Positions 1 to 60,825 of a stretch of DNA of 60,825 nt are shown here, one piece after another (position 1 is the first letter of the stretch; every line of letters begins with the position of its first letter). The stretch is from the IMG/VR virus record IMGVR_UViG_3300033142_000461, positions 1 through 60,825 of that record; one strand, given 5' to 3'. The position numbers and the translations under genes are program-made. Origin of the DNA: a virus. Under the pieces are notes generated by a model, which was not told where the DNA came from, made no database searches, and saw only the letters and a list, made by a program, of their open reading frames with translations.

Positions 1-2
1 TG

Positions 3-881
3 GGTGATCTAGATTTAGTTATTAGGTCCTCTGTAACTGGTTCTGTTGTTGAGAATATTGTGCATCAAGCAGAATGGAATACAGATAGACTTGATGGTTC
101 AGGAGATGCATTTAATATTTCTGGATATCTATTAGATACAACTAAAGACAATATTTACTGGATTGATTATCAATGGTTGGGTGCTGGTAATGTTAGGTTC
201 GGTGTTGAAATTGCTGGTGAACGTATTACATGCCACTCATGGAATAATTCTAACGTAAATAATGTATCATATATGCGTACTGGTTCACTACCTATATGTG
301 TTGAACAAGAAAATACTGGTTCTGTTGGTTCAATTTCTGAACTGAGATGGTTCTGTGGAACTGTAAAATCAGAAGGTTCTTTTATGCCTCACATGGGTCA
401 ATTTAATATGGCTGGTGATGCTTTAAAAGCTGTTACTGCTGCTGGTGGTCGTGTACCATTAATGTCAATACGTCCTCGATTAAATTATCAAGGAAAGACA
501 AATAAGATAATGATTCTGCCAAATCAATTCTCTGGTATGGCAGTTGATACGGCAACTAAAGCATTAGATGGATATGTACGAGTAGAGTTATGGAAGAATG
601 CTGTTCTAACAGATTCAACATGGTTGACTACAGTATCATCAAACTCCGGTGCAGAGATTGATACAGGAGCAACAGCTTTATCTGGTGGTCGAAGAGTAGT
701 ATCGATGATGATGAAAGGAAACGATTTCCAATTAATGGGTGAATTATTTAACTATCTACATGAAAACCTAATCAATAAACAAGATGGCACACAACAGCAT
801 TATACTATTGCTGTTACTCCAATGACTGGTGTTGACTTGTCTATTGCCGGTTCATTATCTTGGAATGAAGTGAGAGACTAA
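3..881 (+). CDS. virion structural protein, C-terminal part (5' end outside window)
   Basis: The frame is open from the first bases of the window through an in-frame GTG at 60 to the TAA, so only the C-terminal ~292 residues are seen and the true start lies upstream. The fragment is rich in G/S/T/N and beta-prone, with no transmembrane segment. A YWIDYQWLGAGNVRFGVEI stretch resembles a module I associate with phage tail-fibre or other virion surface proteins. It sits immediately before another virion-like gene and upstream of the lysis and neck genes. Role as a fibre or baseplate-proximal protein is inferred from family resemblance and location. Confidence 0.6.
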   Translation, partial: GDLDLVIRSSVTGSVVENIVHQAEWNTDRLDGSGDAFNISGYLLDTTKDNIYWIDYQWLGAGNVRFGVEIAGERITCHSWNNSNVNNVSYMRTGSLPICVEQENTGSVGSISELRWFCGTVKSEGSFMPHMGQFNMAGDALKAVTAAGGRVPLMSIRPRLNYQGKTNKIMILPNQFSGMAVDTATKALDGYVRVELWKNAVLTDSTWLTTVSSNSGAEIDTGATALSGGRRVVSMMMKGNDFQLMGELFNYLHENLINKQDGTQQHYTIAVTPMTGVDLSIAGSLSWNEVRD

Positions 882-884
882 TAA

Positions 885-1550
885 ATGTCATGGGCTTCAT
901 TATCATATGGACATTGGAGTTACTGGGATCTTCAACATAAGATAACAGTAGACTACATTACCAGACTTATTTACGTCAATGATGGCGTGACTGAGTTTGA
1001 TATAAAGATAGATTTATATTCAGACCTCAAAGAACTATGGTCATTAGACCCAACAGATTATAGATATAATCGATTCAGGCCTCCGGTTCGTGTAATAGGT
1101 GGTGATGCTACGTCCGCTGGTCAGTTCGCTGGTGATATCTACTTCATGCAGAATGGTTGGAGGATCGTATATGATCCAACCAAGACATCTGTAACTGGTG
1201 TACTATTCTCCGACGATTATGATACTCCTTGGTTATATAGTGGTGATATGTCGCCTGTATATCCTGCACAGGTATCATCACTTGTAACTGCTGTTCAACC
1301 TACTCTCGAAGGTCTGGAGATTCCAACTCCTACCGAGACCGCTGAAGCTGTTAGAACAGAACTTAATGTTGAGATGTTACATTTGTTAACACTATACAAC
1401 GGACTAACTCCAGCACAACAAGACGCATTAACAAATATGCCTGATAGTGTTTGGGATAAACCAGTATCAGAGATGACAACAAGTGGTTCTATTGGTGAAT
1501 GGGTTGCCAAGAAACTTCTATCTCTCAAGAAATACATTGGTCTAAAATAA
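885..1550 (+). CDS. putative virion structural protein
   Basis: A 221-residue protein starting 3 nt after the preceding stop, so probably co-translated with it. The N-terminal half is aromatic and beta-rich (WASLSYGHWSYWDL, then a WRIVYDP segment). The C-terminal third carries a helical ETAEAVRTELN segment and ends in a basic amphipathic tail. This layout resembles phage proteins found next to tail-fibre genes. No enzymatic motif is visible. Assignment as structural is by context and composition, not by a diagnostic motif. Confidence 0.5.
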   Translation: MSWASLSYGHWSYWDLQHKITVDYITRLIYVNDGVTEFDIKIDLYSDLKELWSLDPTDYRYNRFRPPVRVIGGDATSAGQFAGDIYFMQNGWRIVYDPTKTSVTGVLFSDDYDTPWLYSGDMSPVYPAQVSSLVTAVQPTLEGLEIPTPTETAEAVRTELNVEMLHLLTLYNGLTPAQQDALTNMPDSVWDKPVSEMTTSGSIGEWVAKKLLSLKKYIGLK

Positions 1551-1585
1551 CTAAATTCTACTAAATAGTATATAAAGAGGTAGAT

Positions 1586-1870
1586 ATGTCGGAAGAAGAA
1601 AATCAAGAAAAAACACTAACTGCTTTCCAGAAGGCTGATGATTGGTGGGCGAAACATAATATAGGCACAAGGTTCGCTTTGATTACTATGATTGCTCTCT
1701 ACGCCTCTCTAGTGTTTGCGTATCTCTTTAACAATGATATGACTAACATTGTACCCGTTATGGAAATCGTTGGTTGGATTTCATTCGCAGGATTCATATC
1801 CATTACACTTGGTGCTAACGGATTGGATAAGATCAAGGACATTATTTTAGCAATAAAGATGAAGAAATAA
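1586..1870 (+). CDS. small two-TM membrane protein, candidate holin
   Basis: A 94-residue protein with a charged N-terminus, two hydrophobic segments at about residues 30-48 and 57-76, and a lysine-rich C-terminus (KIKDIILAIKMKK). Size, two-TM layout and basic tail fit class II-type holins. It is followed 3 nt later by an i-spanin-like gene and then an o-spanin-like lipoprotein, so a lysis role is suggested by neighbourhood. A clear AAAGAGGTAG ribosome site precedes the ATG. No endolysin is seen nearby, so the holin assignment stays an inference. Confidence 0.5.
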   Translation: MSEEENQEKTLTAFQKADDWWAKHNIGTRFALITMIALYASLVFAYLFNNDMTNIVPVMEIVGWISFAGFISITLGANGLDKIKDIILAIKMKK

Positions 1871-1873
1871 ATT

Positions 1874-2374
1874 ATGATTGGATTTTTAGCATTTATACCG
1901 AAGATATTCACAGCCATAGGAAACGCTCTTGTATACGCATCAAAGCATCCTAAAGAAGCTGCTCTTGTCGTCCTACTTGTACTATTGTGGTTTAGTTACA
2001 ACGGAAAAGAGGATATGAGAGAAACTATATCAGAACAAACGATTGATATAGCGGCATACAAAGACGAAATAACGAATCTTGGTGGAATCACTGCCACGAA
2101 AGATGAGATTATCAAGGCCAGAGATGAAACTATCACAGACTTTAAAATTGTCATAGGCAAAATAAAGGTTGAACTTGGTGAACTAAAAGGAAAAGCTGAC
2201 GACCAAAGAAAACGTATTGCTGATAGTAGCGCTGAAGCGGTTAGACTACAAAACGAATTGAATAAAGCGACCAGTGGTGTACTCTTTACAGATATACCTA
2301 TTACAAGCGATTGTCCTGCAGCGGACACTGTAGATTGGGCATTAGAAACAATCCTTGAGGGAGTACAGAAATGA
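1874..2374 (+). CDS. i-spanin-like inner membrane protein (Rz-type)
   Basis: A 166-residue protein with one N-terminal transmembrane segment at about residues 29-43 (ALVVLLVLLWF) followed by a long charged helical region, about residues 46-135, typical of a periplasmic coiled coil. A cysteine lies near the C-terminus. This is the architecture of inner-membrane spanins, which link to an outer-membrane lipoprotein partner and fuse the two membranes during lysis. The expected partner, a lipobox-bearing protein, is encoded two genes downstream. Function is inferred from topology and context. Confidence 0.65.
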   Translation: MIGFLAFIPKIFTAIGNALVYASKHPKEAALVVLLVLLWFSYNGKEDMRETISEQTIDIAAYKDEITNLGGITATKDEIIKARDETITDFKIVIGKIKVELGELKGKADDQRKRIADSSAEAVRLQNELNKATSGVLFTDIPITSDCPAADTVDWALETILEGVQK

Positions 2375-2553
2375 AAACAGTAAAAGAATTTATCGATGGT
2401 GATATGATAGTTGAATCTCTAAATACTAGTGGTGGTATGTCCGATTTGATTAAAGCACTTAGAAAAGAATTAATTTCCGGTAAGCAAATAACACTTATCG
2501 CAAAAGCTAACTCTAATACAAAGGTTAGTTGGAATATAAGTAAAGACATATGA
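2371..2553 (+). CDS. small protein with capsid-targeting-like N-terminus
   Basis: A 60-residue protein beginning MKTVKEFIDGD, like the N-terminus of T4 internal head proteins (MKTYQEFIAEA), with an I-V-E/S site at residues 13-16 that fits the gp21 protease consensus (L/I-x-E before a small residue). It overlaps the i-spanin stop by ATGA and the o-spanin start by ATGA. Finding a head-targeted-looking protein between the two spanins is unusual. No other domain is recognised. Confidence 0.55.
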   Translation: MKTVKEFIDGDMIVESLNTSGGMSDLIKALRKELISGKQITLIAKANSNTKVSWNISKDI

Positions 2554-2882
2554 AATATATATTAACTATATTACTGGTACTGTCTGTCATCGGATGTACA
2601 GAGAAGATTGTCTATAAGGACAGAATCGTAACAAAAGAAACTATTGTAGAAGTTCCTATGATTGTTGCAGCGGAGTGTGAAGAACCTCCTGCATTTAATC
2701 CTGTTCCTACAATGATTCACTCTTTGACGATAGAAGATAAAGGAAATTATGAGAAAATTGTGAAAGCACTTCTTATTTCCAATCTTCAATCAGAACACGA
2801 TGTTTCTGTCTGTAAAGGTCATTTAGACGCATACCGAAAAGAAAAGATAAATACCGATAATACTAAACCAGGACAAGATTAA
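2550..2882 (+). CDS. o-spanin-like lipoprotein (Rz1-type)
   Basis: A 110-residue protein with a signal peptide ending in a lipobox: LSVIGC with the cysteine at residue 16. After lipidation it would be anchored in the outer membrane. The mature part is proline- and charge-rich and contains two further cysteines. Together with the upstream single-TM coiled-coil protein it makes a two-component spanin pair. Here the o-spanin gene is separate, not nested inside the i-spanin gene as in lambda. Confidence 0.7.
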   Translation: MKYILTILLVLSVIGCTEKIVYKDRIVTKETIVEVPMIVAAECEEPPAFNPVPTMIHSLTIEDKGNYEKIVKALLISNLQSEHDVSVCKGHLDAYRKEKINTDNTKPGQD

Positions 2883-3562
2883 TGAAAACCACATTTAGAA
2901 CAAAGAGTACGCCGATTGTTGCGAATGGTTCAACTACCAAAGACATCGGCGGTACAGCAAATGTCGCAACTAAACACACATTTCAAGTTGTTGCGGATAA
3001 AGGCACAACAGAACTAATCTCTGCTGGCGACTTTGCAGCAGATACCGGTTTCACGAAAGGAACAGGTTGGACTATTGCAGATGGCGTTGCTTCTTGTGAT
3101 GGTACACAGACAGCAGATAGTCTATTGACACTAACCACTCCCGTTACAACAGTTGCTAGTACAGTATACCTAATTGAATTTGATGTTGTAACCATCACCG
3201 CAGGTAATGTCGCAGCACAGTTTGACGGCATAGAAGTTATTGCTGACCAGTCAGAAGCGGGAACGTACAGGGTACTAGTGGCAGCTGCTGATACATCTGG
3301 TGAAGTTGATATCGTTGCTGATGACGAATTTGTTGGTTCTATTGATAATCTATCGCTGAGCGCTGTGGCAACAACTGGCGTAATTACCATATCAGGTAAA
3401 GTTGACAGACAAGACCCTGTCTGTACATACGCAGTAATGGGAACTATCGACCTATCATCAACAACTGTACTATTCTGGGAAGGTTCTGTCGAATCATTTG
3501 AATTTGGTGCCGGGGCAACATTAGATGGTAGTATTACTGTAGTATCAACTTCAACTAGATAA
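2882..3562 (+). CDS. beta-rich virion protein with carbohydrate-binding-like domain
   Basis: A 226-residue protein dominated by T, V, A, S and G with few charged residues. Residues about 45-160 read like a jelly-roll carbohydrate-binding (CBM4/9-like) domain: a GTGWTIADGVASCDG segment, then strands ending in FVGSIDNLSL. Such domains are common in phage decoration and adhesion proteins. A GATAAATA late-promoter-like octamer lies 29 nt upstream of the start. It is directly followed by gene 13, whose product carries an insertion of similar character. Confidence 0.5.
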   Translation: MKTTFRTKSTPIVANGSTTKDIGGTANVATKHTFQVVADKGTTELISAGDFAADTGFTKGTGWTIADGVASCDGTQTADSLLTLTTPVTTVASTVYLIEFDVVTITAGNVAAQFDGIEVIADQSEAGTYRVLVAAADTSGEVDIVADDEFVGSIDNLSLSAVATTGVITISGKVDRQDPVCTYAVMGTIDLSSTTVLFWEGSVESFEFGAGATLDGSITVVSTSTR

Positions 3563-3573
3563 GGTAACACAAT

Positions 3574-4752
3574 ATGCCTATCGAATCTGTCAATCAACTT
3601 AGAGATTACTGCCTAGAGAGACTTGGGTCTCCTGTAATCAATATCGAAGGAGATGATGCTCAATGGAAGAGTAGAATCAATGACGCCATTCAATTCTTTG
3701 TTGAACGACATTATGATGGTGTGGAAGAAGTATTCTTCCGAAAGACTGTATTTCCAGAAGACGCTAAAAACGGATATGTAACAATCGATGGAGATATTGT
3801 TGCTGTTACAGAGTATTTCAAACGCGGCGAGACCGGTATGTCATCTGAAATTTGGGATGACGCTGAATGGAACTATATGGATGAGGTTAACCGACATGGT
3901 GGATTCTCTTCTAGTTCATACGGTCTTGTTGACTATTATCTAACAAGAACATATATAAGTCTATTAAATGATTTATTTGGTTCATCACATCACGGTTACA
4001 ATTTCAATAAAGGAACAAATAGATTCTATCCTAAAAGTTCGTTCACAAGTGTTGGTTCTTCTGACCTTCTAGGAACTACGGAAGACTACGGTGACTGGAC
4101 TTCTACGAACTCTACCATCAGTGTTAATGATGCTGAATGGATAAACGGAGAACTAACAGGAATGACTCTTACAAGTGATGCATCTGGTGCATTTGACATC
4201 ACACAGAGTAAAGTTACAGATCATTATGTTTCTGGTACATATACCTCTACCATAATCTTAAAGAAAGGAACATACACAGGTAATGTTGTATTAAAGATTC
4301 TTGACCGTGATGATTATGAATTGGGTAGAGAAATAATTACTCCTACTACCAAGTGGGACCAATATTTTGTATCTGGTACTGCTGATGGATACAATATTAA
4401 TGATTTGAAAGTTGTAATCGAATCCGAAACTGATGCTATTGGTGTCGGAGAGACAATTCTGTTCCATGGTATCACACTATACAAGAACTCATACATTGTT
4501 GTTAAAGGATATAAAGCTGTTTCGGAAGACGATACAGATATTCTTGACGACCCTTGGATGAAGAGATACGCTACAGCAATGATTAAACAACAATGGGGAA
4601 ATAACACCAAGAAATATGACGGTGTACAACTACCTGGCGGCATCACAATGAAAGGTACAGAAATCTATCAAGAGGCCACAGAAGAAATCGCTCTACTAGA
4701 GAGTGAATTTGCCCAACGTTATGAAATGCCTGATATGATCTATATAGGTTAA
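3574..4752 (+). CDS. 13: neck protein gp13 with internal insertion
   Basis: A 392-residue protein. The N-terminus (residues 1-~75, LRDYCLERLGSPVINIE then IQFFVERHYDGVEE) and the C-terminus (DPWMKRYATAMIKQQWGNN and YDGVQLPGGITMKG) match T4 gp13, the neck protein that closes the filled head with gp14. T4 gp13 is 309 residues; here about 150 extra beta-rich residues are inserted near residues 150-310. The insertion contains GYNINDLKVVIES and has a jelly-roll character. It is followed by genes 14 and 15 in T4 order. Confidence 0.9.
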   Translation: MPIESVNQLRDYCLERLGSPVINIEGDDAQWKSRINDAIQFFVERHYDGVEEVFFRKTVFPEDAKNGYVTIDGDIVAVTEYFKRGETGMSSEIWDDAEWNYMDEVNRHGGFSSSSYGLVDYYLTRTYISLLNDLFGSSHHGYNFNKGTNRFYPKSSFTSVGSSDLLGTTEDYGDWTSTNSTISVNDAEWINGELTGMTLTSDASGAFDITQSKVTDHYVSGTYTSTIILKKGTYTGNVVLKILDRDDYELGREIITPTTKWDQYFVSGTADGYNINDLKVVIESETDAIGVGETILFHGITLYKNSYIVVKGYKAVSEDDTDILDDPWMKRYATAMIKQQWGNNTKKYDGVQLPGGITMKGTEIYQEATEEIALLESEFAQRYEMPDMIYIG

Positions 4753-4756
4753 TACC

Positions 4757-5431
4757 ATGGCAACCTCTAAGTATTTCAACCTCTACCAGTCTGGCCACAC
4801 AGGCGAACAAGATATGTTGCATAACATGTCCAAAGAGTGTATCCAGATTAATGGCCTTGATTGTTACTATCTTCCTCGTACTCTTGTTAAAGAAGACTCC
4901 TTATTTGGAGAAGATGTACTATCAGAGTTTAATACAACCTACGAAATAGAAGCTTATGTGGAGTCATTTGATAATTATGAAGGCAGTGGTGATTTATTGG
5001 CATCGTTCGGACTTAATGTAACGGATGAACTTAATCTTACCGTTGCAACACGAAGATTCACCGAAGTAACATCAATGAAAAAACCTTTAGAGGGTGACCT
5101 TATATATTTTCCGCTAGGAAAAGCGTTGTTTGAAATTAAATTTGTGGAAGATGAACAGCCGTTCTATCCACTAGGAACTCTACCTTCATATTCTTTAAGA
5201 TGTAAGTTATATGACCACAGTCATGAGACTATTACTCCACTATCTGCGGTAGACGGGTTACTTACTACAGATGATGATATTAATGCGGCATATGATACAC
5301 CAACATCGACAACAGATGGTACAACAGAACCAACAACTATCGATGACCCATATGCCAATAATGATGAGATCGAGACAGAAGCTATAAATGTTATTGATTT
5401 CTCAGAATCCAACCCATTTGGAAGTTTTTAA
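4757..5431 (+). CDS. 14: neck protein gp14
   Basis: A 224-residue protein between genes 13 and 15. It matches the gp14 family in layout: an N-terminal YQSGHTGEQDMLHNMSKECI segment, the YYLPRTLVKEDSLFGED region and a FNTTYEIEAYVE strand. gp14 forms the neck with gp13 to seal the packaged head and allow tail joining. The C-terminal ~55 residues are acidic and T/D-rich and appear less conserved. Start chosen as the ATG 4 nt after gene 13. Confidence 0.9.
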   Translation: MATSKYFNLYQSGHTGEQDMLHNMSKECIQINGLDCYYLPRTLVKEDSLFGEDVLSEFNTTYEIEAYVESFDNYEGSGDLLASFGLNVTDELNLTVATRRFTEVTSMKKPLEGDLIYFPLGKALFEIKFVEDEQPFYPLGTLPSYSLRCKLYDHSHETITPLSAVDGLLTTDDDINAAYDTPTSTTDGTTEPTTIDDPYANNDEIETEAINVIDFSESNPFGSF

Positions 5432-5434
5432 TAA

Positions 5435-6220
5435 ATGTTTGATACAGGTACAGGTTCTACACATTTCTACCATGGTTCAGCACGTAAGATTGTAGCTGCA
5501 TTTGGTTCTATGTTCAACAAAGTTGTTGGAGCTAGATATGATAGCGATGGAAACATTGTGAAGAAATTCGCGGTGCCGATTGCTTACTCAGGACAACAAC
5601 ACTACATTAAGAAACTAAGACAAGACCTATCTGAAAATGCTGTTGCTATTGATACTGTGTTGCCTAGAATGTCGTTCTCCCTTGAGTCATTAATATACGA
5701 CCCAACACGACAATTACATCCTGCAAGTTATATGAAGGTCAATGACCCTAACGACTACAGTATCTTACACAAGAGATGGAATCCAGTACCATATACATAC
5801 TACTTTAATGTTGGTGTTTACTCAAAGAACATGGAAGACGGTCTACAACTAATTGAACAAATAGTTCCTTGGTTCTCTCCTTCTTTCAATATGCCAGTAA
5901 TAATGGTTGATGATGTGACAATAGATGTTCCTGTTACACTTACAAATGTTACATTCGAAGATAACGATATGGAAGGATTCACCGAAAACCGTATGTTAAC
6001 TTGGAATATATCATTCGAAGCAAAAGGACTGTTCTTCAAACCTATCAATACTCCTACTGTTGTTGATACCGCTATCATTGATATGCATGATGATTCTGAG
6101 TTCTCAGAACCTGTAGAACTAGGAACAATAACAGAATTAGATCCTGTATACATTGTTACAGAAGATAAATATAATATCGCTGACGATGACGGATACCTCA
6201 TCGTAGCTACTGAAACTTAA
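5435..6220 (+). CDS. 15: tail completion / sheath stabiliser protein gp15
   Basis: A 261-residue protein that fits T4 gp15: an N-terminal FYHGSARKIVAAFGSMFN segment, the KKFAVPIAYSGQQHYIKK region and the PWFSPSFNMPVIM segment. gp15 caps the tail tube and sheath and joins the tail to the neck. It starts 3 nt after gene 14, so 13-14-15 form one translational unit. The final ~45 residues are acidic and of lower complexity. Confidence 0.9.
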   Translation: MFDTGTGSTHFYHGSARKIVAAFGSMFNKVVGARYDSDGNIVKKFAVPIAYSGQQHYIKKLRQDLSENAVAIDTVLPRMSFSLESLIYDPTRQLHPASYMKVNDPNDYSILHKRWNPVPYTYYFNVGVYSKNMEDGLQLIEQIVPWFSPSFNMPVIMVDDVTIDVPVTLTNVTFEDNDMEGFTENRMLTWNISFEAKGLFFKPINTPTVVDTAIIDMHDDSEFSEPVELGTITELDPVYIVTEDKYNIADDDGYLIVATET

Positions 6221-6230
6221 AGGTAATAAA

Positions 6231-6926
6231 ATGGCAATAAAGCGTATAAGAGATTTAGACGAAAACACCACAGCTGATGATACAGACTTAGTTCTTACAG
6301 AAAGCGCGTCAGGCACCACATTAAAGACTAAGTTGATTAACCTTCTTAAGCGCGTATTCGCTTTCGAAGATGTATGGGAAGATTATGTTGTTGCTTTGGA
6401 TGCATCAAACACACTTTCAGCTAATAACTCACCCACAATGGAAGAATTCAGAAGTGGTATATACGCACTCAGATATCCTGTAGACATTAAAGAACATGAA
6501 GCATTCTTCACGTTTCACTTTCACCACGATATGAAACCTGATACAGATATGCATATTCACTGTCACTTTACAACAAATGATGAATCTCCGACAGGAAATG
6601 TAAAATGGAATGTTGATTATATGTATGCTAGAGGGTATGAAGCTGATACGTTCCCTGCTCCTACAACACTATCCGTTGTTGCACCTGTCGGCGCACAATA
6701 TTCTCATCAAATCACCGATGATGAGGCTATGATTATTTCTGCCACAGCAAATGATTTGGAACCAGATGGTCTTCTTATGGGTAGAGTATACAGAAATACA
6801 GAAGACATTGAAGATACTTGTGATTCTGACACTTTCTTACTATATGTAGATATTCACTACGTTAAGAATCGCGTTGGAACAACAGAAAGAAATCGTCCAT
6901 TCACTTCTGGTGGATTTGGTGCATAA
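6231..6926 (+). CDS. virion structural protein with fibre-like N-terminus
   Basis: A 231-residue protein. The N-terminus (IRDLDENTTADDTDLVLTE) is typical of the head-proximal end of phage fibre or fibritin-like proteins. The middle carries a histidine-rich FHFHHDMKPDTDMHIHCHF segment, a motif I recognise from other phage structural proteins but without a firm function. No enzymatic signature is visible. It lies between gene 15 and a set of head-associated proteins, so a head- or neck-attached fibre or decoration protein is plausible. Confidence 0.5.
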   Translation: MAIKRIRDLDENTTADDTDLVLTESASGTTLKTKLINLLKRVFAFEDVWEDYVVALDASNTLSANNSPTMEEFRSGIYALRYPVDIKEHEAFFTFHFHHDMKPDTDMHIHCHFTTNDESPTGNVKWNVDYMYARGYEADTFPAPTTLSVVAPVGAQYSHQITDDEAMIISATANDLEPDGLLMGRVYRNTEDIEDTCDSDTFLLYVDIHYVKNRVGTTERNRPFTSGGFGA

Positions 6927-7318
6927 TGCTTACATATAAACAACGTCTATCAGAACTCAAGGTCACAAAGAACCAGTTGAATCAATTGGAGAAGACTTTG
7001 GATTCGTTGTTCAAAGAACTCAATATCGATATTGTGTTCACCAATCATTTCCTCGATAGAGTCAATGATGAACGTAATGTTGAACAGATTAAGGTTCGTG
7101 AACTAAGAGACTTGTTCAGAAAAGAATTTGCCAAATATAAGAACGAATTCAAAGGAATGACACCAGGCCTACAGGCCATACTAAAAGACCTTGAGACAAA
7201 TGTGAATGTGCCGTTTGTTATCAAATGGGACGAGAAGAATAAAGAACTTGACCTTATCGGAAAGACTGTTATGAGAAAGAAAAATTTCAAGTCTAGCAAC
7301 AAAGAATACAAAGTCTAG
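6926..7318 (+). CDS. conserved phage protein of unknown function
   Basis: A 130-residue, highly charged, largely helical protein with a central IVFTNHFLDRVNDERN motif. An HFxxRVxxR motif of this kind also appears in some small toxin/nuclease-like folds, but no catalytic set can be confirmed. It overlaps both neighbours by single-base TAATG/TAGTG junctions and precedes a capsid-targeted protein. A role in or on the head is only a contextual guess. Confidence 0.5.
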   Translation: MLTYKQRLSELKVTKNQLNQLEKTLDSLFKELNIDIVFTNHFLDRVNDERNVEQIKVRELRDLFRKEFAKYKNEFKGMTPGLQAILKDLETNVNVPFVIKWDEKNKELDLIGKTVMRKKNFKSSNKEYKV

Positions 7319-8058
7319 TGTTATCGTTTAGAGAATTTAATGAAGATTTAACCTATGAGGATTGGGAACTCGCCCTATCCTATGTGGAGAGTGATTATCT
7401 TAATGAAGGACTACTTGATAACTTCAAGATTCCTGCGAAAATTGCTAAATTGTTCAATACAATAAAGAAAGAAATTGGCATCATCATTGATAAGTTCAAA
7501 CTCAATATTAAAGATGCGGTTAATGCTTTTAAAGAAAGACACGTATTCGGTATATTGAAGGGAGTTGGATTCAGCTTTAAATCCCTATACAGACTATACT
7601 TGGATGCATATAATCTTATTGTGAAAGGTCTATTCAAGACATTTGAAGATATTCACAAGACTAAGATTTTTCAAAAGATTCAAAAAGGTACCATTAAGAT
7701 TGATGAGGTATTGGCGAAATATCCTATACTAAAGAAACTTACTGGCCCTATTGTTGCCGGATTATTACTATATATCTGGTTGAATATGTCCTTTATAGGC
7801 GACCTTGAGTATGATATGAACATTGTAAATATGTTCTCAGCATTACAAGGAAACTTCTCCGTTGAGGACCTATTCGGAAGTAAAGATGGATTGTTGTTGA
7901 TTACACTATTCGGTAGTGGTATAACATTGGGTTTATCTGCGCCATGGCTCGGAAAAACTGTACTAAATATGGTACTGGCTCTTGTATATACAGGACTCAA
8001 ATATTCAAAATCAGACAACAAATTGATAAATAGATTACACAGCTACATAAACAATTAA
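7318..8058 (+). CDS. capsid-targeted membrane-spanning internal protein
   Basis: A 246-residue protein starting at GTG (TAGTG overlap with the previous gene). The N-terminus MLSFREFNED resembles T4-type capsid-targeting sequences, and an L-N-E/G site at residues 28-31 fits the gp21 cleavage consensus. The rest is basic and helical with hydrophobic stretches around residues 143-160 and 193-230 that look membrane-spanning. A head-packaged protein with membrane segments could act on the host membrane during DNA entry; this is inference. Confidence 0.5.
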   Translation: MLSFREFNEDLTYEDWELALSYVESDYLNEGLLDNFKIPAKIAKLFNTIKKEIGIIIDKFKLNIKDAVNAFKERHVFGILKGVGFSFKSLYRLYLDAYNLIVKGLFKTFEDIHKTKIFQKIQKGTIKIDEVLAKYPILKKLTGPIVAGLLLYIWLNMSFIGDLEYDMNIVNMFSALQGNFSVEDLFGSKDGLLLITLFGSGITLGLSAPWLGKTVLNMVLALVYTGLKYSKSDNKLINRLHSYINN

Positions 8059-8069
8059 AAGGTATACAA

Positions 8070-8411
8070 ATGAAGACATATAAGGAATTCCTTGCGGAAG
8101 CAAAATTAGCAGAAGAACAATCTTACAAAGAGTTTTTCACAGCCGCACTAAAGAAGTTTGGTGTAACAGAGCCAGACCAACTGGAAGGTGACAAGAAGAA
8201 GGAATTCTTTGATTATGTGGATGCGAATTGGGAAGGCGAGAACGAAGTTGACGAAGCAGCTAAATGTGACGATGACGAAGAACTGACCGAAGAAGACGAT
8301 GACAAAGAAGAAAAGTCTGATGATGACGATGATGATTCGGAAGACAAAGAAGAAAAGTCTGATGATGACGATTCAGAAGATGATGACGAAGAAAAAGAAG
8401 ACAAAGAATAA
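8070..8411 (+). CDS. acidic prohead core / internal head protein with capsid-targeting sequence
   Basis: A 113-residue protein that begins MKTYKEFLAEA, almost identical to the capsid-targeting leader of T4 IPIII (MKTYQEFIAEA), with L-A-E/A cleavage after residue 10. Residues 20-55 (EFFTAALKKFGVTEP and KKKEFFDYVDANW) form a helical domain. The C-terminal third is nearly all D, E, S and K, like acidic prohead core proteins. It closes the first transcription block just before a terminator. Confidence 0.65.
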   Translation: MKTYKEFLAEAKLAEEQSYKEFFTAALKKFGVTEPDQLEGDKKKEFFDYVDANWEGENEVDEAAKCDDDEELTEEDDDKEEKSDDDDDDSEDKEEKSDDDDSEDDDEEKEDKE

Positions 8412-8421
8412 AACCTTTTAA

Positions 8422-8447
8422 TGAGGACCTTCGGGTCCTCAGTTTTG
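8422..8447 (+). terminator. rho-independent terminator after head-protein block
   Basis: An 8-bp stem TGAGGACC/GGTCCTCA with a stable TTCG tetraloop is followed by TTTTGTTA. It separates the neck/internal-protein block from gene 16. Confidence 0.85.
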
Positions 8448-8460
8448 TTATGGTATTATA

Positions 8461-10486
<2,026 letters not shown>

Positions 10487-10487
10487 A

Positions 10488-10495
10488 TATAAATA
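10488..10495 (+). promoter_or_regulatory. T4-type late promoter upstream of sheath gene
   Basis: An exact TATAAATA octamer just after the gene 17 stop and 58 nt before the gene 18 start. It is the -10 element recognised by RNA polymerase carrying gp55 in T4. Gene 55 is present in this genome. Confidence 0.85.
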
Positions 10496-10552
10496 CAAGT
10501 TTTAATAAATATATCTGTAAAGATTAATAATCAAGAATTTTAGGAGAAATAT

Positions 10553-12268
10553 ATGGGATTCAGTTTAAGCCCTTCTATCGATGTACAAGAGATAGACCTA
10601 ACAACATCTGTACCTGCTGTTGCAACCTCTATCGGTGGCATTGTTGGGGACTTTGAGTGGGGTCCTGTTGACGAAAGACGTATTATCGCATCAGAAGATC
10701 AACTAGTAAAAGTGTTCGGATTGCCGAACAACACAAACGCGAAAGATTGGTGGTCAGCTGCTAACTTCCTTGCGTACTCTGGTAACCTTAACGTTATTCG
10801 TTCTATTGATGCTGCTGCTATGAACGCATGTGCAAAATGGAACGCTGATGAGACAGTACCAACTACACCACAACAAATAAAGAATCAAGACGCTTTTGAA
10901 GCTGCAACAATCACTGATGCTGCTGTTATCGCAAAGTATCCTGGTGTTTACGGAAACAAAGTTACCGTTTCAATGATTGGTTTCGATGAAATTGCATACG
11001 AAGAGACTGCTGGTGATGTGTGGGACAATTGGAATTACAACAGTAGTTTCGAATATGCTCCTGATACAGCGGGTGATATTTGGATTGTTGTAATGTATGA
11101 TGGTGTTATCGTTGAAAAATACACAGTTAGTTCAAACGTTGATGCGCTTGACTATCTAGGAAACACTAACTATATTGAAACAGTAGTAAATCGTAAATCT
11201 GAATATATTTGGATTGATGCTTCTAATCTATTAGTTGATGCCCTTGCTGCAGACCTAACAACCGCTACGCCAGACTTAGTTCCGGATTTGTGGTATCTTG
11301 GTGACGTATTAAATGTTTTGATTGATGGATATATCAATACAGCTGTTGCTCATAACGGACACAACTTTGTACTTACACAAGGTTTAGATGACGCTCCTGA
11401 TGACGCTGCATTGCAACTGTCTTGGGACATTATGGCAAACCCAGAAGAATTTGATGTTAATCTTCTTATTACTGGTGCTGCTTCTGTAGCTGTTGCTCAA
11501 TATGTAGTACAGAATGTTGCTGAAGTTCGTAAAGATTGTGTTGCTTTCTTCTCTCCACAAGAAACAAACGTTGTTTCTGATGGTACTCCTGCGGTATCTA
11601 TTGTTGGTGCTAAACCTGCGATTGCTACTACATACGGCGTTATGGACGGTAACTACAAGTATCAGTTTGACAAATACAATGATGTATATCGTTGGTTGCC
11701 ACTGAACGGCGACATCGCTGGTCTATGTGCGCGAGTTGATGACACAAATGACCCATGGTGGTCACCTGCTGGTTACAACCGTGGTCAAATCAAGAATGTT
11801 CAGAAGTTGGCTTTCCAACCTACTAAAGCACAAAGAGATGAACTATACAAGAACGGTATCAACAGTGTAATGACTACTAAAGGTGATGGTACTCTTCTTT
11901 ATGGAGATAAGACATTCACAATTAAACCTAGTGCATTTGGTTATATCAATGTTCGTAGATTGTTCATTGTTATGGAAAAGGCGATTGCGACTGCTTCTAA
12001 GTACTCACTATTCGAATTCAATGATGCCTTCACACGTAATCGTTTCTACAATATGGTAGAACCTTTCCTACGTGACATCAAAGGTCGTAGAGGTGTATAC
12101 GAATATGCCGTTGTTGTTGATGAACGTGTTAATACTCCAGAAGTTATTGACCGCGGTGAATTCCGTTGTGACATCTATATCAAACCTTCTCGTTCTATCC
12201 AGAACATTAGTTTGAGTTTCATTGCCACTAAGACTGGTGTTGATTTCGATGAAATTATTAACGCTTAA
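10553..12268 (+). CDS. 18: contractile tail sheath protein gp18
   Basis: A 571-residue sheath protein. The N-terminus (FSLSPSIDVQEIDLTTSVP, then IGGIVGDFEWGPVDE) and the C-terminus (NRFYNMVEPFLRDIKGRRG, and RSIQNISLSFIATKTGVDF) are characteristic of the T4 sheath family. It surrounds the tail tube and contracts on infection. A TAGGAGAAAT ribosome site precedes the ATG. It is followed after 16 nt by the tube gene, giving T4 order 17-18-19-20. Confidence 0.97.
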   Translation: MGFSLSPSIDVQEIDLTTSVPAVATSIGGIVGDFEWGPVDERRIIASEDQLVKVFGLPNNTNAKDWWSAANFLAYSGNLNVIRSIDAAAMNACAKWNADETVPTTPQQIKNQDAFEAATITDAAVIAKYPGVYGNKVTVSMIGFDEIAYEETAGDVWDNWNYNSSFEYAPDTAGDIWIVVMYDGVIVEKYTVSSNVDALDYLGNTNYIETVVNRKSEYIWIDASNLLVDALAADLTTATPDLVPDLWYLGDVLNVLIDGYINTAVAHNGHNFVLTQGLDDAPDDAALQLSWDIMANPEEFDVNLLITGAASVAVAQYVVQNVAEVRKDCVAFFSPQETNVVSDGTPAVSIVGAKPAIATTYGVMDGNYKYQFDKYNDVYRWLPLNGDIAGLCARVDDTNDPWWSPAGYNRGQIKNVQKLAFQPTKAQRDELYKNGINSVMTTKGDGTLLYGDKTFTIKPSAFGYINVRRLFIVMEKAIATASKYSLFEFNDAFTRNRFYNMVEPFLRDIKGRRGVYEYAVVVDERVNTPEVIDRGEFRCDIYIKPSRSIQNISLSFIATKTGVDFDEIINA

Positions 12269-12284
12269 TTAGAGGATTATAAAA

Positions 12285-12785
12285 ATGAATGTAACAGATT
12301 TCAAAAGTAAATTCGCTTCTCTAGCGCGTCCTAACAGATTCAAAGTTTCCGGCTTCACCGCCGGAGGTCTTGGTGAAGACTTGTCGTTCATGTGTAAAGC
12401 TGCTAACTTACCAGCAGTTACTACAGGTGTTGTAGAAGTTCCATATAACGGTCGTGTTATTAAAGTTGCTGGCGACAGAACATATGAAGAATGGACAGTA
12501 ACAATTATGGTTAACAAAGATTTTGTTACCCGTAAGGCATTTGAAGATTGGGCTAATAAAATCAACGACCCAGAAACAAATGTTGGTGCTGGAAGTCATG
12601 CCGATTATAAGGCAGACGGTATGGTTGAACAACTTGACGCAACCGGACAAGTTCTCGCAGCATACAATATTGTTGGCGCATGGCCATCACTTGTTTCAGA
12701 AGTTGAACTTTCTTGGGATTCAAACGATACCGTGTCTGAATTCACAGTGACCTTCTCATATGATTACTGGACTCGTTCAGCATAA
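12285..12785 (+). CDS. 19: tail tube protein gp19
   Basis: A 166-residue protein, the usual tube-subunit length. It begins MNVTDFKSKFASLARPNRF, and has the FMCKAANLPAVTTGVVEVPY and DRTYEEWTVTIMVNKDF segments typical of gp19. It stacks as hexameric rings inside the sheath. An AGAGGATT ribosome site is present. A double hairpin ending in a strong terminator follows. Confidence 0.96.
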   Translation: MNVTDFKSKFASLARPNRFKVSGFTAGGLGEDLSFMCKAANLPAVTTGVVEVPYNGRVIKVAGDRTYEEWTVTIMVNKDFVTRKAFEDWANKINDPETNVGAGSHADYKADGMVEQLDATGQVLAAYNIVGAWPSLVSEVELSWDSNDTVSEFTVTFSYDYWTRSA

Positions 12786-12791
12786 TAAGAA

Positions 12792-12837
12792 TCACTTTCA
12801 AGTGACCCAAAAAAAGGGACTTCGGTCCCTTTTTTAT
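12792..12837 (+). terminator. double hairpin with rho-independent terminator after gene 19
   Basis: A small TCACTT-TC-AAGTGA hairpin is followed by a 10-bp AAAAAGGGAC-TTCG-GTCCCTTTTT stem with a T-tract. It ends the sheath/tube transcript. Confidence 0.9.
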
Positions 12838-12842
12838 TGTTT

Positions 12843-12850
12843 GATAAATA
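12843..12850 (+). promoter_or_regulatory. late-promoter-like octamer upstream of portal gene
   Basis: GATAAATA, 7 of 8 matches to the T4 late -10 element, lies between the gene 19 terminator and the gene 20 start 30 nt downstream. Its position directly after a terminator supports promoter function. Confidence 0.6.
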
Positions 12851-12879
12851 AAGGACAATGATAATATCAGGAAATCATA

Positions 12880-14505
12880 ATGGCACAAGTTAAATTATTC
12901 GGCTTAGAGTTCAATTTAAAGAAGTCTGAACAGATAAAACAAGAGAAGTCAGACGATAAGAATACAAAGTCATTTGTTGAAAAACAAGATAATGACGGCG
13001 CTATTGTATTAGAGGATGGAATTAATAATTCATTCTTATATAGTTTTGATGAAACCTTCGCGTCAGAAAAACAACAAATTGAGAAATATCGTATGATGGC
13101 TCTTGATGTGGACGTTGATTGGGCCGTTGATGATATTGTAAATGAATCTTTCACATTTGATAGTGCTGAGAAGGTTGTAGAGGTAGACCTTACAAACACC
13201 GAACTCACAGAAAATATCAAAACAAAAATTACAGACGAATTTGACCATGTATTAAATCTCCTTGATTTCAATAATAAAGGTGATGAGATTTTCAGACGTT
13301 GGTTTGTTGACGGACGTATCTTTACACACAAACTAGTCAATACAAAGAAGCCGGCAGAAGGTATTAAACAGCTAAGATTTGTCGACCCAGTTAATATTAA
13401 GAAGGTTGTTGAACAAAACTTTGTTGAGGAAGAAGGTGTACGGGTATATAAGGAACCTACAATTTATTATGTGTATAAAAAACATAGTGAAAATGTAATA
13501 GGTGATACTATTCAAACCACAATGATTAAGGTACCTGAAAAGGCCATAACATATGTACACTCTGGTATCAAAGACCCAAAATCTGGTAGCGTTCTATCAT
13601 ACCTACACAGAGCAATCAAACCACTTAATCAACTCAACATGCTTGAAGATGCGACCGCTATCTATAAGATTGCACGTGCTCCCAGTCGTAGAGTGTTCTA
13701 TGTAGATATTGGTAACCTTCCAAAGTCACAAGCCGAGCAGTATATGCGCGGTATCATGAACAACTACAAGAACAAGATGGTTTATGATTCATCAACAGGC
13801 GAGATGAAAGAACAAAGAAATCATATGTCTATGTTGGAAGACATTTGGTTGCCACGTAGAGAAGGTAGTCGTGGTACAGAGGTATCTACACTTGATGGTG
13901 CTAGTGGTTTCTCTGAGATGGATGAAGTAATATACTTCAAGAACAAACTATTCAGAGCTCTACAAATTCCTAAATCACGTATCGAAGAAGGCGCACAATT
14001 CAATGTTGGTCGTTCTAGTGAGATTTCCCGTGATGAGGTTAAGTTCAACAAATATGTAGGCAAACTACGTAAGAAGTTCTCTGAGTTGCTTAGAGATATT
14101 TTGAAGACACAACTATTACTCAAAAAGGTTATCACCTATGATGACTGGCACGAAATTAAGAATAGTATAAACTTCGACTTCAATACAGATTCATACTTTG
14201 CCGAACTTAAAGAGACCGAGATACTAACCAGTAGATTAGAAGTACTTGCAGAGATAGATCAGTACGTAGGAAAGTATTACAGTCTGCTTGATGTTAAGAG
14301 GGATGTATTGAAACAATCTGACGAACAAATAAAAGAAACCCAAGATCAGATAAATAAAGAAGAAGAAGAAGGTTTAATTGGCGACGGTGATGACGAAGAT
14401 GGTGAAGATGAAGACACCGAAGATAAAGAAGCAGCACCAATGCCAGTACAGATTGTTGACCCAGACGAACAAACAAAAGAAAAAGATGATAAAGAGGATT
14501 CATAA
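12880..14505 (+). CDS. 20: portal vertex protein gp20
   Basis: A 541-residue portal. Recognisable segments are DWAVDDIVNESF, RFVDPVNIKKV, the YIHS-like TYVHSGI, LHRAIKPLNQLNMLEDA, RAPSRRVFYVDIGNLPKSQA and NHMSMLEDIWLPRREGSRG, in T4 gp20 order. It forms the dodecameric ring at one vertex, initiates head assembly and docks the terminase. The last ~75 residues are strongly acidic. The stop overlaps a tiny downstream gene by TAATG. Confidence 0.97.
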   Translation: MAQVKLFGLEFNLKKSEQIKQEKSDDKNTKSFVEKQDNDGAIVLEDGINNSFLYSFDETFASEKQQIEKYRMMALDVDVDWAVDDIVNESFTFDSAEKVVEVDLTNTELTENIKTKITDEFDHVLNLLDFNNKGDEIFRRWFVDGRIFTHKLVNTKKPAEGIKQLRFVDPVNIKKVVEQNFVEEEGVRVYKEPTIYYVYKKHSENVIGDTIQTTMIKVPEKAITYVHSGIKDPKSGSVLSYLHRAIKPLNQLNMLEDATAIYKIARAPSRRVFYVDIGNLPKSQAEQYMRGIMNNYKNKMVYDSSTGEMKEQRNHMSMLEDIWLPRREGSRGTEVSTLDGASGFSEMDEVIYFKNKLFRALQIPKSRIEEGAQFNVGRSSEISRDEVKFNKYVGKLRKKFSELLRDILKTQLLLKKVITYDDWHEIKNSINFDFNTDSYFAELKETEILTSRLEVLAEIDQYVGKYYSLLDVKRDVLKQSDEQIKETQDQINKEEEEGLIGDGDDEDGEDEDTEDKEAAPMPVQIVDPDEQTKEKDDKEDS

Positions 14506-14675
14506 TGGAAAGTAAGTATAGTTTCGATTCAGCGTCAAAATTCAAAGATATTGTTAACGCTAGATTGAGTAAAATAGCCCACAACAAGATTGGTGATTTT
14601 AAGAAATTGCTATCGAAAACAATTTTTACAGGTAAAAAAGATGATAAAGAAGTTAATTCAAGCGATAGTGAATAA
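14505..14675 (+). CDS. 56-residue head-cluster protein (hypothetical)
   Basis: A short frame starting at an ATG that shares its A with the portal stop (TAATG) and reading 56 codons to TAA. It begins MESKYSFDSASKFKDIVNAR and is mostly basic helix with an acidic end. Its 3' end overlaps the next core-protein gene. In T4 this spot holds small prohead core genes 67 and 68, so a core role is possible. The evidence is translational coupling and position only. Confidence 0.5.
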   Translation: MESKYSFDSASKFKDIVNARLSKIAHNKIGDFKKLLSKTIFTGKKDDKEVNSSDSE

Positions 14676-14964
14676 GAATCATACTCAAATTAAGGAATGT
14701 GTTAATTCAATCCTTATGGAGAAGATTTCAAAAGCATTAAACGAAAAAGCAAAACAAATTCTTGTTCGTGGTGGCAAGCGTGTACGTAAATTCCAAAGAG
14801 TTAAAGGAAAACATGTAGACGCAAAAACTGGTGTTGAGAAAAGAATTACCGGTGCTCAAGCGATGAAATTCAAAAAAGCTGGTATCAAGGCTGCTCGTAA
14901 AGGTAAAGGTAAACGTTCTATAGCGAAAGTTAAGAGAAAACGTTCAATGGCTAAGAAGTTTTAA
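14641..14964 (+). CDS. prohead core protein, gp67-like N-terminus with gp68-like basic tail
   Basis: A 107-residue protein between portal and protease. The N-terminus (MIKKLIQAIVNKNHTQIKE, then LNEKAKQIL) resembles T4 gp67. The C-terminus is very basic (KAARKGKGKRSIAKVKRKRS) and resembles the C-terminal tails of gp68-type core proteins. In T4 these are separate genes. An L-N-E/K sequence could be a gp21 cut site. The ATG at 14641 is preferred over upstream in-frame codons because the similarity starts there. Confidence 0.6.
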   Translation: MIKKLIQAIVNKNHTQIKECVNSILMEKISKALNEKAKQILVRGGKRVRKFQRVKGKHVDAKTGVEKRITGAQAMKFKKAGIKAARKGKGKRSIAKVKRKRSMAKKF

Positions 14965-14969
14965 AGGAA

Positions 14970-15635
14970 ATGAATAACATGAGACTTATATCAGAAGAGT
15001 TAAGAGAAGGTCTAAAGGTAGACTCTGTACTTAACGAAGAAACAGGCAAGAAAGAACTATACATTAAAGGTATCTTTCTTCAACAAGAACAAAAGAATCG
15101 TAACGGGCGTGTATATCCTGCTGCGGTAATGGAAGGCGCAGTTAAGTCTTACATTGATGAATACGTTACAACAAAACGCGCAATTGGTGAACTAAATCAT
15201 CCTACGTCACCAGTTGTTAACCCTGCAAACGCTTCACACCTTATCACAAACATTGTACAAGAAGGTAACAACTATATTGGTACCGCAAAGATTCTTGATA
15301 CTCCTATGGGACAGATTGTTCGTGGTCTTGTAGAAGGTGGCGTCCAACTTGGTGTTTCATCAAGAGGTGTTGGTTCTCTTAAAGAAGAGAATGGCGTAAA
15401 CGTTGTACAGAACGACTTCAAAATGTTCACTGTGGACGTAGTTGGTGACCCTAGTGCTACAGATGCATGGGTTAACGGTATCTACGAAAGTGCAGAGTGG
15501 GTATGGGATAACGGCGCTTTAGTCGAACACGAAGTCCAACAAATTGTTGATATTATGGAACAAAGTCCAGTCGATAATACAGAGGCCCAAATTAAGGCCT
15601 TCTCTACTTTTATGAGCTTAATCAAAGCAAAATAA
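14970..15635 (+). CDS. 21: prohead maturation protease gp21
   Basis: A 221-residue serine protease of the T4 gp21 (S78) family. Conserved blocks are YIKGIFLQQEQKNRNGRVYP, GELNHPT with His77, and GVSSRGVGSL with the catalytic serine at residue 130 or 131. It cleaves core and capsid proteins after L/I-x-E during head maturation. Its presence makes the many N-terminal L/I-x-E sites elsewhere in this window meaningful. An AAAGGAAATG ribosome site overlaps the start. Confidence 0.96.
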   Translation: MNNMRLISEELREGLKVDSVLNEETGKKELYIKGIFLQQEQKNRNGRVYPAAVMEGAVKSYIDEYVTTKRAIGELNHPTSPVVNPANASHLITNIVQEGNNYIGTAKILDTPMGQIVRGLVEGGVQLGVSSRGVGSLKEENGVNVVQNDFKMFTVDVVGDPSATDAWVNGIYESAEWVWDNGALVEHEVQQIVDIMEQSPVDNTEAQIKAFSTFMSLIKAK

Positions 15636-15654
15636 AAATAGAGATTTTTAATTT

Positions 15655-15662
15655 AATAAATA
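15655..15662 (+). promoter_or_regulatory. late-promoter-like octamer upstream of scaffold gene
   Basis: AATAAATA (7 of 8 matches to TATAAATA) lies 54 nt before the gene 22 start in the gap after gene 21. Confidence 0.55.
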
Positions 15663-15715
15663 ATACTAAGTAATCAGTTACTTACGATTTTAACATGTTA
15701 GGAGTAATCTAAAAA

Positions 15716-16657
15716 ATGACGATGTACAAATGCCCTGACTGCGATAGTTCTACTATGGAACTCAAAGAGGACGTTCACGTTTGTCCTGAGTGCCAAAAGT
15801 CATTAACTCTTGACGAAGCCGTTGAGTTGTTTGACAAAGGCGAACTTATTGCAATCTCAGAAGAGCTAGATACAAAAGAAGAAATCAAAGATGTTGACCT
15901 TAAAGTCAATATCGCTGAAGATTTCAAATCTCTTGTAGATGGCGAAGAACTCTCAGAAGAGTTCCAAAAGAAAGCTGCGACAATCTTTGAATCTGTTGTT
16001 AACCAAAAGGTTGCAGAGATCAATGGTGTCTTTGAACAGAAACTTGAGAAAGCGCAAGCTGAATCAGAAAAAACCCTTGAAGAAGCAAAAGTAGAATATC
16101 AATCAGAACTTGAAACTAAAGTTGATGATTATCTTGACTACGTTGTAACTGAGTGGATGGAAGCAAACGAACTCGCTATCGAGAACGGTGCTAGAACAGA
16201 AATTACAGAAGGTTTCATTGATGGTATGAAGGCTCTCTTTGCAGAAGCTTACATTGATGTACCAGAAGATCGTTTTGATGTTGTTGGCGACCTTGCAGAA
16301 AAAGTTGAGTCTCTTGAAAAAGAACTTGATAGCAAGATTGACGAAAGCATTGCAGCGAAGAAGAAATTGGAAGAGTCGTATTCAGTAATGGTCTTTAGCG
16401 AGATTGTTGAAGGTATGGCAGACACCGAAGTTGAGAAGTTTAAGGAGATTGCTGAAAGTGTCGCATTTGACGACATCGAAAGTTATCAAGAGAAGCTGAC
16501 GACTCTAAAGGAAAACTTTTTCAAGAAAGAAATCACAGAAGATGTGGAAATCCTTGAAGAAGTCATTGTCGAGGATGACAAAATTGATGACGTTGACGAT
16601 AAGAAAGACACAAGTACTTCTTACGAAGACGCAATCAGAGCGGCTCTCGCTAAATAA
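15716..16657 (+). CDS. 22: major prohead scaffold gp22 with N-terminal zinc ribbon
   Basis: A 313-residue acidic helical scaffold between genes 21 and 23. Residues about 65-290 are a long coiled-coil-like E/K-rich rod, as expected of gp22. The N-terminus carries CPDC (Cys6, Cys9) and CPEC (Cys23, Cys26), a zinc-ribbon signature I do not know from T4 gp22. The C-terminus (SYEDAIRAALAK) looks like the capsid-binding end of scaffolds. A GGAG lies 11 nt upstream of the ATG. Identity rests on position and composition, and is strong. Confidence 0.88.
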   Translation: MTMYKCPDCDSSTMELKEDVHVCPECQKSLTLDEAVELFDKGELIAISEELDTKEEIKDVDLKVNIAEDFKSLVDGEELSEEFQKKAATIFESVVNQKVAEINGVFEQKLEKAQAESEKTLEEAKVEYQSELETKVDDYLDYVVTEWMEANELAIENGARTEITEGFIDGMKALFAEAYIDVPEDRFDVVGDLAEKVESLEKELDSKIDESIAAKKKLEESYSVMVFSEIVEGMADTEVEKFKEIAESVAFDDIESYQEKLTTLKENFFKKEITEDVEILEEVIVEDDKIDDVDDKKDTSTSYEDAIRAALAK

Positions 16658-16691
16658 CTTTTATTTTAAAATAGCATAGGAAAATATAAAA

Positions 16692-18014
16692 ATGCAAAAC
16701 ACAATCTTAACAGAAGATGTGAAGAAGTCATGGGAGCCAATCCTTAACGAATCTTCACTACCTGAAATCAAAGACGCAACGGTTCGTAATACTGTTATGC
16801 GCCTTCTTGAAAACACAAAAGCGGAACTTAACGAAGCTGCAACTACTATTGCTGCTGACGGTACTTCTACAAACGGTGCTGCTGACAACTATGACCCAGT
16901 TCTTATCAAACTGATTCGTAGAACTATGCCTTCTATCATTGCACATGATATTATCGGCGTACAACCAATGTCAGGTCCTACTGGTCTTGTCTTCTCTATG
17001 GCGGCTGAGTATGTAGATGGCGGTGCTGAGGCATTCGGCGTTGACGCTCCTGTTGACCAAGGTAAGAACACTACCACCGAAGCTGAATTGCTTGGTGCAG
17101 ATACAGAAATCACTGCTGCAAACAACGATGGTTCTGGTACTGCTGCACTTCCAGTAACACAAGTATCTCCTTGGAAAGAAATGACCTTCAGCATCGAGAA
17201 AGCGCCAGTAGACGTTCAAACTCGCGCACTGAAAGGTACTTACACCCAAGAGCTTGCACAAGACCTTAAAGCAATTCATGGTATTGATGCAGAAACAGAA
17301 CTTGCTAACATCCTTGCTGGCGAACTTACTGCTGAAATCAATCGTGAGATGATTGCTCTTATCGATAACCAAGCGATTATCACTCCTGTTACTGACTGGC
17401 GTGGTGGTGGAGCTGGTACTGCTCCTTTAGGTACTGAACTTATGACTGTTGGTGAATTCGACCTTGAAGCAGATACAGACGCTATCGGCGAGATTGACCA
17501 AATCAAGGCACTTATGTTGTTCTTGAACAATCAGTCTGCACGTATCGCTCGTGGTACTCGTAGAGGAATGGCGAACTGGATTATCACTTCTCCTTCTATC
17601 GCTGGTGCTCTTGAGACTGCTGGTAAAGTAGACGCGATTGCTAACTTCGGCGCAGTTTCAACTCCTGCTGATGTTGGTGTTACATATGCTGGTATCCTTA
17701 ATGGCCGTTACAAGCTGTTCATCGACCCATATATGGCAACAGATATCGTTTACATGGGTTACAAAGGTGCTTCTGCATATGATGCTGGTGCATACTACAG
17801 TCCATATGTTCCAATGAGTCTTATGAAGGCAGTTGGTGAGAACGACTTCCAACCTCGTATCGGATTCAAAACCCGTTATGGTCTTGCTGTTAACCCAATG
17901 GCAGTTGCGAAAGGTTCTCGTAACAACATCAGCATCTCTGATGCTACTAGTGCAGGTAATGTTGGCTATCACGCTAACCCTTACTTCCGTAAGTTCACCG
18001 TTCTAGGATTGTAA
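16692..18014 (+). CDS. 23: major capsid protein gp23
   Basis: A 440-residue capsid protein with typical gp23 blocks: PSIIAHDIIGVQPMSGPTGL, FSIEKAPVDVQTRALKGTYT, LAQDLKAIHGIDAETELANI and LARGTRRG-like ARGTRRGMANWIITS. The N-terminus ends in A-E-L-N-E/A, so gp21 should cut after Glu48 and release a short propeptide. Translation is followed by a hairpin terminator. Identity is certain from sequence and from its place after gene 22. Confidence 0.98.
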   Translation: MQNTILTEDVKKSWEPILNESSLPEIKDATVRNTVMRLLENTKAELNEAATTIAADGTSTNGAADNYDPVLIKLIRRTMPSIIAHDIIGVQPMSGPTGLVFSMAAEYVDGGAEAFGVDAPVDQGKNTTTEAELLGADTEITAANNDGSGTAALPVTQVSPWKEMTFSIEKAPVDVQTRALKGTYTQELAQDLKAIHGIDAETELANILAGELTAEINREMIALIDNQAIITPVTDWRGGGAGTAPLGTELMTVGEFDLEADTDAIGEIDQIKALMLFLNNQSARIARGTRRGMANWIITSPSIAGALETAGKVDAIANFGAVSTPADVGVTYAGILNGRYKLFIDPYMATDIVYMGYKGASAYDAGAYYSPYVPMSLMKAVGENDFQPRIGFKTRYGLAVNPMAVAKGSRNNISISDATSAGNVGYHANPYFRKFTVLGL

Positions 18015-18026
18015 ACCATCCGAAAT

Positions 18027-18073
18027 TAGAATTTATTCTAAGATTAAAAGGAACCTTCGGGTTCCTTTTTTTT
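18027..18073 (+). terminator. rho-independent terminator after gene 23
   Basis: A small TAGAAT-TT-ATTCTA hairpin precedes a 10-bp stem AAAAGGAACC-TTCG-GGTTCCTTTT with a run of T. It ends the capsid transcript just before the convergent minus-strand HNH gene. Confidence 0.9.
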
Positions 18074-18076
18074 CGC

Positions 18077-18715
18077 CTATCGTTTTATATATTCTCTATG
18101 AGACTTGATAATATTTTTTATTCCAAATTTCTCAAATCTGTTTATACCATTTTTAAGTTCTGACATATAGCACATTATAGTTGTATCTTTTCTTCCGACA
18201 ATATCAACTATATAATCAAAACTAACAATCTCCTTATTTCCATTATTCCATTCTACTTCATAGAAGTTAACCTGATTGTTTTCTTTATTAAATTTCTTTT
18301 TAGATGAAGATATTTTCTTTTTATTATCGGCCGAACGTTTCTTTCCTTTCCAAGATTCTCCTAGTTTCGATGCCTGTTGTTTCAACTCTATAGTTCTTTC
18401 TCTACCCCAAATATCCTCAGCAAGCTTGCCCTTCTTTGATATAGACATCTTCTCTTTTGTTACTTCGGAGTGTTTACGTCCCAATATTCCCATATATCCG
18501 ACACACACACCGTCACCACGACAGCGGTGTATAGATTGGTGGTCGTCAGGATGCAAAGCGATAAGATTGGAAGGATGGTGAGAACCACCACAAGATATTG
18601 GTTTAATATGATGAACGTGATAACCTTCAGGAATAGACCATTCTGGATAGAATTGTCTCCAATAAATCTCAAGATTTTTACGATAGTTTGTTTTGGTATA
18701 AATAGATGTAAGCAT
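18077..18715 (-). CDS. HNH homing endonuclease with NUMOD3-like repeats
   Basis: A 212-residue protein on the minus strand, the only clear gene on that strand. Residues about 25-65 carry an HNH motif (YHVHHIKPISCGGSHHPSNL then ALHPDDHQSIH). Two NUMOD3-like DNA-binding segments follow (GRKHSEVTKEKMSISKKGK and GKKRSADNKKKISSSKK). It resembles free-standing T4 Mob-type endonucleases that spread by cutting alleles lacking them. The ATG at 18715 is preferred over 18721 because the GGAG at 18722-18725 is then 6 nt away. Confidence 0.9.
   Translation of the reverse strand: MLTSIYTKTNYRKNLEIYWRQFYPEWSIPEGYHVHHIKPISCGGSHHPSNLIALHPDDHQSIHRCRGDGVCVGYMGILGRKHSEVTKEKMSISKKGKLAEDIWGRERTIELKQQASKLGESWKGKKRSADNKKKISSSKKKFNKENNQVNFYEVEWNNGNKEIVSFDYIVDIVGRKDTTIMCYMSELKNGINRFEKFGIKNIIKSHREYIKR
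18697..18704 (+). promoter_or_regulatory. T4-type late promoter upstream of tube-like gene
   Basis: An exact plus-strand TATAAATA, located inside the 5' end of the minus-strand HNH gene and 120 nt before the next plus-strand gene. A hairpin terminator at 18750 lies between, so its usefulness for that gene is uncertain. Confidence 0.45.
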
Positions 18716-18749
18716 TGTCATACTCCAATATGTTAATGTTAGGATTGAG

Positions 18750-18770
18750 AAGGTGTTTCAGCACCTTTTT
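18750..18770 (+). terminator. hairpin terminator upstream of tube-like gene
   Basis: AAGGTG-TTTCAG-CACCTT stem followed by TTT on the plus strand. On the minus strand the same hairpin would lie in the 5' leader of the HNH transcript. Confidence 0.6.
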
Positions 18771-18782
18771 GATCTGTACTAA

Positions 18783-18790
18783 TATTTATA
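18783..18790 (-). promoter_or_regulatory. minus-strand late promoter for the HNH gene
   Basis: The plus strand reads TATTTATA, i.e. an exact TATAAATA on the minus strand, 62-70 nt upstream of the HNH start codon. This gives the lone minus-strand gene its own late promoter. Confidence 0.7.
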
Positions 18791-18823
18791 CAAAATCAAT
18801 TCTCTATTCTCGGCCTATGAACT

Positions 18824-19288
18824 ATGAATGAAACTAGACAAAATAATTTTCTGTTGTCCTTTGGAAAACTACCAAACGTAACATATTATACACACACAAC
18901 AACTATACCAACAATGACGGTTGGTGAGGCCAATGTACCTAGTCCTGTATTAGACTATCCTATTCCAGGAGAAAAGATTACTTTCGAACCATTCTCATAT
19001 GAATTCAACGTTGACGAAAACTATGTTAACTACCTTGAAATATATGACTGGATGATGGAGATGGCCAATCCTGACTATAGGGATGATATTCCTGATGATA
19101 AGGATATGATGTCAGACGCAACATTAACAATTCTAAACAACCAGAACAATCCTATTATCAATGTACATTTCAAAGATGTGTGGCCTACTTCTCTTGGTGA
19201 TGTTCAATTAACCACACAAGCTTCTGAAATAATCACTTGTACGGTTACACTCACATATTCAAATTTTGTACTCGAAAATTTACGGTGA
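18824..19288 (+). CDS. tail-tube-like / baseplate tube-initiator-like protein
   Basis: A 154-residue protein with the tube-fold style pattern IPGEKITFEPFSYEFNVDEN followed by NYLEIYDWMMEMANPDYRDD and an Ig-like strand-rich end (EIITCTVTLTYSNF). The FEP-FxVDE-NY-W pattern resembles tube-related proteins (gp19 fold, as in T4 gp54-type initiators). It is distinct from the main tube protein encoded at 12285. The exact T4 counterpart is not certain. Confidence 0.5.
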   Translation: MNETRQNNFLLSFGKLPNVTYYTHTTTIPTMTVGEANVPSPVLDYPIPGEKITFEPFSYEFNVDENYVNYLEIYDWMMEMANPDYRDDIPDDKDMMSDATLTILNNQNNPIINVHFKDVWPTSLGDVQLTTQASEIITCTVTLTYSNFVLENLR

Positions 19289-19294
19289 TAAATA
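19287..19294 (+). promoter_or_regulatory. late-promoter-like octamer before uvsY
   Basis: GATAAATA (7 of 8) starts in the stop codon of the tube-like gene and ends 33 nt before uvsY. Confidence 0.45.
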
Positions 19295-19327
19295 GTATTA
19301 CTGAATTTATTATATTATGTTTTTATT

Positions 19328-19753
19328 ATGTCAAACTATCCATCTACTCAAAAAATCGTTGAGGCTCTTGATAAGAAGTTAATCACCGACCTTGGTGATA
19401 GAAACGATTACGAATCTGTATCAAGAAATGTGCCTAGTGTACATGCCGAATTTATACGTCTATCCTATGACGAAGCATTAAGACAACAAGAACTAAAAGC
19501 TGAGTGGGACAAACTGTACCGCGACAAATACGAATATTACCGTTATAACTACAAGTATGTCTTTAATAATAAGGCAGAATGTGATGTGTTTATCAATGGT
19601 GATGAGGATATCATTGCGTTTAAAAAGAAACTAAACAAAAGTAAAATAATAATGGACCATCTTGAACAGTTAACCAAGATGTTAGAAAAGATTTCATTCA
19701 ATATTCGTAACGCATTAGAAGCTAAAAAGATGGAAGGCGGAAGTTACCTGTGA
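19328..19753 (+). CDS. uvsY: recombination mediator UvsY
   Basis: A 141-residue helical, charged protein directly upstream of uvsW, as in T4 (137 residues). It fits UvsY in layout: LSYDEALRQQELKAEWDKLY, KYEYYRYNYKYVFNNKAEC, then EDIIAFKKKLNKSKIIMDHL. UvsY loads the UvsX recombinase onto gp32-covered single-stranded DNA. Its stop overlaps the GTG start of uvsW. No uvsX or gene 32 is in this window. Confidence 0.8.
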   Translation: MSNYPSTQKIVEALDKKLITDLGDRNDYESVSRNVPSVHAEFIRLSYDEALRQQELKAEWDKLYRDKYEYYRYNYKYVFNNKAECDVFINGDEDIIAFKKKLNKSKIIMDHLEQLTKMLEKISFNIRNALEAKKMEGGSYL

Positions 19754-21231
19754 TAGATGTAGAAGTAAATTATATCAATGATGTGAATGTTGAGGTTCTA
19801 TGTGACCTTGGTATTGGTATGGAGATACAAGAATACTTCACATTCAAAGCACCAGGATATAGATTTCATCCAAAATTCAAAGCAGGTATGTGGAATGGAG
19901 ACATTAAATTGTTCAGTCCATACCGTAGAGTATTACCAGCTGGTTTATTAAGTAAACTCAAAAACTTCTGTAAACAGTGGGATTACTCCATCACCATAGA
20001 TAGTAGAGTCGATACAAAGAATGAAATTTCTCCAAAGGCAATTGGCGAATATGTAGATAGTCTTGATTTGGCCGCGCACGGAGAAAGAATAAAACCAAGA
20101 GACTATCAATATTACTCAATCTGGCACAGCATTACAAACAAACGCGCCACTGTAATTGTTCCAACTTCTGGTGGTAAGAGTTTACAAATCTATAGTACAA
20201 TCAGATGGTATCTTGACCATGAACCAAGGAAAGTTCTCCTAGTAGTTCCTAGTGTTGGTCTTGTTTCCCAGATGCACAACGATTTTATTGACTATTCCTC
20301 TATAAATGGATGGAGTACGGAAGATAATGTACATTGCATTACTGCCGGTATTACCAAAATGACAGATAAAAATATTGTTATCTCTACATGGCAGTCTATA
20401 TGGAAAATGCCTAAGACTTGGTTCGCGCAATTTGGAATGGCATACTTCGATGAGGCACACCTTGTTAAAGGAAATTCTTTACAGACTATTGGCGCCGGTC
20501 TTGTTGACTGTCCTTATAGAATAGGCACAACAGGTACCACAGGTTCTAAGATTGTTAATGAGATGGTGATTCAAGGCACACTTGGACCAATCAAGAAGAT
20601 TATCACTACCGAAGAACTTATGAATCGTGGACAGGTTGCGAAGATGACCATCAAGTGTGTCTCAATGATATATCCAGAGATTGATGCTAAAGAGTGTAAG
20701 AGCAAGACCTATCATGAAGAGATTGACTTCATCATTGCTCATGACAAACGAAACCGTATAATGATGAAGTCTCTTGGTTCTATGAAAGGAAACAAGTTGA
20801 TACTGTTCAATAAGAGGTCACACGGCAAGGTTCTTGTTAAATTAGCACAGAAACTATATCCCGACAAGAAGATTTTCTATGTGGATGGTAATACACCTAA
20901 GGCTGTCAGAGAAGAAATGCGTCACCAGATTGATGAACTATATGATTCGATATGTATATTCTCATACGGTACCAGTTCAACAGGGGTATCGATAAGAAAT
21001 CTCAACCACGTTATATTTGGTTCTCCAAGTAAGTCAGAGATACGAGTATTACAGAGTTTAGGTAGAGGCCTTAGAAAGTCTGACCGAAAAGATTCCGTTA
21101 TACTTTGGGATTTTATTGATGATTTATCTATTAAGAAGTATAAGAACTTTGTGTTGAAACATAGTATAGAGCGGTGGAACATGTACCAAAAAGAAGCGTT
21201 TGATACAGAGCTTATCAAGATTAATCTATAA
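19750..21231 (+). CDS. uvsW: superfamily 2 helicase UvsW
   Basis: A 493-residue helicase starting at GTG overlapping uvsY. Motif I is PTSGGKS near residues 138-145, motif II is FDEAH, motif III GTTGTTG, and the C-terminal RecA lobe has YGTSSTGVSIRNLNHVIFGS and the QSLGRGLRKS motif VI. In T4, UvsW unwinds branched recombination and R-loop intermediates and shifts replication from origin-dependent to recombination-dependent. The N-terminal WNGDIKLFSPYRRVLPAG block matches the UvsW DNA-binding region. Confidence 0.96.
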   Translation: MIDVEVNYINDVNVEVLCDLGIGMEIQEYFTFKAPGYRFHPKFKAGMWNGDIKLFSPYRRVLPAGLLSKLKNFCKQWDYSITIDSRVDTKNEISPKAIGEYVDSLDLAAHGERIKPRDYQYYSIWHSITNKRATVIVPTSGGKSLQIYSTIRWYLDHEPRKVLLVVPSVGLVSQMHNDFIDYSSINGWSTEDNVHCITAGITKMTDKNIVISTWQSIWKMPKTWFAQFGMAYFDEAHLVKGNSLQTIGAGLVDCPYRIGTTGTTGSKIVNEMVIQGTLGPIKKIITTEELMNRGQVAKMTIKCVSMIYPEIDAKECKSKTYHEEIDFIIAHDKRNRIMMKSLGSMKGNKLILFNKRSHGKVLVKLAQKLYPDKKIFYVDGNTPKAVREEMRHQIDELYDSICIFSYGTSSTGVSIRNLNHVIFGSPSKSEIRVLQSLGRGLRKSDRKDSVILWDFIDDLSIKKYKNFVLKHSIERWNMYQKEAFDTELIKINL

Positions 21232-21292
21232 GACCTACCAATCCAATCCCGCTCAACATAGGAATCAAATCTATTGTAACCAATATGTTAGG

Positions 21293-21393
21293 AGAGAGCG
21301 CAGCGAACGAGTCTTGCGAAGCAAGTCTTAATTGTATCTCTAATTGTACAATAGTGTATTTCGCTTCGCTCAAGTCCTCACTTCGTTCGTCCG
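21293..21393. repeat. GCGAA-rich inverted repeat pair
   Basis: The left block contains GCGCAGCGAACGAG and the self-complementary CTTGCGAAGCAAG. The right block, read on the minus strand, contains GGACGAACGAAGTGAGG and GAGCGAAGCGAA. The two blocks use the same words in opposite orientation and could fold into a long imperfect hairpin. Confidence 0.55.
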
Positions 21394-21818
21394 GTCTTTG
21401 TTGTTTTTTAGCGGTTCTCTAATGATTCTTTAGTTATACCTATGGTGAACACACATAACTATCCCTATATTCCATTACGTTTTTGGAATTGCCTACCTGG
21501 GAATTAGTAAACCTCTATTAGAGATTGTGGCCGAATCATACAATAATTAATGTTAGCTAAACGCTTGATGTTCCTTTTAACACTGAGTATGATTAAGAGA
21601 GTTGCTTCATGCTTCTCCTTCACGACAACTGAGTTGCCGTCATAACTTATAGTAGATTGTGTACCATTGTTATGACACTTGCTCGAATCCAAGAGGGATA
21701 AGAGTTTGTGAATCTAGTTGAGGGACCTTGTGGGTTTCGAACTGATTACCTCATATACTGTAGATGACCCCAAGAGGTGGTGAGTTAGATATTACCTACA
21801 GACAAAACTTGTTTAGGG

Positions 21819-21848
21819 ATAATACTACACCAGACAGCTACCTGTCAA
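21819..21848 (-). promoter_or_regulatory. sigma70-type promoter on the minus strand
   Basis: On the minus strand TTGACA is followed by 18 bp and TATTAT. It would transcribe leftward into the gene-free region and antisense to the end of uvsW. Confidence 0.55.
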
Positions 21849-21862
21849 GACATTTTTTCGAT

Positions 21863-21870
21863 GATAAATA
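21863..21870 (+). promoter_or_regulatory. late-promoter-like octamer in the gene-free region
   Basis: GATAAATA, 7 of 8 matches to the late element, about 190 nt upstream of gene 55. A hairpin at 21916-21935 lies between. Confidence 0.35.
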
Positions 21871-21915
21871 GATACAGTCAAATCTTACCTCTGTGTAAGT
21901 GCTGATTAGAGTGGA

Positions 21916-21938
21916 GGAAAGACAGCTATCTTTCCTTT
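21916..21938 (+). terminator. hairpin with short T-tract
   Basis: GGAAAGA-CAGCTA-TCTTTCC stem followed by TTT. A very similar stem (GGAAAG/CTTTCC) recurs in the leader of the NMN adenylyltransferase gene at 48143. Confidence 0.5.
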
Positions 21939-21947
21939 GCTTGACTC

Positions 21948-21955
21948 TATTTATA
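21948..21955 (-). promoter_or_regulatory. minus-strand late promoter in the gene-free region
   Basis: The plus strand reads TATTTATA, an exact TATAAATA on the minus strand. It points leftward into the gene-free region, where no convincing minus-strand gene is seen. Confidence 0.55.
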
Positions 21956-21963
21956 CAAACGGT

Positions 21964-22032
21964 GACCTAAAAATTCAACAATCACATTAGGTCGCTTATG
22001 TTCTTGCCATAAGTGATTGATATGTATATAAT
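21964..22032 (+). promoter_or_regulatory. gene 55 promoter with overlapping palindromes
   Basis: TTGCCA at 22004-22009, a 17-bp spacer and TATAAT at 22027-22032 make a sigma70-type promoter. The -35 overlaps a perfect CTTATG-N7-CATAAG palindrome at 21995-22013, related to the GCTTAT-N6-ATAAGC box of the early cassettes. A GACCTAA/TTAGGTC inverted repeat lies at 21964-21993. Confidence 0.7.
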
Positions 22033-22061
22033 GGTAATATTAATTGATAACGGGTGAATAT

Positions 22062-22640
22062 ATGGCCGGAAAAAAGAAAAGCAATCACTATGTTGATAAC
22101 AAAGTGTTCTATACAGAAGTTAAAGAATACGTTCAACAGTGTGAAGAACTAGAAAAGAAAGGGGCAGATATAAGAGACCCCCAACAAAGACCACGAATCT
22201 CAGATTCCATCGGTCTGAAAATAATTAAAGTGTGTGAAGGTGTGATGCGCCGACCAAATTTCATTGGATATACCTTTAGAGCTGAATTCGAAGGTGATGC
22301 TATTGAGAATTGTATCAAGTACGCGCATCGTTTCGACTACATCAAATATAATTCCCCATTTGCATATTTCTCATTCATTGCCTGGCAGGCCGCCGTTCGT
22401 AGGATCCAAAAGGAAGACAAACAGTGGAAAACGAAGATGCGTTATATTATGAATGCTGGTATTGATGATGTTATGTCGGAACTACAAGAACATGATACAG
22501 GCAAAAACTTTGATAACGACTATATTGATTTCATGCAGAAAATCTATGATACAAAAGATATAGACCTGACTGTAGAAAAGAAGAAAAAGAAAACCAAGAA
22601 AGACTCCACAGAGAGTTTAGAGGGTTTGTTTGGTGACTAA
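22062..22640 (+). CDS. 55: late-transcription sigma factor gp55
   Basis: A 192-residue sigma-like protein. The FIGYTFRAEFEGDAIENCIK and FDYIKYNSPFAYFSFIAWQA segments correspond to the sigma region-2-like core of gp55 that binds RNA polymerase and reads TATAAATA. The C-terminus SLEGLFGD is a clamp-binding-type tail, consistent with activation by the sliding clamp. The ATG at 22062 is preferred over an upstream in-frame TTG because the family similarity begins there. Confidence 0.92.
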   Translation: MAGKKKSNHYVDNKVFYTEVKEYVQQCEELEKKGADIRDPQQRPRISDSIGLKIIKVCEGVMRRPNFIGYTFRAEFEGDAIENCIKYAHRFDYIKYNSPFAYFSFIAWQAAVRRIQKEDKQWKTKMRYIMNAGIDDVMSELQEHDTGKNFDNDYIDFMQKIYDTKDIDLTVEKKKKKTKKDSTESLEGLFGD

Positions 22641-22833
22641 TACTAATCCTATAGGAAATACGTTTCTATTAACCGATACCGCTGATACTTTATTAGGCCT
22701 TGAGTATGATATGAGAACATTGGATATGGATAATGAACAGTGTTTGAAACATATCGAAGACTTATTGACAGATTGTATATATAACATTACTCAATATGTA
22801 AGAGAGTCACAACATATTTACTCGGTAGATTAA
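22633..22833 (+). CDS. hypothetical protein between genes 55 and 47
   Basis: A 66-residue acidic protein starting at GTG inside the last codons of gene 55 (a TTG 3 nt earlier is also possible). It contains LLGLEYDMRTLDMDNEQCLK and a helical end. No family is recognised. It ends just before gene 47, so it is part of the 55-47 operon. Confidence 0.6.
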   Translation: MTNTNPIGNTFLLTDTADTLLGLEYDMRTLDMDNEQCLKHIEDLLTDCIYNITQYVRESQHIYSVD

Positions 22834-22834
22834 T

Positions 22835-23890
22835 ATGGCGAAAATAGTATTACTTGGGGATACTCATTGGGGTGTCCGCGGGGACTCCAATATATTCCGA
22901 GACTTTCAATTAAAATTCTTTCAAGAGATATTCTTTAATTATCTTGTAGAGAATGAGATTGATATTGTATGGCAATTCGGTGACCTATTCGATAAGAGAA
23001 AACAGGTCAACATCATGACCTTGTCTACAGTACAGAGAGACTTCTTTAATTTCTTTGAGACACATAATGTTAAATTAAACGTGTTGATGGGCAACCATGA
23101 CCAATTCTATCGCAACACCCGCGAATTAAACTCCCTTAGAGAAGTGATTGGCAACCAATACAATAACATTTCTTTTTATGATAACAATACAAATGTTACC
23201 ATTGACGGATTAAGTGTTGATATTATACCTTGGTTGAATGAGGATGACACAGAAGGATTTCTAAGATTCATTTCTGAATCACATGCTGATGTTTGTTTCG
23301 GACACTTTGAGATGTCTGGTTTCGAGATGATGAAAGGTCATATGATTGACCACGGTATGAATAAAGATGTACTTGGTGATTATGAAAAGGTGTTCTCTGG
23401 CCACTATCACACAAAATCAGAAAGAGGCAATATCAAATATCTTGGTACTCCTTATGAACTTACTTGGTCTGATTATGACGACACAAAAGGATTCTATGTA
23501 TTCGATACCAATGATTTGAGTATAGAATTTATTGAGAATCCATATACACTACACACAAAGGTGATTTATGATAACAATGTGGAACTGGACAGTTTTGAAG
23601 TGGAATATTTTAACAACAAGTTCGTTAAAATTCTCGTCACTGAAAAAGAAGATGGTAAGAAATTTGACAAGTTTTTGGACATGGTCTATCAGTGTGCTCC
23701 GTATGATATTTCCATAACAGAACATATCGATTATACAAATGATATATCCGATGATGAACTTGATGTAGAGGATAGCATGAGTGTCTTGTTACGTAGTGCT
23801 GATAGTGTTAATGATGATAGTATTGATAATAATGTATTATCTAAACTAATCCGTGAATTATATACGGAAGCCATTTCTCTTGACACATAA
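22835..23890 (+). CDS. 47: recombination nuclease subunit gp47 (Mre11/SbcD-like)
   Basis: A 351-residue metallophosphoesterase. Metal-binding motifs appear in order: LLGDTHWG, WQFGDLFDKR, LMGNHDQF, FGHFEMSG and FSGHYHTKSE. Length and order match T4 gp47, which pairs with gp46 to resect DNA ends for recombination-dependent replication. Gene 46 follows after two tiny genes. A consensus promoter overlaps the 3' end of this gene. Confidence 0.96.
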   Translation: MAKIVLLGDTHWGVRGDSNIFRDFQLKFFQEIFFNYLVENEIDIVWQFGDLFDKRKQVNIMTLSTVQRDFFNFFETHNVKLNVLMGNHDQFYRNTRELNSLREVIGNQYNNISFYDNNTNVTIDGLSVDIIPWLNEDDTEGFLRFISESHADVCFGHFEMSGFEMMKGHMIDHGMNKDVLGDYEKVFSGHYHTKSERGNIKYLGTPYELTWSDYDDTKGFYVFDTNDLSIEFIENPYTLHTKVIYDNNVELDSFEVEYFNNKFVKILVTEKEDGKKFDKFLDMVYQCAPYDISITEHIDYTNDISDDELDVEDSMSVLLRSADSVNDDSIDNNVLSKLIRELYTEAISLDT

Positions 23891-23908
23891 GATGGGTTCG
23901 TTTATAAT
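23880..23908 (+). promoter_or_regulatory. perfect-consensus sigma70 promoter at the end of gene 47
   Basis: TTGACA, exactly 17 bp, then TATAAT. The -35 lies within the last codons of gene 47. It would drive the two small genes and gene 46. Confidence 0.8.
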
Positions 23909-23931
23909 GGTCACACGAAAAGGAGAATAAT

Positions 23932-24132
23932 ATGTTGCCTGTATTTGAAAAAGGTTCATTATATCAGAGTTTAACGCACGGTATGGTAGAGTATTTGGGA
24001 ACAGATACATATTATGGCCAGAATACATTGAAGTTTAAATCGATTCAATATAATACAACAGAGTATTGGTTGCCTGAAAGTCTATCATTCCATTTTGGTG
24101 ACACTGATTCTCCTCAATTACTTAATGAGTAG
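23932..24132 (+). CDS. hypothetical protein between genes 47 and 46
   Basis: A 66-residue protein with a strong AAAGGAGAATAAT ribosome site and located just downstream of a consensus promoter. It contains LYQSLTHGMVEYLGTDTYYG and looks like a small beta-rich domain. T4 also has small genes at this spot. No function is recognised. Confidence 0.65.
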   Translation: MLPVFEKGSLYQSLTHGMVEYLGTDTYYGQNTLKFKSIQYNTTEYWLPESLSFHFGDTDSPQLLNE

Positions 24133-24135
24133 ATT

Positions 24136-24336
24136 ATGATTAATACAGAAATAGTTAAACTTCTTGAGGAAGTAAAGGAAGAGATGTTAAGAGAGATATA
24201 TACTTCTTGTGATGAATGGTATGAACGTTATAATATTGGAATAAAGAAGTCTGTATCCATTATAGATAAAAAGATTGCCTATTACTCAATGACACCTAAC
24301 GATTTAAAGAAAGAACTTGGACTATACCATAACTAA
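24136..24336 (+). CDS. hypothetical helical protein before gene 46
   Basis: A 66-residue protein, mostly charged helix (IVKLLEEVKEEMLREIY) with a short C-terminal MTPNDLKKELGLYHN segment. Its stop overlaps the gene 46 start (TAATG), so the two are translationally coupled. No family is recognised. Confidence 0.6.
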   Translation: MINTEIVKLLEEVKEEMLREIYTSCDEWYERYNIGIKKSVSIIDKKIAYYSMTPNDLKKELGLYHN

Positions 24337-26069
24337 TGATCCACTTTAAGATCTTAAAATATAAAAATTTTATGTCGGTTGGTAATACTCCAATCGAATT
24401 ATACCTTGACAGATTCGATAAGACACTACTAACAGGTAAGAACGGCCATGGTAAGTCACAAAACTACATCGCTCTTTACTATGCTCTATATGGTAAGGTG
24501 TTCTCTAAAGGATTAGTTCTTGCTCAAATGATTAACTCCCTCAATCAGAAGAAATTGGTTGTTGAGGTTGAGTTCTCAATCGGCAAAAATGAATACAAAG
24601 TTGTTCGAGGCCTGAAACCAAACATATTTCAGATATGGATTAATGGCACAAAAAAAGAACAAGATGCCAACATCAAGGACTATCAAAAGTTCCTAGAAAC
24701 AAACATTTTGAAGATGACTTCAAAGACTTTCAAACAAATTGTTATTCTTGGTTCTACTGCATACGTTCCCTTTATGCGTCTGTCTGCAAAGGACCGTAGA
24801 GATGTAATCGAGGACCTACTTGATATTCAATACTTCACCATTATGTCAGAACTGGCAAAGAAACGTGTTGTATCAATGCGTGAAGATATTGGTGACCTTA
24901 CATCAAAGATTAATCAACTTGATACAAGGGTTGAGGTTACTGCTTCTAAGATTGAAGAATTAAATGACCATAACGATAATGTTATTGGTAAGAACGAAGA
25001 AGAAATCTCCAAACATTCTGTAGACCTATTGGGTCTTGAAACACAAAAGTCTGACCTCTATGCGAAAACAAAAGAGATTGACTTTGAGGGTTCTAAGGCC
25101 AACCTAGGTAAACTTGTTAAACAAGGAAATGAATTGTCTTCTCTTAAAAGACAAATTCAAACCAATAGAAACAAATCACAAAAAGAGATTGATTTCTTTG
25201 ATGATATAACAGATTGTCCTACCTGTCTACAAAATGTAGAAGACGACCATAAACACCGTATCATATCCCACAACGAGGATAAGATAATCAAGTTTGATAA
25301 TGGTATCGTTAAGGCTGAGGAGAAACTTGGTGAGTTTAACAACGATATAGAAGTTGCACAGTCTATCATTGATTCATTTTCTGATTATGTTTCCCAGATG
25401 AAAACTATCGACCATCGTGTAGAACTTTTAGAAGGTGTTATTGCCAGCATCAAGAAACAGAATATTGAATTATCAGAAACAGTTGATACTTCTGAATCAG
25501 AAAAACAATTAGCGATAGACAAGAAGGAACTTGATGGTATTCGAAAGACAAAGAATGAACTGACTGATGAATTGAGATATTATACTACAGTTATTGAACT
25601 GTTGAAAGATGGTGGTATAAAAACCAAAATCATTAAGAGTTATATTCCTGTCATTAACAAGTATATACAGAAGTACCTAGATATACTTGATTTCAATATT
25701 GAGTTTATTTTCGATGAACAATTTAATGAAACCATAAAGAGTCGTGGTAGAGATATGTTCTCGTATGGTAATTTCAGTGAAGGACAAAAACTGAGAATCG
25801 ATTTGGCAATATTGTTCACCTTTAGAGAGGTGTCGAGACTCAAGAATAGTTCATCAACCAATCTATTGATCTTTGATGAGATTGGAGATAGTTCTCTCGA
25901 CCAAGAAGGATTTGATGCTCTGATGCGTATCTTGAACAGCAGTGCCGAAGACTCTAACATCTTTGTTATCTCTCATAATGATAACATGGGTGAGATGTTT
26001 AAGAATACCGTACGTTTTGAGTTAAAAAATAACTTCACAGAAATGACGTTTGTAGGGGAGTATAAGTGA
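24336..26069 (+). CDS. 46: recombination nuclease subunit gp46 (Rad50/SbcC-like)
   Basis: A 577-residue SMC-like ATPase. Walker A is GKNGHGKS at residues 34-41. A long coiled coil is interrupted near residue 293 by a CPTC zinc hook. The ABC signature FSEGQKLRIDLAILF and Walker B NLLIFDEIGDSSLD follow near the C-terminus. It forms the Mre11-Rad50-like complex with gp47. Its stop overlaps the GTG of the methyltransferase gene. Confidence 0.97.
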   Translation: MIHFKILKYKNFMSVGNTPIELYLDRFDKTLLTGKNGHGKSQNYIALYYALYGKVFSKGLVLAQMINSLNQKKLVVEVEFSIGKNEYKVVRGLKPNIFQIWINGTKKEQDANIKDYQKFLETNILKMTSKTFKQIVILGSTAYVPFMRLSAKDRRDVIEDLLDIQYFTIMSELAKKRVVSMREDIGDLTSKINQLDTRVEVTASKIEELNDHNDNVIGKNEEEISKHSVDLLGLETQKSDLYAKTKEIDFEGSKANLGKLVKQGNELSSLKRQIQTNRNKSQKEIDFFDDITDCPTCLQNVEDDHKHRIISHNEDKIIKFDNGIVKAEEKLGEFNNDIEVAQSIIDSFSDYVSQMKTIDHRVELLEGVIASIKKQNIELSETVDTSESEKQLAIDKKELDGIRKTKNELTDELRYYTTVIELLKDGGIKTKIIKSYIPVINKYIQKYLDILDFNIEFIFDEQFNETIKSRGRDMFSYGNFSEGQKLRIDLAILFTFREVSRLKNSSSTNLLIFDEIGDSSLDQEGFDALMRILNSSAEDSNIFVISHNDNMGEMFKNTVRFELKNNFTEMTFVGEYK

Positions 26070-26806
26070 TAAAGTTATATAATGGCGATTGTCTTGACAT
26101 TATGAAGAACATACCAGACAATTCTATTGATATGGTCCTTACCGACCCTCCGTACGGAACTACCGCGTGTAAATGGGATTCTATAATACCATTGGAACCG
26201 ATGTGGGAACAACTTAAACGTATTATTAAAGACAGTGGTGTTATTGTTATGACCGCTTCTCAACCATTTACAACAACACTAATTTCTTCCAATATGGATA
26301 TGTTTAAATATTGTTGGGTTTGGGAAAAGAATTTCTCTACAAACTTTTTACATGCTAAACGTCAGCCTCTAAGAAAAACAGAAGATGTGGTCGTGTGGCA
26401 TCCTGGAACTAGTTTCTATTATCCTATAAAGACAGAAGGACATAAACCGACCCAGAGTGCTAAAGGTAGTTCTAACGGTGTACTATGGCATGGAACAAAT
26501 AAGAGAGACTATAAAGGCGGAGACACAACGAGAATGCCTACAAACATCATAAAGATTGCCGCGGAAGACCCAAAGAACAGAGTGCACCCAACACAAAAAC
26601 CTGTCGCGTTGATGGAATATTTGATCAAGACATATACTCTTGAGGGAGAAACTGTACTTGATTTCACTATGGGATCTGGTACAACAGGAGTCGCATCCAA
26701 GAATCTTGATAGAGATTTTATTGGTATAGAACTCGACCAAGACTATTTCAATATCTCCCAAGACCGTATAGAATCAACTAATCCCCTGGCCGAACTATTC
26801 GCGTAA
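26066..26806 (+). CDS. DNA adenine/cytosine-N4 methyltransferase (DPPY type)
   Basis: A 246-residue amino-methyltransferase starting at GTG. The catalytic motif LTDPPYG is near residue 30 and the AdoMet-binding motif LDFTMGSGTTG is near residue 198, so the catalytic motif precedes the cofactor motif (beta-like order). HPTQKPVALMEYLIK is typical of this family. It probably protects phage DNA from restriction. The C-terminus NPLAELFA resembles the clamp-binding tails of gp43 and gp55. Confidence 0.93.
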   Translation: MIKLYNGDCLDIMKNIPDNSIDMVLTDPPYGTTACKWDSIIPLEPMWEQLKRIIKDSGVIVMTASQPFTTTLISSNMDMFKYCWVWEKNFSTNFLHAKRQPLRKTEDVVVWHPGTSFYYPIKTEGHKPTQSAKGSSNGVLWHGTNKRDYKGGDTTRMPTNIIKIAAEDPKNRVHPTQKPVALMEYLIKTYTLEGETVLDFTMGSGTTGVASKNLDRDFIGIELDQDYFNISQDRIESTNPLAELFA

Positions 26807-26831
26807 CATATTGATTTCTAAGTCATAAACT

Positions 26832-26930
26832 GGACTTATGCGCCCATAGAAACATTCAGTGCTAAATCAGAAAATAATGGTTGTCATTAGGTGCAATGCC
26901 TGTATAATGATCCATATTGATTGAGAGGAG
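26832..26930 (+). promoter_or_regulatory. early promoter cassette, copy A
   Basis: TTGTCA (26881-26886), 16-bp spacer, TATAAT (26903-26908). The upstream box CATAGAAACATTCAGTGC matches copy G. The leader ATTGATTGAGAGGAG holds the ribosome site. Confidence 0.85.
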
Positions 26931-26937
26931 TTCTAAA

Positions 26938-27327
26938 ATGAGTAAATATGTCGTAATTCACAGTGCCTTTGGTGACTTGTGTGAACCTGTCGCGTTTGTA
27001 ACGGCGACCCACTGTGAACAAGTCTATGAGAAGACCAATACCATTTCTCGCCCTTGGTGGGAGAATGAGGGTGTTGTGAAGGGTGCCAAAGAGGGTTATC
27101 GTTCAACTTCTGTCGATGACATCATAGTACAGTTCACCGATAAGGGCGAACTTGTGAGTGTTAATGTCGTAGACCATACTGGTTACAAAGAGATGCCTGC
27201 TGAGATTGAGGTAATGATTTATGTTGCCGATGGCCACATTCGTTCATTTGTGACTCTTACACGCGAGGCCGTTGAACGTGTCGCAAAAGAATGGTTCAAT
27301 AACTGCAATCACATCGACTTGTCATAA
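26938..27327 (+). CDS. hypothetical early protein
   Basis: A 129-residue protein, the only gene driven by early cassette copy A before cassette B begins. It starts at the ATG 7 nt after GAGAGGAG. It contains HCEQVYEKTNTISRPWWENE and a DDIIVQFTDKGELVSVNVVD strand pair. No family is recognised. Single-gene early units of this kind are typical of host-takeover proteins, which is inference. Confidence 0.7.
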   Translation: MSKYVVIHSAFGDLCEPVAFVTATHCEQVYEKTNTISRPWWENEGVVKGAKEGYRSTSVDDIIVQFTDKGELVSVNVVDHTGYKEMPAEIEVMIYVADGHIRSFVTLTREAVERVAKEWFNNCNHIDLS

Positions 27328-27450
27328 GTCTGGCTTATATGCTAATAAGCACAATCATTTCAAATACTTACGAAATAGTGCTTTTAGTGGTTGACGGTGG
27401 TACCAATACCTGTATAATGATCCATATTGATTGAGATTGAGAGAGAAAAA
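27321..27450 (+). promoter_or_regulatory. early promoter cassette, copy B
   Basis: Palindrome GCTTAT-N6-ATAAGC (27333-27350), box ACAATCATTTCAAATACTTA, TTGACG (27391-27396), 16 bp, TATAAT (27413-27418), and leader ATTGAGATTGAGAGAG. It drives the VWA/zincin gene. Confidence 0.9.
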
Positions 27451-27451
27451 G

Positions 27452-29965
27452 ATGTCAAAAATGAATTTAGATTTGCTCGCGACTATCCTTGCTGAGGAGA
27501 ACATTACTGTTACTCGCAAGAATTGTAAGACAGCAAGTTTCGACCTTTTAAATCGTGTTCTTACTATCCCTAACACTAAAGACTTTTTTGAAGACTATGC
27601 ACAGATTGCTATGATTCTTCACGAAGTTGGTCATGCCCTTTATACGGATCTAGATCGTTACATGGAGATTGGTTCTTCAATTCAGAAACGATTCCCACAT
27701 GCTCGTATGTTGTGTAACATTCTTGAAGATGTTCGAATTGAGAAAAAGATTCGTGCGAAGTTTAAGGGTGCTGCGTCTTTCTTATACAAGACTAACAAAG
27801 AACTTTTCGACAATGACTGGTTCGGTACTCCTGAGATGGTTGCTGATTACGGTCTCCTTGATCTGATCAATGTTCACTACAAAGTTGGTCCTATGTCAAC
27901 TATCAAACTTCCTGAGTCAGGTAATGAACTCATCAAGTTAGTTGAAAACATGGACACTATGGATGATCTTGAAGACACTTGTGAAGCGTTTGTTGAACAA
28001 TACGAAAAAGAGAAAGAACAAGAACAACCTCAAGAGCCAATGCGCGCTGAGGATGAAGAGAACGAAGACGACCAGTTAGAAGATGATTCTCAAGATGATG
28101 ATGATTCTGATACAGATGAACCAGAAGAAAATCAATCAATGCCTGATTTTCCTACTGATGATGAAGAAGATGATTCGGATGATTCTGGTGATTCTGTCGA
28201 TGATGATGATTCTGATGAGTGTGAAGACGGTGAATCAGATTCGGATGATTCTGGTGATTCTGTCGATGATGAATCTCCTGATGAGGACGATGATTCGGCA
28301 AAGGTTGATGATTCTGATGCCGAAGACGAAACTACCGATGAAGAGTCTGAACTTGATAAGACCGAAGGTGATAGTGATGATGAGTCTGAGGAAGACGAAC
28401 TTGAAGACGAACACAAGGCTGATGAGTTAAATGATGGCCGTGAAGGTTCGGTTGATATCGGTACTGGCGAGTCTCAAGAATCATACGATGAGAATTTTGA
28501 TGAGGCGATTGACTTTGAAGAAAATTCAAATGAACCGAAACGATTCACTGTTCATACTCGAATTCCTTCTTATAAAGAATTTGTTGCCTCTGGTAACATT
28601 GTAGAATATAAAGATGTTATCAATGCAAACTGGTGTCCTTCTAAAGGTCACCCAGCTCCTACCAAAGAACAAATCGATTCAAATTATAAAATTAGTGATT
28701 ACACTATTACTTATATTAAAGATGAATACAATCGTCTTTCTGAGGCTTTTGTTCCTTTTAAATCTTCACTTAAAAGTACTGTCGCTCAAATGGTTAATGA
28801 ATTTGAACGTTCAAAGACTGCCGATGTTCGTAGTCGTACTAAAGTTCACAAGACTGGTAAGCTTGATGTTACTCGCCTTCACAACCACAAAGTTTCTGAT
28901 AACATTTTCCTGAAACGTGAGACTGTGAAAGAAGGCAAGAATCACGGTATCGTTATGATGATTGATGCTTCTATTTCAATGCGTGACAAAATTCAAGAGA
29001 TGATGAAACAGGTAATCACTACCGCGTTATTTGCTAGAAAGGTTAATATTCCTTTTGAGGCATATACTTTCACTACTCCTGAATTGCCTGTTGAACCTAT
29101 CGATGAAGGTTATGAAGAGATTAGTAAAAAAGGTCTCTATCATATGTCTGGTAATTATGTTCGTGGTAGAGTAGCCCAAGTTCTTTCTTCCGAGATGAAC
29201 AATAAAGATTGGAATGATGCACTGTTTCAACTCTATATGTTTGGTTTCGAAACAAAAGTACTTACTAAAGATGAATTTGCTAACAGTGATTTCTATGAAC
29301 TTGGTGGTACTCCTCTTTATCAAGCATCGATGATGTCTATTTCTATCGTTGAACGTTTTATCGAGAGATACAATGTACAGATTCCATCACTTCTGTTAAT
29401 GACTGACGGTGCTGGTACTAGTCCTAAGATTGGTTACGATTGGAATATTACCGAACATGTTAACTCTTATGATATCATTTCTAGTGTTGTGGACATTGAT
29501 ACTAATAAGACCTACAAGATTTCAGATATTAACAAAGAGATTGTGAAAAGCGACCGATGGGGACACACCCAACGTTATGTTGATACCTTTAGTCGTTATC
29601 ATGTTGCCCTTGAAATTCTTAAGCAACGTGTTCCTGAAATCAACCTGATTGGTTATTTCATTGTTGCTACTAAGAGAGATACACAAGACTTCAAAAAGTG
29701 TTTCAATACTACTACCGAGAAAGTTACAATGGGCAACATCAAGAAAAGCGGTGTTCTCGCTGGTAACGCGATTGGTTATGATGAGATGTTCATCATTTAC
29801 GGCGTTAGTCTTGAAGATGAGTCTGCTGATATTGAAGACCAACTTGAAGGTGTTAAAAAGGGTTCTTACAAATACAAGCAACTCCTTATGCAACAACTCC
29901 AGACTGGAAACTCTTCAAAGAATCTGGTCAAGAAAGTTGTTGAGGTCATTTCAACCGCAGCTTAG
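27452..29965 (+). CDS. VWA-domain protein with HExxH motif (CobT-like)
   Basis: An 837-residue protein. A zincin-like HEVGH lies at residues 57-61. A very acidic D/E/S tract spans about residues 190-365. A von Willebrand A domain follows, with MIDAS motifs DASIS near residue 504 and MTDGAG near residue 650. It resembles CobT-type proteins, which work with MoxR/CobS-type AAA+ partners, and such an ATPase is the next gene. The role could be a chaperone or remodelling factor rather than cobalt chelation. A tiny GATG start is 10 nt after GAGAGAG. Confidence 0.85.
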   Translation: MSKMNLDLLATILAEENITVTRKNCKTASFDLLNRVLTIPNTKDFFEDYAQIAMILHEVGHALYTDLDRYMEIGSSIQKRFPHARMLCNILEDVRIEKKIRAKFKGAASFLYKTNKELFDNDWFGTPEMVADYGLLDLINVHYKVGPMSTIKLPESGNELIKLVENMDTMDDLEDTCEAFVEQYEKEKEQEQPQEPMRAEDEENEDDQLEDDSQDDDDSDTDEPEENQSMPDFPTDDEEDDSDDSGDSVDDDDSDECEDGESDSDDSGDSVDDESPDEDDDSAKVDDSDAEDETTDEESELDKTEGDSDDESEEDELEDEHKADELNDGREGSVDIGTGESQESYDENFDEAIDFEENSNEPKRFTVHTRIPSYKEFVASGNIVEYKDVINANWCPSKGHPAPTKEQIDSNYKISDYTITYIKDEYNRLSEAFVPFKSSLKSTVAQMVNEFERSKTADVRSRTKVHKTGKLDVTRLHNHKVSDNIFLKRETVKEGKNHGIVMMIDASISMRDKIQEMMKQVITTALFARKVNIPFEAYTFTTPELPVEPIDEGYEEISKKGLYHMSGNYVRGRVAQVLSSEMNNKDWNDALFQLYMFGFETKVLTKDEFANSDFYELGGTPLYQASMMSISIVERFIERYNVQIPSLLLMTDGAGTSPKIGYDWNITEHVNSYDIISSVVDIDTNKTYKISDINKEIVKSDRWGHTQRYVDTFSRYHVALEILKQRVPEINLIGYFIVATKRDTQDFKKCFNTTTEKVTMGNIKKSGVLAGNAIGYDEMFIIYGVSLEDESADIEDQLEGVKKGSYKYKQLLMQQLQTGNSSKNLVKKVVEVISTAA
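28172..28272 (+). repeat. 35-bp direct repeat in the acidic tract
   Basis: A 35-bp stretch beginning GATTCGGATGATTCTGG occurs at 28172-28206 and again, identical, at 28238-28272. It encodes repeated SDDSGDSVDD and suggests expansion by slippage or recombination. Confidence 0.85.
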
Positions 29966-30093
29966 AGGGTCATTAGTTCTGCTTATGACCCAATAAGCAC
30001 AATCATTTCAAATACTTACAAAATAGTTGCGAAAATGGTTGACCGAGGCACCCAGACCTGTATAATGGTACCATAAATTGAGATTGAGAGAGA
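29965..30093 (+). promoter_or_regulatory. early promoter cassette, copy C
   Basis: Palindrome GCTTAT-N6-ATAAGC (29981-29998), box ACAATCATTTCAAATACTTA, TTGACC (30039-30044), 16 bp, TATAAT (30061-30066), and leader AAATTGAGATTGAGAGAGA. It drives the AAA+ gene. Confidence 0.9.
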
Positions 30094-30102
30094 AAAGAAA
30101 TT

Positions 30103-31332
30103 ATGTCTAAACAAAGAGTTACAGAGCAAGAGTTTGTTGATTTGATCGTCAGCGCTACTGGTCGTACCGATTTTGGTCGTGGTGAGGTTCAACAGTTCGC
30201 TCGCGACAATAACGTTTCACTGCCTTGTATCATTGACCGCGCTGACGGTCCTTACGCTCAGGGCGAGAAGGGACGCCGAAATTTCGGCGATGTAGATAAT
30301 GTTGTCTCTATGCCTGCCGCATCGACTCCTGCGACTCCTGCGACTGTCCCTGCTGCAAATGAGGCGCCTGTACCAGTTGCAGCTGCGAAACCCGCACTTT
30401 CCCTGCGTCAAGCAGAGAATTCTAATAAGATTGTAGTTCCCCACAAAGATCCTCTGTATGTTCCTTTTGGTGAGTATTCAGATATCATCAAAGTGATGCG
30501 CTCAAAACAGTTCTTCCCTATTTTTGTTACTGGTCTATCTGGTAATGGTAAAACTATGGGTATCACCCAAGCGGCCGCAAAACTTAATCGTCCTCTTGTC
30601 CGTGTTAACTTTACTGTTGAGACTGATGAAGACGACCTGATTGGTGGTTTCCGTTTGATTGACGGCGACACTGTGTTTGTCTATGGTCCTGTGATTGAGG
30701 CGATGAAACAAGGCGCTATCTGTGTTCTTGATGAGGTCGACCTTGGCGGTGACGCTGTGATGTGTATGCAATCAATCATGGAAGGTTCTGGTTACTACAT
30801 CAAAAAGACCGGCGAGTATATCGAACCTAAAGAAGGTTTCAATATCATCGCTACCGCGAACACCAAGGGTCAAGGCGACTCGACAGGTAAGTTTGTCAAT
30901 GCTCGTGTTATGAATGAGGCATTCCTTGAACGTTTCCCACTGTGGATTGAACAAGAATATCCTTCAAAGTCTGTAGAAAAGAAGATTCTTGGTAACGTGC
31001 TCAAGTCTAAAATGACTCCAACTACCGAGTCAACTGATTTTATCGACTCGCTTGTTACTTGGGCAGATAGTATTCGTACTGCTTTCTTCGCTGAAGGTTC
31101 TGATATGGACGATGTTATCACTACTCGCCGTCTTGTAATGATTATCACTGCTTACACCATCTTTAATGATAAACTCAAGTCAGTTCAGAAAGCTGTGAAT
31201 CGTTTCGATAGTGATGTTGCCGAGACAATGATGAATTGGTACAAAATTGCTTCTGATGATGTTGAGAGTGCTACTGTTCCAGATGAAGATGCTGGTGACA
31301 ATGGCGAACCATGGAAATCTCCTAACTTCTAA
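30103..31332 (+). CDS. AAA+ ATPase, MoxR/CobS-like
   Basis: A 409-residue protein. An N-terminal ~60-residue domain is followed by an A/P-rich linker and an AAA+ module. Walker A is GLSGNGKT near residues 144-151, Walker B CVLDEVD near residues 206-212, and sensor-1-like ATANTKGQGD follows. This is the CobS/MoxR type found in several T4-like cyanophages. It is adjacent to a CobT-like VWA protein under a paralogous promoter, so the two probably form a complex. Confidence 0.9.
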   Translation: MSKQRVTEQEFVDLIVSATGRTDFGRGEVQQFARDNNVSLPCIIDRADGPYAQGEKGRRNFGDVDNVVSMPAASTPATPATVPAANEAPVPVAAAKPALSLRQAENSNKIVVPHKDPLYVPFGEYSDIIKVMRSKQFFPIFVTGLSGNGKTMGITQAAAKLNRPLVRVNFTVETDEDDLIGGFRLIDGDTVFVYGPVIEAMKQGAICVLDEVDLGGDAVMCMQSIMEGSGYYIKKTGEYIEPKEGFNIIATANTKGQGDSTGKFVNARVMNEAFLERFPLWIEQEYPSKSVEKKILGNVLKSKMTPTTESTDFIDSLVTWADSIRTAFFAEGSDMDDVITTRRLVMIITAYTIFNDKLKSVQKAVNRFDSDVAETMMNWYKIASDDVESATVPDEDAGDNGEPWKSPNF

Positions 31333-31340
31333 ATAACATA

Positions 31341-31381
31341 GACACGGTCCTTACCCTCTCTCTCTCAATTAGGGCCGTGTC
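31341..31381 (+). ncRNA. stem-loop with anti-leader loop, copy 1
   Basis: A 10-bp stem GACACGGTCC/GGGCCGTGTC (one G-U) encloses a 21-nt loop containing CCCTCTCTCTCTCAATT. The segment TCTCTCTCAATT is the exact complement of AATTGAGAGAGA in the early leaders. No T-tract follows, so it is not an ordinary terminator. It lies 8 nt after the AAA+ gene stop. Function as a regulatory RNA element is inferred. Confidence 0.6.
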
Positions 31382-31426
31382 GATAATTTAAACAAATGAG
31401 AGAACAACAAAGGAAATATAGATAGT

Positions 31427-31657
31427 ATGAAAATTGAAGTGAATGAAAATGGTTATTGGTTGGGATTTTGGTTTATTATGTTGACCGCGTTTCTCGGTAC
31501 AATCGGATATGGAACATCATATTGGAAAGATTACAATACAAAGATGGTCACGATGATTGTTGAGAATGGAGTTGACCCAATCGCTGCTAATTGTGCAATG
31601 CAAGATGATTATGGAGATAATCCTTCTTGTATCATTATCGCCAACAAAGCTAAATAA
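31427..31657 (+). CDS. small single-TM protein
   Basis: A 76-residue protein with a hydrophobic segment at about residues 11-27 (WLGFWFIMLTAFLGTIGYG) and a C-terminal part containing two cysteines, possibly periplasmic. It has an AAAGGAAATATAG ribosome site. It lies between two anti-leader hairpins at the end of the AAA+ transcript. No family is recognised. Confidence 0.7.
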   Translation: MKIEVNENGYWLGFWFIMLTAFLGTIGYGTSYWKDYNTKMVTMIVENGVDPIAANCAMQDDYGDNPSCIIIANKAK

Positions 31658-31664
31658 AAACACT

Positions 31665-31706
31665 GTCAACCTTGTGACATCTCTCTCAATTTAAAGCAAG
31701 GTTGAC
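31665..31706 (+). ncRNA. stem-loop with anti-leader loop, copy 2
   Basis: A perfect 10-bp stem GTCAACCTTG/CAAGGTTGAC encloses a 22-nt loop containing TCTCTCTCAATTT, complementary to AAATTGAGAGAGA-type early leader sequence. The stem differs completely from copy 1, while the loop core is kept. It starts 7 nt after the preceding stop codon. Confidence 0.6.
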
Positions 31707-31710
31707 CAAC

Positions 31711-31767
31711 GGGGTCCTTCGGGACCTCGCAGTTTCTAAAGAGAAGACTTCGGTCTTCTCTTTTTTT
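31711..31767 (+). terminator. tandem hairpins ending in rho-independent terminator
   Basis: A 7-bp GGGGTCC-TTCG-GGACCTC hairpin is followed by an 11-bp AAAGAGAAGAC-TTCG-GTCTTCTCTTT stem with a long T-tract. It separates the AAA+ transcript from gene 45. Confidence 0.9.
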
Positions 31768-31789
31768 ATATGATACCGTATAAAATGTA

Positions 31790-31818
31790 TTGACACCGAC
31801 ATCAATATAGGTTATACT
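31790..31818 (+). promoter_or_regulatory. sigma70-type promoter of gene 45
   Basis: TTGACA, 17 bp, TATACT, located between a strong terminator and the sliding clamp gene. It lacks the early-cassette upstream box. Confidence 0.8.
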
Positions 31819-31851
31819 GGTTAAACAATTTTACATAATGAAGGATAAAAT

Positions 31852-32547
31852 ATGAACCTAAGTAAAGATACAGTAGCGATTTTAAAGAACTTCGCAGCAA
31901 TCAACGGGAACTTTTTCTCTCCTGGTGACACCAAAGAGATTAAGACCTGGACAATCAAGAAGAACATTTTCGCTAAGGCCAATCTTGACGAAGCAATTCC
32001 ATCCGAGTTACCCATCTATGACCTCAATGAGTTACTATCTGTTGTGGACTTCTACAAAGACGGGGCAAACACTCTAATCGACCTCAAAGATACCTATGCG
32101 GTAATCTCTGACGGCGGCACCAGCAAAATCAAATACGCATATACCGAGAAAGAATTACTTTCGTATCCTGACAAAGACCTTGTTATCGATGATTACAATG
32201 TATCATTCGACCTGACCAAAGATGACATCTCTGGTATCATGAAGGCTGCATCTGTACTTGGCGCACCTGATATTCAAATCAAAAACAATGATGGTTCAAT
32301 CGATGTTATTGTTTACGACAAGAAAGTTCCGAACGGTTCAACTTATGAAATGAATCTTGGTGATGTTGATGCTGGCTTTCAGTTTGAGTTGCAGTTGAAG
32401 ATTGAGAACTTGAAGATTATGACTGACAAGGATTATACTCTTTCTATTGCCGACGGCAAACCTCTTATCTTCCTTAAATCTAAGGACGATGTTATCGAAT
32501 ATTTCATTGCTATTGAAAGGGATTCTGTACTCGGTTCTGGAGAGTAA
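31852..32547 (+). CDS. 45: sliding clamp gp45
   Basis: A 231-residue clamp with N-terminal SKDTVAILKNFAAINGNFF, YDLNELLSVVDFYKD and SKIKYAYTEKELL, all typical of gp45. The trimeric ring tethers the polymerase and, in T4, activates late transcription through gp33 and gp55. It heads the 45-44-62-regA replication operon. A GAAGGATAAAAT ribosome site precedes the ATG. Confidence 0.96.
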   Translation: MNLSKDTVAILKNFAAINGNFFSPGDTKEIKTWTIKKNIFAKANLDEAIPSELPIYDLNELLSVVDFYKDGANTLIDLKDTYAVISDGGTSKIKYAYTEKELLSYPDKDLVIDDYNVSFDLTKDDISGIMKAASVLGAPDIQIKNNDGSIDVIVYDKKVPNGSTYEMNLGDVDAGFQFELQLKIENLKIMTDKDYTLSIADGKPLIFLKSKDDVIEYFIAIERDSVLGSGE

Positions 32548-32550
32548 TAC

Positions 32551-33510
32551 GTGAAAGAAATCAATGAAAAGCATAAAATATGGATTGAGAAATATCGTCC
32601 AAATTCCATTGATGATGTTATACTTCCTGAATCTCAAAAGACGATGTTCAGGAAGTTCGTTGAAGACGGAGACTTCCCTAATCTATTATTGTCTGGCGGT
32701 CCTGGTACCGGTAAGACAACCATGGCCAAGGCGATGTGTAATGAGTTAGGATGGGACTACATCATTCTCAACGGTTCTGAGTCGAGCGAATCGGGTATCG
32801 ATGCCATACGAAACATGGTGGTGCCATTCGCTACATCTATGTCGCTTGATAATCCAAACTCAATGAAGGTCATCATCATCGATGAGGCCGACTATCTGAA
32901 TCCACAGTTTGTACAACCTGCGCTTAGAAACATCTTTGATAATCTTATGGGTTCAGCCAGATTCATTCTGACTTGTAACTACCCACACAAGATTATTGCA
33001 CCTCTTCGCGAATCTCGTTTAACCAATATCGAGTTTAAAGTTGGTGCAAAAGATGCTCCATTAATGATGGCGCAGTTGATGAAACGTGTTCAATTCATTT
33101 TGAAGAATGAGAATGTTGAATTTGATAACGGTGTTATTGCTGAGTTTATCAAACGAAACTTTCCAGACAACAGAAAGATTATCAACGACCTTCAACGATT
33201 CTCCACTACTGGTGAAATTGGTAGTTCAATCTTTAATGAAACCTCGGAGACATATGACGACCTTATTAGTTACTTGAAAGGTAATCAGTTTGGAGATATG
33301 CGAAAGTGGGTGTCTGAGAATTCACCTGATTTGACCGAACTGAATCGTTACATCTATATGAAAGGTGTCTCTATTATGGAACCGTCTTCGGTACCACAGT
33401 CGATTCTTATCATGAATGAATACTCATACAAGTCTGCCTTTGTTGCTGACCAAGAAATCAATACTGTTGCAATGTTGACAGAGATAATGTCTAACGTGGT
33501 GTGGAAATAA
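32551..33510 (+). CDS. 44: clamp loader large subunit gp44
   Basis: A 319-residue AAA+ protein starting at GTG 3 nt after gene 45. Conserved parts are WIEKYRPNSIDDVILPE, Walker A SGGPGTGKTT at residues 48-57, Walker B VIIIDEADYL and sensor ILTCNYPHKI. It loads the clamp together with gp62. Length matches T4 gp44 (319). Confidence 0.98.
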   Translation: MKEINEKHKIWIEKYRPNSIDDVILPESQKTMFRKFVEDGDFPNLLLSGGPGTGKTTMAKAMCNELGWDYIILNGSESSESGIDAIRNMVVPFATSMSLDNPNSMKVIIIDEADYLNPQFVQPALRNIFDNLMGSARFILTCNYPHKIIAPLRESRLTNIEFKVGAKDAPLMMAQLMKRVQFILKNENVEFDNGVIAEFIKRNFPDNRKIINDLQRFSTTGEIGSSIFNETSETYDDLISYLKGNQFGDMRKWVSENSPDLTELNRYIYMKGVSIMEPSSVPQSILIMNEYSYKSAFVADQEINTVAMLTEIMSNVVWK

Positions 33511-33511
33511 T

Positions 33512-33847
33512 ATGAACGAATATAAACTTATAACCGATGATTTATTATTGGTAAATAAAATACTTTCAGAATCGGAAGGATTGAATGTATATTTTATGAA
33601 TGGTCCTGTTTGTCTGTCTGTTGATAATAAACCGATAGCGGCACAGACAATATTAATTCCTATATTAGAAGAACAGAATAATAATGAATTTATAACTGAA
33701 CAAATAATTGATGTTATTCACAAAGTTCTTGATGGTGATGATGTTAATTCTATCTATCTGTATTCTTATCAAACGATGTGTCATTTCAATACCGGTGATG
33801 CCGAGGTAAATTGCGGACTAAAGTTGAGATTTGGTATTGATGATTGA
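33512..33847 (+). CDS. hypothetical protein between genes 44 and 62
   Basis: A 111-residue protein inserted between the two clamp loader genes, where T4 has none. It contains NKILSESEGLNVYFMNGPVC and a long acidic middle. It overlaps gene 62 by 8 nt. The local coding is more AT-rich than gene 44. No family is recognised. Confidence 0.65.
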   Translation: MNEYKLITDDLLLVNKILSESEGLNVYFMNGPVCLSVDNKPIAAQTILIPILEEQNNNEFITEQIIDVIHKVLDGDDVNSIYLYSYQTMCHFNTGDAEVNCGLKLRFGIDD

Positions 33848-34334
33848 ATTCGACCTGTTTGGTGATGAGATTGTAGAGGAAGAAACATTCGATGAAGAAG
33901 AATGGGCCGAAAACTACAAGAAACTACAAAAGAACAAATACTCACCATTTGATTTTGGTAATGACCTGTCATTCACCAAGAGAAACATCTTAGAGAGTGA
34001 GGGTTATTCGGAAGAGTGTGTAAAGAATCTAAAGAATAATCTCTTTATGATTAACCGTATATTCTCCCAATACCCAGACACAATTCTATGGGCAAATGAG
34101 ATGAATCAGGCTGGCGCCATTGACCCTATCGCTTTATACAACTTCTACTTCTATGGTATCAAAAGGAAGAAGAGGTTCGCTAAGTGGGGCAAACCTAAGA
34201 AACAGGAGAACATTGATGTTGTGATGGAGTTTCTTGGTTACTCAAGGCGCGCTGCTAGTATGGTAGTTGACTTGTACACAAAGGAAGACATTAAAGATAT
34301 GAAAAAACGACTGGACAAAGGTGGTAAAAAGTAA
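33840..34334 (+). CDS. 62: clamp loader small subunit gp62
   Basis: A 164-residue protein after gene 44. The central LFMINRIFSQYPDTILWANEM and FYFYGIKRKKRFAKW segments resemble the FPE-AVYAMN and GKRYGKWAK region of T4 gp62. It lacks Walker motifs, as expected for the non-ATPase subunit. The ATG at 33840 is preferred to an in-frame TTG 9 nt upstream. It overlaps the preceding gene. Confidence 0.8.
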   Translation: MIEFDLFGDEIVEEETFDEEEWAENYKKLQKNKYSPFDFGNDLSFTKRNILESEGYSEECVKNLKNNLFMINRIFSQYPDTILWANEMNQAGAIDPIALYNFYFYGIKRKKRFAKWGKPKKQENIDVVMEFLGYSRRAASMVVDLYTKEDIKDMKKRLDKGGKK

Positions 34335-34339
34335 CATTT

Positions 34340-34347
34340 AATAAATA
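34340..34347 (+). promoter_or_regulatory. late-promoter-like octamer before regA
   Basis: AATAAATA (7 of 8) lies just after the gene 62 stop. In T4 regA also has a promoter of its own. Confidence 0.35.
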
Positions 34348-34370
34348 AGTTCCATATTATAATAACAAAA

Positions 34371-34811
34371 ATGATGGAACTTAATATGAATGGTAATATT
34401 CTTGAACAAGATGAATTTGTAGACTGGAACATTGATATGATGTTAGAGGTCTCCCTTCAAAAGGAAGACGACTTCTTAAAGATTATGGAAACACTAACCA
34501 GAATCGGCATACCAAACAACAGAACAAAGTCTCTATACCAATCCTGTCATATATTACATAAACGTGGTCGTTATTTTATTGTCCACTTCAAAGAGTTATA
34601 TGCCCTTGATTATCCTCAAGGCGAACATACCATCTCTGTTGAAGACATTGGACGAAGAACTACCATAGCACGTATGTTAAATGAATGGGGACTATTAAAG
34701 ATTGAAAATAGTCTCGACAACCACGACAGAACCAGATATAATGTCAAAGTAGTAAAATATTCTGACAAGAAGAACTGGGACCTAAAGCCGAAATATACGA
34801 TAGGTTCTTAA
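34371..34811 (+). CDS. regA: translational repressor RegA
   Basis: A RegA homologue. From residue 23 on it follows T4 RegA closely: MLEVSLQKEDDFLKIMETLT, LYQSCHILHKRGRYFIVHFK and KPKYTIG at the C-terminus. RegA binds early mRNAs at their initiation sites. T4 RegA has 122 residues, so the true start may be 34437 or 34440. The reported start would add 22 residues with no counterpart in T4. An intermediate ATG at 34386 has a GGAA 8 nt upstream. Confidence 0.92.
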   Translation: MMELNMNGNILEQDEFVDWNIDMMLEVSLQKEDDFLKIMETLTRIGIPNNRTKSLYQSCHILHKRGRYFIVHFKELYALDYPQGEHTISVEDIGRRTTIARMLNEWGLLKIENSLDNHDRTRYNVKVVKYSDKKNWDLKPKYTIGS

Positions 34812-34841
34812 TTATGAAATAACTTGAGGCAAAACTATATA

Positions 34842-35375
34842 ATGAATAACACTGAATACTTGGAACAATCTGCTCGTACCGCGGCATCGTCACTACACCG
34901 CATCTTTGATGACCAGACTATTATTGGTACTCTTGAGAATGCTGTGAAGTATGGCCAAGAGGTTGACAAAATCAAGAAAGGTCTGTATTACGGAAAACAT
35001 TGTAACATCTCCACCGGAGATGATGGTACTGTACTTAATAATTCTATCGTTGATAACGTAGACATTGATATTCTACACGGCGTTCTTGGTGTCTTCACCG
35101 AGTCGGTAGAAATGATCGAAGCAGTACTCAAGACAATGGAACATCCACCAACACACGAAATGTATCAGAAGATGGACGATGTGAACATGGTCGAAGAGAT
35201 TGGTGATATGGAATGGTATCTCGCAATGTTGTATCGTTCACTTGAAACATATCCAGAAGTCGCAAAACAAATCAACATCGACAAACTCCGCGCAAGATAC
35301 CCCGGCAAGTTCACTACAGAAGACGCTATTAACCGAGACACCGATACCGAACGTACCATCTTAGAGAACGGATAA
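34842..35375 (+). CDS. MazG-like nucleotide pyrophosphohydrolase
   Basis: A 177-residue all-helical protein. The EVVKE/EEIGD-type metal sites are represented by GVFTESVEMIEAV and VEEIGDMEWYLAMLYR. The C-terminal KLRARYPGKFTTEDAINRD is typical of phage MazG-like proteins. These hydrolyse (d)NTPs or ppGpp to monophosphates. It groups with a deoxyribosyltransferase-like gene and dNMP kinase. The ATG at 34842 follows a TTGAGG ribosome site. Confidence 0.85.
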   Translation: MNNTEYLEQSARTAASSLHRIFDDQTIIGTLENAVKYGQEVDKIKKGLYYGKHCNISTGDDGTVLNNSIVDNVDIDILHGVLGVFTESVEMIEAVLKTMEHPPTHEMYQKMDDVNMVEEIGDMEWYLAMLYRSLETYPEVAKQINIDKLRARYPGKFTTEDAINRDTDTERTILENG

Positions 35376-35698
35376 TGAGTTGGACATACATAGCAAGTCC
35401 TTACAGTCATGATGATGACGATATTGTTCTGTCAAGATTTAAAGCGGTAGAGAAGTTCACAGCAAAATGTTTGAGAAATAGACAATTTGTATATTCTCCG
35501 ATTGTACATTGTCATGAAATTGCCGCTGACGAAGAGTTGCCAAAAGATTTTGAATTTTGGGGTGGATATAATCGCGCAATGTTAGCGACCGCTTCTAAGA
35601 TGATTGTGTTGTGTCTTGATGGTTGGAAAGAAAGTGTTGGTGTGCAAGGCGAAATTGAATTTGCTGAACTATGTGGTATTGAAATAGAATATGTATGA
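35375..35698 (+). CDS. DUF1937-like / nucleoside 2-deoxyribosyltransferase-like protein
   Basis: A 107-residue protein that begins MSWTYIASPYSHDDDDIV, with YNRAMLATASKMIVLCLDGW and GVQGEIEFAELCGI. This YIASPY-LDGW-S-G-E pattern is that of the DUF1937 / deoxyribosyltransferase superfamily. It could act on nucleosides or nucleotide sugars. It overlaps the MazG-like stop by TAATG and lies in a nucleotide-metabolism run. Confidence 0.8.
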   Translation: MSWTYIASPYSHDDDDIVLSRFKAVEKFTAKCLRNRQFVYSPIVHCHEIAADEELPKDFEFWGGYNRAMLATASKMIVLCLDGWKESVGVQGEIEFAELCGIEIEYV

Positions 35699-35972
35699 AC
35701 AATCAAAACTTGAATCAACTATAGAGACTTCTCTAAACATTGGTTCAGGTTTTATACTTGCTTATTCAACATGGTTATTCGTAATCATTCCATTGATAGA
35801 AAAAGGTTATCTTTCTATAGATGACTCCCTTATCATCACAAGTATCTTTACCGTTATAACATTTGTTCGTAGTTATTTCTGGAGAAGAATGTTCACAACC
35901 AAAAAGATTCATCTTATCGCTGAGTGGTTACAGGCCGAGTGGTACTATTTTAAAAAAGGAGGTTTTAAATGA
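35691..35972 (+). CDS. two-TM membrane protein
   Basis: A 93-residue protein with hydrophobic segments at about residues 16-36 and 46-60, and a C-terminal basic amphipathic part. SIFTVITFVRSYFWRRMF is a motif seen in a small phage membrane protein family. Function is unknown. It overlaps both neighbours by a few bases. Confidence 0.65.
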   Translation: MYEQSKLESTIETSLNIGSGFILAYSTWLFVIIPLIEKGYLSIDDSLIITSIFTVITFVRSYFWRRMFTTKKIHLIAEWLQAEWYYFKKGGFK

Positions 35973-36226
35973 ACGAATTACCAATTTTAGATTTGATAGG
36001 TTGGGTTGGATTTGCTGGCCTTGGATTGTTTTACTGGTTAGTAGGTTCTGGCAAAGTATTACAAGCATACATCTACGGAACAATCGGTGCCTTGGCATGG
36101 TTAGTTGTAGGCATTGCAACCCAATTTGGATATGCGTCAGAACTTCCATCTTTGATTACAATGGAGATTATGGTAGTGCTTATGAATATACGCGGTATTA
36201 TTAATTGGAGAAAAAGTTCAAAATGA
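35969..36226 (+). CDS. small three-TM membrane protein
   Basis: An 85-residue protein with three hydrophobic stretches (about residues 10-26, 31-51 and 61-75) and a C-terminal NIRGIINWRKSSK. The ending resembles that of PnuC-type nicotinamide riboside transporters, but the protein is far too short to be one. The genome does carry NAD+ salvage enzymes. Function unknown. Confidence 0.6.
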   Translation: MNELPILDLIGWVGFAGLGLFYWLVGSGKVLQAYIYGTIGALAWLVVGIATQFGYASELPSLITMEIMVVLMNIRGIINWRKSSK

Positions 36227-36792
36227 AAGTAGTTGGAATATCTGGCAAAGCCAGAAGCGGAAAAGATACTGTCGCTGATTTGTTAATGGCAAAATATGCC
36301 GAACAGAGCGGCATCACTCACAAGTATTCATTTGCAGACCCAATAAAAAAGGCTTGTTCAGAATTGTTTGGTATCAATATTCAAATGTTCTATAGTGGTA
36401 ATAGAGAACTAATTTTACCAGAACACGGACTATCTATTCGTCAAATCATGCAACGATTCGGCACAGAATGTATGCGTGGTCATTTTGGTGAAGATTTTTG
36501 GATTAAGAAAGCGGAGTGTGAGTTCGAACGCATTAAAGAAATTTCTGAGAATGAACAATACGCACCGGTGAGTCTGATTGTTATACCAGATGTTCGATAC
36601 TGTAACGAGGCAGACTTGATACGTAAATACGGCACCATTATACACGTTGATAGAGATGATGTACCAGACGAAGTAGGAGACACAGGACATACCTCTGAGG
36701 TTGGTATTGCAAGACACATGGACGATATTATGATTGATAACAACGGAACTCTTGAGGATCTGATTGAGAAAGTGTATGATCTGGATCTATGA
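36223..36792 (+). CDS. 1: deoxynucleoside monophosphate kinase (T4 gp1-like)
   Basis: A 189-residue kinase. The P-loop GISGKARSGKDTVA is at residues 5-18. KYSFADPIKKACSELFGI, IRQIMQRFGTECMR and VIPDVRYCNEADLI are typical of the dNMP kinase family. It supplies dNDPs for phage DNA synthesis. The ATG at 36223 starts the P-loop strand and is preferred over an upstream TTG. It overlaps both neighbours. Confidence 0.92.
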   Translation: MKVVGISGKARSGKDTVADLLMAKYAEQSGITHKYSFADPIKKACSELFGINIQMFYSGNRELILPEHGLSIRQIMQRFGTECMRGHFGEDFWIKKAECEFERIKEISENEQYAPVSLIVIPDVRYCNEADLIRKYGTIIHVDRDDVPDEVGDTGHTSEVGIARHMDDIMIDNNGTLEDLIEKVYDLDL

Positions 36793-37364
36793 ATTTAGAA
36801 ACGTACAAAATACATTGGTGCAGATTTTCAGATTATCACAAATTTTGTGACCAACTTGCTTTTTATGGTGGTTGTTACGGATTAGTATTTAATGAAAATA
36901 TGCCCGAATCATATCAATATCCTTATGAATTTGAGGAGTGTGTATATATAGGTGAATCAGCTGGACATTATATTGATAAACAACATGGTCATAATCAAAG
37001 ACCTAGAAGCCATATACATAAAAGGATGACCCAGCACCATAAACCACTAACAACTGGTGACAACGGTTCCGAATCGCATAATCGTATTATTGAAATGTAT
37101 GGTTATGGAGAAGATATGTTAAATGGAACATTAACAGATAAACCTTTATGGTTAGCATTAATTGTTCCTAATCCAGATTGGCATCAAGACGGATTTATGA
37201 AGACGTGGGTTATGTATGAAGAGTCTCGCCAAATCGCCGAATATATTATGAAGTGGGGCAAGACTCCTTTAGGAAATCTTGACAGAGATTCTAATAAAGA
37301 TCCATATAGTTATAGTTCACAAGAGTTATTACTTAATCAAAGTTTAGAAGAACTGTTTGTATAA
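36789..37364 (+). CDS. possible GIY-YIG-like nuclease with clamp-binding tail
   Basis: A 191-residue protein. GGCYGLVFNEN followed by EECVYIGESAGHYIDKQ and RPRSHIHKRM could correspond to the GIY, YIG and Arg/His motifs of the GIY-YIG fold; a later Glu (YEESRQIAE) could be the metal ligand. Spacing is loose, so this is tentative. The C-terminus QSLEELFV matches the clamp-binding-type tails of gp43 and gp55. It precedes the polymerase promoter. Confidence 0.5.
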   Translation: MNLETYKIHWCRFSDYHKFCDQLAFYGGCYGLVFNENMPESYQYPYEFEECVYIGESAGHYIDKQHGHNQRPRSHIHKRMTQHHKPLTTGDNGSESHNRIIEMYGYGEDMLNGTLTDKPLWLALIVPNPDWHQDGFMKTWVMYEESRQIAEYIMKWGKTPLGNLDRDSNKDPYSYSSQELLLNQSLEELFV

Positions 37365-37367
37365 GTC

Positions 37368-37409
37368 TTGACCTACACCCAACCGATGGTATATAATGTA
37401 CCATCGGTT
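37368..37409 (+). promoter_or_regulatory. gene 43 promoter embedded in an 11-bp palindrome
   Basis: TTGACC (37368-37373), 18 bp, TATAAT (37392-37397). The -10 sits in the centre of a perfect inverted repeat, AACCGATGGTA-TATAATG-TACCATCGGTT (37381-37409). This has the look of an operator for a repressor that would block the polymerase promoter. Confidence 0.8.
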
Positions 37410-37428
37410 TAAATTATGAGAACAATAA

Positions 37429-40026
37429 ATGAGTAGATTTTACTTAAATGTAAAAAGATATGGTCGCAATCTCCTAGTTAGAGAATATAACAACGGAGAG
37501 GTTATAAATTACAAGCATCCATATAAACCAACACTGTATGTAGAGACAGACAAACCATCCGAGTACAAAGGATTCTTAGGCGAGAATGTCGCGCCTGTTG
37601 ATTTTGGTTCTATGTCTGATGCCACTGACTTTGTGAAATCGTACAAAGATGTTCCTGGTTACCGTATTCACGGACAACAGGACTATGTACTACAATACCT
37701 TGCTGAAGAATATCCTGATGAAATTGAATTCGACTCTTCAAAGATTCGTGTAGCTAATGTCGATATCGAAACCGCCTCTGAGGGTGGATTCCCTTACGCT
37801 GACGAGGCGAACTATGAAGTAAACGCCATCACTCTATATGATAACATTGATGACACCTACTACGTGTGGGGTCTTGGTGAGTGGCAACTAAAAGATACTG
37901 AACTAGATTTTATTACCTACGACAATGTTGAGTATGTCCATTGTAAAGATGAAGCAGACCTATTCATTCGTTTCATCAACCATTTCCATACCAAACAGTA
38001 TGTGGTGTTCACAGGTTGGAACATTAACAACTTCGATATACCATACATCATTAATCGTGGTCGTAAGATCGTTGGTGAAAAGATTGTAAACAAATTATCT
38101 CCTTGGGGAATCATCCAAGAGAAGAACAGCAAAGGCAAGTTTGGTAAAGAGACCATCACTTACGACATCTACGGTGTATCGATACTTGATTACATCGAAC
38201 TGTACCAATACTACTCTCGCGCCACATTAGATTCATATTCACTTGACTCTGTAGCGAACCATGAACTTGGTGAGAAGAAACTGGACTATAGTGACCTTGG
38301 TTCTATTCACACAATCTACAAGACCAACTTCCAAACATGGATAGACTATAACATCAAAGACGTTAGACTTGTACAAAGAATTGAAGAGAAGAATAAATTC
38401 ATAGAACTGGTATACAGTCTATCATACTATCCAAAGATTAACCACAATGATGTGTTTGCAACTGTAAAAACTTGGGACTCTATCATTCATTATACTCTAC
38501 TTGAGAGAAACATTATCGTTCCTCCTAAAGAGTACTATCATAAAGAATCATTTGGTGGAGGTTATGTAAAAGAACCTATACCTAATATCTATGATTGGTT
38601 GGTCTCTGTCGATTTGAATTCCCTATATCCTCACCTGTTGATTCAGTATAACATTTCACCAGAAACATTAATTACCTCTGATGATTTGCCACAAGAAATC
38701 AAGGCACTTATCGCATCAATCAAATTTATGAATGATGAAAAAGGTAACAAGATGATGCCTATGGAGATTCTCAACAAAGAGAAGAACATAGACCTGTTGA
38801 AAGAGTACAACATTTCAATGGCTGCCAACGGCGCATGTTATCGTAGAGACAAGAAAGGATTGTTCCCAGAACTTATGGAGAGTTTATACAAAGTTCGTAA
38901 GGCAGACAAGAAAGAGATGCTTCGTTGGGAATCTATCCTTGAGGCAGGCGATAAGACAGATGCAGAGTTTGTCAAAAATTGTAAGGCGAACATTTCAAAG
39001 TTCAACAACAACCAATTGGCAAAGAAGGTACTGCTGAACTCTCTTTATGGTGCCCTTGGTGCACCGTACTTTAGATATTTCAATATTCAAAATGCCGAGG
39101 CAGTTACCCTATCAGGACAATTATCAACCAGATGGGCTGGCGATAGACTGAACATTTTCTTTAATGAGATATTGAAGACCGAAGGTAAAGATTATATCGT
39201 GGCAGCGGACACAGATAGTCTATACATCACACTCAATGAACTTGTGAAGACCGCATTTAAGAACAACGATGATGAAATTAAAATTGTCGATGCGCTTGAT
39301 GGCTTTATGAAAAAGATTGTTGAACCAAAGATTTCAAATATCTATGATGAACTTGCTGACTATATGAACGCATATGAAAACAAGATGGTAATGGAAAGAG
39401 AAGTTATTGCCTCTAAGGGATTCTGGACTGGCAAGAAACGATACGCTTTGAATGTATGGGACTCTGAGGGTGTTCGTTATGAGAAACCAAAGATGAAGTA
39501 CATGGGACTATCTGCGAAATCTTCTGCTACAAATACATTCAGCAGGCCAAAACTTGTAGAGTTATATAAATTGGTAATGGAGTCCGATAATAAAACTATT
39601 ATCAAGTACATTGAGGAGTTTAACAAAGAGTGGAATAATATATCTATTGATGACATTGCAATACCAAAAGGAATCAATGGCGTTAAGAAATACTCTGACC
39701 AGAACGGTATGCCGATTAAGGGCGCACCGAAACATGTTAAGTCTGCCCTTGCTCACAATAGACTCATTAAAAAACTTGGACTAAATACCATTGAACCTAT
39801 CTCTGATGGCGACAAGATTAAGTTTATCGAGTTGAAATCTCCCAACCCTATAGGTTCAGAGGTGATTGGATTTAAGAATCACTTACCTGATGAGTTTGAC
39901 CTTGAACAATATATTAATCGTGATTTGATGTTTGAAAAAGGGTTTCTTGACCCCGCTCGAACTGTTCTCGACCCACTGAATTTGAAACACAAAGAAGAAG
40001 CTACACTTGAAGACCTATTTGGATAA
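37429..40026 (+). CDS. 43: family B DNA polymerase gp43
   Basis: An 865-residue polymerase. Exonuclease motif I is NVDIETASE with Asp112 and Glu114, at the same positions as in T4. Exo II is FTGWNINNFDIPYI. Polymerase motifs are SVDLNSLYPHL, KKVLLNSLYGALG and AADTDSLYITL. The C-terminus ATLEDLFG is the clamp-binding tail. It replicates the genome with gp45/44/62. No intein or frame break is seen. Confidence 0.98.
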   Translation: MSRFYLNVKRYGRNLLVREYNNGEVINYKHPYKPTLYVETDKPSEYKGFLGENVAPVDFGSMSDATDFVKSYKDVPGYRIHGQQDYVLQYLAEEYPDEIEFDSSKIRVANVDIETASEGGFPYADEANYEVNAITLYDNIDDTYYVWGLGEWQLKDTELDFITYDNVEYVHCKDEADLFIRFINHFHTKQYVVFTGWNINNFDIPYIINRGRKIVGEKIVNKLSPWGIIQEKNSKGKFGKETITYDIYGVSILDYIELYQYYSRATLDSYSLDSVANHELGEKKLDYSDLGSIHTIYKTNFQTWIDYNIKDVRLVQRIEEKNKFIELVYSLSYYPKINHNDVFATVKTWDSIIHYTLLERNIIVPPKEYYHKESFGGGYVKEPIPNIYDWLVSVDLNSLYPHLLIQYNISPETLITSDDLPQEIKALIASIKFMNDEKGNKMMPMEILNKEKNIDLLKEYNISMAANGACYRRDKKGLFPELMESLYKVRKADKKEMLRWESILEAGDKTDAEFVKNCKANISKFNNNQLAKKVLLNSLYGALGAPYFRYFNIQNAEAVTLSGQLSTRWAGDRLNIFFNEILKTEGKDYIVAADTDSLYITLNELVKTAFKNNDDEIKIVDALDGFMKKIVEPKISNIYDELADYMNAYENKMVMEREVIASKGFWTGKKRYALNVWDSEGVRYEKPKMKYMGLSAKSSATNTFSRPKLVELYKLVMESDNKTIIKYIEEFNKEWNNISIDDIAIPKGINGVKKYSDQNGMPIKGAPKHVKSALAHNRLIKKLGLNTIEPISDGDKIKFIELKSPNPIGSEVIGFKNHLPDEFDLEQYINRDLMFEKGFLDPARTVLDPLNLKHKEEATLEDLFG

Positions 40027-40088
40027 CATGCTGTTGTAATGGCACGTTATTAATGAAATGAACATGAAACATGCTATTGTAATAGCAT
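40027..40088 (+). promoter_or_regulatory. repeated operator-like element before the ClpP-like gene
   Basis: CATGCTGTTGTAATGGCAC (40028-40046) is followed by a near copy, ATGCTATT-GT-AATAGCAT (40071-40088), which is a perfect 8-bp inverted repeat. The pair fills the gap between gene 43 and the ClpP-like gene. Confidence 0.55.
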
Positions 40089-40101
40089 ATTAGGAGATTT
40101 G

Positions 40102-40839
40102 ATGAGCAAAAAACAAAAACAAGAAAAACAAGAAGAACAGAATGATAATATTGTCAATAGCAAGTATCATACTCTTGTTGTCACGGAAGTACCTGAACAG
40201 AAGGTACCTGTAGGCGAAGAAGGTCTATTTGGAATGATACCCGCAAGAAAACATTTCAAGTTATATGTAGGAGATTTTGGAGAAGATGGACGTGGTACAC
40301 ACGCTATCATCGATAAACTCCGTCAGTCTACAGACAGTGCTGATACTCTTGAATTATCTATCAATAGTAATGGTGGATATGTTAACGAATTGAAAGTTTA
40401 TCACAACATGGTCACTGATATGTTCAACGGCAAGACCATGACTGTTCTTGATTCGTGTGGATTCTCTGCTGGTGCTATTATGTTCCTTATGGGTGATGAA
40501 CGTGTTGTTTATGAATCTTCTGAATTAATGTTCCATACATACTCGACAGTATATTGGGGCAAATCTGGAGACATTGGAGAGGCGCATCGTCACTCTGAAA
40601 CAAACCTACAACCATATTTCTACAGTATGTTGGTTGACGAAGGTTACATGACTAAGAAAGAATTCAAACAGATGTGTCTTGGTAAAGATTTCTGGTTAAG
40701 TACTCCTGAGATGTGTGAAAGAGGTATTGCAACACACGTAATGGTATATGGCCATAAGATTGCCGCGAAACATTACATGAAACTTGTTGATGGTAAGTGG
40801 GACTTTGAAAAGGTTCTTGCGAAGACATATCCACAATAG
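40102..40839 (+). CDS. ClpP-like serine protease
   Basis: A 245-residue protein of the ClpP/crotonase fold. LELSINSNGGYVNE forms the oxyanion region, CGFSAGAIMFLMG supplies the nucleophile Ser122 and LMFHTYS supplies His145. ClpP-like proteases in phages are often head maturation enzymes, but here gp21 fills that role and this gene sits in the replication region, so another target is likely. The ATG at 40102 follows TAGGAGATTTG. Confidence 0.85.
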   Translation: MSKKQKQEKQEEQNDNIVNSKYHTLVVTEVPEQKVPVGEEGLFGMIPARKHFKLYVGDFGEDGRGTHAIIDKLRQSTDSADTLELSINSNGGYVNELKVYHNMVTDMFNGKTMTVLDSCGFSAGAIMFLMGDERVVYESSELMFHTYSTVYWGKSGDIGEAHRHSETNLQPYFYSMLVDEGYMTKKEFKQMCLGKDFWLSTPEMCERGIATHVMVYGHKIAAKHYMKLVDGKWDFEKVLAKTYPQ

Positions 40840-40873
40840 GAGTAATATAAACTAAAATAGGAACGTCTTCGGT

Positions 40874-40881
40874 CATAAATA
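40874..40881 (+). promoter_or_regulatory. late-promoter-like octamer before phoH
   Basis: CATAAATA (7 of 8 matches) 31 nt upstream of the phoH start, next to a CGTCTTCGGTC segment. Confidence 0.35.
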
Positions 40882-40912
40882 TCCTTATCTTCTATAACAT
40901 AAGGATTACCGA

Positions 40913-41686
40913 ATGACGAAGAAAAAAAGAGTTTCACGCAAAGCTCGTCAGCAACGCGAACTGGAACAGATTCAAAATAACCAAGACACTCAACAAGCCT
41001 ATAATGACGGCTCACTTAAAAAAACATTCTCGGTCAAAGACATTGGAAATGTTAGACCAAAAACAGACCACCAACGAGATGCGTTCCAGCATTTCTTCCA
41101 AGGCAACAATCTTCTACTAAAAGGGTCCGCCGGTACGGGCAAGACCTTCATCGCTCTATACCTCGCACTACAAGAGGTTTTCAGACAAGATTCTCTCTAC
41201 AAAAAAGTCGTTATCGTTCGTTCAACTCTTCCTGTTAGAGACATAGGTTTTCTTCCGGGTACAGCTGATGAGAAGATAGAACAGTACGAGGCACCATATC
41301 GTGGACTATGTGATGAACTATTTGAGTTCAGAAATAGTTACGACAACATGAAGAAGTCGGAATATATAGAGTTTATATCCACATCATTCATACGTGGTAT
41401 TACTCTACACGATTCTATTGTTATAATGGATGAAGCCCAAAATATGACTTGGGATGAAATCAGTTCAACAATGACCAGAGCAGGGGAGAACACCTCCTAT
41501 ATCATTTGTGGTGATACTAAACAGAGCGACCATCATAAACAATCTGATAGATGCGCCTTGGGCAATCTCCAACAGGTATTGGAACTAATGGAATCGTTCG
41601 GTATCGTTGAATTCGACCGAGATGATATAGTTAGGTCTGGTTTCGTGAAAGACTTCATAGTGGCATCGGAAGACGCCGGTTTCTAA
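40913..41686 (+). CDS. phoH: PhoH-like ATPase
   Basis: A 257-residue protein. Walker A is KGSAGTGKT near residue 70, IVRSTLPVRDIGFLPGTADEKIEQY is the PhoH hallmark, and Walker B is SIVIMDEAQNM. GDTKQSDHH follows. PhoH is widespread in marine phages. Its biochemical role is unclear; RNA helicase/nuclease activity has been proposed for the family. A basic N-terminal tail of about 20 residues precedes the domain. Confidence 0.94.
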   Translation: MTKKKRVSRKARQQRELEQIQNNQDTQQAYNDGSLKKTFSVKDIGNVRPKTDHQRDAFQHFFQGNNLLLKGSAGTGKTFIALYLALQEVFRQDSLYKKVVIVRSTLPVRDIGFLPGTADEKIEQYEAPYRGLCDELFEFRNSYDNMKKSEYIEFISTSFIRGITLHDSIVIMDEAQNMTWDEISSTMTRAGENTSYIICGDTKQSDHHKQSDRCALGNLQQVLELMESFGIVEFDRDDIVRSGFVKDFIVASEDAGF

Positions 41687-41795
41687 TAAGTTCTGCTTAT
41701 AACCAAATAAAATCTTTTCATATCAATAGCTTGTGGGAGTCTTGACACTCCCACAATCACCTGTATAATGGAACTATAAATTGATGAATTGGAGA
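41687..41795 (+). promoter_or_regulatory. early promoter cassette, copy D, with hairpin over -35
   Basis: GCTTAT at 41695, box AAAATCTTTTCATATCAATA, TTGACA (41742-41747), 16 bp, TATAAT (41764-41769). Unlike other copies the -35 is flanked by an 8-bp inverted repeat GTGGGAGT/ACTCCCAC (41733-41754). Confidence 0.9.
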
Positions 41796-41800
41796 GAGAA

Positions 41801-42370
41801 GTGGGTACACGAAATCTAACTATCGTGGTTGTTGATGGAAAAACAAAAGTTTCACAATATGGCCAGTGGGATGGATATCCTGATGGTAATGGAGTACAAG
41901 TACTTGAATTTCTACGCAATGTAGACCTGTCATCATTCAAAGACCAATCAAAACTTGTACATAGTCTGACCGGAGACGAAATCGAACAAATTAACAAATA
42001 TCACGAAAAAGACTGGCGGGATGGATATCCTCAGTTGGATCGTGATTGTGGTGCCGATATTCTTGATATGGTTGTCAAGTTTGAAGGAAAGATTGATGTT
42101 GTTCTCGACCTAGAATTCGCTTATGAAGGATTGTTTTGTGAATGGGCATATCTTATTAATCTTGATAATGACACCCTTGAGGTCTATAAAGGTTTCACCA
42201 AGAAGGAAGACGTAATCACAGAAGGTCGATGGTTAACCAAAGATATTCCTGATGACGCCATGGGTTCTGATGAATATGGTCCAATCAAGATACTCAAGAA
42301 ATACGACCTCGAATGTCTACCGACAGATGAACAGTTTCTTTCTGACCTTATGCCAGAAGAAGATGAGTAA
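41801..42370 (+). CDS. conserved phage early protein (MGTRNLT family)
   Basis: A 189-residue protein starting at GTG right after GAGAGAGAA, reading MGTRNLTIVVVDGKTKVSQY then GQWDGYPDGNGVQVLEFL. The same opening occurs in many unrelated phages, with no established function. A second protein with related character (MGTSCYIGAKYD, YCHYDGY) is encoded in the next early operon. It is the first gene of cassette D. Confidence 0.75.
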   Translation: MGTRNLTIVVVDGKTKVSQYGQWDGYPDGNGVQVLEFLRNVDLSSFKDQSKLVHSLTGDEIEQINKYHEKDWRDGYPQLDRDCGADILDMVVKFEGKIDVVLDLEFAYEGLFCEWAYLINLDNDTLEVYKGFTKKEDVITEGRWLTKDIPDDAMGSDEYGPIKILKKYDLECLPTDEQFLSDLMPEEDE

Positions 42371-42558
42371 TGTGGCACGTTAAACGAAATGATAGTGGAT
42401 GGGACATTTGTTGTTTCGTCCACAATTTCAATGGAGTCTTCACCAAATTTGCTAATGAAGATGATGCTAATGAATGGTTGAGAAAACACAACAAGTTAGC
42501 TCCAGATCACATTAACTATTTTTGTGAGTGGGTTGAAGATGATAGAGAAATTTGCTAG
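42370..42558 (+). CDS. hypothetical early protein
   Basis: A 62-residue tryptophan-rich protein (MWHVKRNDSGWDICCFVHNF then ANEWLRKHNK). It overlaps the preceding stop by TAATG. The NEDDANEWLRKH helix resembles short host-takeover proteins, but no family is recognised. Confidence 0.6.
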   Translation: MWHVKRNDSGWDICCFVHNFNGVFTKFANEDDANEWLRKHNKLAPDHINYFCEWVEDDREIC

Positions 42559-42566
42559 GTAACGTT

Positions 42567-42776
42567 ATGAAAATTATGAAAATTATGAAAGAATTGAAAT
42601 TTATTGGTTTGCTCTTTGTCGGCATCATCTTAAACGCGATATCATTAAGCATATACCAACAGTATCACGATATCGGTGCTGATTACTGGACGTTTGAATA
42701 CCTCGGCACCCTAATACTTGTATACGCTACAATGGGTGTGTATTGGGGAGTTGTATTTAATGAATCTAACGACTAG
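42567..42776 (+). CDS. small two-TM membrane protein
   Basis: A 69-residue protein with hydrophobic segments at about residues 11-27 and 45-63. The start region is a triple ATGAAAATT-type tandem (MKIMKIMKEL), so the exact initiator among three ATGs is uncertain. It is the last gene of the cassette D operon. Confidence 0.55.
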   Translation: MKIMKIMKELKFIGLLFVGIILNAISLSIYQQYHDIGADYWTFEYLGTLILVYATMGVYWGVVFNESND

Positions 42777-42779
42777 AAA

Positions 42780-42893
42780 TAAACCCTGCTTATACACCCA
42801 TAAAATCTTTTCATATCAATAAGTTACGATAACGCTTGACGGTGGTACCCATACCTGTATAATGGTACCATAAATTGATGAATTGAGAGAGAA
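42780..42893 (+). promoter_or_regulatory. early promoter cassette, copy E
   Basis: GCTTAT at 42788, box AAAATCTTTTCATATCAATA, TTGACG (42836-42841), 16 bp, TATAAT (42858-42863), and leader ending AATTGAGAGAGAA, the best match to the anti-leader hairpin loops. Confidence 0.92.
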
Positions 42894-42896
42894 TTT

Positions 42897-43025
42897 ATGA
42901 CTTATTTACTTGTTTGGAACGATGAAGTTATCGATGAAACCGATGATTTTACTGATGCTATGTACTTGCAGGGTGAGTATTCCCTTGCGTATGGTGGTGT
43001 AGTTACTATCTCGGAGGACGAATAA
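42897..43025 (+). CDS. 42-residue early protein
   Basis: A short frame of 42 codons, first in the cassette E operon and directly preceded by the GAGAGAGAATTT leader. The product is acidic (MTYLLVWNDEVIDETDDFTD). The next gene begins 2 nt after its stop. Support comes from the leader, spacing and codon use. Confidence 0.65.
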   Translation: MTYLLVWNDEVIDETDDFTDAMYLQGEYSLAYGGVVTISEDE

Positions 43026-43027
43026 TC

Positions 43028-43570
43028 ATGGGTACTTCATGTTACATCGGCGCGAAATACGACAAGGAAGTGGTTGGTTCTGACGAAATCGTTGGTTCTT
43101 ACTGTCACTATGACGGATATCTATCAGGCGTTGGAATGACTCTCCTAGAGAACTGGAACGGTGATCAGGCATATGCCTTAGCGTCACACGGTTATTTCTC
43201 TGGAATCGTTGAGTCGTTGAAGGAACTTGGTTCCCCTAAAGACCAACACGCGAATTCTGATTCAGCAGAGTATTTCAAGACCGAAGGTGACTTCTTGGAA
43301 CGTGCTGTAAAGAATAATGGTTGTGAGTTCGCCTATCTTTATATTGATGGCCAATGGAATTATTTTGTACTTGATTCTAATGTTATTGCTAAAGATCATG
43401 GCATCCTTGAGGGTTCTGTTTTTCTTCCTGAACTGCGTCACTCTGTTAGATACTTTACCGAAGCGCGAGAAAACTACGATGTTGATTCTCAACCTTATAA
43501 AGATTATTCTGAATATATTGAATTCTACTCCAAGAAAGTTGATGAATATACTCCTAAAGAGGCATCATAA
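43028..43570 (+). CDS. conserved phage early protein (MGT..Y.HYDGY family)
   Basis: A 180-residue protein that begins MGTSCYIGAKYD and contains GSYCHYDGYLSGVGMTLLEN. This pattern is shared by small phage proteins of unknown function. It appears related in style to the GTG-started gene at 41801. The C-terminal part is charged and helical. It sits inside the cassette E operon. Confidence 0.7.
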   Translation: MGTSCYIGAKYDKEVVGSDEIVGSYCHYDGYLSGVGMTLLENWNGDQAYALASHGYFSGIVESLKELGSPKDQHANSDSAEYFKTEGDFLERAVKNNGCEFAYLYIDGQWNYFVLDSNVIAKDHGILEGSVFLPELRHSVRYFTEARENYDVDSQPYKDYSEYIEFYSKKVDEYTPKEAS

Positions 43571-43665
43571 TGAATACAGTTATATTTGTGGTTTTAATTG
43601 CGACCATCGTCTTATTTAAAGATGTATGTGGTACTTCTCTTTTTGATAAAATTAAAGGTCAATAA
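43570..43665 (+). CDS. 31-residue single-TM peptide
   Basis: A 31-codon frame sharing its ATG with the previous stop (TAATG). The product is one hydrophobic segment (VIFVVLIATIVLF) with a short polar tail. The spacing to the next gene is 1 nt. Translational coupling supports it being expressed. Confidence 0.55.
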   Translation: MNTVIFVVLIATIVLFKDVCGTSLFDKIKGQ

Positions 43666-43666
43666 A

Positions 43667-43930
43667 ATGTCTGAAATTAATTTACAAGCTTCCGATATCC
43701 GTGAGTTCTATGAGGATCTCTATGAGATTCAAAAAGACCGAGTAAAAGATTACTCATTGGTCGAGAACGTTTCTTCGGCCACTGTTCCTGAATGGAAACA
43801 GTTGATGTGGGGCGAAGGTTTGCTCGTTTCTGAGGAACGTTGTGGTTTTTCTGCCTACAATCTGTACTTTGCTTATCCTGAGTTTGTTGATGGTTATGAG
43901 AATGATGGTGGTGAACGTTACTATGCCTAA
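43667..43930 (+). CDS. hypothetical early protein
   Basis: An 87-residue protein starting at the ATG after AATAAA (MSEINLQASDIREFYEDLYE). It is acidic and aromatic, with VPEWKQLMWGEGLLVSEERC. A longer upstream extension is possible but lies over the small TM peptide gene. No family is recognised. Confidence 0.6.
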   Translation: MSEINLQASDIREFYEDLYEIQKDRVKDYSLVENVSSATVPEWKQLMWGEGLLVSEERCGFSAYNLYFAYPEFVDGYENDGGERYYA

Positions 43931-44114
43931 TTCAGTTGGTGTTTCTATTGACATTGATATGGATGAAGTCAATCAACATATCGAAGAACAAGAGCAACTA
44001 AAAGAAAAGATCTTTGATGGTGTCACCGACCCAGATGATAAAGATGATGTATTCGGTACAGTCATGGGAAATCTCATGAACATGATGAAAGAGGAATCCG
44101 AGAAAAATGGATAA
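43923..44114 (+). CDS. hypothetical acidic early protein
   Basis: A 63-residue acidic helical protein (MPNSVGVSIDIDMDEVNQHI then EEQEQLKEKIFD). It overlaps the previous gene by 8 nt and the kinase gene by 8 nt, so this operon is translationally coupled. No family is recognised. Confidence 0.6.
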   Translation: MPNSVGVSIDIDMDEVNQHIEEQEQLKEKIFDGVTDPDDKDDVFGTVMGNLMNMMKEESEKNG

Positions 44115-44505
44115 AAATTTATATATGATTCGTGGTCTTCCTGGTTCAGGAAAGACCACCTTGGCAGAAACTCTAGCAGCTCTACGTGACGTTGCAGCAA
44201 TGGCCGCTGATGACTTCTTCTACCGTGATGGTGTATATGAGTTTGACGCTAGCCTATTGCATCACGCTCACCAAGATTGTCAGGTTCGATGCAAGAACGC
44301 TATGTTTGTTGGTATTAAGAATATTGTGATTCATAACACATTCACTACCGATAAGGAAATGAAACCTTATCTTAAATTTGCTGAAGAGTTTGGTTATCGT
44401 GTAACTACAATGATTGTTGAGAATCGCCACGGATGCAAATCTGTACACGGCGTACCTGATGAGACAATGGAAAAGATGCGTGATAGATTTTCGGTACAGC
44501 TATGA
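44107..44505 (+). CDS. P-loop kinase (N4BP2/PNK-like)
   Basis: A 132-residue protein with Walker A GLPGSGKTT at residues 10-18, an AADDFF segment, and VIHNTFTTDKEMKPYLKFA then YRVTTMIVENRH. These match the small polynucleotide-kinase-like or N4BP2-type P-loop family. It lacks a phosphatase domain, so is shorter than T4 PseT. RNA or DNA end repair is possible; the substrate is not known. Confidence 0.75.
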   Translation: MDKNLYMIRGLPGSGKTTLAETLAALRDVAAMAADDFFYRDGVYEFDASLLHHAHQDCQVRCKNAMFVGIKNIVIHNTFTTDKEMKPYLKFAEEFGYRVTTMIVENRHGCKSVHGVPDETMEKMRDRFSVQL

Positions 44506-44753
44506 TTTTACTCTTACACATAATTGGACTAATTGCCTTGTGGTTTTATGTCGCACACAAGAATGATGTATGGTACGTATTTGGTATTGTAATAGGAAAG
44601 TATTACACCGAACCAACATTCATTACATATGATAATGAATTTCTTACAATAAAATCTGCCTGCGGAAGACACACTGATATGTATCAAGGTTTAGTTGCTA
44701 AATCTGTTTACAAGGCACTTATAAAATCTAACATTAAGGTAGAAGAAAAATAA
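44502..44753 (+). CDS. small membrane-anchored protein
   Basis: An 83-residue protein with an N-terminal hydrophobic segment (ILLLHIIGLIALWFYVA) and a C-terminal soluble part. It overlaps the kinase stop by ATGA-type junction. No family is recognised. Confidence 0.55.
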   Translation: MILLLHIIGLIALWFYVAHKNDVWYVFGIVIGKYYTEPTFITYDNEFLTIKSACGRHTDMYQGLVAKSVYKALIKSNIKVEEK

Positions 44754-44809
44754 TGTTTATCAAACAAACAATTCCTGCTACCGGTAAAAATGATTACAGA
44801 ATGGTATAA
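44753..44809 (+). CDS. 18-residue peptide frame
   Basis: A very short frame whose ATG overlaps the previous stop (TAATG), reading MFIKQTIPATGKNDYRMV. It fills the gap before the next gene, which starts 9 nt later. It may be a real coupled peptide or chance; support is weak. Confidence 0.25.
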   Translation: MFIKQTIPATGKNDYRMV

Positions 44810-44818
44810 GGATTTATA

Positions 44819-45253
44819 ATGAATAAGGATTATGGACCTAAAGCTTTTGAAAAAGTGTGGGTAAAGTTACTCAACGGATTTAATGAAACAAAAATATTCT
44901 TCTTTCATGACAAGTCCAAAACAATAATCAAGTACATCAAAGGGGATAAACTATTCGGTGTAGAGATGTACCGATGTCATTTTGAAATAGAAAAATGGCT
45001 TAACCATTTTCAACACTACTTGGATACAGGAACATTTGACACTAATGCTTACTGGATTGAATACAGTTCTGTTAGCGATGACGAAGAGTTTACTAGTAAA
45101 TATTCATCAGAAGTAAATGCTATTCCAATGGTGCTTAAAAATAAAGTATGGAGTGTCCATAGTACAGAAATGAATAAGTTCATGAAAGCTGAACGCGCTG
45201 CAAAAGGTGACATAGGATTTAAACAAGTCGGCCGGCCGCTGAACGAAAAGTAA
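44819..45253 (+). CDS. hypothetical early protein
   Basis: A 144-residue protein with AFEKVWVKLLNGFNETKIFF and HFEIEKWLNHFQHYLDTG, mixed helix and strand, basic C-terminus. No family is recognised. The preceding AAGGATTTATA provides a ribosome site. Confidence 0.6.
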   Translation: MNKDYGPKAFEKVWVKLLNGFNETKIFFFHDKSKTIIKYIKGDKLFGVEMYRCHFEIEKWLNHFQHYLDTGTFDTNAYWIEYSSVSDDEEFTSKYSSEVNAIPMVLKNKVWSVHSTEMNKFMKAERAAKGDIGFKQVGRPLNEK

Positions 45254-45269
45254 TATTGAGGTATTTAAA

Positions 45270-45575
45270 ATGAAGTATATTATAGATTATAACGCCACCA
45301 TTGGTGACTCTTTTGCTGATGGTATGGTTGTAAAGATTGTTGACGACTGGATTGAGGATGGTTCTTGTAATATTGTCACCTCTACCGGACTTATCATTGA
45401 TGCTTTTCGTGCTGCGGTGAAACAGGGAAAAGTATCTAGTGAAGATATTGTTATCAAATTCCGAGGAGAAGAACTTCCTGTCGATAGCCGCGGCAAACTT
45501 GACCATTGGCCAGCAGGATTTCATGATACCCAAGACAAACTTCTTACCATTCTACTAGGATGGGAAACAAAATGA
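45270..45575 (+). CDS. protein resembling a C-terminal segment of AAA-type (DUF3696-like) ATPases
   Basis: A 101-residue protein. The second half, IVIKFRGEELPVDSRGKLDH followed by WPAGFHDTQDKLLTILLGW, is like the D-x-G-x-L-x-x-WP-x-GFFD end of some large ATPases linked to phage defence, but the ATPase part is absent. The match is by eye and short. It overlaps the nuclease-like gene by ATGA-type junction, suggesting co-expression. Confidence 0.5.
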   Translation: MKYIIDYNATIGDSFADGMVVKIVDDWIEDGSCNIVTSTGLIIDAFRAAVKQGKVSSEDIVIKFRGEELPVDSRGKLDHWPAGFHDTQDKLLTILLGWETK

Positions 45576-46015
45576 ATTGGGAAACGATGTACAAGAATCA
45601 ATGTATGGGAAATCTAGGCGAACGTCTGGTTGCCAACTACTATAATGGTCAAGGCGCCGGTGTGATGTTCTCTGAGGATATGTACGATAGTCAGAAAGAC
45701 TTGATTATTAATGGTGTCACCAACGTTGAGGTGAAGACTCAAGTACCATACTACACGAAGAATCTTTTGACTGTTAAACAGAATCAATTGAATAAATGTT
45801 TGAATGTTGATATTCTGTTATTCGTTGTTGTACCTCTAAGGGGATATGATAACGAAAATGCCAGATTAATGGAACCGATGGACCGCAGCAATTATGTTGA
45901 GTATGGAAAAGACTTTGGTTCTATGGTCGGATGGAATATGAACAATATGTTGACTATTGAGACCTATGGTGATATGGTTACCAAACAATTACAAGATTTA
46001 TATGTGAGAGAATGA
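45572..46015 (+). CDS. PD-(D/E)XK-like nuclease
   Basis: A 147-residue protein. NLGERLVANYYNGQG provides a conserved Glu, then DSQKDLIINGVTNVEVKTQV gives the D-x(n)-E-V-K core of the PD-(D/E)XK fold. This is the pattern of small restriction-like or resolvase-like nucleases. It follows the ATPase-tail-like gene and overlaps the next gene. The ATG at 45572 is preferred over 45560. Confidence 0.65.
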   Translation: MNWETMYKNQCMGNLGERLVANYYNGQGAGVMFSEDMYDSQKDLIINGVTNVEVKTQVPYYTKNLLTVKQNQLNKCLNVDILLFVVVPLRGYDNENARLMEPMDRSNYVEYGKDFGSMVGWNMNNMLTIETYGDMVTKQLQDLYVRE

Positions 46016-46239
46016 TGCGATTTATTAAGTTTGTAAATTTCTTTAAACGTGACCAACTTGTATACCAATTAATGGAAAATCACCAGCGCGTAGTTGACCA
46101 TAATAAGAGAATGTCTGAATTGTTATACGATATAAAGGATGATATTCCATATATGGCAACGTTAAACGGTGTTAATCCAAGCGAAGAAATGCGAGCTCGT
46201 ATAGAAGCAGCGCTTTATGATGTAAGGAATATGAAATGA
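46012..46239 (+). CDS. hypothetical small protein
   Basis: A 75-residue charged helical protein (FVNFFKRDQLVYQLMENHQR). It overlaps the nuclease stop and the next start (ATGA-type junctions at both ends). No family is recognised. Confidence 0.55.
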   Translation: MMRFIKFVNFFKRDQLVYQLMENHQRVVDHNKRMSELLYDIKDDIPYMATLNGVNPSEEMRARIEAALYDVRNMK

Positions 46240-46532
46240 TTGAATTTTTAATAGTAGCTCTCGTAACAGTAATTGCATTTGCCGCTTTTTATGTTCTTGT
46301 GGCATGGCTTGCGGTATGTGTATTTGGACTACTTCCGGGTTTAGATTGTAAAGAGATAAGAAGATTATATAAGGAACACAAAATGAAAGAATCAAAGAAA
46401 AAGACATCATACTTTGTTAAGCCTATCGGTAAAAAGTATTTCTTAGAGGTATCAAAAGAGGTATATGACTCTAAAGGAGATAAAGAGGGTATCATCTCTC
46501 GCGCGGTGCCATGTCCTAGGACAGAACTATAA
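46236..46532 (+). CDS. small membrane protein
   Basis: A 98-residue protein with a long hydrophobic N-terminus, about residues 4-33, and a lysine-rich cytoplasmic-like tail (KEHKMKESKKKTSYF). Its stop codon lies inside a TATAAATA late promoter. It is the end of the cassette E operon. Confidence 0.55.
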   Translation: MIEFLIVALVTVIAFAAFYVLVAWLAVCVFGLLPGLDCKEIRRLYKEHKMKESKKKTSYFVKPIGKKYFLEVSKEVYDSKGDKEGIISRAVPCPRTEL

Positions 46533-46535
46533 ATA
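46528..46535 (+). promoter_or_regulatory. T4-type late promoter for a capsid-targeted gene
   Basis: An exact TATAAATA that includes the stop codon of the previous gene and lies 32 nt before a gene with a capsid-targeting leader. Late timing suits a packaged protein. Confidence 0.8.
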
Positions 46536-46566
46536 GTATCACACTTAAACGATACTAGGTATACCG

Positions 46567-46779
46567 ATGAAAACAATAAAAGATTTATTAACAGAAGCAA
46601 AATGGCCTGATGTAAAAGGTTGGAAAGTTTCTGTTTTCAACACCGGCGCAAGATACACCAAAGGCAATGTATCTGTTTTGTTTGATGAGTTCGGTTACGT
46701 TATAGATGAAAAAGGTAAGAAAGAGAAAGAGGTCAAACTGAATAAGGCTGACCCATCAAAGATTTTGAAAAAGTTTTAG
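46567..46779 (+). CDS. capsid-targeted internal head protein
   Basis: A 70-residue protein beginning MKTIKDLLTEA, a T4-type capsid-targeting leader with L-T-E/A cleavage after residue 10. The mature part (DVKGWKVSVFNTGARYTKG then VSVLFDEFGYVIDEKGKK) is homologous by eye to the second half of the protein encoded at 54663. It is preceded by a late promoter. It would be packaged in the head and possibly injected. Confidence 0.7.
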   Translation: MKTIKDLLTEAKWPDVKGWKVSVFNTGARYTKGNVSVLFDEFGYVIDEKGKKEKEVKLNKADPSKILKKF

Positions 46780-46785
46780 AAATAT

Positions 46786-46859
46786 GCCCGGTTAGTTAAG
46801 TGGTATAACAATTGCCTTGTAAGCATTTGTCGGAAGTTCGATTCTTCCACTGGGCACCA
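46786..46859 (+). tRNA. tRNA-Thr (anticodon UGU)
   Basis: A full cloverleaf: acceptor GCCCGGT/ACTGGGC, D-stem GTTA/TAAC, anticodon loop CTTGTAA with UGU at 34-36, T-arm GGAAG-TTCGATT-CTTCC, and an encoded CCA. One T-T mismatch lies in the anticodon stem. It reads ACA codons. Confidence 0.92.
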
Positions 46860-46960
46860 AATTAGAAATACGCCTTGTTAGGAATTCCTGCTTTTCCAGC
46901 TGTCTTTTAAAGACAGATGACAGCGGTTCGAATCCGATACCGGGCACCAAATTAGAAATA
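46852..46960 (+). repeat. duplicated tRNA 3' end and spacer
   Basis: GGGCACCAAATTAGAAATA occurs at 46852-46870 and again at 46942-46960. The remaining gap to 47107 holds a GACCTC-TATA-GGGGTC hairpin near 47010 and a ribosome-site-led ATG-CAA-CAT-TAG minimal frame at 47074-47085. Confidence 0.8.
46872..46949 (+). tRNA. degenerate tRNA-like element, apparent anticodon UUA
   Basis: Acceptor GCCTTGT/ACCGGGC has one mismatch and one wobble. The anticodon stem CTGTC/GACAG is perfect with loop TTTTAAA, giving UUA, which would read the ochre stop. The T-arm AGCGG-TTCGAAT-CCGAT has one mismatch, and CCA is encoded. The D-loop lacks the GG pair and an extra base follows the D-stem. The spacer and 3' end repeat those of the tRNA-Thr, suggesting tandem duplication. 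Confidence 0.5.
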
Positions 46961-47107
46961 GCTGAGATGTTAGAGACAAAGGACCTTTACTCCGAGTCGC
47001 AAGACTAAGACCTCTATAGGGGTCGTGACTTTCATCATGGCAGCGCTACAACAACAGAATAGGAGATAGTATTATGCAACATTAGATAACTACAAAGGAG
47101 TAAATCT

Positions 47108-47401
47108 ATGTCGCGTACATACCGTAAACGTGCGGAAACGTTTGAATCATATTATTCATATTGGTTCGATGCTGGTCTTTGGGATGACGAAACAGAACTA
47201 AACGAAAGAAGATACCGTTATAAGACGAGATCTGATAAGTGGTTCAGTTACAATCTTCCAAAAGGGTTCCGTAATTCTGTAAATAGAAAAAGAAGAAGAG
47301 TTGACCGTCACGAAATCTATAAGGCGATTAACTTTGAAGACTACCCCGAACAATGTTCTATGTGGAACTGCAAAGACAACAATTCTTGGGGATACTGGTA
47401 A
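47108..47401 (+). CDS. hypothetical basic protein
   Basis: A 97-residue, arginine- and tyrosine-rich protein (MSRTYRKRAETFESYYSYWF then NRKRRRVDRHEIYKAINFED). The MSRTYRK opening is common in phages. It could bind nucleic acid, judged only from charge. An AAAGGAGTAAATCT ribosome site precedes the ATG. The stop overlaps the next frame region. Confidence 0.65.
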   Translation: MSRTYRKRAETFESYYSYWFDAGLWDDETELNERRYRYKTRSDKWFSYNLPKGFRNSVNRKRRRVDRHEIYKAINFEDYPEQCSMWNCKDNNSWGYW

Positions 47402-47412
47402 TGAGGAATATT

Positions 47413-47646
47413 ATGCCAATTTATGCTTATCGCTGTACAAATGAAGAATGTGACCATACAACCGAGTCCATTCGGAAATATGATGAAGCTGATGATGAAC
47501 TATTGTGTACTGAGTGTACACATCCTATGGAAAGATTCATTGACGGCGCGCCTGTATCAATCTTCAAAGATGGTACAAGTGTTCCGTTGACAAATTCGAT
47601 GTTGTCTAAACGCCGCCGTTTTGGAACAAAGAAGTCTGGCGATTAA
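47413..47646 (+). CDS. FmdB-like zinc ribbon protein
   Basis: A 77-residue protein beginning MPIYAYRCTNEECDH with a second pair CTECTHPMERFI. This is the FmdB/regulatory zinc-ribbon pattern, common in phages. ATG at 47413 is chosen because the family begins MPIYAYRC; an upstream in-frame ATG at 47401 is also possible. The remaining part is basic. Role may be transcriptional or nucleic-acid binding. Confidence 0.8.
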   Translation: MPIYAYRCTNEECDHTTESIRKYDEADDELLCTECTHPMERFIDGAPVSIFKDGTSVPLTNSMLSKRRRFGTKKSGD

Positions 47647-47647
47647 T

Positions 47648-47800
47648 ATGAATTGGTTTGATAATTTAAAATTTGAACTCGATGAGTCTGGTAACATCTT
47701 TGTTGAAGATGTTGATAAACCTTGTTTCTCGCCGAAACAACTTTTTGAATATCTATATGATGGGTGGAAAGATGAACAACAGTCCAAGACCAAACAATAA
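47648..47800 (+). CDS. 50-residue hypothetical protein
   Basis: A 50-codon frame starting 1 nt after the zinc-ribbon stop (MNWFDNLKFELDESGNIFVE). It is acidic with an aromatic helix (PKQLFEYLYDGW). Its 3' end overlaps the next gene by 29 nt. Codon use and coupling support it. Confidence 0.55.
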   Translation: MNWFDNLKFELDESGNIFVEDVDKPCFSPKQLFEYLYDGWKDEQQSKTKQ

Positions 47801-48092
47801 CTGGCGTAATGACGGACCTAGAACAAAGAGGGTTCGCACACATAAGAAGTTCAAACGTAAGTTATGGTACTGGAGAATCTTCGATGAGACATATGGTTGT
47901 CTATTTTCAACATATCGTCACGAAAATTCGCACTTCCATCTAACACGAAGATATACCGGTTATGCTGGTTATGATTGTGATAGAGGTCGTTGGGTGTGCA
48001 GACCAGACAATTCCGAACCTCCAATGATTCGAAAGAACTGGAAATATCGCATGTACGACCCCGATAGACCACGCCATGGTCGCACTTACTAA
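47772..48092 (+). CDS. hypothetical basic protein
   Basis: A 106-residue protein very rich in R, W, Y and H (TKRVRTHKKFKRKLWYWRIF, then CDRGRWVCRPDN with two cysteines). The ATG at 47772 follows GGGTGGAAAG. No family is recognised. It ends just before the promoter of the NAD+ salvage genes. Confidence 0.6.
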   Translation: MNNSPRPNNNWRNDGPRTKRVRTHKKFKRKLWYWRIFDETYGCLFSTYRHENSHFHLTRRYTGYAGYDCDRGRWVCRPDNSEPPMIRKNWKYRMYDPDRPRHGRTY

Positions 48093-48098
48093 AATGTC

Positions 48099-48160
48099 TT
48101 GACATTCCAGGCCATTTAGTCTAAGATCTATAAATAGAGTTAGGAAAGATAGACTTTCCC
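48099..48160 (+). promoter_or_regulatory. tandem early and late promoters with leader hairpin
   Basis: TTGACA (48099-48104), 17 bp, TAAGAT (48122-48127), immediately followed by an exact TATAAATA (48129-48136). A GGAAAG-ATAGA-CTTTCC hairpin lies in the leader (48143-48159). The NMN adenylyltransferase gene could therefore be expressed both early and late. Confidence 0.8.
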
Positions 48161-48190
48161 AACCACAAACACGTTCACGGAGGGTTTCCA

Positions 48191-49189
48191 ATGAACAAAA
48201 AATTTAACACCGCTGTGGTGATCGGTAGATTTCAGATACCGCACAAAGCACACGCCGAACTAATCAAATACGCAAGTGAAGTTGCTGATGAGGTTTTAGT
48301 CCTTATTGGTTCAACAAACCAACCGCGTACATTCAAAAATCCTTTCACATACGCCGAACGAGTTATGATGCTCGATGGGTCTGTTCAACGTCCAAGTATC
48401 ACCTATCGTGGTATCGAAGACCGTTCATACAACATTCAACAATGGCTGACGGCCGTTCGTAAAGTTATCGATACGAATACTACCGGTAAAGTTGTTCTTG
48501 TTGGACACCACAAAGATGAAAGTTCATTCTACCTTGATATGTTTCCAGAAATGGCAACAGATGAGTTTCCAAATGTAGATGACCTGAATTCCACCTCTAT
48601 TCGTACCGAGTATTTTGAATTCGGTACAATCTCTGTCGTACTGCCAAGTGCTGTTCGTTCTTTCCTAAAGAAATTCAAAGATACAGACGACTACAAAAAT
48701 CTGTGCGAAGAACAACAATTCATACAGTCTTACAAGTCAGCTTGGTCTAAAGCACCATACGCACCTACATTCGTTACTACCGATGCTGTTGTCATTCAAT
48801 CGGGTCACATTCTACTTGTTAAACGCAAGGCGAATCCCGGCAAAGGCCTATGGGCACTTCCTGGCGGATTCGTTAATCAGGATGAGACACTACAAGATTC
48901 TATGATTCGTGAACTTAGAGAAGAAACAAAGATCAAGGTACCTGTACCTGTTCTTGAGGGACACATTAGGTTTTCTCAAGTGTTTGATTCTCCTGAACGT
49001 TCACTTAGAGGTCGTACAATTACAACTGCTTATCTCATTGAACTGCCGCCGGGAAAACTTCCAAAGGTTGTTGGTTCTGATGATGCAGAAAAGGCAAAGT
49101 GGACTCCATTGAACGATGTATTCAATATGCGTAATCGTCTATACGAAGACCATGCTGATATTATTATTAAAATGACTGGAGGTATCTGA
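48191..49189 (+). CDS. natV: bifunctional NMN adenylyltransferase / Nudix hydrolase
   Basis: A 332-residue protein. The N-terminal adenylyltransferase has VVIGRFQIPHKAHAELI (HxGH-like KAHA), IGSTNQPRTFKNPFTYAERV and an ISSTxxR-like LNSTSIRTEYF. The C-terminal Nudix box is GGFVNQDETLQDSMIRELRE plus ETKI. It joins NMN to ATP to make NAD+ and can hydrolyse ADP-ribose-type compounds. With nadV two genes on it forms the NAD+ salvage pair known from Vibrio phage KVP40. CACGGAGGGTTTCC is the ribosome site. Confidence 0.95.
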   Translation: MNKKFNTAVVIGRFQIPHKAHAELIKYASEVADEVLVLIGSTNQPRTFKNPFTYAERVMMLDGSVQRPSITYRGIEDRSYNIQQWLTAVRKVIDTNTTGKVVLVGHHKDESSFYLDMFPEMATDEFPNVDDLNSTSIRTEYFEFGTISVVLPSAVRSFLKKFKDTDDYKNLCEEQQFIQSYKSAWSKAPYAPTFVTTDAVVIQSGHILLVKRKANPGKGLWALPGGFVNQDETLQDSMIRELREETKIKVPVPVLEGHIRFSQVFDSPERSLRGRTITTAYLIELPPGKLPKVVGSDDAEKAKWTPLNDVFNMRNRLYEDHADIIIKMTGGI

Positions 49190-49190
49190 T

Positions 49191-49433
49191 ATGATTAACA
49201 ATATGAATACCGATTCTCTAATTCGACAAACTGTTAAACGTTTACAATCTCTTGAAAGACAGATGCTGAGCGAACAACAGTTTATTAAAAATGAAGTATG
49301 TGAATTTGATGCTGTAGGTATGTCCTTTGCTATTCAACAAATTCACGACATAACAACCAAGTATGAACGGAGACTTGTTGACTCCGATGGTGTTAATATC
49401 ACCATGAACTATGGCAACAACCAAAAAGACTGA
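49191..49433 (+). CDS. hypothetical protein between NAD+ salvage genes
   Basis: An 80-residue helical protein (DSLIRQTVKRLQSLERQMLS, then IQQIHDITTKYERR) starting 1 nt after the adenylyltransferase stop. No family is recognised. It may be an accessory of the pathway, by position only. Confidence 0.6.
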   Translation: MINNMNTDSLIRQTVKRLQSLERQMLSEQQFIKNEVCEFDAVGMSFAIQQIHDITTKYERRLVDSDGVNITMNYGNNQKD

Positions 49434-49476
49434 TAGACGGTCTTTATTTTAAACTATAACATAGGGGTACTATGAT

Positions 49477-50862
49477 ATGAATACACAAAATTACAACCCA
49501 ATAGCGGATACCGATTCTTACAAGCCATCACAATGGCTTCAATATCCTCCAGGAACAGAATACATCTACTCATACGTTGAGAGTCGTGGTGGAGAATACG
49601 ATAAAACTGTATTCTTTGGACTACAGATGTTCATCAAGCAATATCTGTCTGTTCAGATTAAACCATGGATGATTGAAGAGGCCGCTGAGATGTTCAAAGC
49701 ACACGGCATTCCATTCAACAGAGAAGGCTGGGAATATATCGTCAATGAACTTGATGGTAAGATTCCTCTTGAAATCAAAGCAGTACCGGAAGGAACTGTT
49801 GTTGACACCAAGAATGTACTTGCGACCGTTGTGAATACAGACCCAAAATGTTTCTGGGTGACCTCATACTTTGAGACTGCTATTCTACGTGCGATTTGGT
49901 ATCCAACAACTGTAGCAACACAGTCAAAGATTGTGAAGAACAAAATCTCTATCGCAATGGACATCTCTTCTGATGACATCGAGAAAGCAGGTCTTGCCTT
50001 CAAACTGCACGACTTTGGTGCTCGCGGTGTTAGTTCAATGGAGAGCGCCGCTATCGGTGGTCTTGCTCACCTTGTGAACTTCATGGGCACTGATACTATC
50101 TCCGCTCTGATTGCAGGACGTAGATTCTACAATGCACCTATGGCTGGATTCTCTATCCCTGCGACTGAACACAGTACCATTACCTCATGGGGTAAGGATG
50201 GCGAAGAGAAAGCATACAGAAACTTTGTAGAACAATATGGTGGAACATACCCTATCATTGCTTGTGTTATTGATTCATACAATGACCGAAACGCTGTTGA
50301 TAATATCATCGGAAACAGAATGAAGGAAATGATTCTGCAATCTGGTTCTATGTTCGTTGCTCGACCTGATAGTGGTGACCCTGTTGAGGTTGTTATCGAC
50401 ATTCTCAAATCGCTGTGGAAATCATACGGCGGAGAAATCAACAACAAAGGATACAAGGTGCTTGATAATGTTCGCGTTATTCAAGGCGATGGTATCAACC
50501 CTACCTCTCTTGGTCAGATTGTTGATGCAGTTATCGAGAATGGTTTCTCTATCGACAACGTTGCTTTTGGTATGGGTGGCGGTCTTCTGCAACAAGTAGA
50601 CCGTGATACTCAACAGTTTGCTATGAAGTGTTCCGCTATCAAGGTTGGTGATGAATGGAGAGATGTATTCAAGACACCTGTTGGTGACCAGAGTAAGGCA
50701 TCTAAGAAAGGTATTCTTTCTCTGAACCTCAACGATGGCAAGTATCAAACACTTCCATACTCCGTTGGTGCCGAAGGCGACCAGCTGAAAACAGTATTCC
50801 GTAATGGTGAACTGATTCGTGAATATGACTTTGACGAAGTTCGCGCAAATTCAAACAAATAG
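49477..50862 (+). CDS. nadV: nicotinamide phosphoribosyltransferase NadV
   Basis: A 461-residue enzyme. Typical blocks are ADTDSYKPSQWLQYPPGTEY, YVESRGGEYDKTVFFGLQ, LHDFGARGVSSMESAAIGG, ATEHSTITSWGKDGE, VARPDSGDPVEVV and GDGINPTSLGQIVD. It converts nicotinamide and PRPP to NMN, the substrate of the adenylyltransferase encoded upstream. Length matches the family. Confidence 0.97.
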   Translation: MNTQNYNPIADTDSYKPSQWLQYPPGTEYIYSYVESRGGEYDKTVFFGLQMFIKQYLSVQIKPWMIEEAAEMFKAHGIPFNREGWEYIVNELDGKIPLEIKAVPEGTVVDTKNVLATVVNTDPKCFWVTSYFETAILRAIWYPTTVATQSKIVKNKISIAMDISSDDIEKAGLAFKLHDFGARGVSSMESAAIGGLAHLVNFMGTDTISALIAGRRFYNAPMAGFSIPATEHSTITSWGKDGEEKAYRNFVEQYGGTYPIIACVIDSYNDRNAVDNIIGNRMKEMILQSGSMFVARPDSGDPVEVVIDILKSLWKSYGGEINNKGYKVLDNVRVIQGDGINPTSLGQIVDAVIENGFSIDNVAFGMGGGLLQQVDRDTQQFAMKCSAIKVGDEWRDVFKTPVGDQSKASKKGILSLNLNDGKYQTLPYSVGAEGDQLKTVFRNGELIREYDFDEVRANSNK

Positions 50863-50873
50863 GAGAGAATAGT

Positions 50874-51074
50874 ATGACTGTTGTAATTGTGGACGAAAAA
50901 CCTGACTATAGTGTTATCAAGAGAGTCATTTGTAATAACTGTGGTATCAAATTGGAGTATACTCCAGATGATGTTACAAAGGAATCAAGAATGGATTACA
51001 CCGGTTCTAGTGATACATATAGTTTCATTAACTGTCCGAAGTGCAAGAAAGACATTACTGTATCTGTTCGATAG
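50874..51074 (+). CDS. small zinc ribbon protein
   Basis: A 66-residue protein with CNNCG and CPKCK pairs separated by ~32 residues, a likely four-cysteine zinc ribbon. TAGGAGAGAATAGT is the ribosome site. It lies between nadV and the radical-SAM gene. Function unknown. Confidence 0.65.
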   Translation: MTVVIVDEKPDYSVIKRVICNNCGIKLEYTPDDVTKESRMDYTGSSDTYSFINCPKCKKDITVSVR

Positions 51075-51083
51075 GAGATTATT

Positions 51084-51878
51084 ATGTTTGAAGAATGTAC
51101 AAGTAAGTCATTCGCTAACGGTAAAGTATACCTGCTTAAGGATGAGCAGGGTTACCCTATCGAAGTTACCGATACGTTTCTACCTTTCTACACAAAGGAT
51201 GCTGTAGGAAAGAATCAGAACGCCTTGGAAGATTATGACCTTGGTTCAAGAGATGAACGATGGATGGTAGGTGTTTCTACTATGAGCGGTTGTCCTGTAC
51301 GATGCAAGTTCTGTGCCACAGGCAAACTCAGAAAATCGAGAATGTTGACCGCTGGTGAGATTGTCAGACAAGTCGAGTTCGTTTTGGATAAGAATTTCTG
51401 TAAGATTCCTTCTGATGCTAAAGAGTTCAAGATTAACTATACCCGCATGGGAGAACCTTTCTTGAATATCGAGGCAGTTAAACAAGCAATCGATATCATC
51501 GATGAACGATATGGTGCTGAGAATGTTCATCACTATGTCAGCACTATTGGTATCGAAGGTGCCGACTTTAGTTGGATTAAAGAGAATGTAACCCTTCAAT
51601 TCAGTGTACACTCCTTTGATGAAGAGTATCGTGATTGGTTAATTCCTTATCGTAAAAAGATGAAAGTTTCTGAAATGGGTGATGTCAGAACTGATAGTAA
51701 ACTAAAGACCACCTTGAATATGACTATGCTTAGAGAAGAGGACTTTGATATTGTCAAGATGAAGCAATACTTTGACCCCAAAGAGTTCTTTATTAAGATT
51801 AGTCCTGTGAACCCAAACGATGTTGCTGAAGAGAATGGCATCTCGGATGGAATTATAACTCAACAAAACCTTGTATAG
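51084..51878 (+). CDS. RlmN/Cfr-like radical SAM protein
   Basis: A 264-residue radical-SAM enzyme with the cluster motif GCPVRCKFCATG (Cys70, Cys74, Cys77) and RMGEPFLNIEAVKQAI, both typical of the RlmN/Cfr methyltransferase branch. It is over 100 residues shorter than bacterial RlmN. I see no clear counterpart of the catalytic C-terminal cysteine near the end, so another reaction is possible. It is followed by a tiny gene and belongs to the NAD+ salvage block. Confidence 0.8.
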   Translation: MFEECTSKSFANGKVYLLKDEQGYPIEVTDTFLPFYTKDAVGKNQNALEDYDLGSRDERWMVGVSTMSGCPVRCKFCATGKLRKSRMLTAGEIVRQVEFVLDKNFCKIPSDAKEFKINYTRMGEPFLNIEAVKQAIDIIDERYGAENVHHYVSTIGIEGADFSWIKENVTLQFSVHSFDEEYRDWLIPYRKKMKVSEMGDVRTDSKLKTTLNMTMLREEDFDIVKMKQYFDPKEFFIKISPVNPNDVAEENGISDGIITQQNLV

Positions 51879-51888
51879 GAGAACAACT

Positions 51889-52029
51889 ATGGAAAATTCT
51901 GTAGAACAACACATCAAGAATCAACTTGATGGAGAAGGATATGACTACGCTGTGGCGATTGCCACCCAAGCAGAGATTGATGCTGGTGCTGCCTGTGGCC
52001 AATTGTCTATTATCGAAGAAAACTTGTAG
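51889..52029 (+). CDS. 46-residue acidic protein
   Basis: A 46-codon frame with a good TAGGAGAACAACT ribosome site. The product is acidic (MENSVEQHIKNQLDGEGYDY, then AACGQLS with one cysteine). It ends just before a terminator. No family is recognised. Confidence 0.6.
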   Translation: MENSVEQHIKNQLDGEGYDYAVAIATQAEIDAGAACGQLSIIEENL

Positions 52030-52032
52030 TTA

Positions 52033-52060
52033 AAATGCTCCCTTTATTGGGGGCATTTTT
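52033..52060 (+). terminator. rho-independent terminator after NAD+ block
   Basis: AATGCTCCC-TTTATT-GGGGGCATT stem followed by TTTGTTT. It closes the NAD+/radical-SAM transcript. Confidence 0.85.
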
Positions 52061-52070
52061 GTTTGTACTG

Positions 52071-52078
52071 TATAAATA
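52071..52078 (+). promoter_or_regulatory. T4-type late promoter
   Basis: Exact TATAAATA just after the terminator and upstream of early cassette F. It could drive the deoxyribonucleotidase gene and the capsid-targeted cluster late in infection. Confidence 0.75.
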
Positions 52079-52080
52079 TA

Positions 52081-52158
52081 ACTTATACCCATATAGAAAA
52101 CTTATGTGCTTAAGTGGTTGACTCCATTGGTCATACCTGTATAATTGGTACTTAACTG
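52081..52158 (+). promoter_or_regulatory. early promoter cassette, copy F (divergent)
   Basis: CTTATACCCATATAGAAA box, TTGACT (52118-52123), 16 bp, TATAAT (52140-52145). The leader lacks the TTGAGAGAG element, so this copy is the most diverged. Confidence 0.8.
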
Positions 52159-52173
52159 TGAGAACAAGAACAA

Positions 52174-52665
52174 ATGACGAAAATTAAAACTGTGTACCTT
52201 GATATGGACGGCGTTCTGGCTGACTTTGTTGCCGGATATAACAACATTTATGGTACGTTCAAGGAAGGCGATGTGGTGAGTGACGATTTCAAAGAGGGGT
52301 TCGCAAAGGACAACTTCTTCCGTTTCTTGCCTTTGATGCCGAACGCTAAGAAACTTGTGAAACTTCTTGAGACATATGATGTCAATATCGAGATTCTAAC
52401 CTCGGTTGGCAAATTCAACTCAAAAGATGTATCGGTTGACAAAGTAATGTGGCTCAAGAAGCACTTCCCACAATTAGTGTCAAAATTCAACTACGTGACT
52501 AAGAGTAATGACAAGGCCAGATGGGCCTCGGAAGACACTCTTCTTGTTGATGACCGTATCAAGTGTGTTGTCCCTTTTGAGAAGAAAGGCGGCAACGTGA
52601 TCCTATATAAGGCAAAGTCTTTCAGCGCAAATGCCAAGACTATCGATAAATTACTGAATAAATAA
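52174..52665 (+). CDS. 5'(3')-deoxyribonucleotidase-like HAD phosphatase
   Basis: A 163-residue HAD protein. Motif I is YLDMDGVLADF with Asp10 and Asp12, motif II-like EILTSVGK, and motif IV TLLVDDRIKC. This matches small 5' nucleotidases (NT5C type) found in phages. It would dephosphorylate nucleoside monophosphates. It is under early cassette F. Confidence 0.85.
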   Translation: MTKIKTVYLDMDGVLADFVAGYNNIYGTFKEGDVVSDDFKEGFAKDNFFRFLPLMPNAKKLVKLLETYDVNIEILTSVGKFNSKDVSVDKVMWLKKHFPQLVSKFNYVTKSNDKARWASEDTLLVDDRIKCVVPFEKKGGNVILYKAKSFSANAKTIDKLLNK

Positions 52666-52668
52666 ATA
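52657..52668 (+). promoter_or_regulatory. overlapping late-promoter-like octamers before the capsid-targeted cluster
   Basis: AATAAATAAATA contains two overlapping AATAAATA octamers (7 of 8 matches), 25-36 nt upstream of the first capsid-targeted gene. Confidence 0.5.
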
Positions 52669-52692
52669 GATATAACTATTAAGGGTATATCT

Positions 52693-52899
52693 ATGAGTAA
52701 AACAATTCAAGAATATTTGAACGAGGCATACGATGTCAAGTTCAAAGGTAAAGATACAACAATGGAAGTCAACTCGACTGTCCGTTCACTAATGTTCACC
52801 ATCAAAGACAAGAAAGGTGATATCCTTGGCTTTCATATGATCAAGGGTAAAGAAATCAAAGAACTACTAAAATACATCGATGACGAAATCGTTCTGTAG
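52693..52899 (+). CDS. capsid-targeted internal protein, cluster member 1
   Basis: A 68-residue protein beginning MSKTIQEYLNEA, with L-N-E/A cleavage after residue 11. The mature domain (VNSTVRSLMFTIKDKKGDIL) is a small beta-alpha fold. A TAAGGGTATATCT ribosome site precedes it. Its TAG overlaps the next GTG. It opens a run of consecutive head-targeted genes. Confidence 0.65.
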   Translation: MSKTIQEYLNEAYDVKFKGKDTTMEVNSTVRSLMFTIKDKKGDILGFHMIKGKEIKELLKYIDDEIVL

Positions 52900-53192
52900 T
52901 GAAATCATTCAAACAACATCTCAATGAAAAGATGAAGTGGGAACAGAAGTGGTACAAACACATGTACACTAATGTCCATTCTCCTAAACCACAAAAGATA
53001 TACTCTTATCATTCTCCTGATGGTAGATTCGATATTACCATATCCGGCGATTCCCCTACAGGTGTGCATAAACCAAACGATAAAAGAACTTATTGGATGG
53101 TGTGGGATAACGAGAATAAGAAACCTGGTATGGCTACAACATTCACAACCTATAAAAAGGCAATGAAGGCTGTAGAGGATAGATATTACTAG
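52899..53192 (+). CDS. capsid-targeted internal protein, cluster member 2
   Basis: A 97-residue protein starting at GTG (TAGTG overlap), beginning MKSFKQHLNEKMKW with an L-N-E/K site. The mature part has SYHSPDGRFDITISGD and KRTYWMVWDNENKKPG, a beta-rich domain. No family is recognised. Lys after the cut site departs from the A/S/G consensus. Confidence 0.6.
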   Translation: MKSFKQHLNEKMKWEQKWYKHMYTNVHSPKPQKIYSYHSPDGRFDITISGDSPTGVHKPNDKRTYWMVWDNENKKPGMATTFTTYKKAMKAVEDRYY

Positions 53193-53818
53193 TGTTAAAA
53201 TTTAAACAGTACATCTCTGAGAAGATATACAACTCACACAATATGGACTATAGTGTCCTTATGGGTGAGATAGTTGATGCTTCAAAGAAACTCGGTACAA
53301 CCTCTATTATATATAGGGGTTTTTCTACATCCGGCGCTGGCGGAATGATGAAGGTTACCAATGAACGAGAGGGATTCTATGGCTCACTTGATGACAACGC
53401 AAAACAATTACTTAAACAACTCGGTGTTAAGAATCCATACTTCGCGACCCGCAGCAAACTCAAAGCGGGTATGTTTGGTTCTGTCTACATCTTGGTACCC
53501 TCTGGCAAATTCTCTGCATATCAATCAAAATCCCACAGCGACCTGTTATCCGGATTCAGAGATACCGATGATGATATCAATACTATCGCAAAGACGTACC
53601 AGAAAACTCTGAAATCTGTTAACGATATGGAAATAATCTTTGATGGTAAAGAATACTATTTGATTGATATTGGTTGGGTCTTGAATAACATAGACCGTGG
53701 TAACAAGTTTCAGAAGTTTACCAAGGATAAGATAAATACATACAAAGATTTATACAATGCCCTTAAAAGTATTAAGTCATTCTATGATTGGAAAGAAAAA
53801 CAAAGAGAAAAGAAATGA
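53192..53818 (+). CDS. capsid-targeted protein, possible ADP-ribosyltransferase-like domain
   Basis: A 208-residue protein starting at GTG (TAGTG overlap), beginning MLKFKQYISEKIYN with I-S-E/K. The body has TSIIYRGFSTS with Arg42, YFATRSKLKAGMFGSVYILV and MEIIFDGKEYYLIDIGW. Arg, STS and a late Glu-containing strand recall the R-S-E class of ADP-ribosyltransferases, such as T4 Alt, which is packaged and injected. The E-x-E motif is not clear, so this is tentative. Confidence 0.5.
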   Translation: MLKFKQYISEKIYNSHNMDYSVLMGEIVDASKKLGTTSIIYRGFSTSGAGGMMKVTNEREGFYGSLDDNAKQLLKQLGVKNPYFATRSKLKAGMFGSVYILVPSGKFSAYQSKSHSDLLSGFRDTDDDINTIAKTYQKTLKSVNDMEIIFDGKEYYLIDIGWVLNNIDRGNKFQKFTKDKINTYKDLYNALKSIKSFYDWKEKQREKK

Positions 53819-54117
53819 AGTCATTTAAAACATTCAATGAGGCTGCAAAGGACGAATATAGTCTATATCATGATAGTCTCACGTCCGCTGTTCAAGAAGT
53901 TGAACGATTTGTGCAACGTAAAGGGTTCTCTATGGACGATGAAGAAGCCGCTGAGAGAATTGGTCTAGGTCCACGTAAACCTTCTAAAGGTAAGACAAAC
54001 AAGTACACATTGACTCTATACAAGAATGGTAAAGAACAACGCAAGGCGATTCATTTCCAAGTCTATAATCGTGGTACCAACAACAATACCTACGAACTCA
54101 ACGCTTACATTTCATAG
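53815..54117 (+). CDS. capsid-targeted internal protein, cluster member 4
   Basis: A 100-residue protein beginning MKSFKTFNEAAKDE. The ATG at 53815 overlaps the previous stop (ATGA) and begins exactly at the leader, so an in-frame TTG upstream is rejected. The mature domain has FVQRKGFSMDDEEAAERIGL and NKYTLTLYKNGKEQRKA, a basic domain seen in other phages without known function. Confidence 0.6.
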   Translation: MKSFKTFNEAAKDEYSLYHDSLTSAVQEVERFVQRKGFSMDDEEAAERIGLGPRKPSKGKTNKYTLTLYKNGKEQRKAIHFQVYNRGTNNNTYELNAYIS

Positions 54118-54126
54118 GATATCACG

Positions 54127-54375
54127 ATGAAAACAGTTAAAGAATTCTTGGCCGAAGGCAAATATCAACAACAATGGAAAAGAAAACCTATCAAGGTAGG
54201 TAAACTAGAACTTGTTGTTAATGATAATGACGTACACTCCATTGTTAAGAATGGAAAAGAAGTAGCGACATTTGCTTTCGACTCTGGTAGTGATTCGTTT
54301 TGGGTAACAGACAAAACAAAGAAAGGTCAGACATCATATGAAACAATTGACGATATAGTAAAGGCATACAAATGA
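54127..54375 (+). CDS. capsid-targeted internal protein, cluster member 5
   Basis: An 82-residue protein beginning MKTVKEFLAEGK with L-A-E/G cleavage after residue 10. The mature domain (GKLELVVNDNDVHSIVKNGK then SFWVTDKTKKGQTSYET) looks like a small strand-rich fold ending in a helix. It overlaps the next gene by ATGA. Confidence 0.65.
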   Translation: MKTVKEFLAEGKYQQQWKRKPIKVGKLELVVNDNDVHSIVKNGKEVATFAFDSGSDSFWVTDKTKKGQTSYETIDDIVKAYK

Positions 54376-54662
54376 AAACAGTAAAAGAATTTCTATCAGA
54401 AGCTGAAACTAAAGAGGATGTTGTATACCTATTCGTAGGGAAAAATCATCCCGGTTTGAGTGTATCGCCAGGAAAATACAAGATTGTGAATATAGTTAAA
54501 AAGTCTTCAAAGTTGTTTGAGGTAGAATTCAAGGCGAAAGGAAAATCAATATATTTTGATTCTGATGGGTCATTACCAAAAACACTAAAGATTAAGAACG
54601 GAGCAAATATGCCTGTTGGCATTGTAATGGCGCTTGGTATCTTGGAAAGGAGTATCAAATAA
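54372..54662 (+). CDS. capsid-targeted internal protein, cluster member 6
   Basis: A 96-residue protein beginning MKTVKEFLSEAETK with L-S-E/A cleavage after residue 10. The leader is nearly identical at DNA level to those of members 5 and of the gene at 2371. The mature part (VVYLFVGKNHPGLSVSPGKY) is strand-rich. No family is recognised. Confidence 0.65.
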   Translation: MKTVKEFLSEAETKEDVVYLFVGKNHPGLSVSPGKYKIVNIVKKSSKLFEVEFKAKGKSIYFDSDGSLPKTLKIKNGANMPVGIVMALGILERSIK

Positions 54663-55163
54663 ATGAAATCATTCAAACAGTATAACGAGGCCAAATTTGA
54701 TGGCATCAGCGGCGGAGAGAAAAATAATCCACTAAAGACTAAAAAGAAACTTGTTGTTAAAGTTGATGGATCTGATATTTTTGTTCCCTTAGATGATGAT
54801 GGTTTATGGTATCTACATACAGACGGAAAAGAACATTTCGGCGCAAATGCAAGACACAGTACAGGATATTTCAAAACAAAATCAGCTGCACAATCAGCAA
54901 TAAAGAAATATCAGAAATCTGGTATAAATGAGGCCAAAAGTAAACTATCCGTTGCATACGATGTAAAGGGATGGGAACTAGAGTTTGTAATGGGTGAACC
55001 TGTTTATATGAAGAAGAACAAAAAGGTTTCTGTGGCTTTTGATGACAACGGATATGTTGTTAGTAAGAAGAACAAGATGGGCAAATGGATTCATGGCGAA
55101 GCAGGTGTTCTACTTGGTAAAGGTGCCATTGATTTTGAAAAGGTTCTAAAAGGAATTAAATAG
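54663..55163 (+). CDS. two-part capsid-targeted protein (probable polyprotein)
   Basis: A 166-residue protein beginning MKSFKQYNEAKFDG. A second, perfect cleavage site I-N-E/A lies at residues 88-91. The part after it (SVAYDVKGWELEFVMG then KVSVAFDDNGYVVSKK) is homologous by eye to the mature domain of the head-targeted protein at 46567. gp21 could thus release two separate domains from one precursor. Its TAG overlaps the next GTG. Confidence 0.6.
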   Translation: MKSFKQYNEAKFDGISGGEKNNPLKTKKKLVVKVDGSDIFVPLDDDGLWYLHTDGKEHFGANARHSTGYFKTKSAAQSAIKKYQKSGINEAKSKLSVAYDVKGWELEFVMGEPVYMKKNKKVSVAFDDNGYVVSKKNKMGKWIHGEAGVLLGKGAIDFEKVLKGIK

Positions 55164-56053
55164 TGCATAGTTTCGAAGAATACATCACAACTCCTGAACA
55201 ACTTGACGAAAAGTTATTATTAATAAATCAAGGCAAACGTTACGGTCAGGTTGTGTTCCTTGCCGGCGGTGCTGGTTCAGGTAAAGGGTTTGCTTCTTCC
55301 AACTTTATGAACATTCACGACTACAAGGTACGTGATGTTGATGAAGTCAAGAGATTGTTCCTAAAAATCGCCAAAGAGAAGAACAAGTATCCAGAATTGA
55401 AAGGCCTGAACCTCAAGAATCCTAAAGATGTAAGCAAATTACATGACTTTATTGTTAAGATGGATTGGAAGAATAAGACAATGGGTAATATGATACAGCA
55501 GATGTCAAACCCTGAGACTCTTCCTAATATACTGTTTGATATAACATTGAAGAGACCATCATATGCGAATAAGGTTTTGCCTCAACTAATTGAACAAGGT
55601 TATAAACCAGAGAACATTCATCTTGTATGGGTTCTAACTGATTATAAGATTGCTGTACAACAGAACAGAGAAAGAGAACGTGTTGTACTTGATGATATAC
55701 TTCTTAATACACATGAAGGTGCTGCAAAGTCAATGTGGGATATTATCGGCAAAGGAAATTTACCAAAAGGTCTTAACGGCGGCATCTATGTCATTCTAAA
55801 CAACAAACAGAATACTATATTCTTCAAGAAAGATGATACAAAGGATTATCGCAAGTCGAAAGATGATGATTCAACAGAAGTCCGAAAAGGTTCTGGTTCA
55901 GGAAAGACGATCATTAAAGACTTCAAATATCTCGTCTACAAGAAACCGGGAAAGAAGGCTGAAACCTCAGCAAGAATCAAACTGCAACTATGGCAGTGGA
56001 TCACAACAAATATACCTATGACGAAAGACACCTCTACCATCTGGTGGTCGTAG
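55163..56053 (+). CDS. zeta-toxin-like P-loop kinase with capsid-targeting-like N-terminus
   Basis: A 296-residue protein starting at GTG (TAGTG). Walker A is LAGGAGSGKGF near residues 33-43, then RDVDEVKRLF and LVWVLTDYKIAVQQNRERER, the pattern of zeta-type kinases. The MHSFEEYITTPEQLDEK start resembles the cluster leaders but lacks a clean cut site. A basic linker precedes the C-terminus (KAETSARIKLQLWQWI). It may be an injected kinase; this is inference. Confidence 0.6.
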   Translation: MHSFEEYITTPEQLDEKLLLINQGKRYGQVVFLAGGAGSGKGFASSNFMNIHDYKVRDVDEVKRLFLKIAKEKNKYPELKGLNLKNPKDVSKLHDFIVKMDWKNKTMGNMIQQMSNPETLPNILFDITLKRPSYANKVLPQLIEQGYKPENIHLVWVLTDYKIAVQQNRERERVVLDDILLNTHEGAAKSMWDIIGKGNLPKGLNGGIYVILNNKQNTIFFKKDDTKDYRKSKDDDSTEVRKGSGSGKTIIKDFKYLVYKKPGKKAETSARIKLQLWQWITTNIPMTKDTSTIWWS

Positions 56054-56059
56054 AAACTC

Positions 56060-56088
56060 TTGACATCTCCAGCGTCAGCTGATAGGAT
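56060..56088 (+). promoter_or_regulatory. sigma70-type promoter
   Basis: TTGACA, 17 bp, TAGGAT, directly after the kinase stop. It drives the single small gene at 56113. Confidence 0.7.
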
Positions 56089-56112
56089 GGTGGTATAGAT
56101 TGGAGAAATATT

Positions 56113-56319
56113 ATGAAATTTACTGTTACACACTACGAAAAGTACGTTGAGGGTTCGACCACAACTACCTACAATTCTTTTGAAGAACTGGAGTCACGTT
56201 ACTCTATGATTCGTGATATGTACGAAGGAGACTCTGCGGAAGAACTGGTTGACGGTGAATCTGCTGAATACGTCTACGATATGTACATCGACCTAGTGGT
56301 TGAAGCTCACGACTCATAA
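56113..56319 (+). CDS. small acidic early protein
   Basis: A 68-residue acidic protein (VTHYEKYVEGSTTTTYNSFE, then DMYEGDSAEELVDGESAEYV). GGAGAAATATT is the ribosome site. It has its own promoter and is followed by early cassette G. No family is recognised; DNA mimicry could be considered from charge but is unsupported. Confidence 0.6.
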   Translation: MKFTVTHYEKYVEGSTTTTYNSFEELESRYSMIRDMYEGDSAEELVDGESAEYVYDMYIDLVVEAHDS

Positions 56320-56436
56320 GCCTCGCTTATACCCATATAGAAACATTCAGTGCTAAATCGTTGATTTAATTGACGAAAGTGGTTGACGGTGCCTCCGATT
56401 CCTGTATAATGGACGTATAAATTGAGTTGAGAGAGA
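56320..56436 (+). promoter_or_regulatory. early promoter cassette, copy G
   Basis: GCTTAT at 56325, box CATATAGAAACATTCAGTGC, TTGACG (56383-56388), 16 bp, TATAAT (56405-56410), leader AAATTGAGTTGAGAGAGAA. Confidence 0.92.
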
Positions 56437-56437
56437 A

Positions 56438-56689
56438 ATGATGAACAAGACGATTAATTGTTTTATTGACAACATGGGTTCGAATTTTTTACGTGAGCTC
56501 GTAGCGCAAACTGTTCCCGAAAAGACTGTTATTTTAAACGGTGATAAATGGTTTGATACTCGGACTGGCCGACCTACTATTTCAATTACTATTCTCGATT
56601 GTGATAAGTCTTTGTTTTCGAAGATAAAACAACGAAAATTTATCAAAGACTTGAAACTCACTGGCAACATTAAGAATTTCGGGGCATAA
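56438..56689 (+). CDS. hypothetical early protein
   Basis: An 83-residue basic protein (INCFIDNMGSNFLRELVAQT then LFSKIKQRKFIKDLKL), first in the cassette G operon right after the shared leader. Either of two adjacent ATGs could be used. No family is recognised. Confidence 0.65.
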   Translation: MMNKTINCFIDNMGSNFLRELVAQTVPEKTVILNGDKWFDTRTGRPTISITILDCDKSLFSKIKQRKFIKDLKLTGNIKNFGA

Positions 56690-56691
56690 TT

Positions 56692-56829
56692 ATGAAGAAG
56701 TCGGATATACAATCAGCAATCGATGAAGCACAAGAACGCATTTATTGGGCACAAGAGTCCGATAACGAATCAGAACTCGAAGAACTCTACAACGAACTAG
56801 ATAATCTGTATCGTCTTCTGGAGTCTTAA
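56692..56829 (+). CDS. 45-residue acidic helical protein
   Basis: A 45-codon frame starting 2 nt after the previous stop. The product is a single acidic helix pattern (KKSDIQSAIDEAQERIYWAQ then LEELYNELDNLYRLL), possibly a coiled coil. Operon position and spacing support it. Confidence 0.6.
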   Translation: MKKSDIQSAIDEAQERIYWAQESDNESELEELYNELDNLYRLLES

Positions 56830-56830
56830 T

Positions 56831-57034
56831 ATGAATACCGCAAAACTAAGAGACCAAGCACTATCGCTCCGTGACTCTCCTTCAACGTTTGATATGATAG
56901 AGGCCGTTACTTCTATGGTCGCTGCAGCGAATGAGATTGACCGTCTGCGAACCGAACTACAGATTTCAGAAAAGGAACGTAGTGATATGAGTTGGGCAAT
57001 AGATGGTCAACTCGGCCACCAAGGAGGTGCGTAA
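56831..57034 (+). CDS. hypothetical helical protein
   Basis: A 67-residue protein (KLRDQALSLRDSPSTFDMIE then ANEIDRLRTELQISEKERSD) with a coiled-coil-like second half. Resembles small phage proteins that begin with similar helices; no function known. Overlaps the next start by TAATG. Confidence 0.6.
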   Translation: MNTAKLRDQALSLRDSPSTFDMIEAVTSMVAAANEIDRLRTELQISEKERSDMSWAIDGQLGHQGGA

Positions 57035-57225
57035 TGGAAGAAGAAAAACGTTTAATGCATAAGACTGTCACTATTAAAAAGTATATTGGTGACCAGTACA
57101 ACGAAGAGGGTGTAATCAGAGGTTACGACCCCGCAAGCAAAAAATGGTGGGTGACCAATCTGAATATGCCTTATCAAGGCACAGTCTCAGCGTGGTTCTC
57201 CGAAGAGGAATTGATAGTAAAATGA
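57034..57225 (+). CDS. hypothetical early protein
   Basis: A 63-residue protein (MHKTVTIKKYIGDQYNEEGV then KKWWVTNLNMPYQGTVSAWF), beta-rich, perhaps a small SH3-like fold. The ATG at 57034 follows GGAGGTGCGTA. It overlaps the next gene by ATGA. Confidence 0.6.
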   Translation: MEEEKRLMHKTVTIKKYIGDQYNEEGVIRGYDPASKKWWVTNLNMPYQGTVSAWFSEEELIVK

Positions 57226-57449
57226 AAGAAATTCGATTAAACGGCATGACCTTTGTTGATGTTAAGTGGTACAACAATGTAGGCATCGTCACCGTACAGG
57301 AGGTCGTCACCGGCGGTACCAAACACTACATTGGTGTCTGCAAGAACGGAAACACCGAGGAAGACGATATCCGTAACATCATGGCATGGGGTTCTCGTTT
57401 CTATCCTGAGAGTTACGCCACATATCTACACGAACTTACTCCTAAGTGA
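57222..57449 (+). CDS. hypothetical early protein
   Basis: A 75-residue protein (MKEIRLNGMTFVDVKWYNNV then VTVQEVVTGGTKHYIGVCKN). Upstream in-frame codons are rejected because they lie over the previous gene. It ends the cassette G operon. Confidence 0.6.
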   Translation: MKEIRLNGMTFVDVKWYNNVGIVTVQEVVTGGTKHYIGVCKNGNTEEDDIRNIMAWGSRFYPESYATYLHELTPK

Positions 57450-57564
57450 TAAGTCCTGCTTATATGTCTATAAGCACAATCATTTCAAATACTTACGTTA
57501 GCTGGTTGACGGTGGTACCAAGACCTGTATAATGATCCGTACCGATTGAGAAAAGAGAGAGAGA
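57450..57564 (+). promoter_or_regulatory. early promoter cassette, copy H
   Basis: Palindrome GCTTAT-N6-ATAAGC (57458-57475), box ACAATCATTTCAAATACTTA, TTGACG (57506-57511), 16 bp, TATAAT (57528-57533), leader ending GAGAGAGAGA. Confidence 0.92.
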
Positions 57565-57568
57565 AATC

Positions 57569-57730
57569 ATGAGAGAATATATCGCGTTTTACAAGAACAA
57601 AAAGATCGAAGTGTCGGCCGAGACTATTTATTCTGCTCAGTGCAAAGCTGCTGAGATTTTCAAAGCAAAGAAAAGTTACGATGTGAATGTTGTGCTTTGT
57701 GATGTTCCTGTTGACCCTGCTTCACTTTAG
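57569..57730 (+). CDS. conserved 53-residue phage protein
   Basis: A 53-codon frame directly after the cassette H leader. The product (MREYIAFYKNKKIEVSAETI then AAEIFKAKKSYDVNVVL) matches a small protein I recognise across many tailed phages, of unknown function. Position as the first cassette H gene supports early expression. Confidence 0.75.
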   Translation: MREYIAFYKNKKIEVSAETIYSAQCKAAEIFKAKKSYDVNVVLCDVPVDPASL

Positions 57731-57739
57731 AGAGTTATT

Positions 57740-57922
57740 ATGAACGATATGAAACTTAAATTAGATGACCCAGTTCATGTATTCGATATGACCGGTAAAA
57801 TGAAGAAGACTGCTCATTACGCAGGCACTCCTCATGATAAACCAATGGTATGGTCTGATGGTAAAACATCACATACCGGGCAACATGCGGAAATCGTATT
57901 TCGTGTAGAGAAAATTAATTAA
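57740..57922 (+). CDS. hypothetical early protein
   Basis: A 60-residue protein (LDDPVHVFDMTGKMKKTAHY then TSHTGQHAEIVFRV), beta-rich. It begins MNDMKL like the next gene, suggesting a duplicated translation start. No family is recognised. Confidence 0.6.
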   Translation: MNDMKLKLDDPVHVFDMTGKMKKTAHYAGTPHDKPMVWSDGKTSHTGQHAEIVFRVEKIN

Positions 57923-57923
57923 T

Positions 57924-58280
57924 ATGAACGATATGAAACTTGAAGATTATCGAGATATATACAGCGACTTTTATAAAGACGCTATGGGTTTCCGTCCCCG
58001 TCATGTTGATACTTCTGATTGGACTGTTGAACAGTTTGAGGAAGAGTTTAATCATCTTCAACTCGTTTGTGATGAGAACGGAGAAGCGGAGATTCTCCGT
58101 CAAGAAGAATCCAAGGCTGTTTTTGAATCAAAGGTATCAGAACTCATTGAGTCTGGTGCCGGAGACCGTTACACCGCAATCTCTTGGTTGAAAGAGGCCG
58201 AGAATGCTGTGGGTGAAACGACTGGTTATTTTGAATACTGTATGGATTTGCCATACGGTTATCTGAAAGAGGTTGCATAA
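57924..58280 (+). CDS. conserved phage protein
   Basis: A 118-residue protein with DIYSDFYKDAMGFRPRHVDT near the N-terminus, a signature I recognise in small proteins of many phages, and an acidic helical body. Function unknown. It overlaps the next start (TAATG). Confidence 0.7.
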   Translation: MNDMKLEDYRDIYSDFYKDAMGFRPRHVDTSDWTVEQFEEEFNHLQLVCDENGEAEILRQEESKAVFESKVSELIESGAGDRYTAISWLKEAENAVGETTGYFEYCMDLPYGYLKEVA

Positions 58281-58603
58281 TGATTATTTCAAAAGAGTTT
58301 GATGCTGCGTTTAAATCTTGGTTTGAGTCTTGTAAGACTATGGTCGAGAATGACCGAAAGAACGAACAGTTTCCTGACCTGAACAAAACTATCTATATCG
58401 CCGGTGGCCGAAAGTATGCCAAGATTGTGACCTGTTATGTCACAGGTGATGCTGAGTCTGTTTGGGCGTTTGTCGATACTACTAATGGTGACGTATTGAA
58501 GCCAGCATCGTGGCGCGCACCAGCTAAACACGCAAGAGGGAACATTTTCGACAAAGATAATGGCCTCGGTTCAATTGGTCCTTATGGTCCTGCATATCTA
58601 TAA
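58280..58603 (+). CDS. hypothetical early protein
   Basis: A 107-residue protein with NKTIYIAGGRKYAKIVTCYV and VLKPASWRAPAKHARGNIFD, a pattern I recognise in small proteins of other phages. Function unknown. Co-transcribed in the cassette H operon. Confidence 0.65.
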   Translation: MIISKEFDAAFKSWFESCKTMVENDRKNEQFPDLNKTIYIAGGRKYAKIVTCYVTGDAESVWAFVDTTNGDVLKPASWRAPAKHARGNIFDKDNGLGSIGPYGPAYL

Positions 58604-58612
58604 GAGATTATT

Positions 58613-59203
58613 ATGAAATTTAAAAAGAAAGATGTTGTAAAATTTGCTATTGATTCTGACTTAGGTGCTTTTAGTAGTTATGACATCGATGAAGACTTTT
58701 TCACCATTGATCATATTGTCAATGATGGCACCGGACCATTCGAACGTTATGATTATTGTGTACGAAATGACAGAACAGGCGAATCTGAATATTTTACAGA
58801 GGCAGAACTTATAAGTGCTAAGGAATATTTCGCCGGCAAACGAGTTAATGTTCCTAGTAATACTGAAAAAGACCTGTTGGACCGTATCCATCTGTTAGAA
58901 CAGAACTACAACAAACTAAAACGAGATGTTGAACAATTAAAAGGACCAGAAAACCCAGCAGATGGACTCAACAGAGAACAGAATTACATACGTGCAAATT
59001 TCAAGGCTGGCGCATCGTTCGAGCTCGATGGTGATCAATATGTCACTGTAGTTCAAACTGGACAAGATTTGTATGTATTCGGTGGTCAGAATGGAAATCC
59101 ATTCGAACTATATCAAGATCTTCCAGAATCCAGAGATGCGATGATTGAATATCTTGAACAACACGAAGCTGTTGTGGTTGAACTTTTAAAGGTCGTTATT
59201 TGA
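58613..59203 (+). CDS. hypothetical early protein with two domains
   Basis: A 196-residue acidic protein: a beta-rich N-terminal part (residues 1-70), a coiled-coil-like middle (RIHLLEQNYNKLKRDVEQLK), and a C-terminal domain (VQTGQDLYVFGGQNGN). No family is recognised. Overlaps the next start (TGATG). Confidence 0.6.
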   Translation: MKFKKKDVVKFAIDSDLGAFSSYDIDEDFFTIDHIVNDGTGPFERYDYCVRNDRTGESEYFTEAELISAKEYFAGKRVNVPSNTEKDLLDRIHLLEQNYNKLKRDVEQLKGPENPADGLNREQNYIRANFKAGASFELDGDQYVTVVQTGQDLYVFGGQNGNPFELYQDLPESRDAMIEYLEQHEAVVVELLKVVI

Positions 59204-59472
59204 TGGATAAAAAAGAACTAAAGGGTTATTCCCAAGCGATTGAGAACCTCGCCTACTATATGAGAATAGGTGGCGAAGATGCGGCAGAAAACGAGAACAT
59301 TGATATTAGTTCTCCTGAAGCTTTCTATGAGTCGTTGACGCCAGAACAACGCGAAGAAGAAATCAAACTTTCTAAAATCGTAACGGTTATTTCCGATACA
59401 TATGATGTTGATATTACTAACGTTGTAGAGGATGCTGTTTACGAAATGAATTTACAGGATTATAATGTATGA
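59203..59472 (+). CDS. hypothetical acidic early protein
   Basis: An 89-residue acidic protein (YSQAIENLAYYMRIGGEDAA then TPEQREEEIKLSKIVTVI). The ATG at 59203 is chosen over the adjacent TTG. No family is recognised. Confidence 0.6.
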   Translation: MDKKELKGYSQAIENLAYYMRIGGEDAAENENIDISSPEAFYESLTPEQREEEIKLSKIVTVISDTYDVDITNVVEDAVYEMNLQDYNV

Positions 59473-59484
59473 GGGATAAAATTG

Positions 59485-59922
59485 ATGAACGATAAGAAAC
59501 TTGTATTGAAGAAAGGTTATACCCTTGAGGTAACATCTTGGGAGAATGATGCTGACAATTATCGCACACAATCTATGACATTTAACGACAAAGATGTTGC
59601 TCTTGCTGTGTTGGATATGTGTAAGTCCATTTTTGTTAGTTGTAATAACGGCGTTGGTGGTATTGGTAATATGATGGATGATGAATATGAACTAGCAAGT
59701 CCCATTATGCTTGAGTATATGAAAAATCATCCTAAAGTTTGTGAGTCGTTTGACCCAGAAAAATGGTCCTTTGATAAAACCAAAGACGAAGATTTGGTAG
59801 GTATGTGTAGTGAATTAAATTATGCACTGATGGGAGGTTCTGAATATTACTACTCTCGCGTATTTGAGAGTGGTGTTATTACTTACTCGCCAGAAGATGT
59901 TTATTGTGAGATTGTACAGTAG
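59485..59922 (+). CDS. hypothetical early protein
   Basis: A 145-residue protein (KGYTLEVTSWENDADNYRTQ, SIFVSCNNGVGGIGNMMDDE, SELNYALMGGSEYYYSRVFE). It looks like a complete small alpha/beta domain. No family is recognised. The ATG at 59485 follows GAGGGATAAAAT. Confidence 0.6.
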   Translation: MNDKKLVLKKGYTLEVTSWENDADNYRTQSMTFNDKDVALAVLDMCKSIFVSCNNGVGGIGNMMDDEYELASPIMLEYMKNHPKVCESFDPEKWSFDKTKDEDLVGMCSELNYALMGGSEYYYSRVFESGVITYSPEDVYCEIVQ

Positions 59923-59931
59923 GAGAAATTT

Positions 59932-60123
59932 ATGAGAAAACCATTTCCTAATGAAAAATGGGTATTAAAAGATGATAGTCCTTGGCCTAGAACCGATATT
60001 GAACCTGTACTAGTAACAGATGTTAGAGATGGTTGGGTTAGATATGATGTTAGTAAAAACCTCTTTACGGACCAAAGACTTGAGATTGAATCATTCATAC
60101 AATGTTATACCTTTTATGAGTAA
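59932..60123 (+). CDS. hypothetical early protein
   Basis: A 63-residue protein (PNEKWVLKDDSPWPRTDIEP then VLVTDVRDGWVRYDV), beta-rich, resembling a small KOW/SH3-like fold. TAGGAGAAATTT is the ribosome site. Confidence 0.6.
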   Translation: MRKPFPNEKWVLKDDSPWPRTDIEPVLVTDVRDGWVRYDVSKNLFTDQRLEIESFIQCYTFYE

Positions 60124-60129
60124 TAAAAT

Positions 60130-60246
60130 ATGATATGCCCAGAATGTGACACCATGATGGAATCACTAGGTTATGGTGATGAGAAATGTCCTGAATGTGG
60201 ACATATTGAATATGCTTATCCTGATGAGGAGGATGCAGATGAATAA
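60130..60246 (+). CDS. 38-residue zinc ribbon protein
   Basis: A 38-codon frame with two CPEC pairs (ICPECDTMM and KCPECGHIE), a minimal four-cysteine zinc ribbon with an acidic tail. Its end overlaps the next gene by 8 nt. The cysteine pattern makes chance unlikely. Confidence 0.65.
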   Translation: MICPECDTMMESLGYGDEKCPECGHIEYAYPDEEDADE

Positions 60247-60814
60247 GAGATGGCTAACAAGCGACCTACATTTTGAACACAAGAATATTCTGGCATATTG
60301 TCCAGAGACTCGTCCATATCAATCCCTTGAGGATATGAATATGGACATTGTGAACACAATGAACGAATATATTAAACCAGATGACACCCTGTTTGTTCTT
60401 GGTGACGTTTGCCTTGGTGGTGTGAAGAATCTACATTGGATGGAAAAGGTCAATGGAAACAAGCACCTAATCATCGGCAACCATGACTATGTTCGTAGTA
60501 ATATGGAAGAATATCTTCGTGTATTCAAGACTGTGGAAGGATACCGAGAGTTTGGACATCATATGTCTATCTGTTCACACTATCCTGTTCATCCGCAACA
60601 ACTTGGTTCACGATATGCCGTTAATATTCACGGACATCTTCATGACACGATTATCCCTGATGTTCGATACATTAACGTGTGTTGGGACCATAATCGTCGT
60701 CCTGTTGAATGGTCGGAGATTGTTGACTACTATGAATCAGTTGTGAAGAAGACCAAGAAAGACAAATGGGACAACGGAACTGTGTTTAAGGCAAGCATGG
60801 AACAACTAATCTAA
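60239..60814 (+). CDS. calcineurin-like metallophosphoesterase
   Basis: A 191-residue phosphoesterase. Metal-binding motifs are LTSDLHFEHKNIL, FVLGDVCLGG, IIGNHDYV, CSHYPVHPQ and NIHGHLHD, a complete set. Phage homologues may act on cyclic nucleotides, RNA ends or nucleotide signals; the substrate is not known. The ATG at 60239 is chosen because the fold begins there. Confidence 0.9.
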   Translation: MNKRWLTSDLHFEHKNILAYCPETRPYQSLEDMNMDIVNTMNEYIKPDDTLFVLGDVCLGGVKNLHWMEKVNGNKHLIIGNHDYVRSNMEEYLRVFKTVEGYREFGHHMSICSHYPVHPQQLGSRYAVNIHGHLHDTIIPDVRYINVCWDHNRRPVEWSEIVDYYESVVKKTKKDKWDNGTVFKASMEQLI

Positions 60815-60822
60815 CATAAATA
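60815..60822 (+). promoter_or_regulatory. late-promoter-like octamer at window end
   Basis: CATAAATA (7 of 8 matches) immediately after the last stop codon. The gene it might serve lies outside the window. Confidence 0.35.
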
Positions 60823-60825
60823 AAG

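Follow-up and report, generated by a model that had tools for sequence, protein, structure and literature searches.

Why should eight adjacent genes in a T4-like phage encode much the same N-terminal leader on otherwise unrelated proteins? These genes (52693-56053) lie in the window analyzed here, a stretch of 60,825 nt from an uncultured T4-like phage (virus record IMGVR_UViG_3300033142_000461, positions 1 to 60,825), and their leaders resemble the T4 capsid-targeting sequence (CTS). The mechanism of head targeting and processing in T4 is known, and its Ip1-3 proteins are injected and active in the host (PMC9026906, PMC3012670, PMC12373910, PMC9391042). In our judgment, the run is very probably an operon of CTS-tagged internal-head-protein genes, a reading that comprises packaging, gp21 cleavage, injection, and cargo swapping; for this virus, we infer packaging, cleavage, injection, and the role of each cargo.

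All of the genes and elements described below lie on the + strand, and a slash within a leader marks the predicted cut. The run begins at 52693..52899 (68 aa), where the leader, MSKTIQEYLNE/A, is one residue longer, and continues with 52899..53192 (97 aa; MKSFKQHLNE/K), whose GTG start overlaps the preceding stop, and 53192..53818 (208 aa; MLKFKQYISE/K). The fourth gene, 53815..54117 (100 aa; MKSFKTFNE/A), has its true start at the ATG at 53815, within an open reading frame spanning 53788-54117. It is followed by 54127..54375 (82 aa; MKTVKEFLAE/G), 54372..54662 (96 aa; MKTVKEFLSE/A), and 54663..55163 (166 aa; MKSFKQYNE/A), which contains an internal INE/A site after residue 90. The last gene, 55163..56053 (296 aa), has a divergent leader, MHSFEEYITTPEQLDE/K, in which the site is displaced. 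The initial annotation, which had described this run of leaders, also placed a gp21 site of the form L/I-x-E near residue 10 in most of them; we found that site at residues 10-11 in five of the eight, an aromatic-N-E sequence in two (53815 and 54663), and the displaced site in 55163. Cleavage is therefore less certain at these last three, since 53815 and 54663 have no L/I before x-E and the kinase site at 55163 is displaced.

The existence of the run itself was borne out by the statistics. Of the 101 window genes, 9 matched a regular expression for the leader, composed after the window leaders had been seen, as against none of 681 internal start codons; when N-terminal residues were shuffled (2000 rounds), the mean number of matches was 0.30 and the maximum was 4. 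The expression also finds T4 IPII and IPIII; it does not match T4 IPI and Alt, and the tag is thus not needed for packaging. A stricter rule, taken from published IPIII mutagenesis (positions 4 and 7 hydrophobic, position 8 L/I, and position 10 E), selected 6/101 genes and 4/681 internal starts. The genes that follow it are 8070, 46567, 52899, 53192, 54127, and 54372, and 52693 follows it with a shift of one residue; 53815, 54663, and 7318 have aromatic-N-E leaders, and 55163 and 2371 deviate. Synonymous leader codons differ between genes, as in GTT AAA GAA TTC TTG (54127) and GTA AAA GAA TTT CTA (54372), indicating that it is the peptide that is conserved, rather than DNA that was lately copied.

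Behind the leaders, the bodies differ, as had been proposed. The sole exception is the second half of 54663, which is clearly paralogous to the body of 46567 (z 10.2); no other pair of bodies exceeded a z of 2.6. Because the same cargo stands behind the 46567 leader and behind the internal INE/A of 54663, a two-cargo precursor is suggested: 54663 may be processed into two cargos that share one tag, with the second protease site between them. The mature proteins are mostly basic, with a pI of 9.1-9.7 in 8 of the 10 tagged proteins computed (9.6 for 52899, 9.4 for 53192, 9.7 for 54372); the values for 52693 and 8070 are 8.2 and 4.1, and the median for small genes is 5.6.

Among the bodies of the run, the only confident functional match is that of 55163, predicted to be a zeta-toxin-like P-loop kinase from its score of 28.6 bits against the Zeta_toxin profile PF06414 (cutoff, 22.3). 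Relatives of this kinase have the leaders MLNFKQYLTE/A (G002/G003) and MKSFKQFTE (Klebsiella phage Matisse). Residues 1 to 65 of 54127 match phrog_2667, annotated "internal head protein," weakly (E 2.3e-5, with the leader forming part of the match), and for the other tagged proteins, no described family of internal proteins gave a match. The 53815 body is homologous to a domain within a large Melnitz phage protein. Suggestive motifs, judged by eye, make 53192 a possible ADP-ribosyltransferase; Pfam ART profiles did not match it, and searches of phages and viral contigs found no homologue of it outside the same virus. Homologue searches with 54663, 54127, and the nucleotidase described below likewise returned the same virus or nothing. 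Alignment-free structure prediction gave pLDDT values of 38.6 (53192) and 36.4 (54663), too low for a fold comparison, and a PADLOC scan gave no defense-related match worth reporting.

The same genome carries a T4-type head gene set (gp20, gp21, gp22, gp23, and the terminase genes). Within it are a gp21-type prohead protease, the expected cutter of the leaders (14970..15635; phrog_207, E 9.5e-75), a gp22-type scaffold, the expected docking partner (15716..16657; phrog_237, E 1e-63), and a gp23-type major capsid protein (16692..18014; phrog_138, E 1e-107). To judge from its promoter-like elements, the run is a single unit with its own promoters. A terminator-like hairpin (52032..52059; an 11-pair stem and then a T-rich tail) sets it apart from the upstream gene, and a T4-type late-promoter consensus, TATAAATA (52071..52078), precedes the first gene of the unit by 95 nt. 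The tagged gene at 46567 has a second copy 31 nt upstream of it (46528-46535); TATAAATA is not overrepresented in the window (7 copies versus 5.3 expected) and so is informative by position only. Early-type promoters number 9 in the window, against 0.31 expected; one of them, TTGACT-N16-TATAAT, occupies 52118..52145. The first gene of the unit, 52174..52665, is untagged and deoxyribonucleotidase-like (5'-3'; phrog_2643, E 5e-35); within the run, gene starts overlap preceding stops, and several are GTG.

Further leaders had been noted outside the run, and three of the four are full examples. The stand-alone gene at 46567..46779 (70 aa; MKTIKDLLTE/A) adjoins tRNA-Thr; 7318..8058 (246 aa; GTG start; MLSFREFNE/D) has a second candidate site, YLNE/G; and 8070..8411 (MKTYKEFLAE/A) lies beside the terminase genes. 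The small gene at 2371..2553 is a variant, MKTVKEFIDGDMIVE/S, in which only the targeting half is intact, there being no Glu at position 10 and a possible site at 15. The proposal of a cargo delivery cassette fits the shared tag and the unrelated bodies; it fits 8070 less well, since the acidic body of this protein resembles a core protein, and 8070 is perhaps a core or scaffold component instead of injected cargo.

The leader recurs in other viral contigs. A degenerate DNA pattern for it matched at least 120 stretches, and a scrambled pattern matched none. The matches listed yielded 170 tagged proteins whose bodies fell into 77 families, including adenylate kinase, GNAT acetyltransferase, zeta/AAA_33 kinase, ART-PolyVal, and HAD phosphatase, and the tagged genes were clustered in places, with six adjacent in one contig (L160). 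Fourteen of the 20 larger contigs examined carried a gene for gp21 or a T4-type DNA polymerase; the other 6, all <50 kb, had none of the T4 hallmarks tried. A neutral-pattern control for the gp21 frequency comprised just seven contigs, mostly short, and was set aside. The homologous island of a relative carries different tagged genes. A sister contig offers no independent comparison, being 100% identical over 42 kb, and we found no relative that has diverged yet keeps this run. In other phages, too, the tag precedes proteins of very different kinds, suggesting a delivery system that is both general and readable.

The best new support comes from a published mass spectrometry study of cyanophage S-CREM2 virions (PMC10665884). 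The virion proteins detected there include six with leaders, namely, a SAM hydrolase, an APH/ChoK-like kinase, a cytidylyltransferase, and ORFs 13, 15, and 136. A leader model trained only on the window and T4 placed all six of these virion-detected nonstructural proteins in the top nine of 210 S-CREM2 genes (Fisher p 0.0065 overall and 0.00027 with known structural proteins set aside, at a 4.9-bit cutoff picked after the ranking was seen; at 8 bits, p = 0.012). Detection establishes presence in the virion and says nothing about cleavage or injection; N termini are not given in the text consulted.

Three other explanations must be weighed. The tagged proteins might be scaffold or core parts for head sizing and assembly, like T4 gp67/gp68 and IPIII, rather than delivered effectors. 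The strongly acidic 8070, encoded in the head gene block and closer to a core protein than to a T4 internal protein, would suit this explanation, as would the assembly defects of T4 IPIII mutants; however, assembly parts are expected to be conserved, whereas the cassette bodies are mutually unrelated and almost free of homologues, and many tagged bodies elsewhere are enzymes, so we regard it as improbable. The run might, instead, have arisen by duplications of one internal-protein gene, with diverged paralogues as bodies in place of independently acquired cargo and a tag that is still capsid targeting. The paralogy of 46567 and 54663 and the mostly small bodies point that way, and this origin is unlikely but deserves more weight than the scaffold explanation; against it stand the lack of any further related pair, the occurrence of the 53815 body in an unrelated, larger Melnitz protein, and the membership of the kinase in a separate enzyme family. 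Least credible is that the genes of a coupled operon share this N terminus for the sake of translation or protein stability, unconnected with packaging. The stop-overlapping and GTG starts would agree with such a device, but the leader codons vary synonymously, with residues that track the CTS positions, and the leader recurs on the scattered genes 7318, 8070, and 46567 and on many genes in other phages, where scrambling of its order abolished all matches.

That a single tag is carried by many unrelated bodies is well supported by the leader statistics, the 77 body families, the same cargo in two contexts, the differing island genes of the relative, and the tagged enzymes in S-CREM2 virions. 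As an operon of tagged head proteins, the run would work as follows. Each protein would dock by its N-terminal CTS in the gp22-type core of the prohead. Cleavage by the gp21-type protease would follow, just behind the Glu near residue 10, leaving the mature, mostly basic protein in the head with the DNA, to be injected at infection; cargo genes of the island would be swapped in and out while the tag was retained. Such cargos would likely inhibit host restriction or other defenses and modify host functions early; by analogy with T4 Ip1-3 and Alt, it is plausible that they act in counterdefense or takeover. Candidate effectors would be the zeta-toxin-like kinase here and the ADP-ribosyltransferase, acetyltransferase, and kinases among tagged relatives.

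We lean, by a modest degree, toward a broader proposal, in which the leader works as a general address throughout the T4 superfamily. Every protein that bears it would enter the head and be injected, the repertoire would be readable from sequence in uncultured phages, and some genes would encode processed precursors of several cargos. Kinases, ADP-ribosyltransferases, acetyltransferases, SAM hydrolase, nucleotidyltransferases, and defense inhibitors would then form that injected repertoire. If this is right, a ten-residue tag predicts injected phage effectors genome-wide and provides a ready list of candidate counterdefense and takeover proteins of uncultured T4-like phages; it would also account for cyanophage virion enzymes without an obvious structural role and make it directly testable what else phages inject along with their DNA.

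The arrangement is reminiscent of T4 IPI, IPII, and IPIII, whose ten-residue leaders have hydrophobic positions 4 and 7 and an L/I-x-E site at which gp21 cuts, and whose small, basic bodies are unrelated and encoded at variable loci. Unlike T4, the window has eight such genes in one run and several elsewhere, some aromatic-N-E leaders, a possible two-cargo precursor, and a kinase cargo. The ip loci of T-even phages, for which at least 10 ip genes were reported (Repoila et al. 1994, as cited in PMC12373910), likewise combine fixed loci and cargo turnover with a retained tag; the window represents a different, uncultured T4-like lineage, in which the island adjoins NAD-salvage-like and nucleotidase genes. 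The T4 ADP-ribosyltransferase Alt is also a head-packaged enzyme that is processed by gp21 and injected, but its short propeptide does not match the window leader, and 53192 is only a candidate for this enzyme. In giant phages SPN3US and phiKZ, head proteins lose propeptides to a gp21-related protease and are then ejected, although, from literature descriptions alone (PMC9026906, PMC5694885), the propeptides and cleavage motifs are different. The S-CREM2 virion enzymes share CTS-like leaders, including those of neighboring ORFs 13-15, and presence in the virion by mass spectrometry; their cargo differs, and the paper (PMC10665884) does not mention a targeting sequence. A tag with variable cargo is already known from T-even phages, and it is the length of the run, the breadth of the cargo, the two-cargo variant, and the link to mass spectrometry that appear to be new.

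The window is a 60.8-kb piece of an uncultured T4-like phage in which profile searches found gp16, gp20, gp21 (prohead protease), gp22 (scaffold core), and gp23 (major capsid protein); its gp23 shares at most 42% identity with homologs in Kyanoviridae and other T4-like phages. An HNH homing endonuclease-like gene, assigned by eye, adjoins gp23 on the minus strand (18077-18721), and identity to a sister contig ends near the end of this gene. An acidic, D/E/S-rich repetitive stretch was also seen at 28051-28339, within gene 27431-29965.

In the tagged run (genes 52693 to 56053), neighboring genes abut or overlap, and every gene starts with the capsid-targeting leader M-K-[ST]-[FYV]-K-[EQT]-[FYH]-[LI]-x-E or a recognizable variant. 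The coordinates of this run in the initial annotation held, except that one start was moved to 53815; the additional leaders that it had placed at 2371, 7318, 8070, and 46567 were also recovered, the one at 2371 as a variant form. The leader pattern matched 9 of 101 window genes versus 0 of 681 internal start codons, and shuffling of N-terminal residues gave a mean of 0.3 matches (maximum, 4). Since this pattern was tuned on the window leaders, a rule from IPIII mutagenesis, as summarized in PMC9026906, was applied in addition, and it matched 6/101 genes versus 4/681 internal starts. The window leaders vary by synonymous codons; therefore, it is the peptide that is conserved, not the DNA.

The eight tagged genes are headed by a nucleotidase gene, upstream of which lie a terminator-like hairpin (52032-52059), the late-type element TATAAATA (52071), and an early-type promoter (52118-52145). 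A second TATAAATA is located 31 nt upstream of tagged gene 46567; this element is not enriched in the window overall, so that its position alone is informative. Nine TTGAC-N16-19-TATAAT promoters were counted in the window (23880, 27391, 30039, 37368, 41742, 42836, 52118, 56383, and 57506) versus 0.31 expected, most of them within repeated elements of ~70 to 130 bp that apparently constitute a shared early-promoter module. Directly upstream of the tagged island, 48191-51878 carries NMN adenylyltransferase-like, nicotinamide phosphoribosyltransferase-like, and RlmN-like radical SAM genes (by eye). This block recurs in another viral stretch, L263, where the neighboring island carries other tagged genes, one with the leader MRFQNFLTE/S and a body that looks by eye like a P-loop kinase, the other with the leader MRTIQVINKYLTE/A; the slash marks the predicted gp21 cut.

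The proposal that the bodies behind the leaders differ was borne out for the small bodies, since pairwise tests gave a clear relation solely between the second half of 54663 and 46567 (z = 10.2) and none for the other small-body pairs. The shared body follows LLTE/AK in 46567 and an internal INE/AK in 54663; 54663-55163 is thus a possible two-cargo precursor, with a predicted INE/A site after residue 90. Similarly, the 53815 body, which follows FNE/AAK in the window, was found again directly after MDE/AKS in a 475-residue protein of phage Melnitz (17131-18519), itself perhaps a polyprotein of head cargo. For both shared bodies, the start of homology coincides with the putative cut, consistent with the protease site being the border between modules.

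In viral contigs, at least 120 stretches matched a degenerate leader DNA pattern, whereas none matched a scrambled pattern of similar composition. The matches listed included 170 proteins with strict tags, whose bodies fell into 77 families. Tagged genes were often clustered (eight pattern matches in 14 kb, six of them adjacent, in L160; six matches in L193; five in L254), and the window run of eight was the longest among the stretches listed. Pfam assignments of tagged bodies included adenylate kinase, GNAT acetyltransferase, zeta/AAA_33 kinase, lytic transglycosylase, ART-PolyVal, HAD phosphatase, and DUF families; because contigs were selected by leader, these occurrences are not frequencies. 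Twenty larger contigs, L263 and 19 that came from the leader scan, were checked for T4 hallmarks: 10 carried gp21 and 4 more a T4-type polymerase; the remaining 6 were all <50 kb. The hypothetical T4 gene 61.1 (18966-19130) begins with a near-perfect leader, MKTFKEFIKE, and its product could be an unrecognized internal protein.

Mass spectrometry of cyanophage S-CREM2 identified 52 virion proteins, including enzymes that its authors termed nonstructural (PMC10665884). Leaders are present on its virion SAM hydrolase (MKDFDSFLEE), APH/ChoK-like kinase (MKRFDAFLTE), and cytidylyltransferase (MKNFSSFLTE), and virion-detected ORFs 13, 15, and 136 also start with leaders; ORFs 13 to 15 adjoin one another. 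A leader model trained solely on the window and T4 ranked 210 genes, and six of its nine highest-ranking genes encode virion-detected proteins (at a post hoc cutoff, Fisher P = 0.0065, or 0.00027 after exclusion of known structural proteins; P = 0.012 at an 8-bit cutoff). Virion-detected ORF12 (minus strand, 10313-7704), annotated as a CRISPR-Cas9 nuclease, has the leader-like sequence LRFASFMAEAA at approximately residues 17 to 27, perhaps displaced by a misannotated start site. A cytidylyltransferase was also detected in S-SM1 virions (Sullivan et al., PMC3037559), and a gene so annotated in S-H35 has the leader MKKFSAFLSE/A. Neither "capsid targeting" nor "internal protein" was found in the text of PMC10665884, and in the open-license PMC literature we found no account that uses the leader to explain why enzymes occur in cyanophage virions, and no description of a comparably long run, of comparably broad cargo, or of the two-cargo precursor.

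By analogy with T4, the leader would dock the precursor in the prohead core, gp21 would cut it off, and the leader-free product would be injected; we infer packaging, cleavage, injection, and function of the tagged proteins in the window virus on this basis. Most mature window bodies share the basic character of T4 internal proteins (pI 8.2 to 9.7, versus a small-gene median of 5.6); the exception, 8070 (pI 4.1), may be a core protein. IPIII lacking its targeting sequence works if made inside the host (PMC9391042). A tag with variable cargo is already established for T-even phages. In T4, Ip1 to Ip3 inhibit different GmrSD restriction enzymes and have only the leader in common (PMC12373910).
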